64,000 nt of DNA, from positions 4,095,912 to 4,159,911 of the forward strand of contig NZ_CP031012.1 of NCBI RefSeq assembly GCF_009497775.1, given 5' to 3'. A model generated the notes under the pieces. The model was not told where the DNA came from and did not search any database. It saw only the letters and a list, made by a program, of their open reading frames with translations. The DNA comes from Alcaligenes faecalis (GTDB taxonomy: Bacteria; Pseudomonadota; Gammaproteobacteria; Burkholderiales; Burkholderiaceae_B). Numbering within the stretch: position 1 is the stretch's first letter; each line of letters opens with the position of its first letter. Below are positions 1 through 64,000 of the stretch, one piece after another. A program made the translations under genes and the position numbers.

Positions 1-1
1 C

Positions 2-367
2 TGGGTGAACGGTAATGCACCCATGCTGCGCCGTGCCTTTACCAACCTGATTCAGAACGCCATCAAATACGGGCCGGATGGCAACCAGATCGATATTGAC
101 CTTGCGCTGGACAAAAACACAGTTCAGGTATTCGTCAAAGATCAGGGCTGGGGGATTCCGGCAGAAAATCAGGCGACTATTTTTGAACCTTATCATCGAG
201 CCCACGAAAACGCCGCTGGTGCGCCTTCAGGTAGCGGACTGGGTTTGGCCTTTGTGAAAACCGTGATCAACAAGCACGGCGGGGATATAGCCCTGGACAG
301 CACACGCGAGCAAGGCTGTACCTTTATCGTCTCCCTGGCCACCGTTGATGTCTCCGATGAAGACTGA
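2..367 (+). CDS. Sensor histidine kinase, C-terminal ATPase end (partial)
   Basis: This is the end of a sensor histidine kinase whose beginning lies before the window; the frame is open at base 2. The visible part is the HATPase_c domain, which binds ATP and phosphorylates the kinase's own histidine. It shows an N box (NLIQNAIKYG), a G1 box (DQGWGIP) and a G2 box (GSGLGLAFVK) in the normal order and spacing. The sensor part, membrane segments and H box are out of view, so the signal cannot be guessed. The last few codons overlap the start of the next gene on the same strand, so the two may be co-transcribed. Confidence 0.9.
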   Translation, partial: WVNGNAPMLRRAFTNLIQNAIKYGPDGNQIDIDLALDKNTVQVFVKDQGWGIPAENQATIFEPYHRAHENAAGAPSGSGLGLAFVKTVINKHGGDIALDSTREQGCTFIVSLATVDVSDED

Positions 368-1151
368 ATTCTGGCGTGATGCTGCCCTGCCCTATGTAGA
401 AAGCCGACGCGCCTGTGACAGCCGTATCTGCTACCAGGAACACAGCCACCCCACCTACTCGATAGGTGCAGTTGATGGCGGTGGCAGCGTCTTTACGGGC
501 GCACCCGGCGGCCCGGTCCGGCTTGCACCTGGTTCTTTGGTCTTTGTACCCGCGCACCGCAGCCACGCCTGCAATCCTCTGCCTGACCAGTCCTGGAGCT
601 ATCAAATGCTGCATCTGGATGCGGCATGGCTGGCGCAGCTTTGGCAGGAAAGCACAGGACTCAGGCTGGAGGCCCAGGAGCCTATCCGTGTTAGCCACGA
701 ACCGCAGCTTTATGCGGCCTACTGCGAGTTGAACACCCTCTTGTTTTCAGCCGCTCCGATACTGAGCAAAGAAGCAGCGATGATCGACTTTTTGCTGCAC
801 CACGGCTCAGCCCAATCCCAGCCCTTGGCCCCCGCTCCCCCACCTAGCGCCGTTTTGCAGAAAACCCTGGATCGCTGGATAAAAGGCCAGTTAGCCACTA
901 TTCCCCTGCACGAACTGGCGCAGGAAACAGGTTTTAGCCGCTATCAGCTGATTCGCGCCTTTCGTCGCCATACCGGCCTGACGCCACAGCGCTGGCAATT
1001 GAATCAGCGTGTCAACCTGGCCCGTGATGCCTTGCGCCACGGTGATGAGCTGGCTGATATTGCCTATCGCCTGGGCTTTGCCGACCAAAGCCATTTTCAG
1101 CGCGTCTTCAAGCACTACACCGGCGTCACCCCCGGCCAATACCGCAGCTAA
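357..1151 (+). CDS. AraC family transcriptional regulator
   Basis: This 264-residue DNA-binding regulator has the AraC layout. The N-terminal half looks like a cupin-type effector domain (EHSHPTYSIG, then PGSLVFVPAHRSHAC, typical of the sugar/amino-acid sensing barrel). The C-terminal 100 residues hold two helix-turn-helix motifs (LAQETGFSRYQLIRAFRRHTG and IAYRLGFADQSHFQRVFKHY) and the usual end TGVTPGQYR. I chose the ATG giving MKTEFW because related proteins begin near there; an ATG three codons earlier is also possible. It overlaps the kinase gene slightly and is followed by a LysE-type exporter, a common pairing in which the regulator senses an amino acid or related compound and switches on the exporter. 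The effector is unknown. Confidence 0.88.
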   Translation: MKTEFWRDAALPYVESRRACDSRICYQEHSHPTYSIGAVDGGGSVFTGAPGGPVRLAPGSLVFVPAHRSHACNPLPDQSWSYQMLHLDAAWLAQLWQESTGLRLEAQEPIRVSHEPQLYAAYCELNTLLFSAAPILSKEAAMIDFLLHHGSAQSQPLAPAPPPSAVLQKTLDRWIKGQLATIPLHELAQETGFSRYQLIRAFRRHTGLTPQRWQLNQRVNLARDALRHGDELADIAYRLGFADQSHFQRVFKHYTGVTPGQYRS

Positions 1152-1258
1152 GGCACACCTCACGCCCCTGCGACCTCTGCTCCAAGGGCGCGCACTTTTA
1201 TTCAATACGGTCCCCACGCTTCTGGTCACACTGCGGTTTTGCTCCTGGAAGTACCGCC

Positions 1259-1894
1259 GTGTCCTTGTTCCTGCTGATCGCCAGTACCCATTTCCTGGCC
1301 CTGCTTTCCCCCGGCCCTGATTTCTTCCTGATCGCCCGCAGCACCTTGGCCCATGGTCGCTGGGTCGCAAGCGGTGCTTGCGCTGGTGTCGGCCTGGCCA
1401 ATGGCCTGTACATCAGCCTGGCGCTGACGGGTTTTGCCCGGATGAGCACCGGCAGCCCCCTCTTTCTGCTGCTTCAGGGCGCGGGAGGGCTGTATCTGCT
1501 GTATTTGGGCGTGAAATTCCTGCAGGCAGCCCATCACAGCACCCAGCAAAGGATCAGTGCCTCTGGCGCCTCTACAGGCGGCTGGTGGCATCATGCCCTG
1601 CTGGGCCTGCTCTCCGGTCTGCTGAATCCTAAAAACGCTCTGTTTTACGCCAGCCTGGCCTCCGTACTCGCCAGCAGCCGCGCTGGCACCGGTCTGCACA
1701 TCCTGCTGGGCCTGTGGATGTTTTTTATCGTTCTGCTCTGGGACTTGTTCATCACGGTTTTGATCGGGCATCCCCACTGGCAACAGCGCATACAAAAGCA
1801 CTTGCCACGTATCGAGCAGCTTTGTGGCCTGCTGTTATGCCTGATTGCCGCTGCGGCACTTTTCAATGTGGCCCAACACCTGGTCACAAACTAA
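1259..1894 (+). CDS. LysE/RhtB family exporter
   Basis: A 211-residue inner-membrane protein of the LysE/RhtB family, which exports amino acids or related small molecules using the proton gradient. The family signature SPGPDFFLIARSTLAHGR sits near residue 17, and about six hydrophobic segments follow, with the conserved loop LLSGLLNPKNALFY near residue 118. The start is a GTG preceded by GGAAG at a good ribosome-binding distance; no ATG fits. It lies about 100 bases after the AraC-type gene on the same strand, so that regulator is the likely controller. The substrate cannot be told from the sequence. Confidence 0.88.
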   Translation: MSLFLLIASTHFLALLSPGPDFFLIARSTLAHGRWVASGACAGVGLANGLYISLALTGFARMSTGSPLFLLLQGAGGLYLLYLGVKFLQAAHHSTQQRISASGASTGGWWHHALLGLLSGLLNPKNALFYASLASVLASSRAGTGLHILLGLWMFFIVLLWDLFITVLIGHPHWQQRIQKHLPRIEQLCGLLLCLIAAAALFNVAQHLVTN

Positions 1895-2149
1895 ACATCC
1901 CGAAAAGCGGAACCTGATCTGCGCTGCCGTCAAGCTCACTGGGGGCGATAGAGTGAGGCTGTTAGAGCCACATCAAACGATAAGAAAACAAATCATTTAC
2001 GGGCTCGGATGCGGCAATATAAGCCGGTAAAATAGTCCGGGTCTTTGTTTTGTTAAGCACCTTGAGTGCGCTACAGTCTATGCTGTAAGACCGGAACAAC
2101 ACCCCCGTGTCCCGTTCCTTTTTTTGTCAGTTTTCGAGGAGTTACTAGA

Positions 2150-2596
2150 ATGTTTGCCAAACTTGCTTTCACAGCCGTTCTTGGATTGGCCAGCGTGCCT
2201 GCTTTTGCTGCTTGCGACGTTACCATCGAAGGCAATGACTCCATGCAGTTCAACACCAAGAGCATCGTTGTTGACAAGACATGCAAGGAATTCACAATCA
2301 ACCTGAAACACACCGGCAAGCTGCCTAAAGCAGCCATGGGCCACAACGTCGTTATCTCGAAGAAAGCCGATGAAAGCGCTGTTGCTACCGATGGCATGAA
2401 AGCCGGTCTGGACAACAACTACGTTAAAGCCGGTGACGAGCGCGTGATCGCTCACACTGACGTGGTCGGCGGCGGTGAAAGCACCTCCGTAACCTTTGAC
2501 GTCTCCAAGCTGCAAGCCGGCGAAGACTACGCTTTCTTTTGCTCCTTCCCAGGTCACTGGAGCATCATGACTGGCGAAATCAAGCTGGGTAGCTAA
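2150..2596 (+). CDS. azu: Azurin precursor (blue copper protein)
   Basis: Azurin is a small periplasmic blue copper protein that passes single electrons, for example to nitrite reductase. The 148-residue precursor has a 20-residue signal peptide ending AFA before the mature start [10 protein letters not shown]. In the mature chain the copper ligands are visible: Gly44-His45 (GHN), Cys111 and His116 (CSFPGHW) and Met120; Cys2 and Cys25 form the usual disulfide. The mature sequence is nearly the published Alcaligenes faecalis azurin, which is the strongest species clue in the window. The ATG was chosen because GAGGAG precedes it and it gives a normal signal peptide. A strong hairpin terminator follows. 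The gene appears to be transcribed alone. Confidence 0.98.
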
Positions 2597-2634
2597 GCGC
2601 ATCCGCTTATAGCCGCCAGACGGCCATGAAAAAA

Positions 2635-2668
2635 CCCCACGTGGCATAGCCATGTGGGGTTTTTTTTT
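2635..2668 (+). terminator. Rho-independent terminator after azurin
   Basis: The hairpin CCCCACGTGGC / GCCATGTGGGG has 11 pairs including one G-U and a three-base loop, followed by nine T. An A run on the other side means it could also stop transcripts arriving from rpoC on the opposite strand. Confidence 0.92.
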
Positions 2669-2753
2669 AAGCTCGAACTAGCTGGTTTTATCCGATTACC
2701 TGAAGGTATCGGCCCACCCTGGATAGCCAGGGTGGGGAACCACTATATCCTGC

Positions 2754-7015
<4,262 letters not shown>

Positions 7016-7016
<1 letters not shown>

Positions 7017-10000
7017 TATTTACGCTCCAAATCCATGTCCAGGGACAAGGAACGGATTTCCTTGACCAGAACGTTAAAGGACTCCGGCATACCGGCGTCG
7101 ATCACGTGGTCACCCTTGACAATGTTCTCGTAGACCTTGGTACGGCCGGCGATGTCGTCGGATTTAACCGTGAGCATTTCCTGCAGGGTGTAGGCGGCGC
7201 CATAAGCTTCCAGCGCCCAGACTTCCATCTCCCCGAAACGCTGACCACCGAACTGCGCCTTACCACCCAGCGGCTGCTGAGTAACCAGCGAGTATGGGCC
7301 AGTGGAACGAGCGTGCATCTTGTCATCGACCAGGTGATGCAGCTTCAGGTAGTGCATGTAGCCTACGGTGACCATACGCTCAAAGGCTTCGCCGGTACGA
7401 CCATCAAACAGGCGAACCTGAGTGCGGTGTGGTGCCAGCTGCAGGTTCTCGGCGATGTCGTCAGGGTAGGCCAGACGCAACATCTGGTCGATTTCCTGCT
7501 CGGTTGCACCGTCGAACACTGGCGTTGCCAATGGCAGACCTTTCTGCAAGTTGGTGGCCATGTTCATCACTTCGTCGTCAGTCAACTCGTTGATGCGAGT
7601 CTTCTTGCCGGCAGTGTTGTAGACCTTGTCCAGGAACGCGCGCAGTTCGGAAACCTGCACGTTCTTTTCTTCTTGCATCATGTCGTTGATGCGGTGGCCA
7701 ATACCCTTGGCAGCCCAACCCAGGTGAACTTCCAGAACCTGACCCACGTTCATACGCGAAGGCACGCCCAGCGGGTTCAGAACGATGTCCACAGGAGTAC
7801 CGTCAGCCATGTGCGGCATGTCTTCCACGGGAACGATGCGGGAAACCACACCCTTGTTACCGTGACGACCGGCCATCTTGTCACCAGGCTGCAGACGACG
7901 CTTAACAGCCAGGTAAACCTTGACCATCTTCAGCACGCCAGGAGGCAGCTCGTCGCCTTGGGTGAGCTTCTTGCGCTTTTCTTCAAAAGCCAAGTCGAAC
8001 TGGTGACGCTTTTGCTCCAAGGATTCCTTGGTGTGCTCCAGCACCAGTGCGTGTTGCTCGTCAGCCAGACGGATGTCGAACCACTGCCAGCGATCCAGAT
8101 CGTTCAGGTAATCAGCGGCCAGCTCGGTGCCCTTGGGCAGCTTGCGTGGACCACCGTTGACGGTTTTGCCGACCAGGAACTTCAAGGCACGGTCAAAGGC
8201 GTCGTCTTCAACGATTTGCAGCTGGTCGTTCAGGTCCTGGCGGTAGCGACGCAGTTCATCATCAATGATGGACTGGGCGCGCTTGTCACGCTCGATACCT
8301 TCACGGGTAAAGACTTGAACGTCGATCACCGTACCGACCATGCCCGAAGGCACGCGCAGGGAGGTGTCTTTAACGTCAGAGGCTTTTTCACCAAAAATGG
8401 CGCGCAGCAGCTTTTCTTCCGGAGTCAGCTGAGTTTCACCCTTGGGTGTCACTTTACCGACCAGCACGTCGTCGGCACGCACTTCGGCGCCGATGTACAC
8501 AATGCCGGAATCGTCCAGACGGTTCAGCTGAATTTCGGACAGGTTGCTGATATCGCGAGTGATATCCTCAGGCCCCAGCTTCGTGTCACGGGCAACAACC
8601 GTCAGCTCTTCGATGTGAACCGAAGTGTAGCGATCATCAGCCACGACCTTCTCGGAGATCAGAATCGAGTCCTCGAAGTTGTAGCCGTTCCAGGGCATAA
8701 AGGCGATCAGCATGTTCTGACCCAGAGCCAATTCGCCCAGGTCAGTCGATGCGCCGTCAGCCAGCACGTCACCACGAGCCACGATATCGCCACGTTTGAC
8801 GATAGGACGCTGGTTAATGTTGGTGTTCTGGTTGGAACGGGTGTACTTGGTCATGTTGTAGATATCTACACCGACCTCGCCAGCCACGTTCTCGTCATCG
8901 TGCACGCGAATAACCACGCGCTGTGCGTCAACGTCTACCACCACACCGCCACGACGGGCTTGTACGGTTGTACCCGAGTCAACAGCAACAGTACGTTCGA
9001 TACCGGTACCGACCAAAGGCTTCTCAGGGCGCAGGCAAGGAACTGCCTGACGCTGCATGTTGGCGCCCATCAGTGCTCGGTTGGCGTCATCGTGCTCCAG
9101 GAACGGAATCAGCGAAGCAGCCACAGACACGATCTGCGAAGGAGCCACGTCCATGTAATGGATGTTCTCTGGCGCAGTCATCATGGTTTCGCCAGCTTCA
9201 CGGCAGGCAACCAGATCGTCAGCAAAGGCACCGTCTTCGGTCAACTCGGCGTTAGCCTGAGCGATGACGTAATTGCTTTCTTCAATAGCCGACAGGTAAT
9301 CGATCTGTTCACTGACCTTGCCGTCAACAATCTTGCGGTAAGGCGTTTCCAGGAAGCCGTACTCGTTCAGACGAGCGTACAGCGCCATGGAGTTGATCAG
9401 ACCAATGTTTGGACCTTCAGGCGTTTCAATCGGGCACACGCGACCGTAGTGGGTTGGGTGCACGTCGCGCACCTCAAAGCCCGCACGTTCACGAGTCAGA
9501 CCACCAGGGCCCAGTGCCGAAACACGACGCTTGTGCGTGATCTCGGACAAGGGGTTGGTTTGGTCCATAAACTGCGACAGCTGGCTGGAACCGAAGAACT
9601 CTTTAACAGCCGCAGAGATGGGCTTGGAGTTGATCAGATCGTGCGGCATCAGGTTTTCGGTCTCGGCCTGGCCCAGACGTTCCTTGACAGCACGTTCCAC
9701 ACGCACCAGACCGGCGCGGAATTGGTTTTCGGCCAATTCGCCAACGCAACGAACACGACGGTTACCCAGGTGATCGATATCGTCGATCTGACCGCGGCCG
9801 TTACGCAGACTCACCAGCACCTGAATGGTGTCCAGGATGTCTTCGTCGGTCAGGGTCATGGGACCTTCAATGCTGTCACCACGGCCCAGACGGCTGTTGA
9901 CCTTCATACGACCCACGCGCGACAAGTCGTAGGACTCTTCGCTGTAGAACAGACGGTTGAACAGGGCCTCAACCGCTTCTTCGGTTGGTGGCTCGCCGGG

Positions 10001-11128
10001 ACGCATCATGCGATAGATCGCGATACGGGCAGCATTGGAATCCGCTGTTTCATCCGTGCGCAGGGTCAGGGAGATAAAGCCGCCCTGGTCCAGTTCATTG
10101 ATGTACAGGGTCTCGAAATCACGCACATTGGCTGCGCGCATTTCGGCCAGAATGGATTCGGTGATTTCGTCGTTGGCGTTGGCAATCACTTCGCCGGTTT
10201 CGGCGTTGATGATGTTCTTGGCCAGCACACGACCCAGAAGGAAATCTTCCGGGATGGAAATGTATTCGATCTTGGCTGCTTGCAGGTCGCGCAAATGCTT
10301 GGCATTGATACGCTTGTCCTTTTCAACCAGTACGCGACCGTCACGGTCGGTAATGTCGAAACGGGCAACCTCGCCCTTCCAGTGTTCTGGAACGAATTGC
10401 AGCTTGCCACCTTCCTGGTGCAGTTCGATGTGATCGAACTCGAAGAAGTGGGCCAGGATCTGCTCTGGCGTCAGGCCAATGGCCTTTAGCAAGATAGTCA
10501 CAGGCATCTTGCGACGACGGTCGATACGGAAGAACAGAATGTCCTTGGGATCGAACTCGAAGTCCAGCCAGGAACCACGGTAAGGAATCACGCGCGCCGA
10601 GAACAGCAACTTGCCCGAGCTGTGCGTTTTACCGCGGTCATGTTCAAAGAACACGCCGGGGGAACGGTGCAGCTGGGAAACGATGACTCGTTCGGTACCG
10701 TTGATCACAAAAGAGCCGTTATCAGTCATCAGGGGCATTTCGCCCATGTAGACTTCTTGCTCTTTTACTTCCTTGACGGTAGGCTTGCTCACCTCGCGGT
10801 CCATGAGGACCAGACGAACCTTCGCCCGCAAGGGGGAGGCATAGGTCAAACCACGAAGTTGACACTCTTTGACGTCGAACACCGGCTCGCCGAGCGTATA
10901 GCTCACGAACTCTAGCCGCGCCATTTGGTTATGGCTTACTATTGGAAATATGGAACTGAAAGCTTCCTGCAAGCCTTCAACCTTACGCTGAGAAGGCAGC
11001 GTGTCCTTCTGCAAGAAGGTTCTGAAAGAATGCAGCTGGGTAGCCAACAGGTAAGGAACCTGCTGTACGTCTTCACGTTTGGCGAAGCTCTTGCGTATGC
11101 GCTTTTTTTCGGTGTACGAATAAGGCAT
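7016..11128 (-). CDS. rpoB: DNA-directed RNA polymerase subunit beta
   Basis: RpoB is the beta subunit of RNA polymerase, 1370 residues. The rifampicin-binding segment ([18 protein letters not shown], then [18 protein letters not shown]) looks wild type. The start [15 protein letters not shown] is the conserved one and is preceded by GGAG; a GTG two codons upstream keeps the frame open but is not the likely start. It lies downstream of rplL with a hairpin between them that may lower polymerase transcription relative to ribosomal proteins. It overlaps rpoC by one base. Confidence 0.99.
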
Positions 11129-11245
11129 GAGCACTCCGACTCAAGGGTTACACGGACCGTCAACCACGGCCCTGGTTTACGACTCTAAAAAACCCGACTT
11201 TCTACAATACTAATTAAAAATCGTGGGTTTTCTGGAAACGCAAAA

Positions 11246-11276
11246 GCCCGGGAAGGCTTGAAACGCATTCCCGGGC
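11246..11276 (-). terminator. Hairpin between rplL and rpoB, likely attenuator
   Basis: A perfect nine-pair stem GCCCGGGAA / TTCCCGGGC with a 13-base loop lies just after the rplL stop. On the transcribed strand it is followed by a short, interrupted T tract (CTTTTGCGTTT). This fits a leaky terminator of the kind known between rplL and rpoB in E. coli, where only part of the transcripts continue into rpoBC. Confidence 0.7.
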
Positions 11277-11290
11277 ATCTATCGATACTC

Positions 11291-11668
11291 TTACTTGAGC
11301 TCGATCTTGGCGCCAGCTTCTTCCAGCTTCTTCTGAGCGTCTTCAGCATCAGCTTTGGACAGGCCTTCTTTAACAGCCTTAGGAGCACCGTCAACCAGAT
11401 CTTTGGCTTCTTTCAGGCCCAGACCGGTGATTTCGCGCACGACTTTAATGACGCTAACTTTGTTTGCGCCAACGTCAGCCAGGAACACGGTGAATTCGGT
11501 TTGCTCTTCAGCGGCAGCAGCAGCGCCACCAGCAGCAGGAGCTGCAACAGCAACAGCGGCGGCAGCAGCCGACACACCGAATTTTTCTTCCATTTCTTTG
11601 ATCAGCTCGGACAGTTCGAGCACGGACATTGCGCCGATGGCGTCAAGGATTTCAGCTTTAGTAGCCAT
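11291..11668 (-). CDS. rplL: 50S ribosomal protein L7/L12
   Basis: L7/L12 forms the flexible stalk of the large subunit and recruits translation factors. The 125-residue protein has the N-terminal dimer domain ([26 protein letters not shown]), an Ala/Gly-rich hinge near residues 34-53, and the C-terminal factor-binding domain ([23 protein letters not shown]). It lies 79 bases after rplJ in the same transcript, and both normally respond to the L10 leader. Confidence 0.98.
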
Positions 11669-11747
11669 TTTTAAGAACTCCAGATATTAGGTAAATGCCA
11701 GGTTTGGTTGTCGTTCGCAACGACGAAGTTTCCTGAAGGAAAACCGC

Positions 11748-12272
11748 TTACGCAGCTTCTTTCTGATCGCGCACAGCCGCCAGGCCGCGAACAAACTTGG
11801 TGGGAACTTCGTTAAGCGTACGCACAAAAGTAGCGATAGGTGCTTGCATGGTGCCCAGCAGTTTCGCCAGCAATTCGTCGCGCGAGGGCATTGTGGCCAG
11901 AGCCTTAACACCATCAGCATTCAGAACGCTATTGGGCAGCGCACCGCCCATGACGACCAATTTGTCATTGGTCTTGGCAAAATCTGCAACGACTTTCGCC
12001 GCAGCAACGGGATCTTCACTGATGGCGTACATCAGAGGACCCACGAGCTGGCTGGAGATACCGTCAAACGAGGTACCTTCCAACGAACGACGAACCAGGG
12101 TGTTTTTCAACACACGCAGGTAGACGCCAGACTCACGCGCTTTTTTGCGCAATACGGTAGCAGAAGCGACGTCCAGACCACGGTACTCGGCGATAATGAT
12201 CGATTGGGCCTTTGCCAGTTCGGCAGTGACTTCTTCGATGACTACCGCTTTCTCTTCACGATTGAGACTCAC
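11748..12272 (-). CDS. rplJ: 50S ribosomal protein L10
   Basis: L10 anchors L7/L12 dimers to the ribosome and, together with L12, represses its own operon. The 174-residue protein begins [15 protein letters not shown] from a GTG codon. That GTG has AAGGAG nine bases before it, and the resulting length is normal; longer readings from an upstream TTG would place the start on top of the ribosome-binding site. The C-terminal helix ([25 protein letters not shown]) is where L12 dimers bind. A 233-base leader with two hairpins separates it from rplA. Confidence 0.97.
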
Positions 12273-12505
12273 GGTTGAACACTCCTTCAAACGATGTCGG
12301 GAAGGCTTCCCAACATCAACCGAATGCGGCGCACCTGGACGAGTTCTATTACGAATTCTTCCACGGGCGCCGTCTACGTTGGATGGGACGTTTTGCCCCG
12401 ATTAAGCAGTGAGATGACAAGTCAGCCAACTGCTCCAACGGTCTTTGACAGCAGTGACCCTGTAAACAGGATCACAGCCCAAAGTTCTTTTTTTCCAACT
12501 GTTGA
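12273..12505 (-). promoter_or_regulatory. L10 leader region upstream of rplJ
   Basis: This untranslated stretch between rplA and rplJ holds two hairpins on the transcribed strand. One (12454-12475) pairs GTGATCCTG with CAGGGTCAC around a TTTA loop. The other (12293-12317) pairs GATGTTGGGAA with TTCCCGACATC around a three-base loop and sits directly before the rplJ ribosome-binding site. Such a leader is where L10-(L12)4 normally binds to repress rplJL translation. The match to that family is inferred from position and hairpins, not from an alignment. Confidence 0.65.
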
Positions 12506-13201
12506 TTAAACAGTCAGAGATGCAATTTCAACACGTGCACCGCCACCCATGGTGGAGGACACGGCAACCTTGCGCAGGTAAACACCCTTGGCAGCGGCTG
12601 GACGAGCCTTGTTCAAGGCGTCAACCAGAGCAACCAGGTTGGTCTGCAGCTGTTCAACGTTGAACGAAGCGCGACCGATGGTGCTGTGAATGATACCGGC
12701 CTTGTCAGTACGGTATTGAACTTGACCAGCCTTGGCGTTCTTGACAGCCGTGGCAACGTCAGGAGTCACAGTACCAACCTTGGGGTTTGGCATCAGGCCA
12801 CGAGGACCCAGAACCTGACCCAGGGTACCAACAACACGCATGGTGTCGGGCGAAGCGATCACAACGTCAAAGTCCATTTGACCGGCTTTGATTTGCTCAG
12901 CCAGATCGTCCAGACCAACGATGTCAGCACCAGCTTCACGAGCGGCGTCGGCTTTTTCACCTTGGGCGAAAACGGCAACACGCACGGATTTACCGGTACC
13001 AGCAGGCAGAACCACCGAGCCACGGACCAATTGGTCGGACTTACGGGGATCGATGCCCAGCTGAACAGCGATATCGATGGATTCGTCGAACTTGGCAGTG
13101 GCAGTGTCTTTCACCAGGGCCAGAGCTTCGGCCACAGGGTAGAACTTGTTGCGGTCGATCTTGGCAGCAATAGCGGCTGCGCGTTTGCTTACTTTAGCCA
13201 T
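12506..13201 (-). CDS. rplA: 50S ribosomal protein L1
   Basis: L1 binds 23S rRNA at the E-site stalk and can repress its own mRNA. The protein is 231 residues, standard length, beginning [16 protein letters not shown] and containing the L1 signature ([16 protein letters not shown], then [13 protein letters not shown]). It is three bases downstream of rplK, so the two are cotranslated. Confidence 0.99.
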
Positions 13202-13204
13202 GAC

Positions 13205-13639
13205 TTACACCACCCCTTCAACGTTGATGCCCATGCTGCGAGCGCTACCAGCGATGGTACGCACAGCGGCGTCCAGATCGGCAGCGGTCAGGTCGGGTTG
13301 TTTGGTCTTGGCGATTTCTTCAGCCTGTGCACGAGTCAGCGTACCGACCTTGTCCACGTTAGGACGTGCAGAACCGGATTTGATACCAGCAGCCTTTTTG
13401 ATCAGGATGGTTGCTGGAGGAGTCTTCATGATGAACGTGAAGCTCTTGTCAGCAAAAGCGGTGATCACCACAGGAATTGGCAGACCGGGTTCCAGACCCT
13501 GTGTCTGGGCGTTGAACGCCTTGCAGAATTCCATGATGTTCAGACCGCGCTGACCCAGCGCTGGACCGATTGGAGGGGATGGGTTTGCCTTACCAGCTGG
13601 GACTTGCAGCTTGATAAAGCCGACGATTTTCTTCGCCAT
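13205..13639 (-). CDS. rplK: 50S ribosomal protein L11
   Basis: L11 lies at the GTPase-associated centre and is needed for RelA activation. The 144-residue protein starts at [20 protein letters not shown], with AAGGAG upstream; the reading frame stays open for 11 more codons without a plausible start. The proline-rich N-terminal domain ([20 protein letters not shown]) and the C-terminal RNA-binding domain are intact. It is the first gene of the L11-L1 pair, after nusG. Confidence 0.98.
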
Positions 13640-13706
13640 GCTTAGCTCCTTGCGGGTGATGACGCCTGACACATGATGCGGCAGGCTTCCCGGGGGTTGT
13701 AATTAA

Positions 13707-14240
13707 TCAGGTCTTTTCGACTTGATCGAAATCGAGTTCAACGGGGGTGGCGCGACCGAAAATAGTAACGGTGACACGAACCTTGTTTTTCTCGTAGTTA
13801 ACTTCTTCGACGTTACCGTTGAAGTCTGCAAACGGACCGTCCTTGACGCGTACCAGTTCGCCCACCTCAAACAGCACTTTGTGCCGTGGCTTCTCAACGC
13901 CCTCTTCCATTTGCGACAGGATTTTTTCCACTTCGCGCTCGGAGATAGGAGCGGGACGGTTACCGGAACCGCCCAAAAAGCCGGTGACTCGCGGCGTACT
14001 TTTTACCAAGTGCCAGGTTTCGTCGGTCAAGGCCATCTCGACCAGGACGTAACCGGGGTAAATACGTCGCTCTGTAATTGATTTCTTGCCGTTCTTTACT
14101 TCAACGACTTCTTCCGATGGAACCAGAATGCGACCAAACGCTTCTTGGAGATCAGCGCGTTCAATGCGCTCCACCAGAGCTTTGTGCACGCTTTTTTCCA
14201 TGCCGGAATAAACGTGAACCACATACCAGCGTTTGCTCAT
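13707..14240 (-). CDS. nusG: Transcription termination/antitermination protein NusG
   Basis: NusG rides on RNA polymerase, reduces pausing and links to Rho or the ribosome. The 177-residue protein has the NGN domain at the start ([22 protein letters not shown]) and the C-terminal KOW domain ([30 protein letters not shown]). It follows secE after nine bases, the usual secE-nusG pair. Confidence 0.99.
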
Positions 14241-14249
14241 GTGTGCCCT

Positions 14250-14630
14250 TTATTTCCAGCCCAGCAACAGGCCATAAATGATCCAGCCGAGCCCTTTGTC
14301 AATCAGCCACAACAAGATGGCCATAACGGCAACAAACACAAAGACGATACCCGTCATTTGCGTTGCTTCTTTACGGGATGGCCAGTGGACGCGACGTACT
14401 TCCGTGTAGGCATCACGAGAAAAAGCGACCAGGCGGCGGCCTGTATCGCTAAACCAGATGATCAATACGGCGACGATTAAGCTGGCTACAAATACCCCAG
14501 CGCGAACCAGTGAATTTTGGCCATCCAGAACGGAATAGCCAACAATACCGGCGGCGACGACTAGGACCGCTAGGCCCAGCTTGATGCGCTCGGAACCTCG
14601 GTTAACGGTTTCTACGTTGGTATTCGACAT
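14250..14630 (-). CDS. secE: Preprotein translocase subunit SecE
   Basis: SecE stabilises SecY in the protein-exporting channel. The 126-residue form with three membrane segments is the longer E. coli-like type: two hydrophobic stretches near residues 19-60 and the conserved cytoplasmic segment (FSRDAYTEVRRVHWPSRKEATQMT) before the last one. I chose MSNTNVETVN because the longer open frame runs back into the tRNA-Trp gene. It is transcribed from tRNA-Trp into nusG. Confidence 0.97.
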   Translation of the reverse strand: MSNTNVETVNRGSERIKLGLAVLVVAAGIVGYSVLDGQNSLVRAGVFVASLIVAVLIIWFSDTGRRLVAFSRDAYTEVRRVHWPSRKEATQMTGIVFVFVAVMAILLWLIDKGLGWIIYGLLLGWK

Positions 14631-14675
14631 ATTCCGACGAGTGACGCCACGCGAGATGGTGGCGAGTGACTGTGG

Positions 14676-14751
14676 TGGCAGGGGCAGAAGGAATCGAACC
14701 CTCAACCTTCGGTTTTGGAGACCGACGCTCTGCCAATTGAGCTATACCCCT
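14676..14751 (-). tRNA. tRNA-Trp (CCA anticodon)
   Basis: On the minus strand the gene starts AGGGGTATAGCTC and folds into a complete cloverleaf. The acceptor AGGGGTA pairs with TGCCCCT including one G-T pair, the anticodon loop is TCTCCAAAA with anticodon CCA, the T loop is GTTCGATTC, and a CCA end is encoded. It sits between tuf and secE, a conserved place for this tRNA. Confidence 0.97.
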
Positions 14752-14846
14752 ATACCTTGACAAACCGTAGCGCGCTACTTTGCTACGTTTGGCTTTTAGG
14801 CAAAAGAGGATATTAACCTCTTTCGCCCAAAATTACTACTCTTTTT

Positions 14847-16037
14847 TTACTTCAGGATCTTGGCTACGACACCAGCGCCAACGGTACGGCCACCTTCGCG
14901 AATAGCGAAGCGCAGACCTTCTTCCATGGCGATAGGAGCGATCAGGGACACTTTCATCGAAATGTTGTCGCCTGGCAGAACCATTTCCTTGTCTTCTGGC
15001 AGCTCGATCGTGCCGGTCACGTCAGTTGTACGGAAGTAGAACTGAGGACGGTAGCCCTTGAAGAAAGGAGTGTGACGACCACCTTCTTCTTTGGACAGAA
15101 TGTACACTTCGGCGTCGAAGTCAGTGTGTGGCTTGATCGAACCAGGTTTGGCCAGAACTTGACCACGTTCCACGTCTTCACGCTTGGTACCACGCAGCAG
15201 CAGACCGACGTTATCGCCAGCTTCGCCTTGGTCCAGCAGTTTGCGGAACATTTCAACGCCGGTACAAATGGTCTTGACCGTGTCTTTGATACCCACGATT
15301 TCGATTTCTTCGCCGACTTTGATGATGCCGCGCTCAATACGACCGGTCACAACCGTACCACGGCCGGAGATCGAGAACACGTCTTCAACAGGCATCAGGA
15401 ACGTACCGTCAACAGCACGCTCAGGCGTAGGAATGTAGTTGTCCAGCGCTTCGGCCAGAGCCAGAACGGCTTGGCTGCCCAGTGGGCCTTCGTCGCCTTC
15501 CAGAGCCAGTTTGGCCGAACCCTTGATGATCGGGGTGTCGTCGCCAGGGAAGTCGTACTTGGACAACAGCTCGCGAACTTCCATTTCAACCAGTTCGATC
15601 AGCTCTTCGTCATCGACCATGTCGGCCTTGTTCAGGAACACGATGATGTAAGGAACGCCAACCTGACGGCTCAGCAGGATGTGCTCGCGAGTCTGGGGCA
15701 TTGGGCCGTCAGCGGCCGAGCAAACCAAGATAGCGCCGTCCATCTGGGCAGCACCAGTAATCATGTTCTTGACGTAGTCAGCGTGGCCGGGGCAGTCAAC
15801 GTGAGCGTAGTGACGGTTAGGCGTTTCGTACTCAACGTGCGACGTGCTGATGGTGATACCACGTGCTTTTTCTTCAGGGGCGTTGTCGATCTGCGAGTAA
15901 TCGCGTGCTTCGCCGCCGTATGCCTTGGACAGAACCGTGCAGATTGCAGCGGTCAGAGTGGTTTTACCGTGGTCAACGTGACCGATAGTACCGACGTTGA
16001 CGTGCGGTTTAGTCCGTTCAAACTTGCCTTTAGCCAT
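14847..16037 (-). CDS. tuf: Elongation factor Tu
   Basis: EF-Tu brings aminoacyl-tRNA to the ribosome with GTP. The 396-residue protein shows the P loop [18 protein letters not shown], and NKAD GTP-binding motifs, and full domains 2 and 3. It stands between tRNA-Thr and tRNA-Trp, the tufB position. A second copy in the str operon is usual for the class but is not in the window. Confidence 0.99.
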
Positions 16038-16080
16038 GGCAGACTCCTGAAGGGATAGAACGATATAGAGAAGAGAGATG

Positions 16081-16155
<75 letters not shown>

Positions 16156-16193
16156 ATTCAACTTCAGCCGAGAGTGGCTAAAGATTTTTTACT

Positions 16194-16267
16194 TGGAGCG
16201 GGTGAAGGGGATCGAACCCTCGTCTTAAGCTTGGAAGGCTTCTGCTCTACCATTGAGCTACACCCGC
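16194..16267 (-). tRNA. tRNA-Gly (TCC anticodon)
   Basis: The minus strand begins GCGGGTGTAGCTCAATGG. The acceptor GCGGGTG pairs with CACCCGC, the anticodon loop CTTCCAA carries TCC, and CCA is encoded. It is the middle gene of the Tyr-Gly-Thr group. Confidence 0.97.
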
Positions 16268-16323
16268 AGACTTTTCTTCACCCTCTCCTAAAGTCGCCTT
16301 GCTGGCTGACTCTAGAAAAGTGC

Positions 16324-16410
16324 TGGTGGTGGGAGTTGGATTCGAACCAACGTAGGCGCAGGGCCAACAGATTTACAGTCTGCCTCCTTTAACCACTCGG
16401 ACATCCCACC
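16324..16410 (-). tRNA. tRNA-Tyr (GTA anticodon)
   Basis: The minus strand begins GGTGGGATGTCCGAGTGG. It is 87 bases long with the long variable arm expected of tRNA-Tyr. The anticodon arm is CAGACTGTAAATCTG (anticodon GTA), the acceptor GGTGGGA pairs with TCCCACC, and CCA is encoded. It is the first gene after the promoter. Confidence 0.97.
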
Positions 16411-16425
16411 CGAAGCGAAAATCGA

Positions 16426-16454
16426 ATTATGGACATGTTTTATGAAGTCGTCAA
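16426..16454 (-). promoter_or_regulatory. Sigma-70 promoter for tRNA-Tyr/Gly/Thr-tuf
   Basis: On the minus strand TTGACG and CATAAT are separated by exactly 17 bases, a near-consensus sigma-70 promoter. The -10 element lies about 16 bases before tRNA-Tyr. It would drive tRNA-Tyr, Gly, Thr and tuf, and perhaps continue into tRNA-Trp, secE and nusG. Confidence 0.82.
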
Positions 16455-16943
16455 GCCTTTTGGGAAGAAAACTTAATAATTCGATGAAATTTTTAGAAAA
16501 ACCTGATTTTGGACGCTTTTCTTACTGGTTTTGTCACTATTTTCAGGCTCTGGGGATGCCGCTTTTGAGCGCATTCAAAACCTGGAAATCAGGGTGAAAT
16601 GCGGGTAAACACATAGATTTTTTCGTATTTTCAGCGCTTATTTTTGTAAGCAAAAGATACCGAATCGGATTTTCTGCTTTTAGCCCGGCTTTCGGGCCTC
16701 TTCCCTACCTCTCCCTTGCCTCCCCAAGACCCTCATCGTGCTGTTTTCTACTGACTGGAGCACAAGCAAGCAATCTGAAAATCACGCAGTCATGAGCTGC
16801 CGCCAAAAAAAGATTGGATAGCTGAGGAGTTTTAGGGGAGTAACCCATCATTCCAGAAGTTTTTCAAAGTCTTCCTCCACCAGTCGCTTCTTTTTCTTGC
16901 TCCAAGATGCTGACCAGTCACAAACCATGCTTCATGGCAAAGA
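16455..16943. other. Gap upstream of the tRNA-tuf promoter
   Basis: I see no gene here. The part next to the promoter is AT-rich, as upstream elements of strong stable-RNA promoters often are. A small GC hairpin (GCCCG / CGGGC, 16683-16697) lies in the middle without a T run. Confidence 0.5.
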
Positions 16944-16968
16944 AAAAGCCGACCTTAGGTCGGCTTTT
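16944..16968 (-). terminator. Terminator after parB
   Basis: A perfect hairpin AAAAGCCGACC / GGTCGGCTTTT with a three-base loop lies about 40 bases past the parB stop. It is symmetrical enough to work in both directions. Confidence 0.92.
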
Positions 16969-17009
16969 CTACAGCAATCACATCGCCTTCAGCGTGGCGC
17001 GCACCTGAC

Positions 17010-17948
17010 TTAATCCTCTGTTTGCTCCAGCAAGGACGACAGGCCCTGCTTTTCCAGCAAGGCATTCAGATGCTCCCAGCCATGGAAAGCGATCTGCAGC
17101 TGGCCCTTGTCCTTGGCACCGACCTTCAGGGTCACCTTGGTACCCAGGTGGTCGGACAGCACCTTTTCAAAGCGCTGTACGTCGCCATTGCGGCTGGCCT
17201 TGCTCTGGGCCTGCTTGCTGGCAGGCTCGTCATCCTCGTGCAGGGCACGGGCAACCAGCTTCTCGGTTTCACGCACCGACAGACGGCGGGCAATCACCTC
17301 GTTGGCCAGCATGATCTGGCGGGCAGCGTCCATGGCCAGCAAGGCACGGGCGTGACCCATGTCGATGTCACCGGCCAGCAGCATGATCTGTACGGGCTCA
17401 GCCAGGTTGATCAGACGCAGCAGGTTGCTGGTGGTCGAGCGCGAACGACCAATGGCCTGGGCGGCCTGCTCGTGGGTCAGACCGAACTCGTCCAGCAGAC
17501 GCTTCACACCTTGCGCCTCTTCCAGCGGATTCAGATCTTCACGCTGAATGTTCTCGATCAGCGCCATGATGGCAGCGTTCTCGTCGCCTACTTCGCGCAC
17601 CAGAACGGGCACTTCTTCCAGGCCGGCAATTTGCGACGCACGGAAACGGCGTTCACCCGCGATGATCTCGTACTTGCCCTTATCCTTGCCCGACAGGGGA
17701 CGCACCAAAATAGGCTGCATCACACCTTGTGCGCGTATGGATTCGGCCAGCTCGTTCAAGGCGCCCTCGTCCATGCGAGTACGCGGCTGATACACCCCGG
17801 CCTTCAGCAGTTTGACGGGCAGGTTGGAAGGTGGGCCATCGCTCACCGCCGCTTCGCCCTTTTTCCCTATAGTTGCGATAGCGCCTGCGTCTGCGCCGAG
17901 CAAGGCATCCAAGCCTCGACCTAGACCTTTTGGTTTTCGTGTAGCCAT
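17010..17948 (-). CDS. parB: Chromosome partitioning protein ParB
   Basis: ParB is a CTP-dependent DNA clamp that loads at parS sites and spreads along origin-proximal DNA. The 312-residue protein has the N-terminal ParA-contact segment (KPKGLGRGLDALLG), the CTP-binding box GERRFRA at residues 98-104, a helix-turn-helix in the middle (LTHEQAAQAIGRSRSTTSNLLRL) and a C-terminal dimer domain. It follows parA by 29 bases. Four parS-like sites lie within 14 kb. Confidence 0.98.
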   Translation of the reverse strand: MATRKPKGLGRGLDALLGADAGAIATIGKKGEAAVSDGPPSNLPVKLLKAGVYQPRTRMDEGALNELAESIRAQGVMQPILVRPLSGKDKGKYEIIAGERRFRASQIAGLEEVPVLVREVGDENAAIMALIENIQREDLNPLEEAQGVKRLLDEFGLTHEQAAQAIGRSRSTTSNLLRLINLAEPVQIMLLAGDIDMGHARALLAMDAARQIMLANEVIARRLSVRETEKLVARALHEDDEPASKQAQSKASRNGDVQRFEKVLSDHLGTKVTLKVGAKDKGQLQIAFHGWEHLNALLEKQGLSSLLEQTED

Positions 17949-17977
17949 GCTTACTTTCCTATTGATTCTTGTGTGCC

Positions 17978-18793
17978 TTACGCCTTATCGCTGCGGGAGT
18001 CTTTCTTCAAGCGCTTGATCAGCTCTTTGCCAAAGTCCATATAGGCCTTGGCGCCCCGGGAGTTCTTGTCGTAGACAATACCTGGCATACCGTGGCTTGG
18101 CGCTTCAGCCAAACGCACATTACGTGGCACAACCGTCTTGAACACCTTATCGCCAAAGTGTGTCTCGATCTGATTGGAGACTTGCTGCTGCAAGGTAACA
18201 CGACCATCAAACATCACTCGCAGCAGACCAATCAACTGCAAATCCGGGTTGATATTGCGATAGACCCGCTTAACCGTATTGACCAGATCCGACAGCCCTT
18301 CCAGTGCAAAGTACTCGCACTGCATGGGGATGATGACCCCGTGCGCGCTGGCCAGGCCATTGAGCGTTAGCAGCGACAAGGTAGGTGGGCAGTCAATCAG
18401 CACGAAATCGTAATCGTCCAGTACCTGTGCCAGTGCCTGTTTGAGTTGTTGCTCACGCTCTTGCATCTGAATCAGGTCGATTTCCGCGCCCGACAGCTCC
18501 CTATTGGAAGGCAAGACGTCATAGCCACCTGTTTCTGAATGTATCTTGACGTTAGCAATGTTTTCATCGCCAATTAGCACCTGGTATAAATTACCAGACA
18601 GGCTGTTTTTATCAATGCCACTACCCATGGTGGCATTACCCTGAGGATCCAGGTCAATCAATAAAACTTTTTTCTTCAATGCTGCAAGCGCAGCGGCCAA
18701 ATTGATTGCAGTGGTCGTCTTGCCCACCCCGCCCTTTTGGTTCGCAATACAAAACACATAGGCACGGGGAGATTTTTCGTCGTTTTTACTCAT
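17978..18793 (-). CDS. parA: Chromosome partitioning ATPase ParA
   Basis: ParA is the ATPase that moves ParB-parS complexes during chromosome segregation. The 271-residue protein has the deviant Walker A motif KGGVGKTT at residues 20-27, Walker A' LIDLDPQGN and Walker B DFVLIDCPP. I chose MSKNDEKSPRAY because AAGGA stands five bases before it; an upstream start would run into rsmG. It begins two bases after the rsmG stop, so translation is probably coupled. Confidence 0.98.
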   Translation of the reverse strand: MSKNDEKSPRAYVFCIANQKGGVGKTTTAINLAAALAALKKKVLLIDLDPQGNATMGSGIDKNSLSGNLYQVLIGDENIANVKIHSETGGYDVLPSNRELSGAEIDLIQMQEREQQLKQALAQVLDDYDFVLIDCPPTLSLLTLNGLASAHGVIIPMQCEYFALEGLSDLVNTVKRVYRNINPDLQLIGLLRVMFDGRVTLQQQVSNQIETHFGDKVFKTVVPRNVRLAEAPSHGMPGIVYDKNSRGAKAYMDFGKELIKRLKKDSRSDKA

Positions 18794-18795
18794 GA

Positions 18796-19467
18796 TTATC
18801 CTTGCTGCACCAACCACACTAGACAACGCTGTGCCTCTAGCTCCGGTACGGTTAATGATTCTATTCGTTCGACCTGCCAGTTACTTTCAGATTGCAATGC
18901 GGCTATTTCCAAATCAGGTTCTTTACCCTTCATAGCTGCAATGCGCCCACCTAGGCGAACATGCCTGCCTGCCAAATTTACGAAATCAAGCAGCGAAGAA
19001 AAAGCTCGGGAAACCACAATATCTGCCTGCATGGGTTCCTGCTGCTCTACACGCACATGCATAGCCGACAAATTGGGTAAGGCCAAAGCCCCAACCATTT
19101 GTTGAACAAATGCCATTTTTTTCTCAACAGCATCAATGCAAGTAATGTTCCACGTGGAACATGATGCTGCCAAAACAACACCCGGCAAACCAGCCCCTGA
19201 CCCTACATCCACAATCCGAACCGATTCTTGTGCCGAGCGATTGCTGCTGGCCAGATAGTTCTGGAACGGGCGGACAATCGACAGGCTATCAAAAATATGT
19301 TGCACCAGCATTTGATCTGGGTCACGCAGGGCGGTCAGATTATAGGTACGGTTCCAGCGCTGCAACTGATTAATGTAATCCAGTAGCTTGCGCACCAAGG
19401 CGGGGTCCTGATCCAGGCCCAAATCCAGCAGGGCCTGATTCAGGCGTTTTGAAAAAATATCGCTCAT
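18796..19467 (-). CDS. rsmG: 16S rRNA (guanine-527-N7)-methyltransferase RsmG
   Basis: RsmG (GidB) methylates G527 of 16S rRNA using S-adenosylmethionine. The 223-residue protein carries the SAM-binding motif [13 protein letters not shown] and the family segment [13 protein letters not shown] [10 protein letters not shown]. Its start overlaps the mnmG stop (ATGA). A perfect parS-like palindrome lies inside the coding sequence, so the codons there serve two roles. Confidence 0.97.
19146..19161. other. parS: parS site inside rsmG
   Basis: TGTTCCACGTGGAACA is a perfect 16-base palindrome differing from the general parS consensus (TGTTtCACGTGaAACA) by a symmetrical pair. It lies within the rsmG coding sequence, about 1.2 kb from parB. 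Confidence 0.85.
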
Positions 19468-21380
19468 GCCGTTTGTTTGTTTTTTTGCTTACGCTTCAGG
19501 TGTACCAACAATAAAGAAACCGCCGCAGGTGTCACACCCTGAACACGTCCGGCCTGGCCAATGGTTAAAGGCTTGGCCGCCTTCAAGCGTTGACGCACTT
19601 CAATCGACAATCCTTTGATGTCGTCGTAATCCAGATCCTCTGGAATGGCTTGCTCTTCCAGAGCTGCCTGACGAGTCACCTCGTCCTGCTGACGCGCCAC
19701 ATAGCCCGCATACTTCACCTGAATTTCCACCTGCTCAACATGCACCGGATCTTCCAAGCCTGGACCTGCTACGGGCGTACCTTGATCATTCAGCACAGCC
19801 ATCAGCTTTGCATAGTCCACTTCGGGCCGCTTGAGCAAATCGAAGAAGGAGTATTCCCGTTCGATGTTTTTACCTAACAGTGCGTTTGCCTGTTCGGCAG
19901 GCAAGTTGCGGGGGTTCACCCAGGTACCCTTCAAACGCTCGATTTCACGTGCGACTGCATCGCGCTTGCGATTGAAATGATCCCAACGAGCATCATCCAC
20001 CAGGCCCAATTCACGACCAATTTCAGTCAGTCGCTGGTCTGCATTGTCTTCCCGCAGGCTCAAACGATATTCGGCACGGGAGGTAAACATGCGGTAAGGC
20101 TCGGTCACCCCACGGGTAATCAAGTCGTCTACCAGCACACCCAGATAAGCCTCGTTGCGGCGTGGGTACCACTGCTCTTTCTCTTGTGCCAAACGAGCGG
20201 CGTTCACCCCGGCCAACAAGCCCTGAGCAGCTGCTTCTTCGTAACCCGTTGTGCCATTGATCTGGCCAGCAAAGAACAAGCCACGAATCTGTTTGGTTTC
20301 CAGCGTAGGGTACAAGGATCGAGGATCGAAATAATCGTACTCAATCGCGTAGCCCGGACGCATGATGCGGGCATTTTCCAAACCAGGCAGGCTGCGCACC
20401 ATAGCCAATTGGATATCGAAAGGCAAGCTGGTCGAGACACCGTTCGGGTAGATCTCGGTCGTGCTCAAGCCTTCAGGCTCCAAAAACACCTGGTGACTGC
20501 TCTTGTCCGCAAAGCGATGAATCTTGTCTTCGATCGACGGGCAGTAACGCGGGCCAATGCCCTCGATAGTGCCCTGGTCGCTATACATGGGCGAGCGATC
20601 CAAGCCCGAGCGAATAATGTCGTGAGTACGCTCGTTAGTGTGCGTAATCCAGCACGGCATCTGTTGGGGATGCATGGAAACATCACCCATATAAGAGAAC
20701 ACCGGAATCGGATCACTATCGCCGGGCTGAACTTCCAGACGGGAAAAGTCGATGGTGTTGGCATCAATACGCGGAGGGGTCCCTGTCTTCAATCGCCCTT
20801 GTGGCAATTGCAGTTCCCGCAGGCGATGCGCCAGGCTAATGGACGGAGGATCCCCTGCCCGGCCTGCAGAATAATTATTCAGGCCGACATGGACCAGCCC
20901 ATTCAAAAAGGTACCTGCTGTCAGAACCACGGACTTGGCTTTGAACTCCAAGCCAATTTTGGTCACGGCACCCACCACCCGATCACCTTCCACAATCAAG
21001 TCTTCGACTGACTGCTGGAACACCATCAAGTTGGGTTGGTTCTGCAGAACCTCACGAATAGCCTTGCGGTACAAAGACCGGTCCGCCTGGGCACGAGTGG
21101 CGCGCACGGCTGGGCCTTTGGAACTATTCAGGGTACGGAATTGAATACCGGCATGGTCGGTTGCCAAAGCCATTGCCCCGCCCAGGGCGTCAACCTCTTT
21201 AACCAGATGCCCTTTGCCAATCCCCCCGATAGAAGGGTTGCAAGACATCTGCCCCAGGGTATCCATATTGTGGGTCAGTAACAGGGTAGACACGCCGGTT
21301 CGAGCTGCCGCTAAAGCCGCTTCGGTACCAGCATGTCCGCCGCCTATGACAATAACGTCAAACTCTTCGGGATAAATCAT
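19464..21380 (-). CDS. mnmG: tRNA uridine-5-carboxymethylaminomethyl modification enzyme MnmG
   Basis: MnmG (GidA) works with MnmE to add carboxymethylaminomethyl to the wobble uridine of certain tRNAs, using FAD, NADH and folate. The 638-residue protein has the FAD motif [18 protein letters not shown] at the start, the family signatures [21 protein letters not shown] and [13 protein letters not shown], and the C-terminal MnmE-contact helices. It is first in the mnmG-rsmG-parA-parB run. Two parS sites and a DnaA box lie in the DNA just upstream. Confidence 0.99.
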
Positions 21381-21430
21381 GTCAGAACAGCTAAAAAGTA
21401 AAAACCAATTATACGATTACCAGCGGTGTA

Positions 21431-21446
21431 TGTTCCACGTGAAACA
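21431..21446. other. parS: parS site upstream of mnmG (first)
   Basis: TGTTCCACGTGAAACA matches the bacterial parS consensus with one base changed. It is 51 bases upstream of the mnmG start. Confidence 0.9.
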
Positions 21447-21461
21447 CATGGAACCAACATC

Positions 21462-21477
21462 TGTTCCACGTGGAACA
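21462..21477. other. parS: parS site upstream of mnmG (second)
   Basis: TGTTCCACGTGGAACA is a perfect palindrome identical to the copy inside rsmG. It starts 31 bases after the first upstream copy, about three helical turns. Confidence 0.9.
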
Positions 21478-21499
21478 CAGTTTTTTGCGTAAATACCAC

Positions 21500-21508
21500 T
21501 GTGGATAA
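21500..21508 (-). other. DnaA box
   Basis: TGTGGATAA, a perfect DnaA box (TTATCCACA on the minus strand), 23 bases after the second parS site. Confidence 0.75.
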
Positions 21509-21712
21509 CTTTGTGGAGAAACAGGCCGTTTTTTATCCCCAGGCTACCCTATGGGGTACAAGCTGCGCTTCCAAAGATTTTTTTTAGTCAGAATCCCCCA
21601 GGGAGCGAAGCCATAAAAGGCGCGCTTATCACTCTTAAATCCCCTAAAAGTGGCTATCTAAGCGGGTACCCCATGGCAGGTGGATAAAAGCAGCCCAAGC
21701 AGGCAGCAAAAT

Positions 21713-21721
21713 TGTGGATAA
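21713..21721 (-). other. DnaA box
   Basis: TGTGGATAA, a perfect DnaA box on the minus strand in the non-coding DNA upstream of mnmG. Confidence 0.75.
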
Positions 21722-22271
21722 CAGAGCAATAAAAAGAAATACTGCCTGATGAACAGGAATACTGCCCAACAGTCTGGCGATAAGGAAATTTCCGCTGGCC
21801 TGGAGAAAATATAAGGCTTCGTTTTTTTAATCTGGCTACTTTGGCTGCAGGTAAAAAATGTCCTATGCGCAAAAAGAGAGCGCGCTCAGACAGCGCAGAA
21901 CTTGCCTGTGATGAGACAGATACTTTGAAAAACCAGCAGTACCTTGAAGCCCGTCTTGAAACCTGGTTCCTTATCAGGAAGCCGAGTTTAGGACACAAGT
22001 TTGACCAAAAAAATTCCCGCAGCTCTAACAGGCATCCGTAGCGAAGTAGCTGGAGAAGAAAAACGGACAGCAGGAAAAGCGGCGCTTTAACCCTATATAG
22101 GCAGCAGCTATATCAATGTAAAAAACTGTCCTGAGCGATCGGTTCCACGATCAACAGATCCATGTGGAATCTATGGTATTTTCGACAAGAATTTGTCTGA
22201 TACTTCACCACCCAACTTTTTGCTCAACTCTGAAGCGCGGGTGCATTTTTATTATTCATATCAGTAGACCC

Positions 22272-23444
22272 ATGCAGATTACATCCAAGCTCCCTTCTGT
22301 GGGCACCACCATCTTTACCACCATGAGCCAGCTGGCGCTTGAACACAAGGCCATTAACCTGGGCCAGGGCTTTCCAGACTTCAATCCGGATCCGGCTCTG
22401 ATCGAGGCTGTACACCAGGCCATGCTGGATGGCATCAACCAATATCCTGCCATGGCCGGCTATCCTGCCCTGCGAGCCGCTATTGCCAGCAAGACGCAGG
22501 CTCGTTATGCCCGCCTTTACAACGTGGATACGGAAATTACCGTTACCAGTGGTGCCACTGAGGCTTTGATGGCCAGTTTCCAGGCCTTTGTGCATGCAGG
22601 TGATGAAGTCGTCGTGATTGAGCCCTTCTACGACCTGTATATCCCCGCTATCGAGCTGGCCGGCGGTATTCCTGTTGCCGTCCCCATGACAGCGCCTAGT
22701 GAGGCTGTGCCCTACTACCGCGTCGACTGGGACCGTGTGGAGCAAGCCATTACCGGCAAGACCCGTATGCTGGTAATCAACTTCCCGCACAACCCGACCT
22801 GCACCATCTTGCAGCCCCAGGATCTGGATGCTTTGGAGCAAATTGTAGAAAAGCACCCTTCCCTGATCATCTTGTCCGACGAGGTCTATGAACACCTGAC
22901 CTTCGATCAGAAAGAGCATCTAAGCCTTGCTACCCGCCCTCGCCTGGCAGAACGAGCAGTGATCGTTTCTTCCTTTGGCAAGACCTTCCACGCCACAGGT
23001 TGGAAAGTAGGCTATTGCTGTGCTCCTGCCAGTCTCAGCACGGAAATCCGCAAGGTCCACCAATACACCGTTTTTACCGTTCCCAGCCCCTTACAGGCCG
23101 GTTTAGCCACCTATATGCAGGATCCTGCTACCTGGGAGAGCTTGCCCGCTTTCTACCAGGAAAAGCGCGATCATTTGCATCAAGGTCTGCAGAACACCCG
23201 TTTCACACCTATGCCCAGTGAAGGGACTTTTTTCCTGCTGGCCAGCTATGAAAACATTTCGGAATTGTCCGAGCTGGAGTTTGCCAAGCATTTGAACCAG
23301 AACTACGGCGTAGGCGCGATCCCCGTCTCTGCCTTCTACCTGAATCCCAATTCTGAGCAGGCTAACCATCGTTTGCTGCGTTTTTGCTTTGCCAAGCAGG
23401 CCAACACCCTGGATCAGGCCATTGAACGCCTGAAAAAGGTCTAA
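22272..23444 (+). CDS. ybdL: Methionine aminotransferase-type PLP enzyme (YbdL-like)
   Basis: A class I/II aminotransferase of 390 residues closely resembling E. coli YbdL, which prefers methionine and aromatic amino acids with 2-oxo acids. The opening SKLPSVGTTIFTTMSQLA and INLGQGFPDF, the cofactor contacts SDEVYEH (202-208), and the PLP lysine Lys237 in SSFGKTFHATGWKVGY are all present, as is the C-terminal LLRFCFAKQ. I chose the ATG giving MQITSKLP because it matches the family; the frame is open upstream. It is flanked by origin-like DNA on both sides and ends with its own terminator, so it is a single-gene unit. Confidence 0.93.
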   Translation: MQITSKLPSVGTTIFTTMSQLALEHKAINLGQGFPDFNPDPALIEAVHQAMLDGINQYPAMAGYPALRAAIASKTQARYARLYNVDTEITVTSGATEALMASFQAFVHAGDEVVVIEPFYDLYIPAIELAGGIPVAVPMTAPSEAVPYYRVDWDRVEQAITGKTRMLVINFPHNPTCTILQPQDLDALEQIVEKHPSLIILSDEVYEHLTFDQKEHLSLATRPRLAERAVIVSSFGKTFHATGWKVGYCCAPASLSTEIRKVHQYTVFTVPSPLQAGLATYMQDPATWESLPAFYQEKRDHLHQGLQNTRFTPMPSEGTFFLLASYENISELSELEFAKHLNQNYGVGAIPVSAFYLNPNSEQANHRLLRFCFAKQANTLDQAIERLKKV

Positions 23445-23468
23445 AGGCCTTTCTTCCTGCCTTTATCA

Positions 23469-23492
23469 AACCGCCGTCAGGCGGTTTTTTTT
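23469..23492 (+). terminator. Terminator after ybdL
   Basis: ACCGCC / GGCGGT stem with a GTCA loop followed by eight T, 25 bases after the stop codon. Confidence 0.88.
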
Positions 23493-23974
23493 CGTCCTGA
23501 TTTTTGTGGACAAGTGCGGTGGCCGCAATCTTGCCTATATCTGCCACAGAAGCTCCACAAGGGCCATGTAAAACAACACGCCTCATGCGAGGCGCAGAAC
23601 ACCGACCTCAACCAACAAAACCCGCATCTTGTGATCCACAAGACACCAAGCGTGAAACAGCTAATTCGGCCTCTTCGTGCTGTCCTGTTGATAACTTTGG
23701 GGGTAAACCTGATTTTTTGCCCAGTTATCGCTTCTTTTCCTTTGATAAAAGAAAAATCTAGTCAGCTCAGCGGCTTTCCTGTTTCCGCTCCTGTAGCCAG
23801 CAAAAAAACTGACCTCAAAGTTAAAACCACAAAAAATATAGATATAAAACAAGGACTTATTTCAACATTCCAGGCCTTGAACATACTTTCCAACTGTGAA
23901 AATACACAGTTCAGCAAGCCTTTTCAGGCGCAGCAGGATTCGTGCATGCACCAGCACACGCTTTACCCACAAAA

Positions 23975-23983
23975 TGTGGATAA
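23975..23983 (-). other. DnaA box
   Basis: TGTGGATAA, perfect DnaA box in AT-rich non-coding DNA. Confidence 0.75.
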
Positions 23984-24567
23984 GTCAAAAATTCAAACAG
24001 GATTGACCTAGTACAAGCTCCAGGCGCAGCAATCCCTGCAGCCATAGCAAATTCTTGGCCAAACACGTCGTCCAGGTAGAACTCCCCTCTTTTGCCAGCC
24101 TGGTCCTTTTCTTGAGTTTTTCTCATATTGAAAGAAAACCCAGGGAACAGACGACAAAGTCGATCTTGCACGGTTCTGAAAATTTATTTTCAGCCTTTGC
24201 GGCTCAAATTTCTGTATGCAAAAGCCGCATAAGCCAGCGTTGAGCGAGATCGTGATTTTTGTTCATGGACTGCATCTTAGTCGAGAACTTTTGGCTTGCA
24301 AAGGGCAGGGACCTGGCTTGCAGGGAGTTGAACTTATCTTATATAACAAGCACTTAAATCTTTTATTAGAATTATTGGATGGAGCCCTGTTGATAAGTCG
24401 AACAAGTGTCTTTAGCAATGATAAAACAAGAGCTTAGCGGTTTTTTTTCCGGGGATAGATCTAACGCTTACCGGTGGATGGTTTAGGTACAACTTTTAGA
24501 CTTCACAAAGAAGTACCTACTTATGCCTTATGTATCCACACCCTGTTCACAATGCCCTTCCTAGAGC

Positions 24568-24576
24568 TTATCCACA
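24568..24576 (+). other. DnaA box
   Basis: TTATCCACA, perfect DnaA box about 40 bases from the end of the phosphoesterase gene. Confidence 0.75.
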
Positions 24577-24612
24577 GAAAAGAAAATTGTAACAGCGGGA
24601 AGAAAAGCGGAT

Positions 24613-25671
24613 TTAGCAGGTTGGCTGCGTAAAACCGGTGTCCGTCATGATGATTTTCTCTGGCCAACGCAAAGCAGCCAGGTGAAAAGCCGAGTCTTCA
24701 GGCGTCTGGTCCTTGCGACGATCGCGCCAACGAGCTCCAACGGAAAAGTCCACGCAAAACGTATTTTTCTTTGCACCGTGCCAGGAAAATGGATCTATAT
24801 CCTTGAATAATAAGGAGTATTTAGACATTTTCGCTGTTGGTTGAGGAAAAAGCTGACGCCAGTAGTGGCCAAAAACGACCGGAATATCGTCCTGGTAGCT
24901 GTTCCACCAGGGGGTACGGTCGGAAAAACGCCAACGGTTGCCAGCAAAAAACGGGCGATCCGCGGGACCTTCGGTTCCGGAAGTCAGCAAACGGATGGGG
25001 TTGAAGTCATTTTTGACCAAATCGTAGTCAATGTAGGCCTGCAATAAAGGCATCAGGGTCTTTGGATCTTCAATTTTTTCTTTCCATTCTTGTTTTGCAG
25101 CCAGATATTTATTCAGAATTCCTTTTGTTTCTGCATAAGTATCAGCTTTACGCTCACATTCAAAGAAAAAATCAAGAAAATCTTCGCTTTTTACCGATCT
25201 AATTGCATCAATAGCTGGATTATTCCAGGCGGCATGCACAATTCTGAGGTCATTTCTTTCCAATGCAATGGGTAGTGAGCTTAAAAACTTTCGGATTTCG
25301 TCTTTATTTTGAGGTTTTGCACGCTTGAATGGCGAGTAATTCTTTAAATCTGACTGATATCGCTGATCAAAATACCATCCTGATCCATCTTTCGCATCGT
25401 CTATCAGTAGATTGATTTCATGATTACCTAATATTCCTTTTGCTTTATTATTATTTATCAAGGACTTAAGGTATTCAATTACAGCAGGGCTGTTTGGACC
25501 TCGATCACAATAATCTCCCACGAATATCAGGCTACGTTGCTCCGGATGAGATCCATCTTCCTGGTAACCCAAGTTTTGGATCAGTTGTTGCAAGGCTTGA
25601 AGCTCTCCATGTACATCACCGATGATGTCTAAAGAACCAGCAGGTAAAGGCTGTACAAGAAAGTTGGGCAT
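24613..25671 (-). CDS. Metallophosphoesterase (PPP/PrpE/ApaH-like)
   Basis: A 352-residue calcineurin-like phosphoesterase. The metal-binding motifs stand in order: GDVHG (D19, H21), GDYCDRGP (D53, D56), GNHE (82-85), a later His (IVHAAWN) and GHYWR near residue 267. These fit the bacterial PPP-like group, which removes phosphate from proteins or splits dinucleoside polyphosphates; the long insert between GNHE and the last histidine is unusual and the substrate is unknown. The coding DNA is clearly AT-richer than neighbouring genes, especially in its middle third, which suggests recent acquisition. It lies alone between two stretches rich in DnaA boxes. Confidence 0.82.
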   Translation of the reverse strand: MPNFLVQPLPAGSLDIIGDVHGELQALQQLIQNLGYQEDGSHPEQRSLIFVGDYCDRGPNSPAVIEYLKSLINNNKAKGILGNHEINLLIDDAKDGSGWYFDQRYQSDLKNYSPFKRAKPQNKDEIRKFLSSLPIALERNDLRIVHAAWNNPAIDAIRSVKSEDFLDFFFECERKADTYAETKGILNKYLAAKQEWKEKIEDPKTLMPLLQAYIDYDLVKNDFNPIRLLTSGTEGPADRPFFAGNRWRFSDRTPWWNSYQDDIPVVFGHYWRQLFPQPTAKMSKYSLLFKDIDPFSWHGAKKNTFCVDFSVGARWRDRRKDQTPEDSAFHLAALRWPEKIIMTDTGFTQPTC

Positions 25672-25733
25672 GGGTGAAGAGATCTTTATTTAACAATAAC
25701 TATATATATAACTGGTAATGGATAATGGGTGTC

Positions 25734-25742
25734 TGTGGATAA
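25734..25742 (-). other. DnaA box
   Basis: TGTGGATAA, perfect DnaA box about 60 bases upstream of the phosphoesterase start. Confidence 0.75.
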
Positions 25743-25914
25743 GTGGCATAGATAGAAATTTACCTTTAATTTCAGCATCTTATTGACCACTTTTACCTGT
25801 GCACCACCCCAATGGAGTCGGTGGACCGAAACTGGACAAAATTTGAGGTCTGGAAAGACAGGCAACTTATCCCCCTTTCATCCACAGCACGTCCACAACA
25901 GGCCTTCTTGGAGC

Positions 25915-25923
25915 TTATCCACA
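25915..25923 (+). other. DnaA box
   Basis: TTATCCACA, perfect DnaA box, with a one-mismatch copy TCATCCACA at 25878. Confidence 0.75.
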
Positions 25924-26191
25924 GGGTCCCAGAGCCAGTAGCTGCCTTAAATATAGCTTTTTTGCCCAGTCCCTGACCGATTTTCTGGCCGGATCTGGCC
26001 CGCCTGGAGCGTCTGGATGAGCGGATGTCGGTGTTTGCACCAACACCATGTTGGAGTGCGAATTAAGTCCTTATAATATCCACAAACTATTCACTTTCTT
26101 ATTAACTGCTGATTTCACCGGATTTTATATTTCCATTTTTGGTTTAATCTATTTTGTTAATAAAATTGTGGATTTCTTTGTTATCCAAATC

Positions 26192-26200
26192 TGTGGATAA
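26192..26200 (-). other. DnaA box
   Basis: TGTGGATAA, perfect DnaA box next to the near-match TTATCCAAA (26181); the AT-rich tract continues directly after it. Confidence 0.78.
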
Positions 26201-26580
26201 GTTGGGTTATCACGATTGTTATTTTTTTTCTGTCCCAAACAAAACCCTGTTTTTGTAATTCAATAACGTGATTTTGTTTTTTGCTTTCAGTTTTTATCTC
26301 TGTCTTTAAAAAAAATAAAAATTAGCAATTCGAATTATTGTTTTTAATTGCTGTTTGGATTGCTTTCTTTTTATCCATCTTTCTTCTATTTTGACTGGTC
26401 TCTTTTTTTATTAATTTATTTCCTCAGAAAAAATAGAAATTAATCAATTATTTGAGTCTTTTTATCTCTATTCTCCAGTCGCTTTCTTTGATTATTTTTT
26501 GATCTCTTTCTGGGTTTTGTAGATAAAGTTTGCTTATTTTTAATAAAAAAATGACTTGAAGCAGAGTAGTAAGCATTGAT
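26201..26580. other. AT-rich tract (possible DNA unwinding element)
   Basis: Roughly 380 bases made mostly of T and A runs, far below the GC content of the window. It has no long open frame. It starts right after a DnaA box and ends before the CGACC array, which is the position expected for an unwinding element. Confidence 0.5.
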
Positions 26581-26610
26581 TGATCGGGTTTAGTGGTGGA
26601 ACCTATCTGC

Positions 26611-26675
26611 CGACCCGACCCGACCCGACCCGACCCGACCCGACCCGACCCGACCCGACCCGACCCGACCCGACC
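26611..26675. repeat. Tandem pentamer repeat, CGACC x 13
   Basis: Thirteen perfect copies of CGACC in a row, 65 bases, sharply bounded by AT-rich DNA on the left and GCGGCGG on the right. Both strands are highly asymmetric (C-rich against G-rich). Open frames across it only encode a repeated Arg-Pro-Asp-Pro-Thr type peptide and are not credible genes. Such arrays change length by slippage. Confidence 0.95.
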
Positions 26676-27189
26676 GCGGCGGCTCGGCTGTCTCATGAAG
26701 GTCTGGGTATTTGTTCAGTATTGGATATAAACCCAGTCCTACGTATCCGTTTCCTGGCACTCCCTCCCTTGCCCAAGCACTAGCACGCTTTATTGATCGT
26801 TCTCTGTCCGGATGCCAAACGTGGCTTTTTGGCGATAGTGGGGAATTCGTTTTGTCAGCTATCTACTTTGATAGGACAATCTGCTCAGCGTGGAACTTTC
26901 GGGGCATTTGGGTCGACAAAGCCTTGGGTTTGAATCGCAAATCGCTGTCAAAGTGAGGCGAAACAGGCGCTTGCCTGAGTACAGGGACAGCGTATTTCTG
27001 TCTGGGCTCGTGGAATCACCCACTTATCTTTAAGGGGTATGTTTTTTCCTTGTGAGCAGCAGGGGTATTCTCCTGCTAGCCCGTGGCCTGTATCGCTATA
27101 AGAAATAGCGCGAAATCTCCCCTCATGTAACAATTGCCGCTAAGGCTGTTTAATCCTTAAGTATCGTCTCGCTACTCTCCCCGTACTTC

Positions 27190-28557
27190 ATGTCTCAACC
27201 GAATATCGAAGAAGCCGCTCAGGACTGGCACGGCTTGCTCCAGAAAGTGCCCCTGGCGGTCCGTGCTCATGTGCTGACTATCACTCAAGATAACCAGGAC
27301 GAGCTTGCGACCCATTTTTATACGCATATGCTCAAGCACCCTGCCGCACAGGTGTATCTGTCGCACGATCAGGTACACAAGCGTTTGCATCGCTCCTTGC
27401 GCAGTTGGTTGGTACAGCTGTTTTCGGTGGATGAACACAGTGATATGCAGGATCAGGTCAAGCTGCAAAATCAGGTTGGCGAGGTCCATGCACGGGTTGG
27501 GGTGCCTGTTCATCTGGTGTTGCGCGGAGCACGCCTGCTCAAGGGCCGTTATGCCCGCTTTTTATTTGAATCTTCGACTATTAGCTCCGAGCAGGCCTGG
27601 GAGTGCTATCGCTATGTTCAGAACTTCATTGATCTGGCGATGGAGCTGATGAGCCATGCTTATGCCAATTCGCGTGAGCGTAAATCCCGTGCCGAAGAGT
27701 CTTATCGCCTGTTTGCCATTGTGCAGAACGTGGCGGCCGAGCGTGGCCGACAGCGAGCCGCGCTGCTGGATTGGGAAAACCTCTTCATGTTTGCGATGGC
27801 GGTCAACAATGGCGTGACGCCTGCCCCGCGGATTGGAGATTCGGACTTCGGTATCTGGTTCAAGCACAAGGGCGCGCATGCCTTCCAGGGCACGGTAGAG
27901 AGCCGTGAGATCCTGGATCTGATGAACATGATTGATACCGAGCTGATGCCCGCTTTCGAGCAAGGAGACGCGAAAGGACAGGTTCTGCGCCTGCATGAGC
28001 TGCGTGATCGAACCCGAGCCATTGGTTTGCACCTGGATCGCTTGTTTGAGCAGCAAAACGAGCTGGAGTCTGGCCGGGACGTGCTGACCCGCCTGTTAAG
28101 CCGTAAATACCTGCCTGTCGTGCTTAGCCGTGAAGTGGGCTATGCCCAGCAGCGGGGATCGCGTTTTGCGCTGCTGGCTGTGGATATAGACTTCTTCAAG
28201 CGCGTCAATGACACCTATGGTCATGATGCGGGTGATCGTATCCTGCGTCAGTTTGCCGAGCTGCTTAGCAATAGCGCTCGTGCCGGTGATTATGTGTTCC
28301 GTCTTGGGGGCGAAGAGTTCCTTCTGGTTCTGGTCGATGTGGATGCGGATGGCGCAATGCGTGCCGCCCGTAATCTGCGTCTGCGTATTCATGCGGAAAC
28401 CTTCCGGGTTGTGGATGGGGAAAGCATGAATATCACCGCCAGTATTGGTGTGGCCTTGTACGATGGCCACCCAGATTACGAGCGCACGCTGCGCCGGGTT
28501 GACCGCGCCTTGTATCAAGCCAAAGAAGAAGGCCGCGACCGGGTCGTATACGTCTGA
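27190..28557 (+). CDS. Globin-coupled diguanylate cyclase (BpeGReg/DosC-like)
   Basis: A 455-residue oxygen sensor that makes cyclic di-GMP. The first 160 or so residues are a sensor globin: the proximal heme ligand is His100 (GEVHARVGVPVHL) and the distal Tyr44 that contacts bound oxygen is kept. A helical middle domain follows, then a GGDEF domain with active-site GGEEF at residues 373-377. An RxxD product-inhibition site (R364, D367) sits five residues before it. The architecture matches BpeGReg of Bordetella and DosC of E. coli, which are active with oxygen bound. It appears to be a single gene, with a weak ribosome-binding site. Confidence 0.94.
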   Translation: MSQPNIEEAAQDWHGLLQKVPLAVRAHVLTITQDNQDELATHFYTHMLKHPAAQVYLSHDQVHKRLHRSLRSWLVQLFSVDEHSDMQDQVKLQNQVGEVHARVGVPVHLVLRGARLLKGRYARFLFESSTISSEQAWECYRYVQNFIDLAMELMSHAYANSRERKSRAEESYRLFAIVQNVAAERGRQRAALLDWENLFMFAMAVNNGVTPAPRIGDSDFGIWFKHKGAHAFQGTVESREILDLMNMIDTELMPAFEQGDAKGQVLRLHELRDRTRAIGLHLDRLFEQQNELESGRDVLTRLLSRKYLPVVLSREVGYAQQRGSRFALLAVDIDFFKRVNDTYGHDAGDRILRQFAELLSNSARAGDYVFRLGGEEFLLVLVDVDADGAMRAARNLRLRIHAETFRVVDGESMNITASIGVALYDGHPDYERTLRRVDRALYQAKEEGRDRVVYV

Positions 28558-28777
28558 CAGGACAGGCTTGTCCGCCCTTTTATGTCGTATGGCGGCAACC
28601 TGTGCTACAAGTGCGTATTGTTTTATTCCTGCCAGTGTTTGACGCCTGATTCCTGACTGTTGCGTGGCCCTTGATGTGGTGGCCCCGGTCGGATGTGGCG
28701 CGATAAACACAATTACATTGAATGGCATAAACGCTTTGGCCCTAGGCTGAAGCAGGATTTGTTTGCGAGCTGATTTT

Positions 28778-29626
28778 ATGCATCCCCGTTTGGCTGTTCT
28801 TCCCCAGTACCTGCTCCCTAAACAGGCTCTGACCCAGTTTCTAGGCGGCTTGGCCTCCAAGCCCATGGGTGGGCGTACGACCTGGGCTATCAAGCGCTTT
28901 ATCGACCGCTACCAGGTCAATATGAGCGAGGCAGAAAACGCCGATCCAGCCAGCTACGCCACCTTTAACGAGTTTTTTGGCCGTGCCTTGCGTCCCGGTG
29001 CCCGCCCTATCGCGGACACCGCCTTGGTCAGCCCGGTTGATGGTGCCATTAGCCAGCTGGGGCCTATCCAGGGTGCCGAGGTATTCCAGGCGAAGGGCCA
29101 TAGCTACTCGACAACGGCCTTGGTGGGGGGCGATGCCCAGGAGGCTGCCCGCTATCAGGATGGCTTGTTTGCGACCCTGTACTTGAGCCCTAGCGACTAT
29201 CACCGGGTGCACATGCCTTGTGCGGGTGTGCTCAAGCGCATGGTTCATGTGCCGGGCGATTTATTTTCGGTCAATCCGACGACGGCGCGCGGTGTCCCCG
29301 GCCTGTTTGCCCGTAACGAACGTGTGGTCTGCTTTTTTGACTCCGAGCAAGGCCCGTTTGTATTGGTGCTGGTGGGGGCGACCGTGGTGGGCAGTATGGT
29401 CACGGTTTGGCACGGTGTGGTTAATGCCTCGCGTGATGGCAAGATCCATGAGTGGAACTACGAAGGTCAAAATATCGCTCTGGAAAAGGGCCAGGAAATG
29501 GGCCGATTCCTGCTGGGTTCCACGGTGGTGATGCTGTTTCCCAAAGAAAGCGCATATCGCTTTGACCCGAGCTGGCAGCCGCAAGGAGTGATCCGCCAGG
29601 GCCAGGTGATGGGCTATCAGGGCTAA
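28778..29626 (+). CDS. psd: Phosphatidylserine decarboxylase proenzyme
   Basis: Psd makes phosphatidylethanolamine from phosphatidylserine at the inner membrane. The 282-residue proenzyme cuts itself at LGST (residues 246-249), turning Ser248 into the pyruvoyl group; the motif is intact. Other conserved parts are FNEFFGRALRPGARP, SPVDGAIS and YLSPSDYHRVHMP. I chose the ATG giving MHPRLAVLPQYLL; a TTG five codons earlier is less likely. A strong terminator follows, so it is transcribed alone or from a promoter in the 220-base gap upstream. Confidence 0.97.
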   Translation: MHPRLAVLPQYLLPKQALTQFLGGLASKPMGGRTTWAIKRFIDRYQVNMSEAENADPASYATFNEFFGRALRPGARPIADTALVSPVDGAISQLGPIQGAEVFQAKGHSYSTTALVGGDAQEAARYQDGLFATLYLSPSDYHRVHMPCAGVLKRMVHVPGDLFSVNPTTARGVPGLFARNERVVCFFDSEQGPFVLVLVGATVVGSMVTVWHGVVNASRDGKIHEWNYEGQNIALEKGQEMGRFLLGSTVVMLFPKESAYRFDPSWQPQGVIRQGQVMGYQG

Positions 29627-29647
29627 ACCCTGTTTTCTAATGAATAA

Positions 29648-29681
29648 AACCTGTGTTCAAGTGGACACAGGTTTTTTTTTA
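29648..29681 (+). terminator. Terminator after psd
   Basis: AACCTGTGTTC pairs with GGACACAGGTT (one G-U) around a short loop and is followed by ten T. Confidence 0.92.
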
Positions 29682-29816
29682 TCGTCGGGCCGCCTCAAGG
29701 CTCGGCGCCCCTGGCAAAAACTTCCCCTGGGGGGCAGCAAGCCGAAGGCGTAGCGTGGTTTTTTGACTGTTCAGCGGTTAAAAACAATCTGTATTCAAGA
29801 TGTCTGTGGAGTAAGT

Positions 29817-30818
29817 ATGAAAAGGTGGGGGGCGATGGTGGTCAAGATTTTGGTCCTGTTAGTGGTCTTGGCGGTCGCGGCCTGGGGGACGCTGGCACTG
29901 CAGTTTCAGCTGGCGGCAGGCCTTGGACGCTGGCTGGCACTGGCCGGCTGGATAGCGGTGGCTGTATTGAGCCTGTATGCCTTGAGCAAGGGCAAGAATT
30001 GGCTCCTGGTACCCCAGGCGCTGGGCTTTCTGGTGCTGGTAGGCTGGTGGAGCAGTATTGCGCCCAGCAACGACCGGGAATGGGCGCCTGATGTGGCCAG
30101 AATGAGCTACGGCGAAGTAAATGGCTCTGTTGTGACCCTGCACAATGTGCGTGACTTTAACTGGCGCAGTGAAACCGATTTTGATGAGCATTGGATAAGC
30201 CAGAGCTACGATCTGCAAACGCTTAAATCAGTGGATATGTTCCTCTCCTACTGGATGGGCCCGGTGATCGCTCATACCCTGGTGTCTTTCGGCTTTGAGG
30301 ATGGCCGCCATGTGGTGTTCTCGGTAGAGATTCGCAAGGAAAAGCATGAGGCCTTTTCTGCGATAGGCGGTTTTTTCAAAGAGTTTGAGCTGAGCCTGAT
30401 TGCGGCAACAGAGCAGGACATTGTGCGTACCCGCAGCAATGCGCGCGGCGAAGACGTGTATATGTACAGCGTGGAGCTAGCCAAACCCGCCATGCAAGCC
30501 TTGTTCCTGTCGTATGTGGAGCAAGGCCAGCAATTGCAGACCACTCCCCGTTTCTACAACACCTTGACGGCGAACTGCACGACTATTGTTTACGACATGG
30601 TCTCCAGAATTGTGGACGGGATACCGTGGGACTGGCGTGTGCTGGCTTCGGGCTACTTGGCCGAGTATGTGTATGGCCTGAATGCTTTGGCGCCAGGTCA
30701 TAGCTTCCAGGAACTGAAGCAACTGGGCTATATCAACCCGAGGGCTTTGTCGCAGCAGGATGGGCAGGATTTTTCGGCCCTGATTCGGCAGAATTTGCCT
30801 CTCGTAAAGCCTTTTTAA
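29817..30818 (+). CDS. DUF4105 family membrane-anchored protein
   Basis: A 333-residue protein with two or three hydrophobic segments in the first 85 residues, then a domain exposed to the periplasm that fits DUF4105 (Lnb N-terminal periplasmic domain-like): DFNWRSETDFDEHW, HTLVSFGFEDGRHVVFSVEIRKEK and the Cys-containing NTLTANCTTIVYDM. The conserved His and Cys suggest a papain-like hydrolase, but the activity is not proven. I chose MKRWGAMVVK because GGAG precedes it. It lies between the psd terminator and a shared terminator, so it is a single-gene unit. Confidence 0.75.
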   Translation: MKRWGAMVVKILVLLVVLAVAAWGTLALQFQLAAGLGRWLALAGWIAVAVLSLYALSKGKNWLLVPQALGFLVLVGWWSSIAPSNDREWAPDVARMSYGEVNGSVVTLHNVRDFNWRSETDFDEHWISQSYDLQTLKSVDMFLSYWMGPVIAHTLVSFGFEDGRHVVFSVEIRKEKHEAFSAIGGFFKEFELSLIAATEQDIVRTRSNARGEDVYMYSVELAKPAMQALFLSYVEQGQQLQTTPRFYNTLTANCTTIVYDMVSRIVDGIPWDWRVLASGYLAEYVYGLNALAPGHSFQELKQLGYINPRALSQQDGQDFSALIRQNLPLVKPF

Positions 30819-30836
30819 GGCTGTTTTAGGCGCTTT

Positions 30837-30852
30837 TGTTCCACGTGAAACA
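30837..30852. other. parS: parS site downstream of the DUF4105 gene
   Basis: TGTTCCACGTGAAACA, identical to the copy at 21431 but 9.4 kb away on the other side of the origin-like zone. It lies in non-coding DNA just after a stop codon. Confidence 0.88.
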
Positions 30853-30910
30853 TATGTTTTACTTTATATGCTCTGAAAGTTAGAGCGAATAAGGAATAAA
30901 GAAAATAAAC

Positions 30911-30952
30911 AAAAAACCCATCATATGAAAATCATGTGATGGGGTTTTTTTA
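30911..30952. terminator. Bidirectional terminator
   Basis: CCCATCATATGA pairs with TCATGTGATGGG (one G-U) around an AAA loop, with A run before and T run after. It sits between two convergent genes and would serve both. Confidence 0.88.
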
Positions 30953-31036
30953 ATCCTTGTCTCCTGGCTTTGAGATTGCAGGCGCTATAGGGAATCGTTG
31001 TTTTTGTTAAATACGCTAAGGCTGGTCAAGGACAGC

Positions 31037-31954
31037 TTAAGGCGTGGCTCGCCACTGCACCAACTGCTCCAGCGTCATGGTGTTGCCACCACACACCACA
31101 ACCAGAATATTCTTGTAGGGTGCCAGGGCCTCATGGTCCAGGTATAAAGTCGACAAAGCCGCGCCACATGCGGGTTCCACCAGAACACGATGGTCAGTCA
31201 GAAAGCGTAAACATGCACTGACAGCCTGGGCATCGCTGACCTGAACGCAGGTGGTGGGATGGGATTGGCTGACGGCATAAGCCTGGTCACAGACGCGTGG
31301 TGCTGCCAAGGAGGTGGCTACCCCGCTGACTTCGCTAAGCGTGATGTGCTGGCGCTGCCGTACCGATTCGCCCAGGCTGGCGGTGCCTTGGGTCTCTACG
31401 GCAATAATCGTGGTCTTGTCCCAGCCCTGCTCCCGCAGGCCCTGGGCCACTCCGCTTAGCAAACCACCACCACCTACTGCCAGCAGGACGGCATCCGGCT
31501 GTACGCCCATTTGAGCCACTTCTGCGATCAGGCTGGCATGACCCTCCCAAAGCAAAGGATCATCAAAGGGATGAATCAGCGCATCGTCTTCTTGCACCAG
31601 GGTCAGCGCATATTCATGGGCTTCCTGCCAGTTCTTGCCGACTACGTGTAGCTCGGCTTTTTCCCGTTGAATCAAGCGTCTGGCGTGCTCGCTAGTGGTT
31701 TCGGGGACGACAACAAGGGTGGGCATGGTCAGGCGGCGTCCGGCATAGGCAACCGCAATTCCGGCATTGCCACCCGAAGAAATGATGAAGCGCTTCTTTC
31801 CTTGCTGGGCATGGTGCTGGCACAAGTGACCAATGCCGCGAATTTTGAATGATCCGCTAGGCTGCAGCGCATCCATTTTCAACCAGATTTGTTTGCCAAG
31901 CTGATCGCTCAAGGCGTGAGAATAAATGAGTGGCGTCTCAAGGTGAAGAATCAT
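31037..31954 (-). CDS. Serine/threonine dehydratase-like PLP enzyme
   Basis: A 305-residue fold-type II PLP enzyme, the group that removes water and ammonia from serine or threonine. The PLP lysine is Lys37 (GSFKIRG), the phosphate loop is GGNAG (61-65) and a glycine-rich loop GGGGLLSG follows near 170. The short length without a regulatory C-terminal domain fits single-domain serine dehydratases; racemase or cysteate-type activity cannot be excluded. It is convergent with the DUF4105 gene and has no partner on its strand. Confidence 0.82.
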   Translation of the reverse strand: MILHLETPLIYSHALSDQLGKQIWLKMDALQPSGSFKIRGIGHLCQHHAQQGKKRFIISSGGNAGIAVAYAGRRLTMPTLVVVPETTSEHARRLIQREKAELHVVGKNWQEAHEYALTLVQEDDALIHPFDDPLLWEGHASLIAEVAQMGVQPDAVLLAVGGGGLLSGVAQGLREQGWDKTTIIAVETQGTASLGESVRQRQHITLSEVSGVATSLAAPRVCDQAYAVSQSHPTTCVQVSDAQAVSACLRFLTDHRVLVEPACGAALSTLYLDHEALAPYKNILVVVCGGNTMTLEQLVQWRATP

Positions 31955-32516
31955 TTCTTATCGTTCCAGATTTTATAGTGATCTGAGGGGGCGCGCTGGG
32001 CGCTCCGAGCCCTGTTTGCCACATTTTATCGGTCTGAAACACCTGTGGCTAAAGATCTTGGACAGTGTTTTGTGACTGCCAGGACAAGCGGGCGGAAAAC
32101 TGTTTGGAATGGATGCTTATATCATTGGGCCTGCATTTTGTAACTGTCCTTGTTCTCTGCGCTAAGTCCCGTAATTAGCGTTTAATGTGAGGCAACTTAC
32201 TATCTATCTGCTTGTCTGCACCTTCTTACAATTTCGCGTCACCAGGATTGTAGTGTTCAAGCTAAATCAAGGACTTATCTGATAAAATTCCAGACAAATC
32301 GCCTGACTCAAGACCCCTTTCCCTACAGAATTCAGGCCCGGTCTTAAGCGTTTAATTTTAAGTGCATGATAAGCACCAAAACTCATTCCAATCACTCGGG
32401 CCATAAAGCAGTGTTGTTTTTTGCTTTGCCTGAACGGAATAAAAACAATAATAACCAGAACTTATTTCTAGAAAGGACGCTGCTGTAGCGGTTCTTAAAG
32501 GAATAAAGATTTTGTT
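31955..32516. other. Gap between dehydratase and MarR-like gene
   Basis: About 560 bases, presumably holding the promoters of the two divergent genes. No open frame here looks real and I could not pick a convincing promoter or operator. Confidence 0.45.
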
Positions 32517-32870
32517 ATGAAAACTGCCACCAGACCTGCTGATATTTATATGCGTTTTTTGCAGCTCGCCGATTCGCTGCATACCTTGCCTTGCTTGCCC
32601 TGCCTGGACCCTCTTGAAGAGCGTATCTTGGTGCTGGTAGCCAAGGCATCGAAAGACTGTTTGCGTTTGTCGGTACGCGATGTCATGGCCGTAGAACGGC
32701 TGGGATCGCCCGCGACCATTCATACCCGACTCAAATCCATGCGCGAAAAAGGCTGGATTGTCCTCAGTGATACGGAGGACACTCGCCGCAAACAAGTGGA
32801 TTTGAGCCAGGCAGCCCTGCTGCATTTTGATCGTCTTTCGGCCTGTCTTTTAGAAGCGGCAAATGCCTGA
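32517..32870 (+). CDS. Short MarR-like winged-helix regulator
   Basis: A 117-residue protein consisting of little more than one winged-helix domain. The recognition part is MAVERLGSPATIHTRLKSMREKGWIVLSDTEDTRRKQVDLS, a typical MarR-type helix plus wing. The compact size and the N-terminal YMRFLQLADSLHTLP helix recall BpsR of Bordetella, a regulator that controls nicotinate degradation; I cannot test that relation here. It stands alone, 16 kb from the pyridine operon. The ribosome-binding site is distant, so a start ten codons later is possible. Confidence 0.7.
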   Translation: MKTATRPADIYMRFLQLADSLHTLPCLPCLDPLEERILVLVAKASKDCLRLSVRDVMAVERLGSPATIHTRLKSMREKGWIVLSDTEDTRRKQVDLSQAALLHFDRLSACLLEAANA

Positions 32871-33141
32871 TTGAACAAATGGCACGGCCTTGTATCCGGT
32901 GCAATTGCAGCGCTTTCAAGAAATAAGCTTTTGACATCAAGCAAATAACCTGGATGCGCTCGGGTCCAACTAATGGAATGCAAACAGGCGTTTGCCAAAA
33001 GCGCTCGCGTGCCCGGCGCTTAAAAAACGGAAAGGATAGGCGGTATTAAAACAATGCCCCTATTCCACGGATTTACCTGCCTTCAAAGAGTCTATTTTTC
33101 TATACTGGGGACTCACCTTGAATTCCATGCCTGGAGGCAGA

Positions 33142-33930
33142 ATGCGCTTACCCATCTATCAGCTTGATGCCTTTACTGACACCTTGTTTGCAGGCAATCC
33201 TGCTGCTGTGGTGTTGCTGTCCGAGTTTCCTGACGATGCCTTGCTGCAGTCAATTGCCCAGGAAAACAATCTGGCCGAAACCGCCTTTCTGGTGCCACAA
33301 GGCCAGGACTTTCGCCTGCGCTGGTTCACCCCTACGGTAGAAGTGCCCTTGTGCGGCCACGCGACCTTGGCCAGTGCCGCTGTCGTGTTGCAGCATGTGC
33401 GTCCCCAGGACAGCCAGGTGGTGTTTCATACTCTGAGCGGCGCCTTGACGGTGCGTCGTGACGAAACAGGCTACGTCATGGACTTTCCGGTTCGCCCGGT
33501 TCGCCGTGTGGATGACAATCCTTTGCTGGAGCAAGCCCTGGGCACCAAGATTACGCAATTGTGGCGTAATGACTTCACCCATTTGGCTGTTTTGGAAACG
33601 GAAGAGCAGGTGCGACAGCTGCAGGTGGATACTGCAGCCATGCTGGCCAGTGGTTGTGATGGGTGTATTGTGACTGCGCCGGGCTCGGGCCTGTTTGATA
33701 TTGTCAGCCGCTTTTTTGCGCCTGGCCATGGCATTGAGGAAGATCCAGTCACGGGTTCGGCCCATTGTGCCTTGCTGCCTTACTGGGCTCCTATCCTGGG
33801 TAAAACCCATTTGCTGGCGTATCAGGCCTCTGCCCGTGGTGGGGTGCTGGATTGCACCTTAAGTGGCGACCGCGTGTTTCTGAAGGGCCAGGCTGTTCTG
33901 TATCTGGAAGGTCATATCCAGGTCGCCTGA
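33142..33930 (+). CDS. PhzF family isomerase/epimerase
   Basis: A 262-residue PhzF-type protein. The family acts as a simple acid-base isomerase (PhzF itself shifts double bonds in phenazine synthesis; most relatives have unknown substrates). The catalytic glutamate is Glu46 in NNLAETAFL, and the paired-domain motifs PLCGHATLAS and DPVTGSAH are present. I chose MRLPIYQLDAF because GGAGG stands just before it. No phenazine genes are nearby, so a phenazine role is not supported. Confidence 0.88.
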   Translation: MRLPIYQLDAFTDTLFAGNPAAVVLLSEFPDDALLQSIAQENNLAETAFLVPQGQDFRLRWFTPTVEVPLCGHATLASAAVVLQHVRPQDSQVVFHTLSGALTVRRDETGYVMDFPVRPVRRVDDNPLLEQALGTKITQLWRNDFTHLAVLETEEQVRQLQVDTAAMLASGCDGCIVTAPGSGLFDIVSRFFAPGHGIEEDPVTGSAHCALLPYWAPILGKTHLLAYQASARGGVLDCTLSGDRVFLKGQAVLYLEGHIQVA

Positions 33931-34074
33931 GGCGGCGCAAGGCGTTTTAAACGGGCATGGCGGTGGCCGTGCCTGTATTCCGTTCTGCTCTATCAGCACT
34001 GTAGCCAGCAAGACAAGCCCTGTTTTTCTTTTCGGCTCTCTTTATTGCGACTTTTTATGGTTTTTTGATCTCTT

Positions 34075-35100
34075 ATGATTCCTGTCGCCCCGTTTTCTTT
34101 GGTATTTCTGCTGATTATTACGCTTGGACCGCTTGCACTATTTATTGTGCTGGTCTGGGCGGTTTTGCTTTTAGTGCAGCCACAGCGCCGGGCAAACTTC
34201 AAGAAAAAACCCTGGCCTCGAATAATGATTTTGCTTCCTTTGCTGGTATTGGCCGGTTACTACAGTTTTTTCCAGTGGAAGGTCTATCAGTTCGACAAAC
34301 GACAGAAGCAGGAGCTGGCTAGTCGGCAGCATGTTTTAAAAGAGCCCGGTCGTTTTGCCGGGGTCGATATGCCAATTGGAACAGAGTTGGAGTTGACCGT
34401 GTGGGGTGACCCGGACAGCGTGTCCTGGGCCCGTTTCCCGGAGGCGGTCATGGTGGGCAAAGCCCCTGTGCTGTCTGTCAAGCGCCCCCGCCCCGATTTG
34501 CAGAACTCCAGCTGGCAACTGCAACTGGCAGGAGATGCCGAGCTGGAAGGCTGGCAGTGTGATGGCAGCCAAGTGCTTGAAATGGAACAAGATCCCTCGG
34601 CAGAGAACGGCTTTCGTTTTGTCAGCTGCTTTCTGGCCAAAGGGAATCAGATCACGGGCTGGAGCCCGTATGCAGCGGCTTCCAATATGAGTACAGCCCC
34701 GGACCTTGTTCTGGATCTGCCTGCGGGCACCCTGGTTCAGTCCAGACCGGAGGGGACTTTGTATGTCAACGGCGATAGGGATCAGGACCGTTGGATGGTA
34801 CGTGTTGAAGAAAACGGTTTGCAGATTCAGGCATGGAACCTGCCTTTGGAACGTGCTTATTTCTCAGTCGATAAAAATAAAGATCTGCTTTATCTCTCGC
34901 ATGCTCAATTGGCCAAGGAAATTCAATTCGGTGGATTTAGCTACCCGGCCGGTACTCGGGTGTCGACGCCCAACTATCGTTTTTACCCGCAGTGGCCTCT
35001 TTTATTGAAAATGGGATTAGCGGCAGACGGTGAATCGGATCAGAGAAAGGAACAGGCTCATGACCTGCTTAGTGGCCAAATTTTGGACGGTTTTCACTAA
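34075..35100 (+). CDS. Membrane-anchored protein of unknown function
   Basis: I do not recognise this 341-residue protein. It starts with two hydrophobic segments (about residues 7-35 and 49-67) separated by a basic loop (QRRANFKKKPWPR). About 270 hydrophilic residues follow that should lie outside the inner membrane, with a possible disulfide between its two cysteines (GWQCDGS and FVSCFLA). The soluble part has short repeated segments about toggling between polar and hydrophobic residues, suggesting beta structure. It is followed by 280 bases of AT-rich DNA before the FecR-like gene. Confidence 0.6.
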   Translation: MIPVAPFSLVFLLIITLGPLALFIVLVWAVLLLVQPQRRANFKKKPWPRIMILLPLLVLAGYYSFFQWKVYQFDKRQKQELASRQHVLKEPGRFAGVDMPIGTELELTVWGDPDSVSWARFPEAVMVGKAPVLSVKRPRPDLQNSSWQLQLAGDAELEGWQCDGSQVLEMEQDPSAENGFRFVSCFLAKGNQITGWSPYAAASNMSTAPDLVLDLPAGTLVQSRPEGTLYVNGDRDQDRWMVRVEENGLQIQAWNLPLERAYFSVDKNKDLLYLSHAQLAKEIQFGGFSYPAGTRVSTPNYRFYPQWPLLLKMGLAADGESDQRKEQAHDLLSGQILDGFH

Positions 35101-35380
35101 TTAACGGCCCGATTCCGGCTTTTTTTACCAGTAATCTGCATTTTTTTTGTGGTGAGTGTAATTAAATAAGGCGAATTTGTTTTGAATGGGTCAATTTGAG
35201 TTAATGTAAGCATTTGAAGCGAATGTATAAAATAAAAACGTATCGTTTTCAAAGGTGGACATTAGAGGGTTGGTGGCTGCTGGTTTTGTTTTCCAAGGTT
35301 TCGGCGTTGAACGGACGAGACAACCCGTTGGACTGAAACCACCCTATTGCTGGCTTAACTGAACAAGGTTAGATGCCGCT

Positions 35381-36133
35381 ATGACGACATATCAAGGGGA
35401 GCTGCTGGAGCATACGCAGGCCCACGCACAGGCTGCTTACTGGTTTACTCGCTTGAACTCGGGTGAGGCTACCGCAGCCGAATTACGGGAATTTGAGGAT
35501 TGGCGCCGTGACAATCCTGAAAATGAACGTTCATATCGATACATTTGCTATTTTTGTGACGCCAGCCTGGATGCGCCCGAGCATGAGATACGCCGTTTAT
35601 TGACCAGCTCGGGGGAAAAGGCGGTGTTGCTCAAGCCCTATCACCGTGGTTTGCTGGCGGGCTTTCTGGTATTGGCCTTGGCGCTAACCGTATTTTTCTC
35701 CTGGCCCGAGCGGGTATTGCGAGAAGAGCATCTGGTATCGGGGGCGCAAGCGCTGGAGCAGCGTTTTGTGAATGGGGCGGTAGTACAGCTGGGCCCGGAC
35801 TCTGCACTTGAAATCCGCGAGTACGAGGACAGCTTGAATCTGCAGCTTTTACGCGGTCAGGTCACGCTACTGTTGGCTGATCCCACACAAAAGAGCGTGA
35901 CGGTCTTTACCAGCTTTGCACAGGCACGCAGCAACAAGGGACAGTTTTCAGCCTTTCTGGACAGCGATCAAATGAAGTTTGCCGTGGATACCGGCTCGGT
36001 CGAAGTATCCAGCGGAACATGGTGGCGCCGACAGATTCGGGTCTTGATTCCCGGTCAGCATATTGATGTGGATCGATGGTCTGGAATGAAACGGGTTCAA
36101 CCCGCTCCTGTATCTCCAAATGAGGCCGACTAA
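35381..36133 (+). CDS. FecR-like anti-sigma/sensor protein (orphan)
   Basis: FecR proteins sit in the inner membrane, receive a signal from a TonB-dependent receptor and control a FecI-type sigma factor. This 250-residue protein has the cytoplasmic DUF4880-like start (AAYWFTRLNSGEATAAELREFEDWRRDNPENERSYRY), one membrane segment near residues 88-107, and a periplasmic FecR domain (NGAVVQLGPDSALEIREY, then VFTSFAQARSNKGQFSAFLD). Neither a FecI sigma factor nor a receptor gene is beside it, so its partner is unknown. It is convergent with the autotransporter gene. Confidence 0.8.
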   Translation: MTTYQGELLEHTQAHAQAAYWFTRLNSGEATAAELREFEDWRRDNPENERSYRYICYFCDASLDAPEHEIRRLLTSSGEKAVLLKPYHRGLLAGFLVLALALTVFFSWPERVLREEHLVSGAQALEQRFVNGAVVQLGPDSALEIREYEDSLNLQLLRGQVTLLLADPTQKSVTVFTSFAQARSNKGQFSAFLDSDQMKFAVDTGSVEVSSGTWWRRQIRVLIPGQHIDVDRWSGMKRVQPAPVSPNEAD

Positions 36134-36144
36134 CAGTCGGCCTC
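36122..36144. terminator. Hairpin between convergent FecR-like and autotransporter genes
   Basis: GAGGCCGACT / AGTCGGCCTC, ten perfect pairs around an AAC loop; the fecR-like stop codon lies inside it. The T run is short, so it may act weakly in either direction. Confidence 0.6.
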
Positions 36145-36160
36145 TTACGTTTCAGAGCGT

Positions 36161-39100
36161 TTAGAACATCCAGTTCAGGAACAATTTACCGTTTATATCG
36201 GCACGGCTATCCCCTAATAAACGGGTATTGGCCGACAGCCCTAAACGCAGACGCTCGGATTGCTGCAAGCTGATGCTGGTTCCCAGCGACAAGGCATGGC
36301 GATCCACCCGTGCATAACGACCATCAAAACCCACAGATTGGGCACTGGCAAAGGCGGCTTCCTGGGTCTGATTACGGCTTAGCAAAGCCTGCTCCCAGGC
36401 CACCGACAAGGACGTTTGCAGTTGACGATCCTGGCTTAAATTCCAGTTTTGACGCAGGGCCAGGCCAATAGAGGCCTGCAAGGCGTTTTGACGGCTGGAA
36501 TCCAGACGCAGACGGCTGGCGGCATCGCCACTTTCTTCCAGTCCAGGACGACGGTAATGGAGGTAATCCAGAGCCAGAACCGGCCCGATGCTGCCGTTCT
36601 CACCCAGAGCCCAGTTGTAGCCAGTCTGTACCCCCAGCGAGAAGGTATGGCCTGTCCAGTCCGAGGAGGGACGTGCCTGATAGCCCGCAAAGCTGATGTC
36701 GCGGTTCATCTTGCCCTGCTCGATACCCACACGCAGCTGAGCCAAACCGTTCCAGCCTTCCTGGCTATAGCCACGGTAGCGGGCATGGACACCCAGGCCC
36801 AGGCCGGTCAGCTTGCTCTTGGCCTGGAAGGGAGCGTCCACGTTGACGCGCTGCTCGTTGGCACTACCGTGTACACCCAGGCTCCAGTCGCTGCCTTCAG
36901 CGCGGTGTTCCGCCCCCAGCATCACCCCATAGGTTTCGCTGCGGTGGTCCACATCGTTGCTACCCAGTTGCCAGTGGTAGCGGCCACCATAGGTCTGGAT
37001 GAAGCTTTGCCAGCCGCTCTTGTTGATACCCTCGGTTTGGCGCAATTGCTCGGACACCAGTTGTTCGCGGCGCAAGGCGGCGGCGGTTTGGGCGGCGTAA
37101 GCACCTGCGCTTAACTGATCCAGTGCCAGGCCAATATCGCTGCCATCAGCACGCGAGAAGTCCATGGCCTGATACACGGCGGCCAGGGACTGATTGCCCG
37201 AGGAGGCTTGGGCCAGGCTGGTACCTACTGCGGCTGCATTGGGCGAAGCGGCATATTGTGCATAAGCGTCCTGATTACGGCTGACGGACCAGCCATTGCC
37301 TGTGCTTTGTACATTCAGGGTGGGAGACGCCAGCGTGGCGCCATACAAGGCAAACTGCCCCTGTGTCTGGCTGGCGGTGAACACCTTGTCCTGATTCAGT
37401 GTCCAGCCGTTTTGATACCAGTCTGGCTGCAGGTCTACGTGCAGCTCGCCATCCAGCTGAGCCAGGCCCTGCACATCAATATGATCGTTCTGGGTGGTCG
37501 AGGCCTCCACCAGAATCCGGCCATCGGCACTTTGGACAAAGTTGCCCTTGATCGTCATGTTCCCGTAGGAGTTGCCGGGGCTGAGGGTGCCGTTATTGGT
37601 GAAGTTGTATTCAGGGTTGATGGTGAATTCGCTATTGCCGTACAGAGTAGCGCCCTGATCCACGCGCAAGCCATACAGCTCGTGCTGTCCATTCAAGGAC
37701 GTTGCGCCCCCGGCAATGACGACCTCCAGACTATTCTGGCCCTTGATATTGCCGTCATAACGCATCTGGAAGTTGGGGTCAGCCGCATTGGTGGCACGGC
37801 CATGTTCATCGGCCTTTTGACCAAAGCTGATGCGGGTCAGGCGCAAGTCCTGATTGTCATCCCGGCGGTTGTAATCCGAGGTGATGTCTCCCGTAATCTG
37901 CGCGCCCTGCAAAATATTGATGTTTTGTACCCAGGCATTGTCCGCGATATGGATGGCTGCTTTCTGGCCTGACAAGGTGCCGGACAGATCGTAGTTGCTG
38001 ATCAAGGCACCTTGCAAAATGGTTGGTACAGGACGTAGCTGGCCACCCTCTAGGACTAGCCAGGAGCCGTGATACTGATCGTCGCTACCCATGGCGTTCT
38101 GGCCGAAATCAAACAAGGCACCCACGCCATCCTGGCCATCTGCGCGGACTTCGCCTTGCTGGACAATATTGTGTAGGCGGCCATAGCTGAATTGCAGGCC
38201 GCGGCCATACCAGCCTTGAGCATGAATAAGCGTCGTCTTGGGGATGATCAGCGTGTTTTCACTACCATCCACACGTACACCTACCCCTCCTGGACCGGCT
38301 GTCAGCAGATCCGCTGCCTGGGTAATGGTGTTGCGTTCGCCATAAATGTGCAGGCCCAAGCCTTGTGTGGCCATGTTGTACTGGCCGGGCAGGTAGGCTG
38401 TGCCATCTGCATTGCGTGCAAAGTAGCCATTGGTATTGTTCAGGGTGACATCGTCCCCATAGACCGAATAGCCAAAGAAGTTGCGGCGATCAATGCTCAG
38501 CCCGATATCCTGCAAGGCGGCAATTTCGGCCTCCATCAGATTCACGTAGTTGCGATAGGTCTGATGGCTCATCAAGCTGTTGCGCAGCTCGGTGTGGCTC
38601 ATGTAGTTGCGGTCCACGCCGTACTGCGGTTGGTCGTGGTAGTTCAGGATGCTGACGGGGACGCCCGGCATGGCACCATTCAGGACTTCCTGTACGTGAT
38701 CCCCGGTGAAGTAGCCCTTGTCCTGGCGCAGGTCAAAAGCGGCAGGATCATATGGGTTGGAGCAGACCGAACACAGGATCTTTTGCCCGGGGCTCGGGGC
38801 TCGGCCCTGGTCATCGCGCAAGCCCAAGGCCCAGGGGCTAAGCTCACTCAGGAAGAAGGGATCGGGTGGATCAAAGCTGTCGCCAGGCAGGGTATCTGTG
38901 ACCGTATTGCTGATGCCCAAAGCGTGGGCCAGCTCGTGGAAAATCACTGCATTGTAATCAGCCTTGCCTGTTAAAGGCAGTTGGCTGGGGTTGACGGGGG
39001 CCGTGTCCAGATCTATTTTTCCAACACCGATAATGGCATCGGGATTAGTCGGGTCACCCTGGAATAACCCCAGCAAGCGTGCTTGTAAGGCTGAGAGGGT

Positions 39101-39463
39101 GAAATTGGGGTATGCCGAGTCGTTCCATTTCTTGCCATAGGCATTGGCATTTTTGATGCTCATGGTTCCCAGATTGATCACAGCCGGTGTATACCCTGCT
39201 GGCAAATTGATGATTTCAGCCCAGCGCTCCAGTGCGGCACGAATTTTCAGCCGGCCATTCTCGTCGATATTCCAGGGGGAAACGCGTTGATCGGTCTCAT
39301 CCGACGCATCGTAACTGCCATCATCAGGTCCATAGACCCTCAACTCAAAAGCTTGTTGACCTTGTTTGTTCAGAATGAATTCTGTCTCGTAGGCATAAGC
39401 GCTGCTGGTCCCGCTCAAGGCTAACAGGGTGTGGGCTAGTAGTGCTTTGATTTTCAAGTCCAT
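36161..39463 (-). CDS. Autotransporter with N-terminal metalloprotease-like domain
   Basis: A 1100-residue type V secreted protein. A signal peptide (residues 1-24, ending AYA) is followed by a metzincin-like domain with the zinc motif HELAHALGISN (His176, Glu177, His180) and a possible Met-turn SLMSH (297-300). The passenger continues as beta-helix-like repeats to about residue 800, and a C-terminal autotransporter barrel (roughly 835-1100) ends in the aromatic residue needed for outer-membrane insertion. The third zinc ligand position, normally His or Asp, is Asn186. CSVC (231-234) is uncommon for a passenger. The likely role is a surface or released protease; no accessory gene is adjacent. 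Confidence 0.9.
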   Translation of the reverse strand: MDLKIKALLAHTLLALSGTSSAYAYETEFILNKQGQQAFELRVYGPDDGSYDASDETDQRVSPWNIDENGRLKIRAALERWAEIINLPAGYTPAVINLGTMSIKNANAYGKKWNDSAYPNFTLSALQARLLGLFQGDPTNPDAIIGVGKIDLDTAPVNPSQLPLTGKADYNAVIFHELAHALGISNTVTDTLPGDSFDPPDPFFLSELSPWALGLRDDQGRAPSPGQKILCSVCSNPYDPAAFDLRQDKGYFTGDHVQEVLNGAMPGVPVSILNYHDQPQYGVDRNYMSHTELRNSLMSHQTYRNYVNLMEAEIAALQDIGLSIDRRNFFGYSVYGDDVTLNNTNGYFARNADGTAYLPGQYNMATQGLGLHIYGERNTITQAADLLTAGPGGVGVRVDGSENTLIIPKTTLIHAQGWYGRGLQFSYGRLHNIVQQGEVRADGQDGVGALFDFGQNAMGSDDQYHGSWLVLEGGQLRPVPTILQGALISNYDLSGTLSGQKAAIHIADNAWVQNINILQGAQITGDITSDYNRRDDNQDLRLTRISFGQKADEHGRATNAADPNFQMRYDGNIKGQNSLEVVIAGGATSLNGQHELYGLRVDQGATLYGNSEFTINPEYNFTNNGTLSPGNSYGNMTIKGNFVQSADGRILVEASTTQNDHIDVQGLAQLDGELHVDLQPDWYQNGWTLNQDKVFTASQTQGQFALYGATLASPTLNVQSTGNGWSVSRNQDAYAQYAASPNAAAVGTSLAQASSGNQSLAAVYQAMDFSRADGSDIGLALDQLSAGAYAAQTAAALRREQLVSEQLRQTEGINKSGWQSFIQTYGGRYHWQLGSNDVDHRSETYGVMLGAEHRAEGSDWSLGVHGSANEQRVNVDAPFQAKSKLTGLGLGVHARYRGYSQEGWNGLAQLRVGIEQGKMNRDISFAGYQARPSSDWTGHTFSLGVQTGYNWALGENGSIGPVLALDYLHYRRPGLEESGDAASRLRLDSSRQNALQASIGLALRQNWNLSQDRQLQTSLSVAWEQALLSRNQTQEAAFASAQSVGFDGRYARVDRHALSLGTSISLQQSERLRLGLSANTRLLGDSRADINGKLFLNWMF

Positions 39464-39668
39464 GGGGTTCCGATCTCAATGAGAAGACAATGGATAGGGG
39501 GTATTTTTTCTATCCAGATAAATAAAAGTGTTTTTTGTTGCCGTTTACTTCTGGGTTGTATTGAGCATCTGAGTAAAAGGCGCAACACTTGATGACATGC
39601 TCAGTGGTAAAGAACTACCGGGTTTCAGCCGTAACCCCTAAGGGAGAACGTGTTCAACAGAGGAAAGT

Positions 39669-40169
39669 ATGCCGATAGAGATCAGTGGACAGGGTTTAAT
39701 ACATAGACAAAATATGCCCGTGGCCGAACCGATAAACGCGACGGCCATGACGCCCCCTGTAGTGTCAGAGCAAGAAGATGCAGGTTCCATAGACTCGTCG
39801 GGACGTATCAAGGTGAGCCTGTCATCCTTGGGAAAAGAGCTGTCGCTGACCAGTCAGCAAGCCAAAAAACAAGAGCGCGACAAGGATATTGATGACAGTT
39901 CTCTGCCCGATGGCATCAAGGACATCCTTAAGCGCATCCGCGACCTGAAAGAGCAGATTCAACAGAAGTTGATGGAGCTGCAGCGTGTGCAGGCCAGCGA
40001 TAAAGGCAGCGAAGCGGAGAAGAAACAGGAACTGGAGCGAGTGCAAAGCGAGCTCACCAGCCTGAATGCGGCGTTGGCCAGTGCGCATGCCATGTTGAAC
40101 AAGGTCATGGACGACATTGAGCTGGGTGGTGAGGGCCGAATGGAAGTAGCGGATTTATTGATGAAGTAA
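39669..40169 (+). CDS. Hypothetical coiled-coil protein
   Basis: I do not recognise this 166-residue protein. It has no signal peptide. Residues about 95-150 form a strong heptad coiled coil (DILKRIRDLKEQIQQKLMEL onward) after a Ser/Asp/Lys-rich linker. GAGGA is well placed before the ATG, which supports a real gene. A terminator hairpin follows. It is divergent from the autotransporter gene across a 205-base gap, so the two might share regulation. Confidence 0.65.
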   Translation: MPIEISGQGLIHRQNMPVAEPINATAMTPPVVSEQEDAGSIDSSGRIKVSLSSLGKELSLTSQQAKKQERDKDIDDSSLPDGIKDILKRIRDLKEQIQQKLMELQRVQASDKGSEAEKKQELERVQSELTSLNAALASAHAMLNKVMDDIELGGEGRMEVADLLMK

Positions 40170-40200
40170 AAAGCCGTTCGATTGGCTTTGGGAGTCCTTG

Positions 40201-40263
40201 GGGCGCAGGTGGTTTGTTGGGGGCGGTTTTGCCCGTATGAACCCGTTTACTGCGCCCTTTTTT
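40201..40263 (+). terminator. Terminator after the coiled-coil gene
   Basis: GGGCGCAG pairs with CTGCGCCC over a 41-base interval that contains its own small hairpin (GGGC / GCCC), followed by six T. Confidence 0.6.
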
Positions 40264-40298
40264 GCGCCTTTGATATTCAGGTGTCGGCTGGATACCGA

Positions 40299-40688
40299 TC
40301 AGGGTTGGGTCGCGACTGTTAAAGCCTGCGTGATTTTGTGATTAAGCTGATGCGGAGACATCAAATCCGCCGTGACCTGCGCCTTGGTGTGAATGATATA
40401 GGCGGTCGACGGGTTCAAATCAATGCAATACACCACCAGCGAGCCGCCCCCCATAGGGGCAGCGCCGATATATACCCCTAATTGATCGTTGGCCGTTGGC
40501 TCGTTGCGCTGCTGATAGCCTTCCCCTGTCGCCGTTTGCTTGACCGTATCCAGACACTGAGCCACGTTCAAACGAGAGATGGAGCGCTGCTCGGCTTCCA
40601 GCTCCAGAGGCACCAGATCCTGGGCCTGGACGGCCCAGGTGGTATGGACCAAAGCGGCCATCAAAACCCACTTGTTGAGTGTGTGCAT
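40299..40688 (-). CDS. Small secreted hypothetical protein
   Basis: A 129-residue protein with a clear signal peptide (about 23 residues, ending VQA before QDLVPLELE). The mature part of about 105 residues has two cysteines (VAQCLDTV and VVYCIDLN) that could form a disulfide in the periplasm. It has no recognised domain. It is convergent with the coiled-coil gene. Confidence 0.65.
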   Translation of the reverse strand: MHTLNKWVLMAALVHTTWAVQAQDLVPLELEAEQRSISRLNVAQCLDTVKQTATGEGYQQRNEPTANDQLGVYIGAAPMGGGSLVVYCIDLNPSTAYIIHTKAQVTADLMSPHQLNHKITQALTVATQP

Positions 40689-40824
40689 GACGCCCTCCCG
40701 CAGGAGACGATGGAATACCCAGCATAGTCCTGATCAAGGGGGGCGGGTTTTGATAGGGCTTAATTCAGGGATGAATTTCGGGTTTTTACTGAGTTTGGGG
40801 TAGGCAAGTATGGGAGTGATCAGG

Positions 40825-41853
40825 CTATTGCTCTGCTTCCGGATTTGAGGAGCCTAGTTCTTTGATCGCCTTATCAAAGTCACTCTCAAACAAGCGATCT
40901 TGTATGACGCGATATTTCTCGAACTCGCTTTCAGCATGGGATTGAGCCAGCTTGGCAGAAATCTTGCCACTATCTTGCAGAATTTCCCGGTCATCGAATT
41001 CCAGAAACATATCCAGGCGTTTGGCCCAGTCTTCCATGGTCATGGGGATTTTTCTGCGGGCACGGTTTTCAGCCAGCTCCAGATAGGCATTGACGATGCG
41101 TCCCAAGGAGTCCAGCTCGTCTTGTGTCAGGTAGTTCTTGGCAATACTGATGTCTGTTTTCAGTATTTTGCCGTTGGGTGCATTGGCCCAGGAGCTAAGT
41201 CCCATATGGGCTTGGCGACTATCGGCACGCTGATGGATAAGCTCCGCGGCGGTCTGACCGTGGATGGCGTAATGCAGCTTGTTTTGCACTTTGGCAAAGA
41301 AGATTTTGCTGGTGGGCGCATTCTTGTTGTAGTCCACGCTGGTTGCGTAGATATCGGTGATCTTCTGGTAGAAGCGCCGTTCGCTTAGGCGAATCTCGCG
41401 GATTTCTGCCAGCAACTGCTCAAAGTAGTCTTCGTTCAGAAAACTGCCGTTCTCCATGCGTTGACGATCAATCAAGTATCCCTTGATCGCAAATTCACGT
41501 AGGACTTGGGTGGCCCATTGGCGGAATTGAGTAGCACGGATGGAGTTGACCCGATAGCCGACAGAGATGATGGCGTCCAGATTGTAGAACTGCGTCAGGT
41601 AGTTTTTACCGTCGCTGGCAGTTATCCGGAATTTCCGGATAACTGCTTCTTCGGATAGTTCTTGAGAGCCAAAGATATTTTTTAAGTGCTCATTGACCGT
41701 GCGTACATCAACGCCAAAAAGCTCCGCCATCAGCTTCTGAGACAACCAGACCGTCTCGTCTTCGTAGCGAGCTTCGATGCTTTGCTCACCAGCCTGACCG
41801 GTAAAGATCAGGAATTCAGTGGTGCTATTTCGAATCAGCTTTTTGCCGCTCAT
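40825..41853 (-). CDS. RhuM family protein
   Basis: A 342-residue protein of the RhuM family, named after a Salmonella pathogenicity-island gene. The start (EFLIFTGQAGEQSIEARYEDETVWLSQKLMAELFGVDVRTVNEHLKNIF) and the middle (FYNLDAIISVGYRVNSIRATQFRQWATQVLREF) are family hallmarks; the first part resembles phage Bro/KilA-N type DNA-binding proteins. Its function is not established. It lies 43 bases upstream of mnmE's stop on the same strand and is likely a mobile cargo gene. RhuM genes often travel with islands and defence loci. Confidence 0.88.
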   Translation of the reverse strand: MSGKKLIRNSTTEFLIFTGQAGEQSIEARYEDETVWLSQKLMAELFGVDVRTVNEHLKNIFGSQELSEEAVIRKFRITASDGKNYLTQFYNLDAIISVGYRVNSIRATQFRQWATQVLREFAIKGYLIDRQRMENGSFLNEDYFEQLLAEIREIRLSERRFYQKITDIYATSVDYNKNAPTSKIFFAKVQNKLHYAIHGQTAAELIHQRADSRQAHMGLSSWANAPNGKILKTDISIAKNYLTQDELDSLGRIVNAYLELAENRARRKIPMTMEDWAKRLDMFLEFDDREILQDSGKISAKLAQSHAESEFEKYRVIQDRLFESDFDKAIKELGSSNPEAEQ

Positions 41854-41896
41854 GCCTAGTCCCTCTGCACATCAATGGCTCAGTCTTTAGACGAGG

Positions 41897-43270
41897 TCAC
41901 TTCCCAATACAAAAACTGGAGAAAATCTCCCCCAGCAAATCATCGCTGCTGAATTCGCCGGTAATCGAGCACAAATCCAGATGTGCCAGGCGCAGTTCTT
42001 CGGCAAACAGATCCAGCACCTGATCGCTGTGCGTAGCGTGTTCTGCCGCCAGACCCAGGTGGTACTCTGCGCGCTCCAAGGCTCGCAGGTGTCGTTCTCG
42101 TGCCAGCCAGGGGGATTCGCTGCCGGGGTTCCAGCCTGCGATATCCAGCAAGGTGCGGCGCAGCGTGTCCAGACCTACATCCTTACGGGCGGAAATTGGC
42201 AGCACGGTGGCGCCGCTTTCCTGGGCGGGCAAGGCGGCCTGTTGCTCAGCTGTCAGCAAGTCTATCTTGTTATAGACGCGCAGCACGGGTACATGTGATG
42301 GCAGGCGAGTGGTAATGGCACTGTCCAGCTCGTCTTGCGGGTTGCGTGCATCCAGCAGGTGCACGATCACGTTGGCTTTGGCGATTTCGTCCCAGGTACG
42401 GGCAATGCCGATGCGCTCTACGGTGTCCTCGGTTTCACGCAAACCGGCGGTATCCACGATATGCAGCGGGATGCCATCAATGTGGATCAGCTGCATGACG
42501 CGATCGCGGGTGGTGCCGGCAATATCGGTCACGATGGCCACATCCTCACCGGCCAGGGCGTTGAGCAGGCTGGATTTGCCCACATTGGGCTGGCCTGCCA
42601 GTACAACGTGTAGGCCTTCGCGCAGAATCGCCCCCTGACGCGAATGCTGCAGGATGCGTTCCAGCTCGTCCTGTATGCCTTGCAGGGTGGCCGCTGCCTG
42701 GTATTTTTCCAGGAAGTCGATTTCTTCTTCGGGGAAATCCAGCGTGGCTTCTACGAGCATGCGCAGGTGAATGATGCGGTCGGCCAGGGCGTTGACGTTA
42801 TTGGAAAAGACGCCGGACAGGGAGGCGACGGCACTGCGGGCAGCGGCCTCCGAGGAAGCGTCAATCAAGTCGGCCACAGCCTCAGCTTGGGCCAGGTCCA
42901 GTCTGTCGTTCAGGAAGGCGCGCTGGGTGAATTCGCCGGGCTCGGCCAGGCGCAGGCCCTGATCTTTACCCGCTTCCAGGCAGCGATCCAGCAGGCGGCG
43001 CAGAACAGCTGGGCCGCCGTGGCCTTGCAGTTCCAGCACGTCTTCGCCGGTATAAGAGTGCGGGCCTTTAAAGAACAGTGCGATGCCCTCGTCGATTGCT
43101 TCGCCTTGTGCATCCTTGAAGGGCAAAAAGTGTGCATGACGCGCTTGTAGCGCGCGGCCAAACAGGGTCTGGATCAGAGCATCAAGCTCCTTGCCGGACA
43201 CACGGATGACACCAATACCACCCCGGCCGGGGGCGGTGGCAATAGCCACAATAGGGGAAGAACTGGACAT
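41897..43270 (-). CDS. mnmE: tRNA modification GTPase MnmE
   Basis: MnmE (TrmE) works with MnmG on the wobble uridine of tRNAs. The 457-residue protein has the N-terminal folate-binding domain, a central G domain ([27 protein letters not shown]) inserted in a helical domain, and the conserved C-terminal end CIGK whose cysteine is needed for activity. In related genomes it sits between yidC and mnmG; here it is isolated by long stretches on both sides but keeps the same strand. Confidence 0.99.
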
Positions 43271-43404
43271 AGGGCAGATCGATCAAAGAGGCGGAACAGA
43301 ACCGTATTGTAATGGAGCAGATGGACGGTTCGTGCTGGAAGCGCTAGCCCTTGCTGGTATCTGAAATACTGGTGTTTATGTACCTGTGGCCTAGGCTCTC
43401 GAGC

Positions 43405-44007
43405 CTAGTGATTGTTCACACAAACCACCAGAATCTCCACGCTTTCCCCGTGTTCGCACAGATACAGGTGGCCCAGATTGCTTTTGAAGTAGATGCTGTC
43501 GCGCGATTGCAGCACATGACGGCGGCCGTCCTGGAATTGCATGGTCAGCTGCCCTTCAATCACAAAAATGAACTCTTCGCCTTCGTGCTGGCTGAAGTCG
43601 CTGGCATCGCGTGGTTTACCAGCCAGTACACGCCCGTGCATGGGCGTCATTTTCTTGTTGATCCATTCCGATGCCAGCATGCCGTACTCATAACGATGGG
43701 CATGGTAGGTCACGGTGCGTGAGGCCCGTCCCACCAGAATATCCATGCCGGATTCGTTTTGATCGCGCGGTGTCTTGAACAGGTCCGACAAATCCATTTT
43801 CAAGGCGCGGCTGACGGCCAGGAATTTCTCGTAGCTCAGGCCAATCAGGCCGCGCTCTGCCTTGGACAGGGTGGACAAAGACACATTGGATAAGCGTGCC
43901 AACATGAGCAGGGTCAAGCCCTGTCGTTTGCGTTCATCACGTATGCGCGCCCCCATGGCTGTTTTGCTTAATAAATTGGGGGCGGTGGTGGCTAAGTCTT
44001 TTGTCAT
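43405..44007 (-). CDS. XRE family regulator with C-terminal cupin domain
   Basis: A 200-residue regulator: a helix-turn-helix of the XRE type (residues about 18-72, LTLLMLARLSNVSLSTLSKAERG) and a cupin barrel (about 125-195, HEGEEFIFVIEGQLTMQF) likely to bind a small ligand. Such proteins commonly control the catabolic gene beside them. It is divergent from the M20 deacetylase gene across 109 bases containing two TTCTTATAA sequences, the probable operator. Confidence 0.9.
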   Translation of the reverse strand: MTKDLATTAPNLLSKTAMGARIRDERKRQGLTLLMLARLSNVSLSTLSKAERGLIGLSYEKFLAVSRALKMDLSDLFKTPRDQNESGMDILVGRASRTVTYHAHRYEYGMLASEWINKKMTPMHGRVLAGKPRDASDFSQHEGEEFIFVIEGQLTMQFQDGRRHVLQSRDSIYFKSNLGHLYLCEHGESVEILVVCVNNH

Positions 44008-44031
44008 AACCTAAAGAAGTAATAAACCATC

Positions 44032-44064
44032 TTCTTATAAATATTATTAATTTTCTTATAAGAA
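44032..44064. promoter_or_regulatory. Candidate operator, two TTCTTATAA copies
   Basis: TTCTTATAA occurs at 44032-44040 and again at 44053-44061, exactly 21 bases apart, so both face the same side of the helix. The second is part of the perfect palindrome TTCTTATAAGAA. Placed between divergent genes, it is the best candidate binding site for the XRE-cupin protein. Confidence 0.6.
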
Positions 44065-44116
44065 AACTCTGTCCTATTGTATAGAACTACACGCTTTACG
44101 CTGGGAGAAAGAAGGC

Positions 44117-45313
44117 ATGACTGCGTTGTTTGATCCTACTGCTTATCCCTCTACCTCGGTGGAATGGATACAAAAACTGATTGCTTATGATACGACAAGC
44201 CGGGAATCTAACCTGGAACTGATTCACGACGTACAGGCCTATTTGCAGCAGCAAGGGCTGGAAACCGTGCTGACGCATGACGACAGTGGCCGCAAGGCCA
44301 ATCTGTTTGCCACGATTCCGGCAGCCGATGGCACACGTACTGGTGGCATTGTTCTGTCGGGTCATACCGATGTGGTGCCCGTCGATGGCCAGAACTGGAG
44401 CAGCGACCCTTTCAAGGCCGAGATCCGTGACGAGCGCCTGTATGGCCGCGGCACTTGCGACATGAAAGGCTTTGTCGGTGTGACGCTGCAATTGGTTCCT
44501 GAAATGCTGGAGACCAAGCTGGCCAAACCCATCCACCTGGCTTACTCCTACGACGAAGAAGTAGGTTGTGTGGGCGCGCCCGTCATGATTGATGATCTGG
44601 TCCGTCGTGGCATCAAACCCGAAGGCTGCGTGGTGGGCGAACCCACCAGCATGCGCACTATCGTGGCTCATAAAGGCATTAACGCCTATCGCTGCCGCGT
44701 ACATGGTCATGCCGCGCACTCCTCGCTGACCCCCAAGGGTGTAAACGCGATTGAACATGCGGCACGCATCATTACCGCCATCCGTGATCTGGCCGACGAC
44801 TACAAGAGCATGGGTCCCTACGATCACGATTTCGACGTGCCCTTCACCACTTTGCAGACCAGCATGATTCGTGGCGGTATCGCCTTGAATACCGTGCCTG
44901 ATCTGTGCGAATTCGAGTTTGAATACCGCAATCTGCCCGGCGTGGACCCCGAGCCGATCTTGCAGGAAATCCGTGAGTTCATCGACCTGAAAGTCCTGCC
45001 CGCCATGCGCCGCGAGCATCCCGATGCTTTGGTGGAGCTGGAAAAGCTGGCCAGCGCCCCCGGCCTGAATCCCGAAGAGCAAGCCGCCATCACCAAACTG
45101 GTGCGTGAACTGACAAGGGACGACACGGTGCGCAAAGTGGCCTACGGCACCGAAGCAGGTCTGTTCCAGCAAGCCGGTATCCCTTCGATTATTTGTGGCC
45201 CCGGCAATATCGAGCAGGCCCACCGCCCCGATGAATACGTAGAACTGGCGCAAGTGGAACAGTGCGAGCAGTTCTTGCGCGCCCTGATTCGCAGCCAGGC
45301 CGTGGCCTCTTAA
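44117..45313 (+). CDS. M20 family deacetylase (acetylornithine deacetylase-like)
   Basis: A 398-residue zinc peptidase-family enzyme of the ArgE type, which removes acyl groups from N-acyl amino acids. Metal and catalytic residues are visible: His83 (SGHTDVVPVD), Asp115 (GRGTCDMKG), and Glu147/Glu148 (SYDEEVG). The location in a catabolic block under a dedicated regulator, rather than with arginine genes, suggests it opens a degradation route for an N-acylated amino acid; the exact substrate is unknown. A good ribosome-binding site precedes the ATG. The dehydratase gene follows after 30 bases. Confidence 0.85.
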   Translation: MTALFDPTAYPSTSVEWIQKLIAYDTTSRESNLELIHDVQAYLQQQGLETVLTHDDSGRKANLFATIPAADGTRTGGIVLSGHTDVVPVDGQNWSSDPFKAEIRDERLYGRGTCDMKGFVGVTLQLVPEMLETKLAKPIHLAYSYDEEVGCVGAPVMIDDLVRRGIKPEGCVVGEPTSMRTIVAHKGINAYRCRVHGHAAHSSLTPKGVNAIEHAARIITAIRDLADDYKSMGPYDHDFDVPFTTLQTSMIRGGIALNTVPDLCEFEFEYRNLPGVDPEPILQEIREFIDLKVLPAMRREHPDALVELEKLASAPGLNPEEQAAITKLVRELTRDDTVRKVAYGTEAGLFQQAGIPSIICGPGNIEQAHRPDEYVELAQVEQCEQFLRALIRSQAVAS

Positions 45314-45343
45314 AAACAGACAAACAGGTTTCAACGCAAACCC

Positions 45344-46318
45344 ATGACAACAGAAAAAGTTACCAAGGAAAACGTGGTGCAGGCGCATGAGCGTCTGCGT
45401 CCCTATGTGCGTCAGACGCCCGTGTTTGATTACCAGACCGGGCGTCTGGATAGCGCCGTCAATTTCAAGTTCGAACATTTGCAGGCCTCGGGCACTTTCA
45501 AGGCACGCGGTGCTTTCAACAACTTGCTGAGCTTGTCCGAAAAGGCTCGCCAGCAAGGGGTGACCTGCGTCTCTGCAGGCAACCATGCCGTGGCTGTGGC
45601 CTATGCCGCCCATCAAATGGGTGTGAAAGCCAAGACCGTCATGATCAAGACGGCCAGCCCGGCCCGTGTAGCCTTGTGCCGTGAATATGGGGCCGAGATC
45701 GTCTTTGCCGACAATGGCGAGCAGGCTTTTGAACTGGTGCGCCAGATTGAAAAGGATGAACAGAAAACCTTCATTCATCCATTCAGTACCTACCCCACCG
45801 TGCTGGGAACCGCCACGCTGGGCTACGAGTGGTTGCAGCAAGCGGGCAAGCTGGACGCGGTGCTGGTACCGATTGGTGGCGGTGGCTTGGCCGCGGGTGT
45901 CTCGGCAGCCGTCAAGCTGTGGCAGCCTGATTGCGTGGTTTATGGCATCGAGCCTGTGGGCGCGAACGTCATGGCGCTAAGCCGCCAGGCTGGTGAGCCA
46001 CAAAAAATCGGCGCCATGCAGTCCATCGCAGACAGTCTGATGGCGCCGCATACCGACGAGTTCAGTTTCCGCGTGTGTCAGGACAATATCGACACTCTGG
46101 TGACCGTCAACGACGACCAGATCCGCGCTGGCATGCACTTCCTGTTCAACGAATTCAAGATGGCTACTGAACCGGCTTGCGCTGTAGCCACAGCCGCCTT
46201 GATGTTCCCCTTGCGTAAACATCTGGCCGGGCAACGAGTGGGCGTGCTGTTTTGCGGCTCCAACACGGATACCGACACCTTTATTCGCCATATCACCACG
46301 CCACTGGCGCAAGGCTAA
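45344..46318 (+). CDS. Threonine/serine dehydratase-like PLP enzyme
   Basis: A 324-residue fold-type II PLP enzyme. The cofactor lysine is Lys53 (GTFKARG), followed by the phosphate loop AGNHAVAVAYAA and GGGGLAAG. It would remove water and ammonia from a hydroxy amino acid; EutB of ectoine breakdown and hydroxyaspartate dehydratases are related possibilities. It is the second gene of the block, 30 bases after the deacetylase and two bases before the cyclodeaminase-like gene, so the three are translated together. Confidence 0.85.
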   Translation: MTTEKVTKENVVQAHERLRPYVRQTPVFDYQTGRLDSAVNFKFEHLQASGTFKARGAFNNLLSLSEKARQQGVTCVSAGNHAVAVAYAAHQMGVKAKTVMIKTASPARVALCREYGAEIVFADNGEQAFELVRQIEKDEQKTFIHPFSTYPTVLGTATLGYEWLQQAGKLDAVLVPIGGGGLAAGVSAAVKLWQPDCVVYGIEPVGANVMALSRQAGEPQKIGAMQSIADSLMAPHTDEFSFRVCQDNIDTLVTVNDDQIRAGMHFLFNEFKMATEPACAVATAALMFPLRKHLAGQRVGVLFCGSNTDTDTFIRHITTPLAQG

Positions 46319-46320
46319 TC

Positions 46321-47325
46321 ATGCAGCTAAGCGTTTATGTAGCAAAAGCCCAGGAAGTGTATGAGGGGCTGGATATGGGGGCGGCGATTGATCTGATGCG
46401 CCAGGGTTTTATCGCCATGCAGCAAGGGCGTATTGACCAGCCCTTGCGTACGATTGTGCGCAGCAGTTTGTCCAGCGGCTTTCTGGGCATGATGCCTGCC
46501 TGCATCGACATGCCGGAGATTTATCCCGAGCCTTTGTACGGTGCCAAGATGGGCACCCTGTTTCCAGACAATGTGCGCCTGGGTAAAGACCCCCATCAGG
46601 GCTGCGTGCTCTTGATGAGTGGCTTGACCGGCGAGACTCGCGCCATTCTGGATGCCAGCAGCGTAACGGCCTTGCGCACCGCGGCAGTCAGTGGTCTGGC
46701 CACCGATATGCTGGCGCGCCCGGATGCCAGTGTGCTGACCTTGTTTGGCGGCGGTCATCAGGCCTTATGGCAGTTGCGCGCTGTGGCGCAAGTGCGTCGC
46801 TTGAGCAAAGTGTTTGTGATTACCCGCTCTGCACAGTCAGCCCAGCATTTTATTGAAGAAGCCCAGGCGTATTTGGATTGTCCTTTGATAGCCGATATTT
46901 CGGCCCAGGAAGCTGTGTCCCAATCGGATCTGGTACTGACGGCCACCAGTTCTGCCACACCTGTTTTGCAGCGCGAATGGTTGCGCCCTGGCACACATAT
47001 CACTGCGATGGGTTCCAGCACGCCAGCCAGTAGTGAACTGGATGGCCCCACCATGACGGCAGGCCGCTTGTTTGTGGACCGCGCGCAATCCACTCGTAAC
47101 GAGTCAGGCGAGTTCTTGAATGCGTGCAAGCAGGGTTATCTGTCGGCGGATACCGAGCTGAACGAGCTGGGTGCCGTTCTGGAGGGGCAAGCCGCAGGCC
47201 GCATCAACAACGAAGAAATCACGATTTTTAAATCCTTGGGACTGGCATTCGAGGATGTACTGACGGCGGCCGCCTTGTTAAGCCGTCATGCCGCACAAGG
47301 GAATGGACGAGTAGTAGAACTTTAA
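46321..47325 (+). CDS. Ornithine cyclodeaminase/mu-crystallin family protein
   Basis: A 334-residue NAD(P)-binding enzyme of the OCD/mu-crystallin family, which includes ornithine cyclodeaminase, ketimine reductases and EutC. The substrate-side motif YGAKMGTLFPDN and the nucleotide loop LFGGGHQALWQL are present. With a dehydratase just before it, a ketimine or dehydroamino acid reductase step is possible. I chose MQLSVYVAKAQE because the frame upstream overlaps the dehydratase. A Bug binding protein gene follows after 30 bases. Confidence 0.85.
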   Translation: MQLSVYVAKAQEVYEGLDMGAAIDLMRQGFIAMQQGRIDQPLRTIVRSSLSSGFLGMMPACIDMPEIYPEPLYGAKMGTLFPDNVRLGKDPHQGCVLLMSGLTGETRAILDASSVTALRTAAVSGLATDMLARPDASVLTLFGGGHQALWQLRAVAQVRRLSKVFVITRSAQSAQHFIEEAQAYLDCPLIADISAQEAVSQSDLVLTATSSATPVLQREWLRPGTHITAMGSSTPASSELDGPTMTAGRLFVDRAQSTRNESGEFLNACKQGYLSADTELNELGAVLEGQAAGRINNEEITIFKSLGLAFEDVLTAAALLSRHAAQGNGRVVEL

Positions 47326-47355
47326 TAGCGTCATCAAGAGGTAGGGAGACAAGTA

Positions 47356-48327
47356 ATGAAAAAGAAATGGGCGCAGGTTTTGCTGGGAACGGCGTTGGCA
47401 TTGGCGACGGGCATGTCTGTTGCCAGCAAATTGCCGGACACCATACGTTTGGTCGTGGGCTATCCGGCTGGCGGAACAGCGGATGCCGTCGCGCGGGTAT
47501 ATGCCGAGCAACTGCGCGAGAAGCTGGGTGTGAATGTGGTGGTGGATAACCGTGCTGGCGCGGGCGGGCAGGTGGCTGCTCAAGGCTTTTTGCGCTCACC
47601 CACGGATGGCTCGGTGCTGTTGGTTGCCAATAATCACATGATGACCACCCTGCCCTTGACCGTAAAAACGGTCAGCTACGATCCGATGAAGGACTTTGCG
47701 CCGGTGGCGGTGATTGCAAAATTCGAGCATATCTTTGTGGTGGGTAAAACCACGCCTGCCGATACCTTGCAGGAGTACGTGGAACTGGTGCGCAAGGAAC
47801 CGGAAAAATACGGCCACTATGGCATTCCCGCTCCTGGCAGTGCTCCCCAGTTCATGGGTTACAGCATCGCCAAGAAGAACGATGTCCAGATGTCCCCCGT
47901 GCCTTACAAAGGGGGCGCCCCCTTGATCAACGACCTGCTGGGTGACCATATCCCTGCTGGCGTGGATGCTGTGGGCATGATTACCGAGCACGTCGCTGCC
48001 GGTTCGGTGCGGGTGCTGGGGATTACGGGTGCAGAACGCCTGCCTATTTTGAAAGACGTGCCTACCTTTGCGGAAATGGGCTACGGCGATCTGAAGGCGT
48101 CGGGCTGGATGGGGATTTTTGCCCCGTTGGGCATGGAGCCGGAGATGGTCAAACAGTTCCAGGATGCCTTCAATGAAGTAGCCAAGCTGCCCAAGATTGA
48201 AAGCGCGATTACGCCTATCGGCTTCCGACCAGAATCGGGTAGTGCGCAGGAGCTGTCCCGCATCGTTCAGGATGATCTGGATACCTGGGGACCCATCATC
48301 AAGGAATCGGGGTATTTGCAGCAGTAA
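47356..48327 (+). CDS. Bug family substrate-binding protein (TctC-like)
   Basis: A 323-residue periplasmic binding protein of the Bug family, abundant in Bordetella-like genomes, which catches carboxylates or amino acids. A signal peptide ends near ASA-like SVAS; the core motifs IRLVVGYPAGGTADAVARVYAEQL, VVVDNRAGAGG and PVPYKGGAPLINDLLG are typical. The usual TctAB membrane partners are not adjacent, so it may use a transporter elsewhere or act as a sensor. It is last in the deacetylase block. Confidence 0.88.
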   Translation: MKKKWAQVLLGTALALATGMSVASKLPDTIRLVVGYPAGGTADAVARVYAEQLREKLGVNVVVDNRAGAGGQVAAQGFLRSPTDGSVLLVANNHMMTTLPLTVKTVSYDPMKDFAPVAVIAKFEHIFVVGKTTPADTLQEYVELVRKEPEKYGHYGIPAPGSAPQFMGYSIAKKNDVQMSPVPYKGGAPLINDLLGDHIPAGVDAVGMITEHVAAGSVRVLGITGAERLPILKDVPTFAEMGYGDLKASGWMGIFAPLGMEPEMVKQFQDAFNEVAKLPKIESAITPIGFRPESGSAQELSRIVQDDLDTWGPIIKESGYLQQ

Positions 48328-48487
48328 AACTCAGGGCTTTGGTGCAGACGGCTGCTTGGGATGGGCGGTGTCCATCAAGCCCGATGAGTGCAGACTAGCG
48401 TTTCAGCTCCGTTCTTATGGAACATGGGGAGCAACGGCTAGTAGCAGCTAACAGTGCAAAACTTGTTAGCGCAGAAAAGCTGGAATG

Positions 48488-48519
48488 CGGGCCTGATGCC
48501 AAATCAGGTCCGTTTTTTT
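48488..48519 (+). terminator. Terminator downstream of the Bug gene
   Basis: CGGGCCTGAT pairs with ATCAGGTCCG (one G-U) around a short loop, followed by seven T. Confidence 0.85.
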
Positions 48520-48852
48520 ATGGCAATTTCAAGAAGGGAACCGGCACCTTCAGAGCTTGTTGGCTGTGCCTCGTTTGAGGCCAGCTTTTGGGCGGCATTT
48601 CATCATCAGAAAGAGGCTTCGTGGCCCGAAAAGAGAACTGATTATCTAGGTGCTGAAGCATTGGATTTTCGCTTCGTAGGCAGCCTGGGAGCAGCCGAAA
48701 TACCTCTGGCTCACTCCTTCAAATAGCACTTGAATGTTGCTACCAAGATTGGGCTGGTAAGCAGGTTTCGACTGGCTTCAATCATCCGTTGAAGCTGCTT
48801 TAATCCCATTAAGTAGCTGATAGATAACAATAAAAAATTATTTTAAGTCTGT

Positions 48853-48927
48853 AGGGAATTCCCTGTATTTTATTTATTGGCTAGTCAGTTAATAATATTT
48901 CAAACTAGAAATAATCAATCAGTTAAT
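48853..48927. promoter_or_regulatory. Candidate operator region of the pyridine operon
   Basis: A 12-base perfect palindrome AGGGAATTCCCT is followed by two direct TCAGTTAAT repeats 34 bases apart. The region is AT-rich and ends about 25 bases before the first gene, so a promoter probably lies here. The TetR-type protein at the far end of the operon is the obvious candidate binder. Inference only. Confidence 0.4.
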
Positions 48928-48952
48928 TAAAAACCAAGGAAGGAGATACAAG

Positions 48953-50083
48953 GTGCGCAAGACGATATTGACGATGGGGTTGCTCATGACGCTTGGTGCT
49001 GTGGGGGCCGTGCAAGCGCAAACCATCAAAATTGGTGTGATTCAGCCTTTGACCGGGTCGGTGGCCTACAACGGGGAAGCCGATGTGAATGGCTCCAAGT
49101 TGGCTGTCAAAGAGCGAAATGCTCGTGGCGGGGTCCTGGGCAAACAGGTTGAACTGGCTATTGAGGATGGAGAGTGCCAGCCCTCCAAAACCGTGAATGC
49201 GGCTGAAAAGCTGATTCAGAAAGACAAGGTGCCGATTATCTCCGGTGCCTTTTGTAGCTCCGCCACCATCGCAGCCATGAGTGTGGCGCAAAAGTACAAA
49301 GTGCCTCTGCTCTCGGGCGTGTCGTCAAAAAGTGATTTAACCGAGCGTGGCAATGAGTGGTTCTTCCGAACCGCAGAAACCGATGGTTTGCTGGCCCATG
49401 CCTTCGCAACGATTCTGGTCGAGCAGCTCAAACTGAAAAAAATTGCCTACATCGGGGTGAATGATGACTGGGGCCGGGGTGGCATGGAGGAGTTCTCCAG
49501 TCAGATCGAAGCCCTGGGCGGTGAAACCGTGCAAAAGCTGTATTTCGACCATGGCACCACGGATTTCTATACCTTGTTGACGCGGGTACGGGCCGCTAAA
49601 CCGGATGGTGTCTTTGTGGCAGCCGAAACTCAGGACGGCTCGATTCTGGTCAAACAGATGAAGGAAGTGGGTCTGGAGAGTCTGATTTTTGGCGTGGGCA
49701 GCTGGGCGACCGCGGACTTCGTGAATCTGGCCGGCTCTGCATCAGAAGGCATTCATGCAGCCGTTCCTTACGCCCACACCTTGCAGCGTCCCGAAAATCT
49801 GGAGTTCGTGCAGTCCTATCAGAAAGAGTATGGCGAGCTGCCCGGCAAGTATTCGGTAGCTGGCTATAACGCGATGAACATCATCATGGACGCGATCGAA
49901 CGCGCAGGGGAAGCCGACCCGGACAAGATCCGTCTGGCGCTGCCGGCCACTGATTACAACGGTCCCAATGGCAACTTCAAATTCAACGAAAAACGCCAGG
50001 GCTACGGCTTTGATGCCGTGTTGGTGAAGCTTCAAGGCGGGCAGCCGGAAATCGTTGCTCAGGCAAAAGTAACGGCGGACTAA
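48953..50083 (+). CDS. Branched-chain-type ABC transporter substrate-binding protein
   Basis: A 376-residue periplasmic binding protein of the LivK/HmgJ-like family. A signal peptide of about 23 residues (ending VQA) precedes TIKIGVIQPLTGSVAYNGEAD; the ligand fold motifs SGAFCSSATIAAMSVAQKY and YIGVNDDWGRG follow. The start is GTG, supported by a very strong AAGGAG. As first gene of a pyridine-degradation operon, its ligand is probably a pyridine carboxylate rather than leucine, which is inference. Confidence 0.9.
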   Translation: MRKTILTMGLLMTLGAVGAVQAQTIKIGVIQPLTGSVAYNGEADVNGSKLAVKERNARGGVLGKQVELAIEDGECQPSKTVNAAEKLIQKDKVPIISGAFCSSATIAAMSVAQKYKVPLLSGVSSKSDLTERGNEWFFRTAETDGLLAHAFATILVEQLKLKKIAYIGVNDDWGRGGMEEFSSQIEALGGETVQKLYFDHGTTDFYTLLTRVRAAKPDGVFVAAETQDGSILVKQMKEVGLESLIFGVGSWATADFVNLAGSASEGIHAAVPYAHTLQRPENLEFVQSYQKEYGELPGKYSVAGYNAMNIIMDAIERAGEADPDKIRLALPATDYNGPNGNFKFNEKRQGYGFDAVLVKLQGGQPEIVAQAKVTAD

Positions 50084-50127
50084 GAGCACAATGAGCTGCG
50101 GATTTTATCGTTTGATGAGGGGGCATT

Positions 50128-51003
50128 GTGTTTGATTTATTGCTGCAGTTCATTGCCAATGGACTGGTGAACGGGACGTTCTACGCGCTGTCGGCTCTGG
50201 GCCTGACCCTGATTTTTGGTTTGATGCGATTGGTGAACTTTGCTCATGGTGAGTTCTACATGATCGGTGGCTTGCTGGGATGGTTGGTAACCCAGCAACT
50301 GGAGCTGAACTTCTTTGTGGGCCTGGCCTTGGTCATGGTGATCGTCGCGGTGTTTGGATGGTTGCTGGATCGCTTCCTGATTGCCCGTATCCGGGACAAG
50401 GGTCCGGAGCCAGGCATTTTGCTGACTATCGGTTTGTCGATTTTTCTGACGAACACCGCCTTGATGATTGTGGGTACGGCGCCTTTGAAAGTGGTAGCGC
50501 CGGTCCCCAATACTCCCATGTTTCTGGGGCCGATATTCATTACCGAGGTGCGGCTTTTTGCGATCGGGATGTCTATTGCAGCCATCGTCGGCGCACGTTT
50601 GCTGATTCAGAAAACCCGCTTGGGTAAAGCCATGCGGGCCACCTTTCAGGACTCCACGGCGGCTAGTCTGGTCGGTATCAACACCGCCACGATTTATGCC
50701 TCCACCTTCGCCTTGGGTGTGGTCCTGGCGGCAACCTCGGGCATGTTGCTCAGCTCCATTTATGTCGCGCAGGCTTCGATCGGTGGCCTGATCAGTTTGA
50801 AGGCTTTTGTGGTGGTCATTCTGGGCGGGATGGGTAATTTTGGCGGGGCCATTCTGGGTGGCTTGATCCTGGGCGTGGCAGAAGCGCTTTGGGGAGGTTA
50901 TGTGCAAACGGGGACAGCGGACATGGTGGGCTTTGCCCTGGTTATCTTGATTCTGTTCTTCCGCCCCTATGGTTTGTTTTCGGTTCGAGCGGAGCGCGCG
51001 TAA
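50128..51003 (+). CDS. livH: ABC transporter permease, LivH type
   Basis: A 291-residue inner-membrane permease, one of two that form the channel of a branched-chain-type importer. The LivH hallmark FGLMRLVNFAHGEFYMIGG stands near residue 30, and eight or so hydrophobic segments follow. The start is GTG after GAGGGGG. The next gene's ATG follows the stop directly. Confidence 0.93.
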   Translation: MFDLLLQFIANGLVNGTFYALSALGLTLIFGLMRLVNFAHGEFYMIGGLLGWLVTQQLELNFFVGLALVMVIVAVFGWLLDRFLIARIRDKGPEPGILLTIGLSIFLTNTALMIVGTAPLKVVAPVPNTPMFLGPIFITEVRLFAIGMSIAAIVGARLLIQKTRLGKAMRATFQDSTAASLVGINTATIYASTFALGVVLAATSGMLLSSIYVAQASIGGLISLKAFVVVILGGMGNFGGAILGGLILGVAEALWGGYVQTGTADMVGFALVILILFFRPYGLFSVRAERA

Positions 51004-51963
51004 ATGAAAATAGAACGTCACTTTATGGTGGGCTTCCTGGTCTTGTCGGCGTTGCTCGCTTGTTTTGTGCAGAACGATTATTTGCTGCACATCCTGGTGC
51101 TGGTGCTGATGTATAGCGTGCTGGCCAGCAGCCTGAACTTGATCATTGGCTATGTGGGAGAGTTCCCGCTGGGTCATGTGGCATTTTTTGGCCTGGGCGC
51201 GTATTCGGTCGCCATTTTGAGTTCACCTGCGGTGGGCTGGCCCGTCACGGTCACCATTGCAGCGGCGGCCTTGATTGCTGCGGCAGCGGGCTACGTGATC
51301 GGGCGTGTGACTTTGCGTCTGAATGGGCCCTTCTTTGTCATTGTGACTCTGGCCTTTGCCGAGGTTCTGCGCCTGCTGGCCAATAACTGGGTAGACCTGA
51401 CTAATGGCCCGATGGGCATCTCGGGTGTGGCTCATCCCGCCCTGCTGGACATGTCGCCCTGGCTGGCTGGCAAGCGGGGTTTTGTGGTGATGGGCATTGT
51501 GCTGGCCGCCATCACTTTCTACATCTGCTACCGCCTGGTTCATTCCAGTGCAGGCCGTGCGGCCGTCACCTTGCGAGAGAACAATTACGTTGCTCAATCG
51601 GTCGGTATTGATCCTTTTCGCTACTCGCAGTTTGTCTTTGTGGTGGCCGCCTTTCTGGCGGGGATTGCCGGGGCCTACTACGCCAGCTACATCAGCTTTG
51701 TAGGGCCGGAAGTCTTCGGTTTCCCGTTTACGGCGACCATGATCATCATCGTTTTGCTGGGCGGTAAAGGTACTTTGCTGGGTCCGATTGCCGGGGCCAT
51801 CGTGGTGGCCTTGCTGGAAGAGTATTTGCGCGAATTCAAGGAACTGCGCCTGTCCCTGTTTGGATTGATCGTCATGGCCTCGGTGCTGTTTGCACCGGAT
51901 GGAATCATGGGATTTGTGCAGCAGCGTTTTCATCATCTATTTGGGAGGACGCGTCATGCTTGA
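51004..51963 (+). CDS. livM: ABC transporter permease, LivM type
   Basis: The second permease of the importer, 319 residues, with the LivM signature (NLIIGYVGEFPLGHVAFFGLGAYSVAIL) near residue 40 and the coupling region LRENNYVAQSVGIDPFRYSQFVFVVAAFLAGIAGAYYA. The stop codon overlaps the livG start by eight bases. Confidence 0.93.
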   Translation: MKIERHFMVGFLVLSALLACFVQNDYLLHILVLVLMYSVLASSLNLIIGYVGEFPLGHVAFFGLGAYSVAILSSPAVGWPVTVTIAAAALIAAAAGYVIGRVTLRLNGPFFVIVTLAFAEVLRLLANNWVDLTNGPMGISGVAHPALLDMSPWLAGKRGFVVMGIVLAAITFYICYRLVHSSAGRAAVTLRENNYVAQSVGIDPFRYSQFVFVVAAFLAGIAGAYYASYISFVGPEVFGFPFTATMIIIVLLGGKGTLLGPIAGAIVVALLEEYLREFKELRLSLFGLIVMASVLFAPDGIMGFVQQRFHHLFGRTRHA

Positions 51964-52714
51964 AGTAAGCGGTCTCAGCAAATCCTTTGGCGGTATTCAT
52001 GCGGTTCAGGATATTGATTTCACCGTTCCTGCCGGGCAAATCGTCAGCTTGATCGGGCCTAATGGCGCTGGCAAAACGACGTGCTTCAACCTTATCACCG
52101 GCTTCTATCAGCCTACTCGTGGGCGGGTGTTGTGGGATGGCAAAGAGGTTACGGCCAGTAAGCCTTATCGCATGGCACAGCAGGGCGTCATTCGTACTTT
52201 TCAAAAGACCAATGTGCTGCGGGCTTTGAGTGTTTTCGACAATCTGGTTCATGCCCATTATTTGGTCGATCGAGCACCCTTGTGGCGCACTTTCTGGCCC
52301 AGCAAGGAGCAGGCAAAAACCGAGCAGGAAATCATCGTCTCGGCCCGCCGTATTCTCGATCAGATTGGCCTGGCCAAGCGTGCTGATGTATTGGCCAGCT
52401 CCTTGTCTTGCGGTGAGTTACGACTGCTGGAAGTGGGCGTTGCCCTGAGTGCCAAACCCAGATTGCTGATGCTGGATGAACCAGCGGCAGGGCTCAACAC
52501 ACATGAAGCAGAAGGTTTGGCAGATTTGCTCAAACAGCTGCCTGGGCAGTGGGTGGAGTCCATTTTGCTGGTAGAGCACAACATGGGTCTGATCATGCGT
52601 GTGTCTGACCAGATCGTCGTCATGAACTTTGGCAAAAAACTGGCAACGGGTACGCCGGCAGAGATTCAGGCCAATGAGCAAGTGTTGGAAGCCTATATGG
52701 GGAAAGCGGCATGA
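51956..52714 (+). CDS. livG: ABC transporter ATP-binding protein, LivG type
   Basis: The first ATPase of the importer, 252 residues. Walker A is GPNGAGKTT, the signature is the slightly altered SSLSCGELRLLEV (usual LSYGxQRRLEI), and Walker B is LLMLDEPAAGL, with the switch His in EHNM. I chose MLEVSGLSKSFGG, which has GGGAGG in front; the longer open frame overlaps livM. The signature departs from consensus, although the key Ser-x-Gly type spacing is kept. Confidence 0.92.
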   Translation: MLEVSGLSKSFGGIHAVQDIDFTVPAGQIVSLIGPNGAGKTTCFNLITGFYQPTRGRVLWDGKEVTASKPYRMAQQGVIRTFQKTNVLRALSVFDNLVHAHYLVDRAPLWRTFWPSKEQAKTEQEIIVSARRILDQIGLAKRADVLASSLSCGELRLLEVGVALSAKPRLLMLDEPAAGLNTHEAEGLADLLKQLPGQWVESILLVEHNMGLIMRVSDQIVVMNFGKKLATGTPAEIQANEQVLEAYMGKAA

Positions 52715-53439
52715 GTAAACAGGACATTGAACCTCTATTGGCTTTGCAGGATGTGGTGGCGGGATATGGAAACTTAACGGCCCTGCATGGCGTCAGCTTG
52801 CATGTACAGCCTGGTGAAGTCGTGGCCATTCTGGGGGCGAATGGCGCGGGGAAATCCACCACGCTGCGTGCTATCTCCGGCTTGATCCGCCCTACTTCCG
52901 GCCAGATCACCTGGAAAGGGCAAGTGATCAGTGGTCGTAGCCCTGAGCATATTCTGAAGCTGGGTTTGGCTCACTGCCCTGAAGAACGGCATGTGTGGCC
53001 CGAAATGACGGTTGAGGACAATCTGGATCTGGGTGCTTACCTGATCAAGTCCAGGACTGAAGTGGAGCGGCGTAAAGGCATAGCCTTTCATCGTTTCCCG
53101 CGCCTGAAAGAGCGATACAAGCAACTGGCGGGCACGCTTAGCGGCGGCGAGCAGCAGATGCTGGCGATTGCCCGGGCATTGATGTCAGAACCGGAGCTGT
53201 TGATTCTGGATGAACCCTCCTTGGGGCTCAGCCCCAAGATGGCTCTGGAGGTTTTTCAGGTGGTGCGGGACATCAGTGAGCATGGCGTGTCCATTTTGGT
53301 GGTGGAACAGAACGTGCATAACGCGCTGAACGTAGCCAGTCGAGCCTATGTGCTGGAGACAGGGCGCGTCATTGCAGAGAAAGACAGCGCCAGCATGCTG
53401 AAAGATCCTGAACTCTTGAGCGCTTACCTGGGAGGCTGA
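52711..53439 (+). CDS. livF: ABC transporter ATP-binding protein, LivF type
   Basis: The second ATPase of the importer, 242 residues: Walker A GANGAGKST, signature TLSGGEQQML, Walker B LLILDEPSLGLSP and the switch His region. It starts in the livG stop (ATGA) and its stop overlaps the next gene's start, so transport and degradation genes are tightly coupled. Confidence 0.94.
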   Translation: MSKQDIEPLLALQDVVAGYGNLTALHGVSLHVQPGEVVAILGANGAGKSTTLRAISGLIRPTSGQITWKGQVISGRSPEHILKLGLAHCPEERHVWPEMTVEDNLDLGAYLIKSRTEVERRKGIAFHRFPRLKERYKQLAGTLSGGEQQMLAIARALMSEPELLILDEPSLGLSPKMALEVFQVVRDISEHGVSILVVEQNVHNALNVASRAYVLETGRVIAEKDSASMLKDPELLSAYLGG

Positions 53440-54275
53440 TGATGAGCATGAACAAGACGGTAGAACTCCCATCGCGTCTTAGCTACGGCGCCCATGTCCA
53501 CGCCAATGGCATACGGCAGCACTACTTGCGTTATGCCGGTCCCGGACCCGCTTTGGTGCTGGAGCCGGGGATCACCAGCCCTGCCCCCACCTGGGGCTTT
53601 GTGGCAGAGCGTTTGGCCCTGCATTTTGATGTGTATGTGCTCGATGTACGTGGTCGTGGCCTGTCGCAATCGGGTGCAGATCTGGACTACGGGGTGAATG
53701 CGTGCGCGGATGATTTGTGCGAGTTCGTTCGGGAGCTGGCACTGGAGTCACCCATCTATGTGGGGCATTCCATGGGGGCGCGCATTTTGTTGCGTGCCGC
53801 CAGCCGGGGGCTGCCCAAGGGAGCCGCCATGGTGCTGGTGGATCCGCCAGTGTCCGGCCCGGGGCGACGCCCCTACCCGGCGAATATTGCCTGGTACACC
53901 GATTCGATTGCACAGGCTAAACAAGGCATGAGCGCCGAGCAGATGCGGCAGTTTTGCCCGACCTGGACCCCCGAGCAACTGGCGCTGCGCGCCCAGTGGC
54001 TGCACACCTGCGATGTGCGTGCGGTGACGGACAGCTACGAGTGGTTCCACACCGACGATGCGTTCCCGGACTTCAGCCAGCTCAATGACTGGAAGGTGGC
54101 CCTGATGGTGGCGGGCAAGGGGGATGTCATTCGCGATGAGGATATTAAAGAGGCGCAGTCCTTGAAGCCCGACTTGCAGGTCTTAGGTGTGCCAGGAGCT
54201 GGGCACATGATTCCCTGGGATGACGAGGAAGGCTTTTATCGTGCATTGGGCACCTTTCTGGGCCTTACCTTTTAA
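53439..54275 (+). CDS. nicD: N-formylmaleamate deformylase
   Basis: NicD (HpaD in picolinate pathways) is an alpha/beta hydrolase that cuts N-formylmaleamate into maleamate and formate. The 278-residue protein aligns by eye with Pseudomonas putida NicD: ANGIRQHYLRY, PGITSPAPTWGFVAERL, DVRGRGLS and VDPPVSGPGRRPYP. The catalytic triad is Ser111 (GHSMGA), Asp135 (LVDPPVS) and His256 (GAGHMIPWDD). ATG codons occur at the start and at the next codon; either could be used. It overlaps livF. Confidence 0.93.
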   Translation: MMSMNKTVELPSRLSYGAHVHANGIRQHYLRYAGPGPALVLEPGITSPAPTWGFVAERLALHFDVYVLDVRGRGLSQSGADLDYGVNACADDLCEFVRELALESPIYVGHSMGARILLRAASRGLPKGAAMVLVDPPVSGPGRRPYPANIAWYTDSIAQAKQGMSAEQMRQFCPTWTPEQLALRAQWLHTCDVRAVTDSYEWFHTDDAFPDFSQLNDWKVALMVAGKGDVIRDEDIKEAQSLKPDLQVLGVPGAGHMIPWDDEEGFYRALGTFLGLTF

Positions 54276-54294
54276 CAAGAAACAGGAGTGGAAG

Positions 54295-55335
54295 ATGGCT
54301 GTATCTGATCATCAAATGGTTCAGGCCTGGAACGAGGTGCTGAGTCTTTCTGGAGTGAAGCCGGGGCAGATGGTCACCATTCTGACCAGTTTGCATACTC
54401 ATCCTCAAACCTTGGCTACAGCCAAGCTGGCCGTGGCGGCCTTGGGGGCAACCCAGATGCAGGTGGATTTGCTGCCTGTAAACGCAGAAAAAGCATTGAG
54501 CCGCGACCTTTTGGCTTACTTGGGCACGACTCCGTTGACGGGTAATCCAGCAGCGATTGCTGCCCTCAAGGCCAGTGATCTGGTGCTGGACCTGATGACC
54601 TTGCTGTTCTCTCCCGAACAGCATGAGATTTTGCAGTCCGGTACCAAAATCCTCTTGGCAGCCGAGCCGCCCGAGGTGCTGGTGCGTATGGTGCCGTCCT
54701 TACAGGACAAGGAGCGTGTGGAGCGTTCGGCGCAGGTGTTGCAGGGGGCTCGTGAAATGCGAGCGACATCCAAGGCAGGAACCGATCTGGTGATGCCTTT
54801 GGGGCAGTACCCGGTCATGAAGGAATACGGCTTTGTGGATGAGCCGGGGCGCTGGGATCACTGGCCCAGCGGCTTCATCCTGACCTGGCCCAACGAGGGT
54901 CAGACGCATGGTCGCATCGTGATTGATCGCGGCGACATTTTATTGCCCATGAAGTCCTATGCGGCTGATCCCATCACCATGACGGTCGAGAACGGCGTGG
55001 TGACCTCAATTGAAGGCGGGCTGGATGCCGAACTGCTGCGCGAATACATGGCCTCGTTCAACGATCCTGAGGCTTACGCCATGTCCCACATAGGCTGGGG
55101 CCTGCAGCCCCGTGCGCACTGGTCCACGCTGGGCCTTTACGACAAGGAGCAAACCCTGGGCATGGATGCCCGTGCCTATGCAGGCAATTTCTTGTTCTCC
55201 TTTGGCCCCAATAATGAAGTTGGGGGCGATCGCACAACGGCTTGCCACATCGATATTCCGCTGCGTGCCTGCACCGTGACGGTAGATGGTCGCGAGACTG
55301 TGCGGGAGGGCAAAGTGGTGGAGGAATTGGCATGA
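54295..55335 (+). CDS. nicX: 2,5-dihydroxypyridine 5,6-dioxygenase
   Basis: NicX (HpaX) opens the ring of 2,5-dihydroxypyridine with oxygen and iron(II), giving N-formylmaleamate. The 346-residue protein matches the P. putida enzyme along its length: SPEQHEIL, LLAAEPPEVLVRM, LGQYPVMKEYGFVDEPGRWDHWPSGF and SHIGWGLQPRAHW. The iron ligands His265, His318 and Asp320 fall at exactly the same residue numbers as in P. putida. The ATG has AGGAG before it; a longer frame overlaps nicD. It shares bases with the nicF start (ATGA). Confidence 0.96.
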   Translation: MAVSDHQMVQAWNEVLSLSGVKPGQMVTILTSLHTHPQTLATAKLAVAALGATQMQVDLLPVNAEKALSRDLLAYLGTTPLTGNPAAIAALKASDLVLDLMTLLFSPEQHEILQSGTKILLAAEPPEVLVRMVPSLQDKERVERSAQVLQGAREMRATSKAGTDLVMPLGQYPVMKEYGFVDEPGRWDHWPSGFILTWPNEGQTHGRIVIDRGDILLPMKSYAADPITMTVENGVVTSIEGGLDAELLREYMASFNDPEAYAMSHIGWGLQPRAHWSTLGLYDKEQTLGMDARAYAGNFLFSFGPNNEVGGDRTTACHIDIPLRACTVTVDGRETVREGKVVEELA

Positions 55336-55949
55336 GCAGCCAGAGTGTTTACGAGCGACAGGGGTTTGGGCAAGGGCTGGAGCTGGAAGGCAATGTCGGG
55401 CTGTTAATTGTGGATTTCGTTAACGGTTTTGCAGATCCCCAGGCATTTGGTGGTGGAAATATTCTGGAAGCCATTGAGCAAACGCGCACGGTTCTGGCGG
55501 ATGCACGGGCACAGAACTGGCCGGTGGCGCACAGCCGCATTATCTTTGCCGATGACAGTGCCGACCGCAATGTATTTGGTCTGAAAGTCCCCGGTTTGGT
55601 GCAGCTGCGAGAGCACAATCCAGCCAGTGCGATTGTCGATGCCTTGAAGCCTGCACCGGGTGAACTGGTCGTGCGTAAAACGGTTCCATCGGCCTTCTTT
55701 GGAACTGCTTTGGCTGCCTGGTTTGCGGAGCGGGCGGTGCAAACTTTGCTGATTGCTGGCGCCACCACAAGCGGGTGCGTACGTGCCTCTGTCGTGGATG
55801 CCATGTCCTGCGGCTTGCGCCCTTTTGTCCTGGCAGATTGCGTGGGTGACCGAGCCAAGGAGCCGCACGACGCGAGCCTGTTTGATATTCAACAGAAGTA
55901 CGGCGAGGTTCGTCCGTATGCGGACTTGCGCCCCTTGCTGGTGATCTAG
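55332..55949 (+). CDS. nicF: Maleamate amidohydrolase
   Basis: NicF (HpaF) is an isochorismatase-fold amidase that turns maleamate into maleate and ammonia. The 205-residue protein has the catalytic triad Asp28 (LLIVDFVNGF), Lys116 (VVRKTVPSAFFGT) and Cys149 (GATTSGCVRASVVDAM), all typical. I chose MSSQSVYERQGFG, which overlaps the nicX stop as ATGA; longer starts are not family-like. After it comes a 93-base gap with an inverted repeat. Confidence 0.95.
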   Translation: MSSQSVYERQGFGQGLELEGNVGLLIVDFVNGFADPQAFGGGNILEAIEQTRTVLADARAQNWPVAHSRIIFADDSADRNVFGLKVPGLVQLREHNPASAIVDALKPAPGELVVRKTVPSAFFGTALAAWFAERAVQTLLIAGATTSGCVRASVVDAMSCGLRPFVLADCVGDRAKEPHDASLFDIQQKYGEVRPYADLRPLLVI

Positions 55950-56002
55950 GACTATCGGTTTTTTTGCTTATTTATTATTTATTTGTTTAATTAATTGGGA
56001 AG

Positions 56003-56026
56003 GTTTGGGCTGCCCAAGGCCCAAAC
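56003..56026. promoter_or_regulatory. Nested inverted repeat upstream of the monooxygenase
   Basis: GTTTGGGC and GCCCAAAC (eight perfect pairs) enclose the smaller palindrome TTGGGC-T-GCCCAA. It lies 17 bases before the monooxygenase start. It could be an operator, a promoter-proximal regulatory hairpin or an RNA-processing site; I cannot choose. Confidence 0.5.
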
Positions 56027-56042
56027 ACCGAGGATGTACAGC

Positions 56043-57251
56043 ATGAAAAAAACGTTGAAAGTAGGTGTGATAGGCGGTGGTATTGGCGGCGTGACTTTGG
56101 CAGCAGCCCTGGAGCAGCGCGGCATAGAAGTACATTTGTTTGAGCGTGCAGCCGCCTTTGGAGAGGTGGGTGCCGGGATTCAAATGACCCCGAATGCGGT
56201 CAAGGTGCTCAACGCTTTAGGCGCACACGATGCGCTGGCCAAGGTGGGTTTTTTGCCCGAGGCTTTGGTGGGGCGTGATTGGTCCAGTGGAGAGGAAAGC
56301 TTCCGTATCCCTTTAAAGAGCGATTGCCCGACGCTGTATGGGGCGGAGTTCTTTCACGTGCATCGTGCGGACCTGCATCATTTGTTGACCGAGCTTCTGG
56401 GTACAACAAAGGTCACCTTTAACACGCAGTGCACCGGGGTGTCGCAGCAAGATGGCAAGGCGGTGGCACATTTTGCTGACGGATCTAGTTTTGAGGCCGA
56501 TCTGATCGTGGGTGCTGATGGAGTGCGTTCAGAGGTACGTCGCTCCATTTTTGGAGAGGAAGAACCCAAGTTCACCGGCAATATGTGCTACCGGGCAGTC
56601 GTGCCTTTTGACCAGATGCCTGATTTTGTCGCACCCGAATCTTCTTTCTGGCTGGGTCCTAAAAGCCATGTGGTGACCTATTACGTGAATGGCGGCAAGG
56701 CTGTGAATATTGTGGCGGTGAATGAAACAGCCAACTGGGTGGAAGAGTCCTGGAATGCGCGTAGCACCCAGCAGGAAATGCTGCAGGACTTCAAGGATTG
56801 GCACCCCAATATCGTCAAGCTGTTCGAGCGCGTGACGGATGTCTATCGTTGGGGTTTGTTCGATCGTGACCCTATGACCAAATGGTCGGCAGGCCGTGTG
56901 ACCTTGCTGGGCGATGCGGCACATCCGATGCTGCCCTTCCTGTCACAGGGCGCGGCAATGGCCATCGAGGACGCCTACGTGTTGGCGGTTGCTCTGGCTG
57001 CTTTGCCGGATGACCTGGACACAGCCTTGTCGCTTTATGAAGCAGAGCGCTTGCCACGTACCAGCCGTGTGCAGCTGGAAGCGCGTGAGCGTGGCCGCAC
57101 CTATCACCTGTCCGATAGCGAAGCCAAGGCCAAGCGAGATGCCGAATACCGTGAGCAGCAGAAGAAAAACCCGCACGCGGGTGGTATCAAGACGGACTGG
57201 GTTTATTCATATAATGCTACTGACTTTCAGCCGAAAGCATTACAGGTTTAA
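56043..57251 (+). CDS. FAD-dependent aromatic monooxygenase, probable 5-hydroxypicolinate 2-monooxygenase or 6-hydroxynicotinate 3-monooxygenase
   Basis: A 402-residue class A flavoprotein hydroxylase: FAD motif GVIGGGIGGVTLAAALEQRG, the DG motif DLIVGADGVRSEVR near residue 158, and the GD motif GRVTLLGDAAHPMLPFLSQGAAMAIEDA near 290. In this operon it should produce 2,5-dihydroxypyridine. It resembles 3-hydroxybenzoate 6-hydroxylases and salicylate hydroxylases (MCYRAVVPFDQM, YYVNGGKAVNIVAV) more than P. putida NicC, so the HpaM type, which hydroxylates and decarboxylates 5-hydroxypicolinate in A. faecalis, fits better than NicC. Its stop overlaps the next start by one base. Confidence 0.85.
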   Translation: MKKTLKVGVIGGGIGGVTLAAALEQRGIEVHLFERAAAFGEVGAGIQMTPNAVKVLNALGAHDALAKVGFLPEALVGRDWSSGEESFRIPLKSDCPTLYGAEFFHVHRADLHHLLTELLGTTKVTFNTQCTGVSQQDGKAVAHFADGSSFEADLIVGADGVRSEVRRSIFGEEEPKFTGNMCYRAVVPFDQMPDFVAPESSFWLGPKSHVVTYYVNGGKAVNIVAVNETANWVEESWNARSTQQEMLQDFKDWHPNIVKLFERVTDVYRWGLFDRDPMTKWSAGRVTLLGDAAHPMLPFLSQGAAMAIEDAYVLAVALAALPDDLDTALSLYEAERLPRTSRVQLEARERGRTYHLSDSEAKAKRDAEYREQQKKNPHAGGIKTDWVYSYNATDFQPKALQV

Positions 57252-58150
57252 TGGGTAGGGCCGGGGGAAGCGTCTTGTTGTCGATACGTCAGTATGTTGA
57301 GAACCAGATTCACATCATTACCGGCCTGCAAGGCAGCCCGGTAGACTTTACGACGCCTGCGGGTGACCCCGGTTTGTTTGGCCCACAGTCCGCTGTTTGG
57401 GAAGTGCATGCAGACTTCACCTCCATGATGTTGGGGGGGATTTCTGCATTGTGCTTGCAGATGCTGGACCCGAAGGTACTGGCCGGGGTCTGGGATCACT
57501 CCCGCTTTCGCCAGGATATGCAGGGTCGCTTGAGCCGAACGGCACAGTTCATCTCGGCAGTCAGCTATGCAGGCACGGAGCAGGCCGAGCGTTGCATTGA
57601 TCAGGTACGGCGGGTGCACGAGCACATCCATGGGCATTTGCCGGATGGTACGCCTTACGATGCCAATGACCCGGAATTGCTGCGCTGGGTGCATCACACG
57701 CAGGCCTACTGTTTTCTGCAATCCCATATGCGCTGGCGTAATGCCAGGCTGGCGCCGGAGCAGCAGGATCGCTATGTCGCGCAATATTCGAAGGTTGCAG
57801 TATTGCTGGGTGCGGATAGCCTGGTCATGGATGCGGCAAGCTTGAGGGAGTTGTTTGCCCAGGCCGGTCCGCAATTACGGGTTGATGCGCGAACCCAGGA
57901 AGTGGCTACAATTTTAATGTCTTCACATACCCTGTTTAAGGGGCCCAAGGCTTGGGTTGCCAGGGTGTTCCTGTTAGCGGCATTGGATATGTTGCCAGAG
58001 TGGGCTCAACGCTGTTTTGAGCATCGCCCCAGCACGGCATCCATGTGGTGGCGTCGCAAGGTGGTGAACAGCGTTGCGTGCGTCTTGCGTTGGGCCACAC
58101 GTAACGGCTCCGTGCATCGGGCACGGCGTCGCGTCGCCAATCTGGCTTAG
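57251..58150 (+). CDS. DUF2236 family protein (MpaB/Lcp-type oxygenase-like)
   Basis: A 299-residue protein of the DUF2236 group, whose studied members (rubber-cleaving Lcp, MpaB) bind heme b or act on carbon chains. Landmarks are DPGLFGPQSAVWEVHADF, SAVSYAGTEQAE and the histidine-rich RWVHHTQAYCFLQSH, where the heme-side histidines are expected. It has no signal peptide; the C-terminal part is basic. Its start shares a base with the monooxygenase stop (TAATG), so both are made together. Its role in pyridine breakdown is unknown; I know no described pyridine pathway that requires such a protein. Confidence 0.78.
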   Translation: MGRAGGSVLLSIRQYVENQIHIITGLQGSPVDFTTPAGDPGLFGPQSAVWEVHADFTSMMLGGISALCLQMLDPKVLAGVWDHSRFRQDMQGRLSRTAQFISAVSYAGTEQAERCIDQVRRVHEHIHGHLPDGTPYDANDPELLRWVHHTQAYCFLQSHMRWRNARLAPEQQDRYVAQYSKVAVLLGADSLVMDAASLRELFAQAGPQLRVDARTQEVATILMSSHTLFKGPKAWVARVFLLAALDMLPEWAQRCFEHRPSTASMWWRRKVVNSVACVLRWATRNGSVHRARRRVANLA

Positions 58151-58186
58151 CTGGTAGATAAGAATGAATCAAATTTTGAGGCAAAT

Positions 58187-58894
58187 ATGGGCCGTGTAAC
58201 TTTGTCGTCGGATAGCTCCTGGGTCAAGCGGGATAAGCCTGGACGCCCGGAAGGGGTAGGTGACAACACGTCAGAGCGAATTCTGGACGCCGCCGAGGAA
58301 GAGTTTTCCGAGACTGGCTATGCCGGGACCACATTGCGCGTCATCGCTCAAAAGGCGGCTGTGACCCAAGCCTTGATTAACTACTACTTCGGTTCCAAAT
58401 ACGGCCTGTTTGAGGCCGTGTTCATCCGCCGAGGCAAAACCATTTCCGATGAGCGTCTACGACGCTTGCATGCCTTGCGCGATCAGGATGGCAAGGTCCT
58501 GGTCGATGATGTGGTGCGCGCTTTTCTGGCACCCACGATTGCCTTGCGCGAGACACCCGGAGGCCGACGCTTCTTGCGACTGCAAGCACGTTTGCACACC
58601 GAGCCAGCCGAGATTTCCTACAAACTGCGTAATGAAGCCTACGACGGCTCAACACGCGCGTACGTACAGATCCTGGAAGAAATACTGCCCGAGTTGCAGG
58701 CCAAGGACGTGTACTGGCGTGTAGTCCTGATGATCGGGGCCTATATGTATGCCTTCTCCGATACACACCGCCTGGAAGAGCTGGCGCCAGGTATCTGTGA
58801 CCCCAACAATACTGACGAGATTCTTGAGCAGATCATTGCCTTTGTCTCTGCCGGTTTGCTGGCTGCGCCGGTGGTCTTGCCTGGCAAGGCTTGA
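58187..58894 (+). CDS. TetR family transcriptional regulator
   Basis: A 235-residue regulator with an N-terminal helix-turn-helix (ILDAAEEEFSETGYAGTTLRVIAQKAAVTQALINYYFGSKYGLFEAVF, about residues 30-78) and a C-terminal ligand domain (DUF1956/TetR_C-like). As last gene of the pyridine operon it probably represses it and responds to an intermediate. That location means it would also be produced in parallel with the enzymes, giving negative feedback. Confidence 0.9.
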   Translation: MGRVTLSSDSSWVKRDKPGRPEGVGDNTSERILDAAEEEFSETGYAGTTLRVIAQKAAVTQALINYYFGSKYGLFEAVFIRRGKTISDERLRRLHALRDQDGKVLVDDVVRAFLAPTIALRETPGGRRFLRLQARLHTEPAEISYKLRNEAYDGSTRAYVQILEEILPELQAKDVYWRVVLMIGAYMYAFSDTHRLEELAPGICDPNNTDEILEQIIAFVSAGLLAAPVVLPGKA

Positions 58895-58909
58895 ACCAGG
58901 CGTTTTCGT

Positions 58910-59299
58910 TTATTTAACCGGCGTACACAACTCCACCACAACACGCTCTGGCGTCTGTACATAAGACACCATCTGCCCCCACGGCTTGTTCTGTGGTGGT
59001 GCCAGTTCCGTGCCGCCTTCTGCCAGCGCCTTGGCATGAGCTGCAGGCACATCGTCGCAGACCAGGGCGATTTCAATGGCCAGTGGCACGTCTGATGCGT
59101 GAGCCGACAAATGCCCTTTGGGGTAGTTCATGTAGGCCAGCATTTCCGCTGCAAAGGCCAAGGTGGTTTGGCCGGTTTCCAGTTCACCGTACAAGCCGGT
59201 TTCATGCAGCATCTTGGTGGACAATCCAAATGCACGGTTGAAGTAGCCCAGTGCCTGGCCGACGTCGGGAACGTAGATGATGGTGTAGCCAAATTTCAT
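58910..59299 (-). CDS. VOC family (glyoxalase/bleomycin resistance-like) protein
   Basis: A 129-residue single-domain protein of the vicinal oxygen chelate fold: MKFGYTIIYVPDVGQALGYFNRAFGL at the start, ELETGQTTLAFA and PERVVVELCTP at the end. Members bind metals and act on small electrophiles or bind drugs; the substrate is unknown. I chose MKFGY because it matches the family; upstream frame has no good start. It is convergent with the TetR gene and separated from catalase by a terminator. Confidence 0.82.
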   Translation of the reverse strand: MKFGYTIIYVPDVGQALGYFNRAFGLSTKMLHETGLYGELETGQTTLAFAAEMLAYMNYPKGHLSAHASDVPLAIEIALVCDDVPAAHAKALAEGGTELAPPQNKPWGQMVSYVQTPERVVVELCTPVK

Positions 59300-59341
59300 G
59301 GTGGGACTCGGTAGGAAAATGCAGGGCCAGTGCAAAAAAAA

Positions 59342-59374
59342 ATCGGCCCCCCGATTGTAGAGTGGGGGGCCGAT
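59342..59374 (-). terminator. Terminator after catalase
   Basis: ATCGGCCCCCC pairs with GGGGGGCCGAT (11 pairs) around an 11-base loop. On the minus strand it is followed by a long T run, so it ends the catalase transcript before the VOC gene. Confidence 0.9.
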
Positions 59375-59405
59375 CTTTTTACGGCTTTACAAGCCGGGTC
59401 AGGGT

Positions 59406-60848
59406 TTAAAGCTGACCGCGTTTTGTCAGTTCTGCTTTCACACCCGCACCGTAAGCAGGGTCTGCCTTGGTGAAGTGGCCCAGCTGACGTTCGATGATTT
59501 CCTTGGGAACACCGGCCATGGCGTCGGCAATATTGCTGAACAGACGCTGCTTTTCCTCGTCGTTGAACAGGCGGAACAGATTGCCGGGCTGCGAGTAGTA
59601 ATCATCATCTACACGGTGATCCCAGTGATCTGCCGGCTGGCCGTCCAGCGCCAGAGGCGGTTCGCTGCGGGGAGCCTGTTGCCATTCACCCTGGCTGTTG
59701 GGCTCGTAGTTCAGCGTGCCGCCGTTATTGTCGCCAGTACGCATGGCGCCATCGCGGTGGTAGCTGTGGAATGGGCAACGCGGTGCGTTCACCGGCAGCA
59801 GGCCGTGGTTCACGCCCAGACGGTAGCGCTGGGTGTCGCCGTAGGAAAAGATACGGCCTTGCAGCATGCGGTCGGGCGAGTGGCCAATACCAGGCACCAG
59901 GTTGGCAGGCGTAAAGGCAGCTTGCTCCACTTGGGCGAAGTAGTTGGTGGGGTTCTCGTTCAGTTCCAGCATGCCCACATCGATCAATGGGAAGTCGCCA
60001 TGTGGCCAGACCTTGGTCACGTCAAAGGGGTTGATGTGATAGGTGCGAGCCTGCTCTTCGGTCATGATCTGGATGCGCAGCGCCCAGCGTGGGAAGTTGC
60101 CCTTTTCAATGTTCTCGTACAGATCGCGCTGCGAGCTTTCGCGGTCCTGGCCTACGACTTTGGCGGCTTCTTCGTTGGTGTAGTTGGCAATGCCTTGCTG
60201 GGATTTGAAGTGGAACTTCACCCAGTGGCGCTGGCCCTTGTCGTTGATCAGGCTGTAGGTGTGCGAACCAAAGCCGTGCTGCTGGCGCAGGTTACAGGGC
60301 AAACCGCGGTCGCTCATCAGGATGGTGACCTGGTGCAGGGATTCGGGCGACAGGGACCAGAAATCCCAGGCGGCGCTCATGTTGCGCAGGTGGCTGCGAG
60401 GGTCGCGTTTCTGTGTGTGGATGAAGTCGGGGAACTTCAGTGGATCCCGTATAAAGAAGACAGGAGTGTTATTGCCCACGAGGTCCCAGTTTCCGTCTTC
60501 TGTATAGAATTTGAGGGCAAATCCTCGAACGTCGCGTTCTGCATCGGCGGCTCCTGCTTCACCAGCTACGGTGGAAAAACGTAAGAAAACGGGGGTCTTG
60601 CTGCCTGGCTTGAAGACCTTGGCCATGCTGTACTGACTGATATCGTGCGTCACGGTAAAGGTACCGAAAGCGCCCGAGCCTTTGGCGTGTACAACGCGCT
60701 CGGGGATACGTTCACGGTCAAAGTGAGCCAGCTTCTCCAACAGCCAATAATCCTGCATCAGGACGGGACCACGAGGGCCTGCTGTCATGGAGTTCTGGTT
60801 CTCCTCAACAGGGCGGCCAGCGGCGGTCGTCAGGGTTTTGTTGCTCAT
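59406..60848 (-). CDS. katA: Catalase (small-subunit heme type)
   Basis: A 480-residue clade III-like heme catalase that breaks hydrogen peroxide down. The catalytic histidine is His54 ([12 protein letters not shown]), the catalytic asparagine is in VGNNTPVFF (126-127), and the heme-ligand tyrosine is in [14 protein letters not shown]. The start [20 protein letters not shown] is typical of Bordetella-like enzymes. It is preceded by a 350-base gap that probably carries its promoter; an OxyR-type site was not evident by eye. Confidence 0.96.
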
Positions 60849-61157
60849 TGTGATTCTCCGTTGAAGCTGACCCGAACCGAGTGGGCGGGTCGTTTTAAGA
60901 AGTTGAGATCAGTCTACTTGCCTTGGTCGAAATAGTTAAATCAAATGATTTTAGCGAACGAATAGCTTTTTGCTATTGAGAGGACTTTCATCCCGATCAT
61001 AGCGGTAAGTACAAACACAGAGGATGAAATTTCGATGATAGGGGCAGAGAAAAAAGTTAATAAATGTTTGTAAATTCGGGCCTTTAGCGCTGTTGGATAG
61101 AGCCATTAATGGTAGGTGGGATTGTTTCGAGCAATCTGGCAGGCAACAGGCATAAAA
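60849..61157. other. Gap upstream of catalase
   Basis: About 300 bases, AT-leaning near 60.93-61.08 kb, with no open frame worth calling. Presumably it holds the catalase promoter. Confidence 0.5.
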
Positions 61158-61183
61158 AAACCCCGCTAAACGTAGCGGGGTTT
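61158..61183 (-). terminator. Terminator after yidC
   Basis: AAACCCCGCT / AGCGGGGTTT hairpin with a six-base loop, 17 bases after the yidC stop; T run on the minus strand. Confidence 0.9.
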
Positions 61184-61199
61184 TTCGTGTCAGAGCGAA

Positions 61200-62867
61200 T
61201 TAGCTGTTGGCTGCTTTCGCGCTGTTCTTTTCGATCTGCAGCGTGATGTAGCGCTGTTGTGCAATGGACAGGATGTTGTTCACGCACCAGTACAGAACCA
61301 GACCAGCGGGGAAGAAGAACATCATGCCACCAAAGACCAGAGGCATCAGCATCATGACTTTGGCTTGCATTGGATCAGGCGGAGTTGGGTTCAGCTTGAT
61401 CTGCAGGAACATGGTACCCATCATGATGGCGGGCAGAATCATCCATGGGTCGCGTGCGGCCAAGTCGTGAATCCACAGAATCCAGGGTGCACCGCGCATC
61501 TCGACGCTGCCCAGCAGCACCCAGTACAGCGCAATGAACACAGGGATCTGAACCAGCATAGGCAAACAGCCACCCAGCGGGTTGATCTTCTCGGTGCGGT
61601 ACATCTCCATCATGGCAGCGTTCAGCTTGGCCTTGTCGTCACCGAACTTTTCGCGCAGGGCTTGCATGCGTGGAGCAAATTGCTTCATCTTGGCCATGGA
61701 GCGGTAGCTGGCAGCCGACAGCGGGAAGAACACCAGCTTGATCAGCACGGTCAGCGCCACAATGGACCAGCCCCAGTTACCCAGCAGGGAATGCAGCCAG
61801 GTCAGCAGCTTGAACAAAGGCTTGGAGATGATGGTCAGCCAGCCGTAGTCCACAACCAGATCCAGACCGGTAGCCAGTTGCGACATGGCCTTCTGGTCTT
61901 GCGGGCCTACCCACAGGGAGGCGTCCACGGCCTTGTTCTGGCCAGCAGCGATAGAACCGACCGATTCCAGCGTGCGCACGGCGTACAGATTGTTGCCCAG
62001 CTTCAGGATTTCGTTGGTGCGTTGCAGCTCCTGGGCGGGAACCCAGGCGGTTGCAAAGTAGTGCTGCACCATGCCGATCCAGCCGTTATCCACGCTGCGA
62101 GCGTAGGTGGCCTTGTTCTTGTCGATGTCCGAGAAGGTGATCTTCTGGAACTTGTCGCCGCTGGAGTAAACCACAGGACCGGTAAAGGTGCTGTACAGGC
62201 GGGACGAGTCGGCCGGGTTGTTGCCGTCACGGGTCAGTTGCAGGTACAGGCGTGGGTCAATCGCGGCGCCCGTATTGTTCTGGATGTCGTGACGAACCTG
62301 GATGTCGTAGCGGCCCTTGTGCAGCGTGTAGGTCTTGGTGACTTTCACGTCGTCCGAAGTGGCTTCAAACACCACGTCCAGCGTATCGCCTGTCATGCTG
62401 CGCTGGTTCGAGACCAAGGCGAATGGAGTCAGGTGGTTGGGCAGGTTCTGGCCGGAGGCACCCACAATACCGGACTGGGCCAGGTAGGTGGAGGCGGGCG
62501 AGTTATCCAGCAGCACCATGGGCTGCTCGGGGTTCTCGGGCGAACCGTACTTCAACAGCTCGGACTTGATCAGCTGGGCACCTTCGGTGCTGAAGCTGAG
62601 CTTGTAGACGTCTGTTGTGATGTCGATGGTTTGCGCTGTGGCGGACACCGCGCTGTTGCTCGAAGGCAAGGCAGCAGACGCAGTCGGCTCTTGAGCAGCG
62701 GGAACACCACCATTTGCGGCAGGTTCGTCGGAGGCTGCTGGAGCTTGCGTGGTGGCTGGGGTGGAAGCGAACAGCGATGGCTTGCCGTTATATTCCTGCC
62801 AGTTGTTCCACAGCAGCAGCAGTGCAAAGGAGAAGATCATCCATAGGATGGTGCGTCGGATATCCAT
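61200..62867 (-). CDS. yidC: Membrane protein insertase YidC
   Basis: YidC inserts and folds inner-membrane proteins, with or without Sec. The 555-residue Gram-negative form has an N-terminal membrane segment (IRRTILWMIFSFALLLLWNNW), a linker rich in Ala/Pro/Thr, a periplasmic domain to about residue 345, and five C-terminal membrane segments with the conserved LLNWGWSIVALTVLIK and GGCLPMLVQIPVFIALYWVL. In related genomes mnmE follows; here a terminator and about 18 kb of other genes follow. Confidence 0.98.
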   Translation of the reverse strand: MDIRRTILWMIFSFALLLLWNNWQEYNGKPSLFASTPATTQAPAASDEPAANGGVPAAQEPTASAALPSSNSAVSATAQTIDITTDVYKLSFSTEGAQLIKSELLKYGSPENPEQPMVLLDNSPASTYLAQSGIVGASGQNLPNHLTPFALVSNQRSMTGDTLDVVFEATSDDVKVTKTYTLHKGRYDIQVRHDIQNNTGAAIDPRLYLQLTRDGNNPADSSRLYSTFTGPVVYSSGDKFQKITFSDIDKNKATYARSVDNGWIGMVQHYFATAWVPAQELQRTNEILKLGNNLYAVRTLESVGSIAAGQNKAVDASLWVGPQDQKAMSQLATGLDLVVDYGWLTIISKPLFKLLTWLHSLLGNWGWSIVALTVLIKLVFFPLSAASYRSMAKMKQFAPRMQALREKFGDDKAKLNAAMMEMYRTEKINPLGGCLPMLVQIPVFIALYWVLLGSVEMRGAPWILWIHDLAARDPWMILPAIMMGTMFLQIKLNPTPPDPMQAKVMMLMPLVFGGMMFFFPAGLVLYWCVNNILSIAQQRYITLQIEKNSAKAANS

Positions 62868-62974
62868 AGCGCCTGTATCACATTTATAAAGCTGAGCAAA
62901 AGCTTAGCAGTTTAACGTAGCTGGTCGGCAAACAGGGGGTTGCCTTGAAAAACAAGGCGCAGACCAGGACGGTT

Positions 62975-63217
62975 TTAGAAAGTGTTGCGGTCTTCGGGCG
63001 TGCGAGCGGGCACAGGATCATGCCCTCCCTTGCACCAGGGATTGCAGCGGCAGATGCGTACACCACCGAGCCATAGCCCTTTGAGCGGGCCATGAATTTC
63101 AATGGCCTGCAAGGCATAGTTGGAGCAGCTGGGGGTAAAGCGGCAGTTTCTACCGATCCAGGGACTCAGAAAAAACTGGTAAAAGCGGATCGGTGCCGAA
63201 GCCAGTTTGCGCATCAT
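62975..63217 (-). CDS. yidD: Membrane protein insertion efficiency factor YidD
   Basis: YidD is a small membrane-associated protein that helps insertion of membrane proteins, always between rnpA and yidC. The 80-residue protein has the family core [32 protein letters not shown]. It overlaps rnpA as ATGA; the next codon is also ATG. yidC follows after 107 bases. Confidence 0.95.
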
Positions 63218-63579
63218 GGCCGTACCTTGGAAAACAAGGTGTCGGCCTCGGTGCGAACCAGTTGCTTCAGGGCGGTCAGCGACACCTGGGGTACCTTGCT
63301 GTGCAGCCTAAAGACATAGGCGGCATTGGGCAAGCCTTCGCGTTTGTGGCGGAAGGTTTCACGCAAGATACGTTTGATGGTGTTGCGGGTGACGGCGCGG
63401 TTGGCAAAGCGCTTGGGGACGATCAGTCCCAAACGGGCGCCTTCGGTCTGGTGTGGATCCTCGCCACGAGAGCGAGTGACCACGAACAAAGCCCCGCGAC
63501 CTACGCGTTGTCCTTTTAATGACTGCGCGTATTCGGTGGGGCTATGTAAGCGAGCCGTAGCTGGAAAGGAGGCACGCAT
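63214..63579 (-). CDS. rnpA: Ribonuclease P protein component
   Basis: RnpA is the protein part of RNase P, which trims tRNA 5' ends. The 121-residue basic protein has the RNA-binding signature ([26 protein letters not shown]). It follows rpmH after about 70 bases and overlaps yidD by four. Confidence 0.96.
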
Positions 63580-63648
63580 GATGCGTATCGTGGGAGTCGG
63601 GCTTTAGATAATAGATCCATCACCCTGGGCCCCGCATCCCGACATGGC

Positions 63649-63783
63649 TTATACAGCCAGACGTTTGCGACCTTTGGCGCGACGTGCGTTCAAAACAGCG
63701 CGGCCACCGCGAGTTTTCATGCGAACGCGAAAACCGTGGGTGCGCTTGCGACGGGTAACGGAGGGTTGGTAGGTGCGTTTCAT
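63649..63783 (-). CDS. rpmH: 50S ribosomal protein L34
   Basis: L34 is a 44-residue, highly basic ribosomal protein ([20 protein letters not shown] at its start, ending [11 protein letters not shown]). The frame is open further upstream, but this ATG gives the universal L34 start. It is the first gene of the rpmH-rnpA-yidD-yidC run and usually lies divergent from dnaA. Confidence 0.98.
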
Positions 63784-63884
63784 GGTGTATCCAAAAAAAT
63801 GAGCCGCCAGAAATCGCAGAAAAGCTCCACCCCGACAGCATAAACGCTTGGGATCTGGCAACAGAAAATCGTGTTAAGCCCGTC

Positions 63885-63913
63885 ATTTCAGCAAATTCTT
63901 TCTGTTGTGTCAA
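63885..63913 (-). promoter_or_regulatory. Probable promoter of rpmH
   Basis: On the minus strand TTGACA and TGAAAT are separated by 17 bases; the -35 is perfect and the -10 matches four of six. It lies about 100 bases before the rpmH start. Confidence 0.7.
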
Positions 63914-63951
63914 TTATTTAGCCCGATATTGCGCAACTAAATTTGTTAGCC

Positions 63952-63960
63952 TGTGGATAA
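63952..63960 (-). other. DnaA box in the rpmH-dnaA gap
   Basis: TGTGGATAA, the only perfect DnaA box I see between rpmH and the window edge. The last 90 bases probably contain the start of the dnaA control region; dnaA itself is not in the window. Confidence 0.7.
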
Positions 63961-64000
63961 CTTGGCACAGCTCAGGGTAGAATCGAGGTTTACAGAAGTG

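Follow-up and report, generated by a model that had tools for sequence, protein, structure and literature searches.

The chromosomal replication origin of this Alcaligenes faecalis genome very probably lies beside mnmG, between 21.4 and 26.6 kb of the DNA analyzed here, and has a twin-core layout that resembles oriC of Escherichia coli. The analyzed stretch, hereafter called the window, comprises the final 64 kb (C1:4095912-4159911) of a closed chromosome, which measures 4,159,911 bases and is recorded from dnaA onward. Three named Alcaligenes (A. faecalis AU14, Alcaligenes sp. SORT26 and A. pakistanensis) have MnmG proteins with 96-100% identity to the one encoded in the window. The initial annotation had proposed an origin beside mnmG and not dnaA, as in E. 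coli, about 38 kb from the dnaA side. GC skew, DnaA boxes and core geometry support this placement computationally, and the candidate origin was found ~37-38 kb from dnaA. Base 1 of the assembly, set at dnaA, is thus ~37 kb away from the likely origin, and the mnmG side should serve as reference when dosage or strand effects are analyzed in the genus.

GC skew was obtained from 490 contiguous kb around the region and from 20 spaced 20-kb samples, one of which represents the dnaA end and one of which lies inside the 490 kb, while most of the chromosome is covered by samples only. In the samples, positive values extend from 0 to 2.1 Mb and negative ones from 2.3 to 4.0 Mb. Within the contiguous stretch, all 10-kb steps between C1:3.90 and 4.12 Mb are negative and all those from there via dnaA to ~70 kb are positive, with two slightly negative steps later on, at 70 and 220 kb. 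A cumulative minimum had been predicted between 21 and 27 kb. The curve indeed forms a plateau from 24.4 kb onward, whereas the minimum itself is found at 27396, 1.5 kb past module B (see below). Since the curve is nearly flat in between (-606 at 24388, -639 at 27396), the skew locates a zone and not a single box or core. A minimum at dnaA, one of the outcomes that had been named as speaking against the proposal, was not found, and the skew is positive on both sides of this gene. The only dif-like site of the chromosome, C1:2192075 with two mismatches, results in arms of about 1.93 and 2.23 Mb.

The seven perfect DnaA boxes (TTATCCACA) described beside mnmG were all recovered (21500, 21713, 23975, 24568, 25734, 25915 and 26192), and the several one-mismatch copies mentioned along with them amount to 13 within 21381-26580. 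This clustering is far above chance. The entire window comprises just one further perfect box, at 63952, while shuffled sequences gave an expectation of 0.34 per 64 kb and a maximum of 2; if one mismatch is allowed, 31 boxes face 10.4 expected ones. Genome-wide, 23 perfect boxes were counted, seven of them within 21500-26200 of the window. Close to dnaA, where many boxes just past base 64000 would have spoken against the proposal, only two are perfect: the one at 63952 and one at C1:1450 within dnaN. The latter is the only perfect box that the first 309 kb beyond base 64000 add, as the next one follows at C1:309511. Of 13 further family genomes inspected, 10 have a counterpart of the box at 63952 in the same position; this box probably serves the control of the dnaA promoter. 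The coordinates of all features are given in Table 1.

Table 1. Features of the candidate origin and its surroundings (window coordinates).
Feature	Position	Strand	Remarks
parB	17010-17948	-	NCBIfam match
parA	17978-18826	-	NCBIfam match
rsmG	18796-19467	-	NCBIfam match
parS, exact palindrome	19146-19161		C1:4115057
mnmG	19464-21380	-	TIGR00136, 921 bits; reads away from candidate origin
Two parS	21431-21446, 21462-21477
DnaA boxes 21500 and 21713	21500-21721	-	Identical in 8 aligned genus genomes
Class I/II aminotransferase ORF	22164-23444	+	Real start probably more internal
Conserved boxes 23505, 23686 (one mismatch), 23975 (perfect)	23505-23983
Module A	24328-24576 (core 24388-24576)	+	Profile without the genus, E 1.7e-26
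Module A flank	24328-24387		AT-rich, 28% G+C
Module A R1-like box TGTTGATAA	24388-24396
Module A IHF-like site	24424-24436		Sequence match
Module A inner box	24532
Module A R4	24568-24576
Calcineurin-like phosphoesterase gene	24613-25671	-	PF00149; between modules A and B
Module B	25674-25923 (core 25734-25923)	+	Profile without the genus, E 2e-37
Module B flank	25674-25733		AT-rich, 28% G+C
Module B R1	25734-25742
Module B IHF-like site	25770-25782		Sequence match
Module B inner box	25878
Module B R4	25915-25923
Perfect DnaA box	26192-26200	-	Identical in 8 aligned genus genomes
AT-rich tract	26210-26540		25% G+C; AT-rich across genus genomes, sequence poorly conserved
Perfect (CCGAC)13 array adjoining AT-rich tract	26610-26675
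parS, right flank	30837-30852
Single DnaA box	63952-63960	-	56 bases ahead of dnaA start

Boxes of this cluster are arranged as two cores of ~190 bp each. A core consists of the inverted pair TGTGGATAA and then TTATCCACA, termed R1 and R4. In module B (25734/25915) both boxes are perfect and 181 bp apart, whereas in module A (24388/24568) the left box carries one mismatch and the distance is 180 bp. The 60-bp flanks of R1 are AT-rich and among the least stable 60-bp stretches of the window (lowest 0.3% for B, 0.7% for A), so that meltable DNA is located right beside the boxes. Furthermore, both cores contain an IHF-like match with one mismatch, 36 bases from the start of R1, where 0.29 matches are expected per 190 bp. 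For comparison, the IHF site of E. coli, measured against the same IHF consensus, has two mismatches and is located at 27. A first profile was built from 28 modules of other genera, three of which were wrongly oriented; the rebuilt profile gave the same picture for the window, with E-values of 5.9e-42 and 2.7e-27 for the two cores and 0.57 as the best match on reversed sequence. Module A scores 95.5 bits and module B 143.6 bits. At the box ahead of dnaA, the 28-module profile gave single-box matches only (E 4.5 and 5.1).

Both modules are well conserved within the genus. Pairs A and B, each with up to one mismatch, were detected in all 10 genus genomes at a spacing of 178-181 bp. The phosphoesterase gene in the gap between them is present in nine of the 10 (G000-G005, G007-G009) and was not found in G006, where this gap is short. 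In an alignment with eight other genus genomes, built without G006, the identity per 100 bp is gene-like, 0.88-0.93 for module A and 0.84-0.89 for module B, compared to 0.44-0.83 for those steps within 21481-24180 and 25981-26780 that are non-coding. The boxes outside the cores show their own conservation: those at 21500, 21713, 23686 and 26192 are invariant across the eight aligned genomes, and in the one at 23975 a single genome shows a one-base change. We also considered a third core, either at 21.5-21.7 or at 23.5-24.0 kb, and rejected it; the boxes there are conserved, yet lack a match to the core profile.

A perfect pair at core spacing is found in 149 of 229 family genomes, while the reversed pattern matched none of them; the pair is missing in the other 80, in some of which a one-mismatch box conceals it. 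Among 300 genomes drawn from the order, seven of 11 family members have the pair, compared to eight of 289 genomes from other families. Three of these eight, all of one family (f30), carry it 27-30 kb upstream of mnmG, while in a fourth member of f30 it is on a different contig. We then compared core and skew in every family genome that offers both contiguous sequence and an upstream module at mnmG, 14 in total, a set that leaves out G001-G009 (15-kb stretches only) and G019 (dnaA on other contigs). The skew minimum is located 5-4433 bp from the core in all 14, within 1.5 kb in 13 of them, and its distance from dnaA ranges from 8.4 to 152 kb. Taken together, the genomes give a chance of 2e-13, which is a rough figure, as they were taken as independent and positions as uniform. 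Most telling are G022 and G016, in which the upstream side of mnmG faces away from dnaA and the minimum nevertheless stays by the module (5 bp and 4.4 kb). The core of G022 rests on its perfect pair, as the rebuilt profile gave no match to it at an E-value below 0.05. As a side aspect, the G022 MnmG is 68% identical to that of the window, and its DnaA (L201, G022:C1:29849-31240) 39%, compared to 66-90% in nearly all other family genomes. Five further genomes, none of them among the 14, have no clear core on the mnmG side, and their skew points clearly to neither place. Of these, G155 has its minimum 2.2 kb before dnaA, G020 and G015 have it between mnmG and dnaA, and in G026 and G029 the skew is too weak.

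The number of cores varies between genera. All 10 Alcaligenes (within the set G000-G024) have two modules, while among 15 other family genomes five have two (G010, G013, G016, G017, G019), eight have one and two have none upstream of mnmG. Two perfect pairs were counted by eye in 19 of the 229 family genomes. In 23 tandem pairs, seven of which were picked for having two modules, the copies are co-oriented with R1 toward mnmG, and their profile matches start 358-2654 bp apart. In a module tree with low support at many nodes, the A and B modules of Alcaligenes form separate groups; consequently, the duplication predates the split of these species. Other pairs often group within their genus, which suggests, at low support, repeated duplication or homogenization.

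The position of the core varies as well. Perfect boxes just after dnaA were found in eight of 14 genomes of other families in which dnaA was examined. Profile matches at this place include G026 (E 9.3e-17) and weak ones in G031, G033, G038, G039, G028 and G036; since the rebuilt profile includes the G026 module (L146), the independent score of this genome is that of the first profile, and the scores of other-genus modules are not independent. G155 (0.008) and G020 (0.38) also match after dnaA; the classification assigns both to the family, whereas the tree places them apart from its main group. Weak matches upstream of mnmG were seen in G029 and in some Comamonas and Limnohabitans loci. It is thus probable that the core was relocated more than once, and in the order genomes with an mnmG-side state are interspersed with those in the dnaA-side state. 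Only for this mixing of states was the genome tree used, which is midpoint-rooted and pulled by the fast-evolving G022. The family offers a natural series of one core, two cores and a relocated core, in which the essential parts of an origin and the role of a second core can be tested.

We considered whether replication starts at dnaA, with the cluster beside mnmG serving to hold DnaA or to regulate, much as datA or DARS do in E. coli. The start of the record at dnaA and the perfect boxes in the dnaA-dnaN gap of several other families of the order (the eight of 14 genomes mentioned above) would fit. However, in the window's genome dnaA and dnaN overlap by four bases if dnaN starts at its first ATG, which leaves no gap between them, only two boxes lie nearby, the skew is positive on both sides of dnaA, the minima of all 14 testable relatives are remote from this gene, and the parS sites are at mnmG. 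Skew, box counts and the dnaA-dnaN overlap led us to reject this reading, which we regard as very unlikely. Still less probable, to the point of being nearly negligible, are two separate active origins, one here and one elsewhere. This idea draws on the relative G081, whose contig C14 has two perfect cores 67 kb apart (L221 and L224; C14:214936 and 282220). The more distant of them lies past dnaA in inverted orientation, and a single positive 10-kb skew step adjoins it. In contrast, the window's genome has a single perfect pair, the 490 kb contain one origin-type sign change, and the 20 samples elsewhere fit one origin and one terminus.

Assuming the origin to be beside mnmG, its operation can be sketched along the lines of the E. 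coli model, in which DnaA occupies R1 and R4, IHF bends the DNA and opening occurs on the mnmG side. By this analogy, DnaA would bind R1, R4 and the inner boxes of each ~190-bp core, IHF would introduce a bend between R1 and R4, and the AT-rich flank, which adjoins R1 toward mnmG, would open for helicase loading. ParB bound to the nearby parS sites would then segregate the region. We infer this binding of DnaA and IHF, the unwinding and also a division of labor between the tandem cores, which are separated by a gene. Module B, in which both R1 and R4 are perfect, is the likelier main start. Module A would be a retained second core that may start replication too, or may tune the process by holding DnaA. 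There is an even chance that only module B is an origin core, with A being either a duplicate in decay or a site that just holds DnaA or sets the timing and is unable to start replication. The lower score of A and its R1, which is imperfect in all nine aligned genus genomes, point in this direction. Decay is unlikely, however, as the identity around A is as high as around B across eight genus genomes, and both modules are present even in G005 and G006, the most divergent members of the genus. A broader reading, which we put forward tentatively and hold to be somewhat less probable than its opposite, is that Alcaligenes and several other genera of the family possess a twin origin of two complete and individually conserved R1-R4 cores in tandem, 0.4-2.7 kb apart, some with an intervening gene. 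Both cores could assemble DnaA and start replication, or one could gate the other; duplication or homogenization would have occurred seemingly more than once, and the core would have moved across the order between the mnmG side and the dnaA-dnaN gap.

How far does the likeness to E. coli reach? OriC of E. coli K-12 (NC_000913.3 3925744-3925975, between mnmG and mioC) is likewise adjacent to mnmG, and its inverted R1-R4 pair has R1 and the AT-rich flank toward mnmG. The R1-R4 spacing of 180 bp in strain MG1655 compares to 180 and 181 bp in the window, with mnmG on the same side. However, the window has two cores with a gene between them instead of one core, no mioC was identified at its origin, and a 301-bp core region contains one GATC compared to 11 within 246 bp of E. 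coli. Even with two mismatches allowed, the 13-mers GATCTNTTNTTTT were not found in the R1 flanks of the two modules, while several matches lie in the AT tract right of module B. Without dense GATC and without 13-mers beside R1, Dam/SeqA control is unlikely to be the same as in E. coli. Neither the first profile, up to an E-value of 10, nor the rebuilt one matched the E. coli oriC stretch (L220). We class the region as an oriC of presumably E. coli-like operation that stands outside the enterobacterial sequence family. That a spacing of ~180 bp is common to both without recognizable sequence likeness points to geometry as the kept trait. The bipartite origins of Bacillus subtilis and Helicobacter pylori also consist of DnaA-box groups with a gene between them, but those are unlike parts flanking dnaA, whereas here two like cores stand in tandem away from dnaA.

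The location itself has precedents. In Bordetella pertussis, a member of the same order, gidA (mnmG) is taken as the first gene after the origin (PMC6321869) and described as adjacent to it (PMC11316554), although the respective passages of both sources concern a convention of genome rotation and not core anatomy. Vibrio chromosome 1 shows the gene order of the window, as the portion of PMC2875227 on this region lists ParB, ParA, GidB, GidA ... ThdF, YidC, RnpA, RpmH ... DnaA, while MioC follows GidA there and other genes are found in the window. In PMC2275245, gidA is also named among the oriC-adjacent genes. Literature searches for duplicated or tandem oriC and for Alcaligenes faecalis oriC returned, as judged by titles and the opening lines of abstracts, no paper on a duplicated core in the family. 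Thus the place next to mnmG is already known, and what is new is the presence of two cores in tandem.

Exact parS sites occur at only four places of the genome, all in the window and mutually within 12 kb, whereas the other five parS-like places have two mismatches each. As proposed, exact sites flank the box cluster, three to its left and one to its right, and a long AT-rich tract does follow the last boxes. The prediction that genes from mnmG leftward run away from the origin agrees with 11 identified genes, all on the minus strand (mnmG, rsmG, parA, parB, tuf, nusG, rplA, rplJ, rplL, rpoB and rpoC), a count restricted to named genes, with the remaining left-side ORFs being unnamed. To the right of the origin, mnmE, yidC, yidD and rnpA (41897-43270, 61200-62867, 62975-63579) are located on the minus strand as well and are therefore transcribed against the fork, which would be expected if the origin was formerly nearer to dnaA. 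An autotransporter-type protein with a beta-domain is encoded at 36161-39463. The CCGAC array beside the AT-rich tract reads (GGGTC)n on the opposite strand, a G-quadruplex motif. No such array was found elsewhere in 766 kb of sequence examined from the same genome, and CCGAC arrays of varying length are present in seven of 10 Alcaligenes, G005, G006 and G009 being the exceptions.
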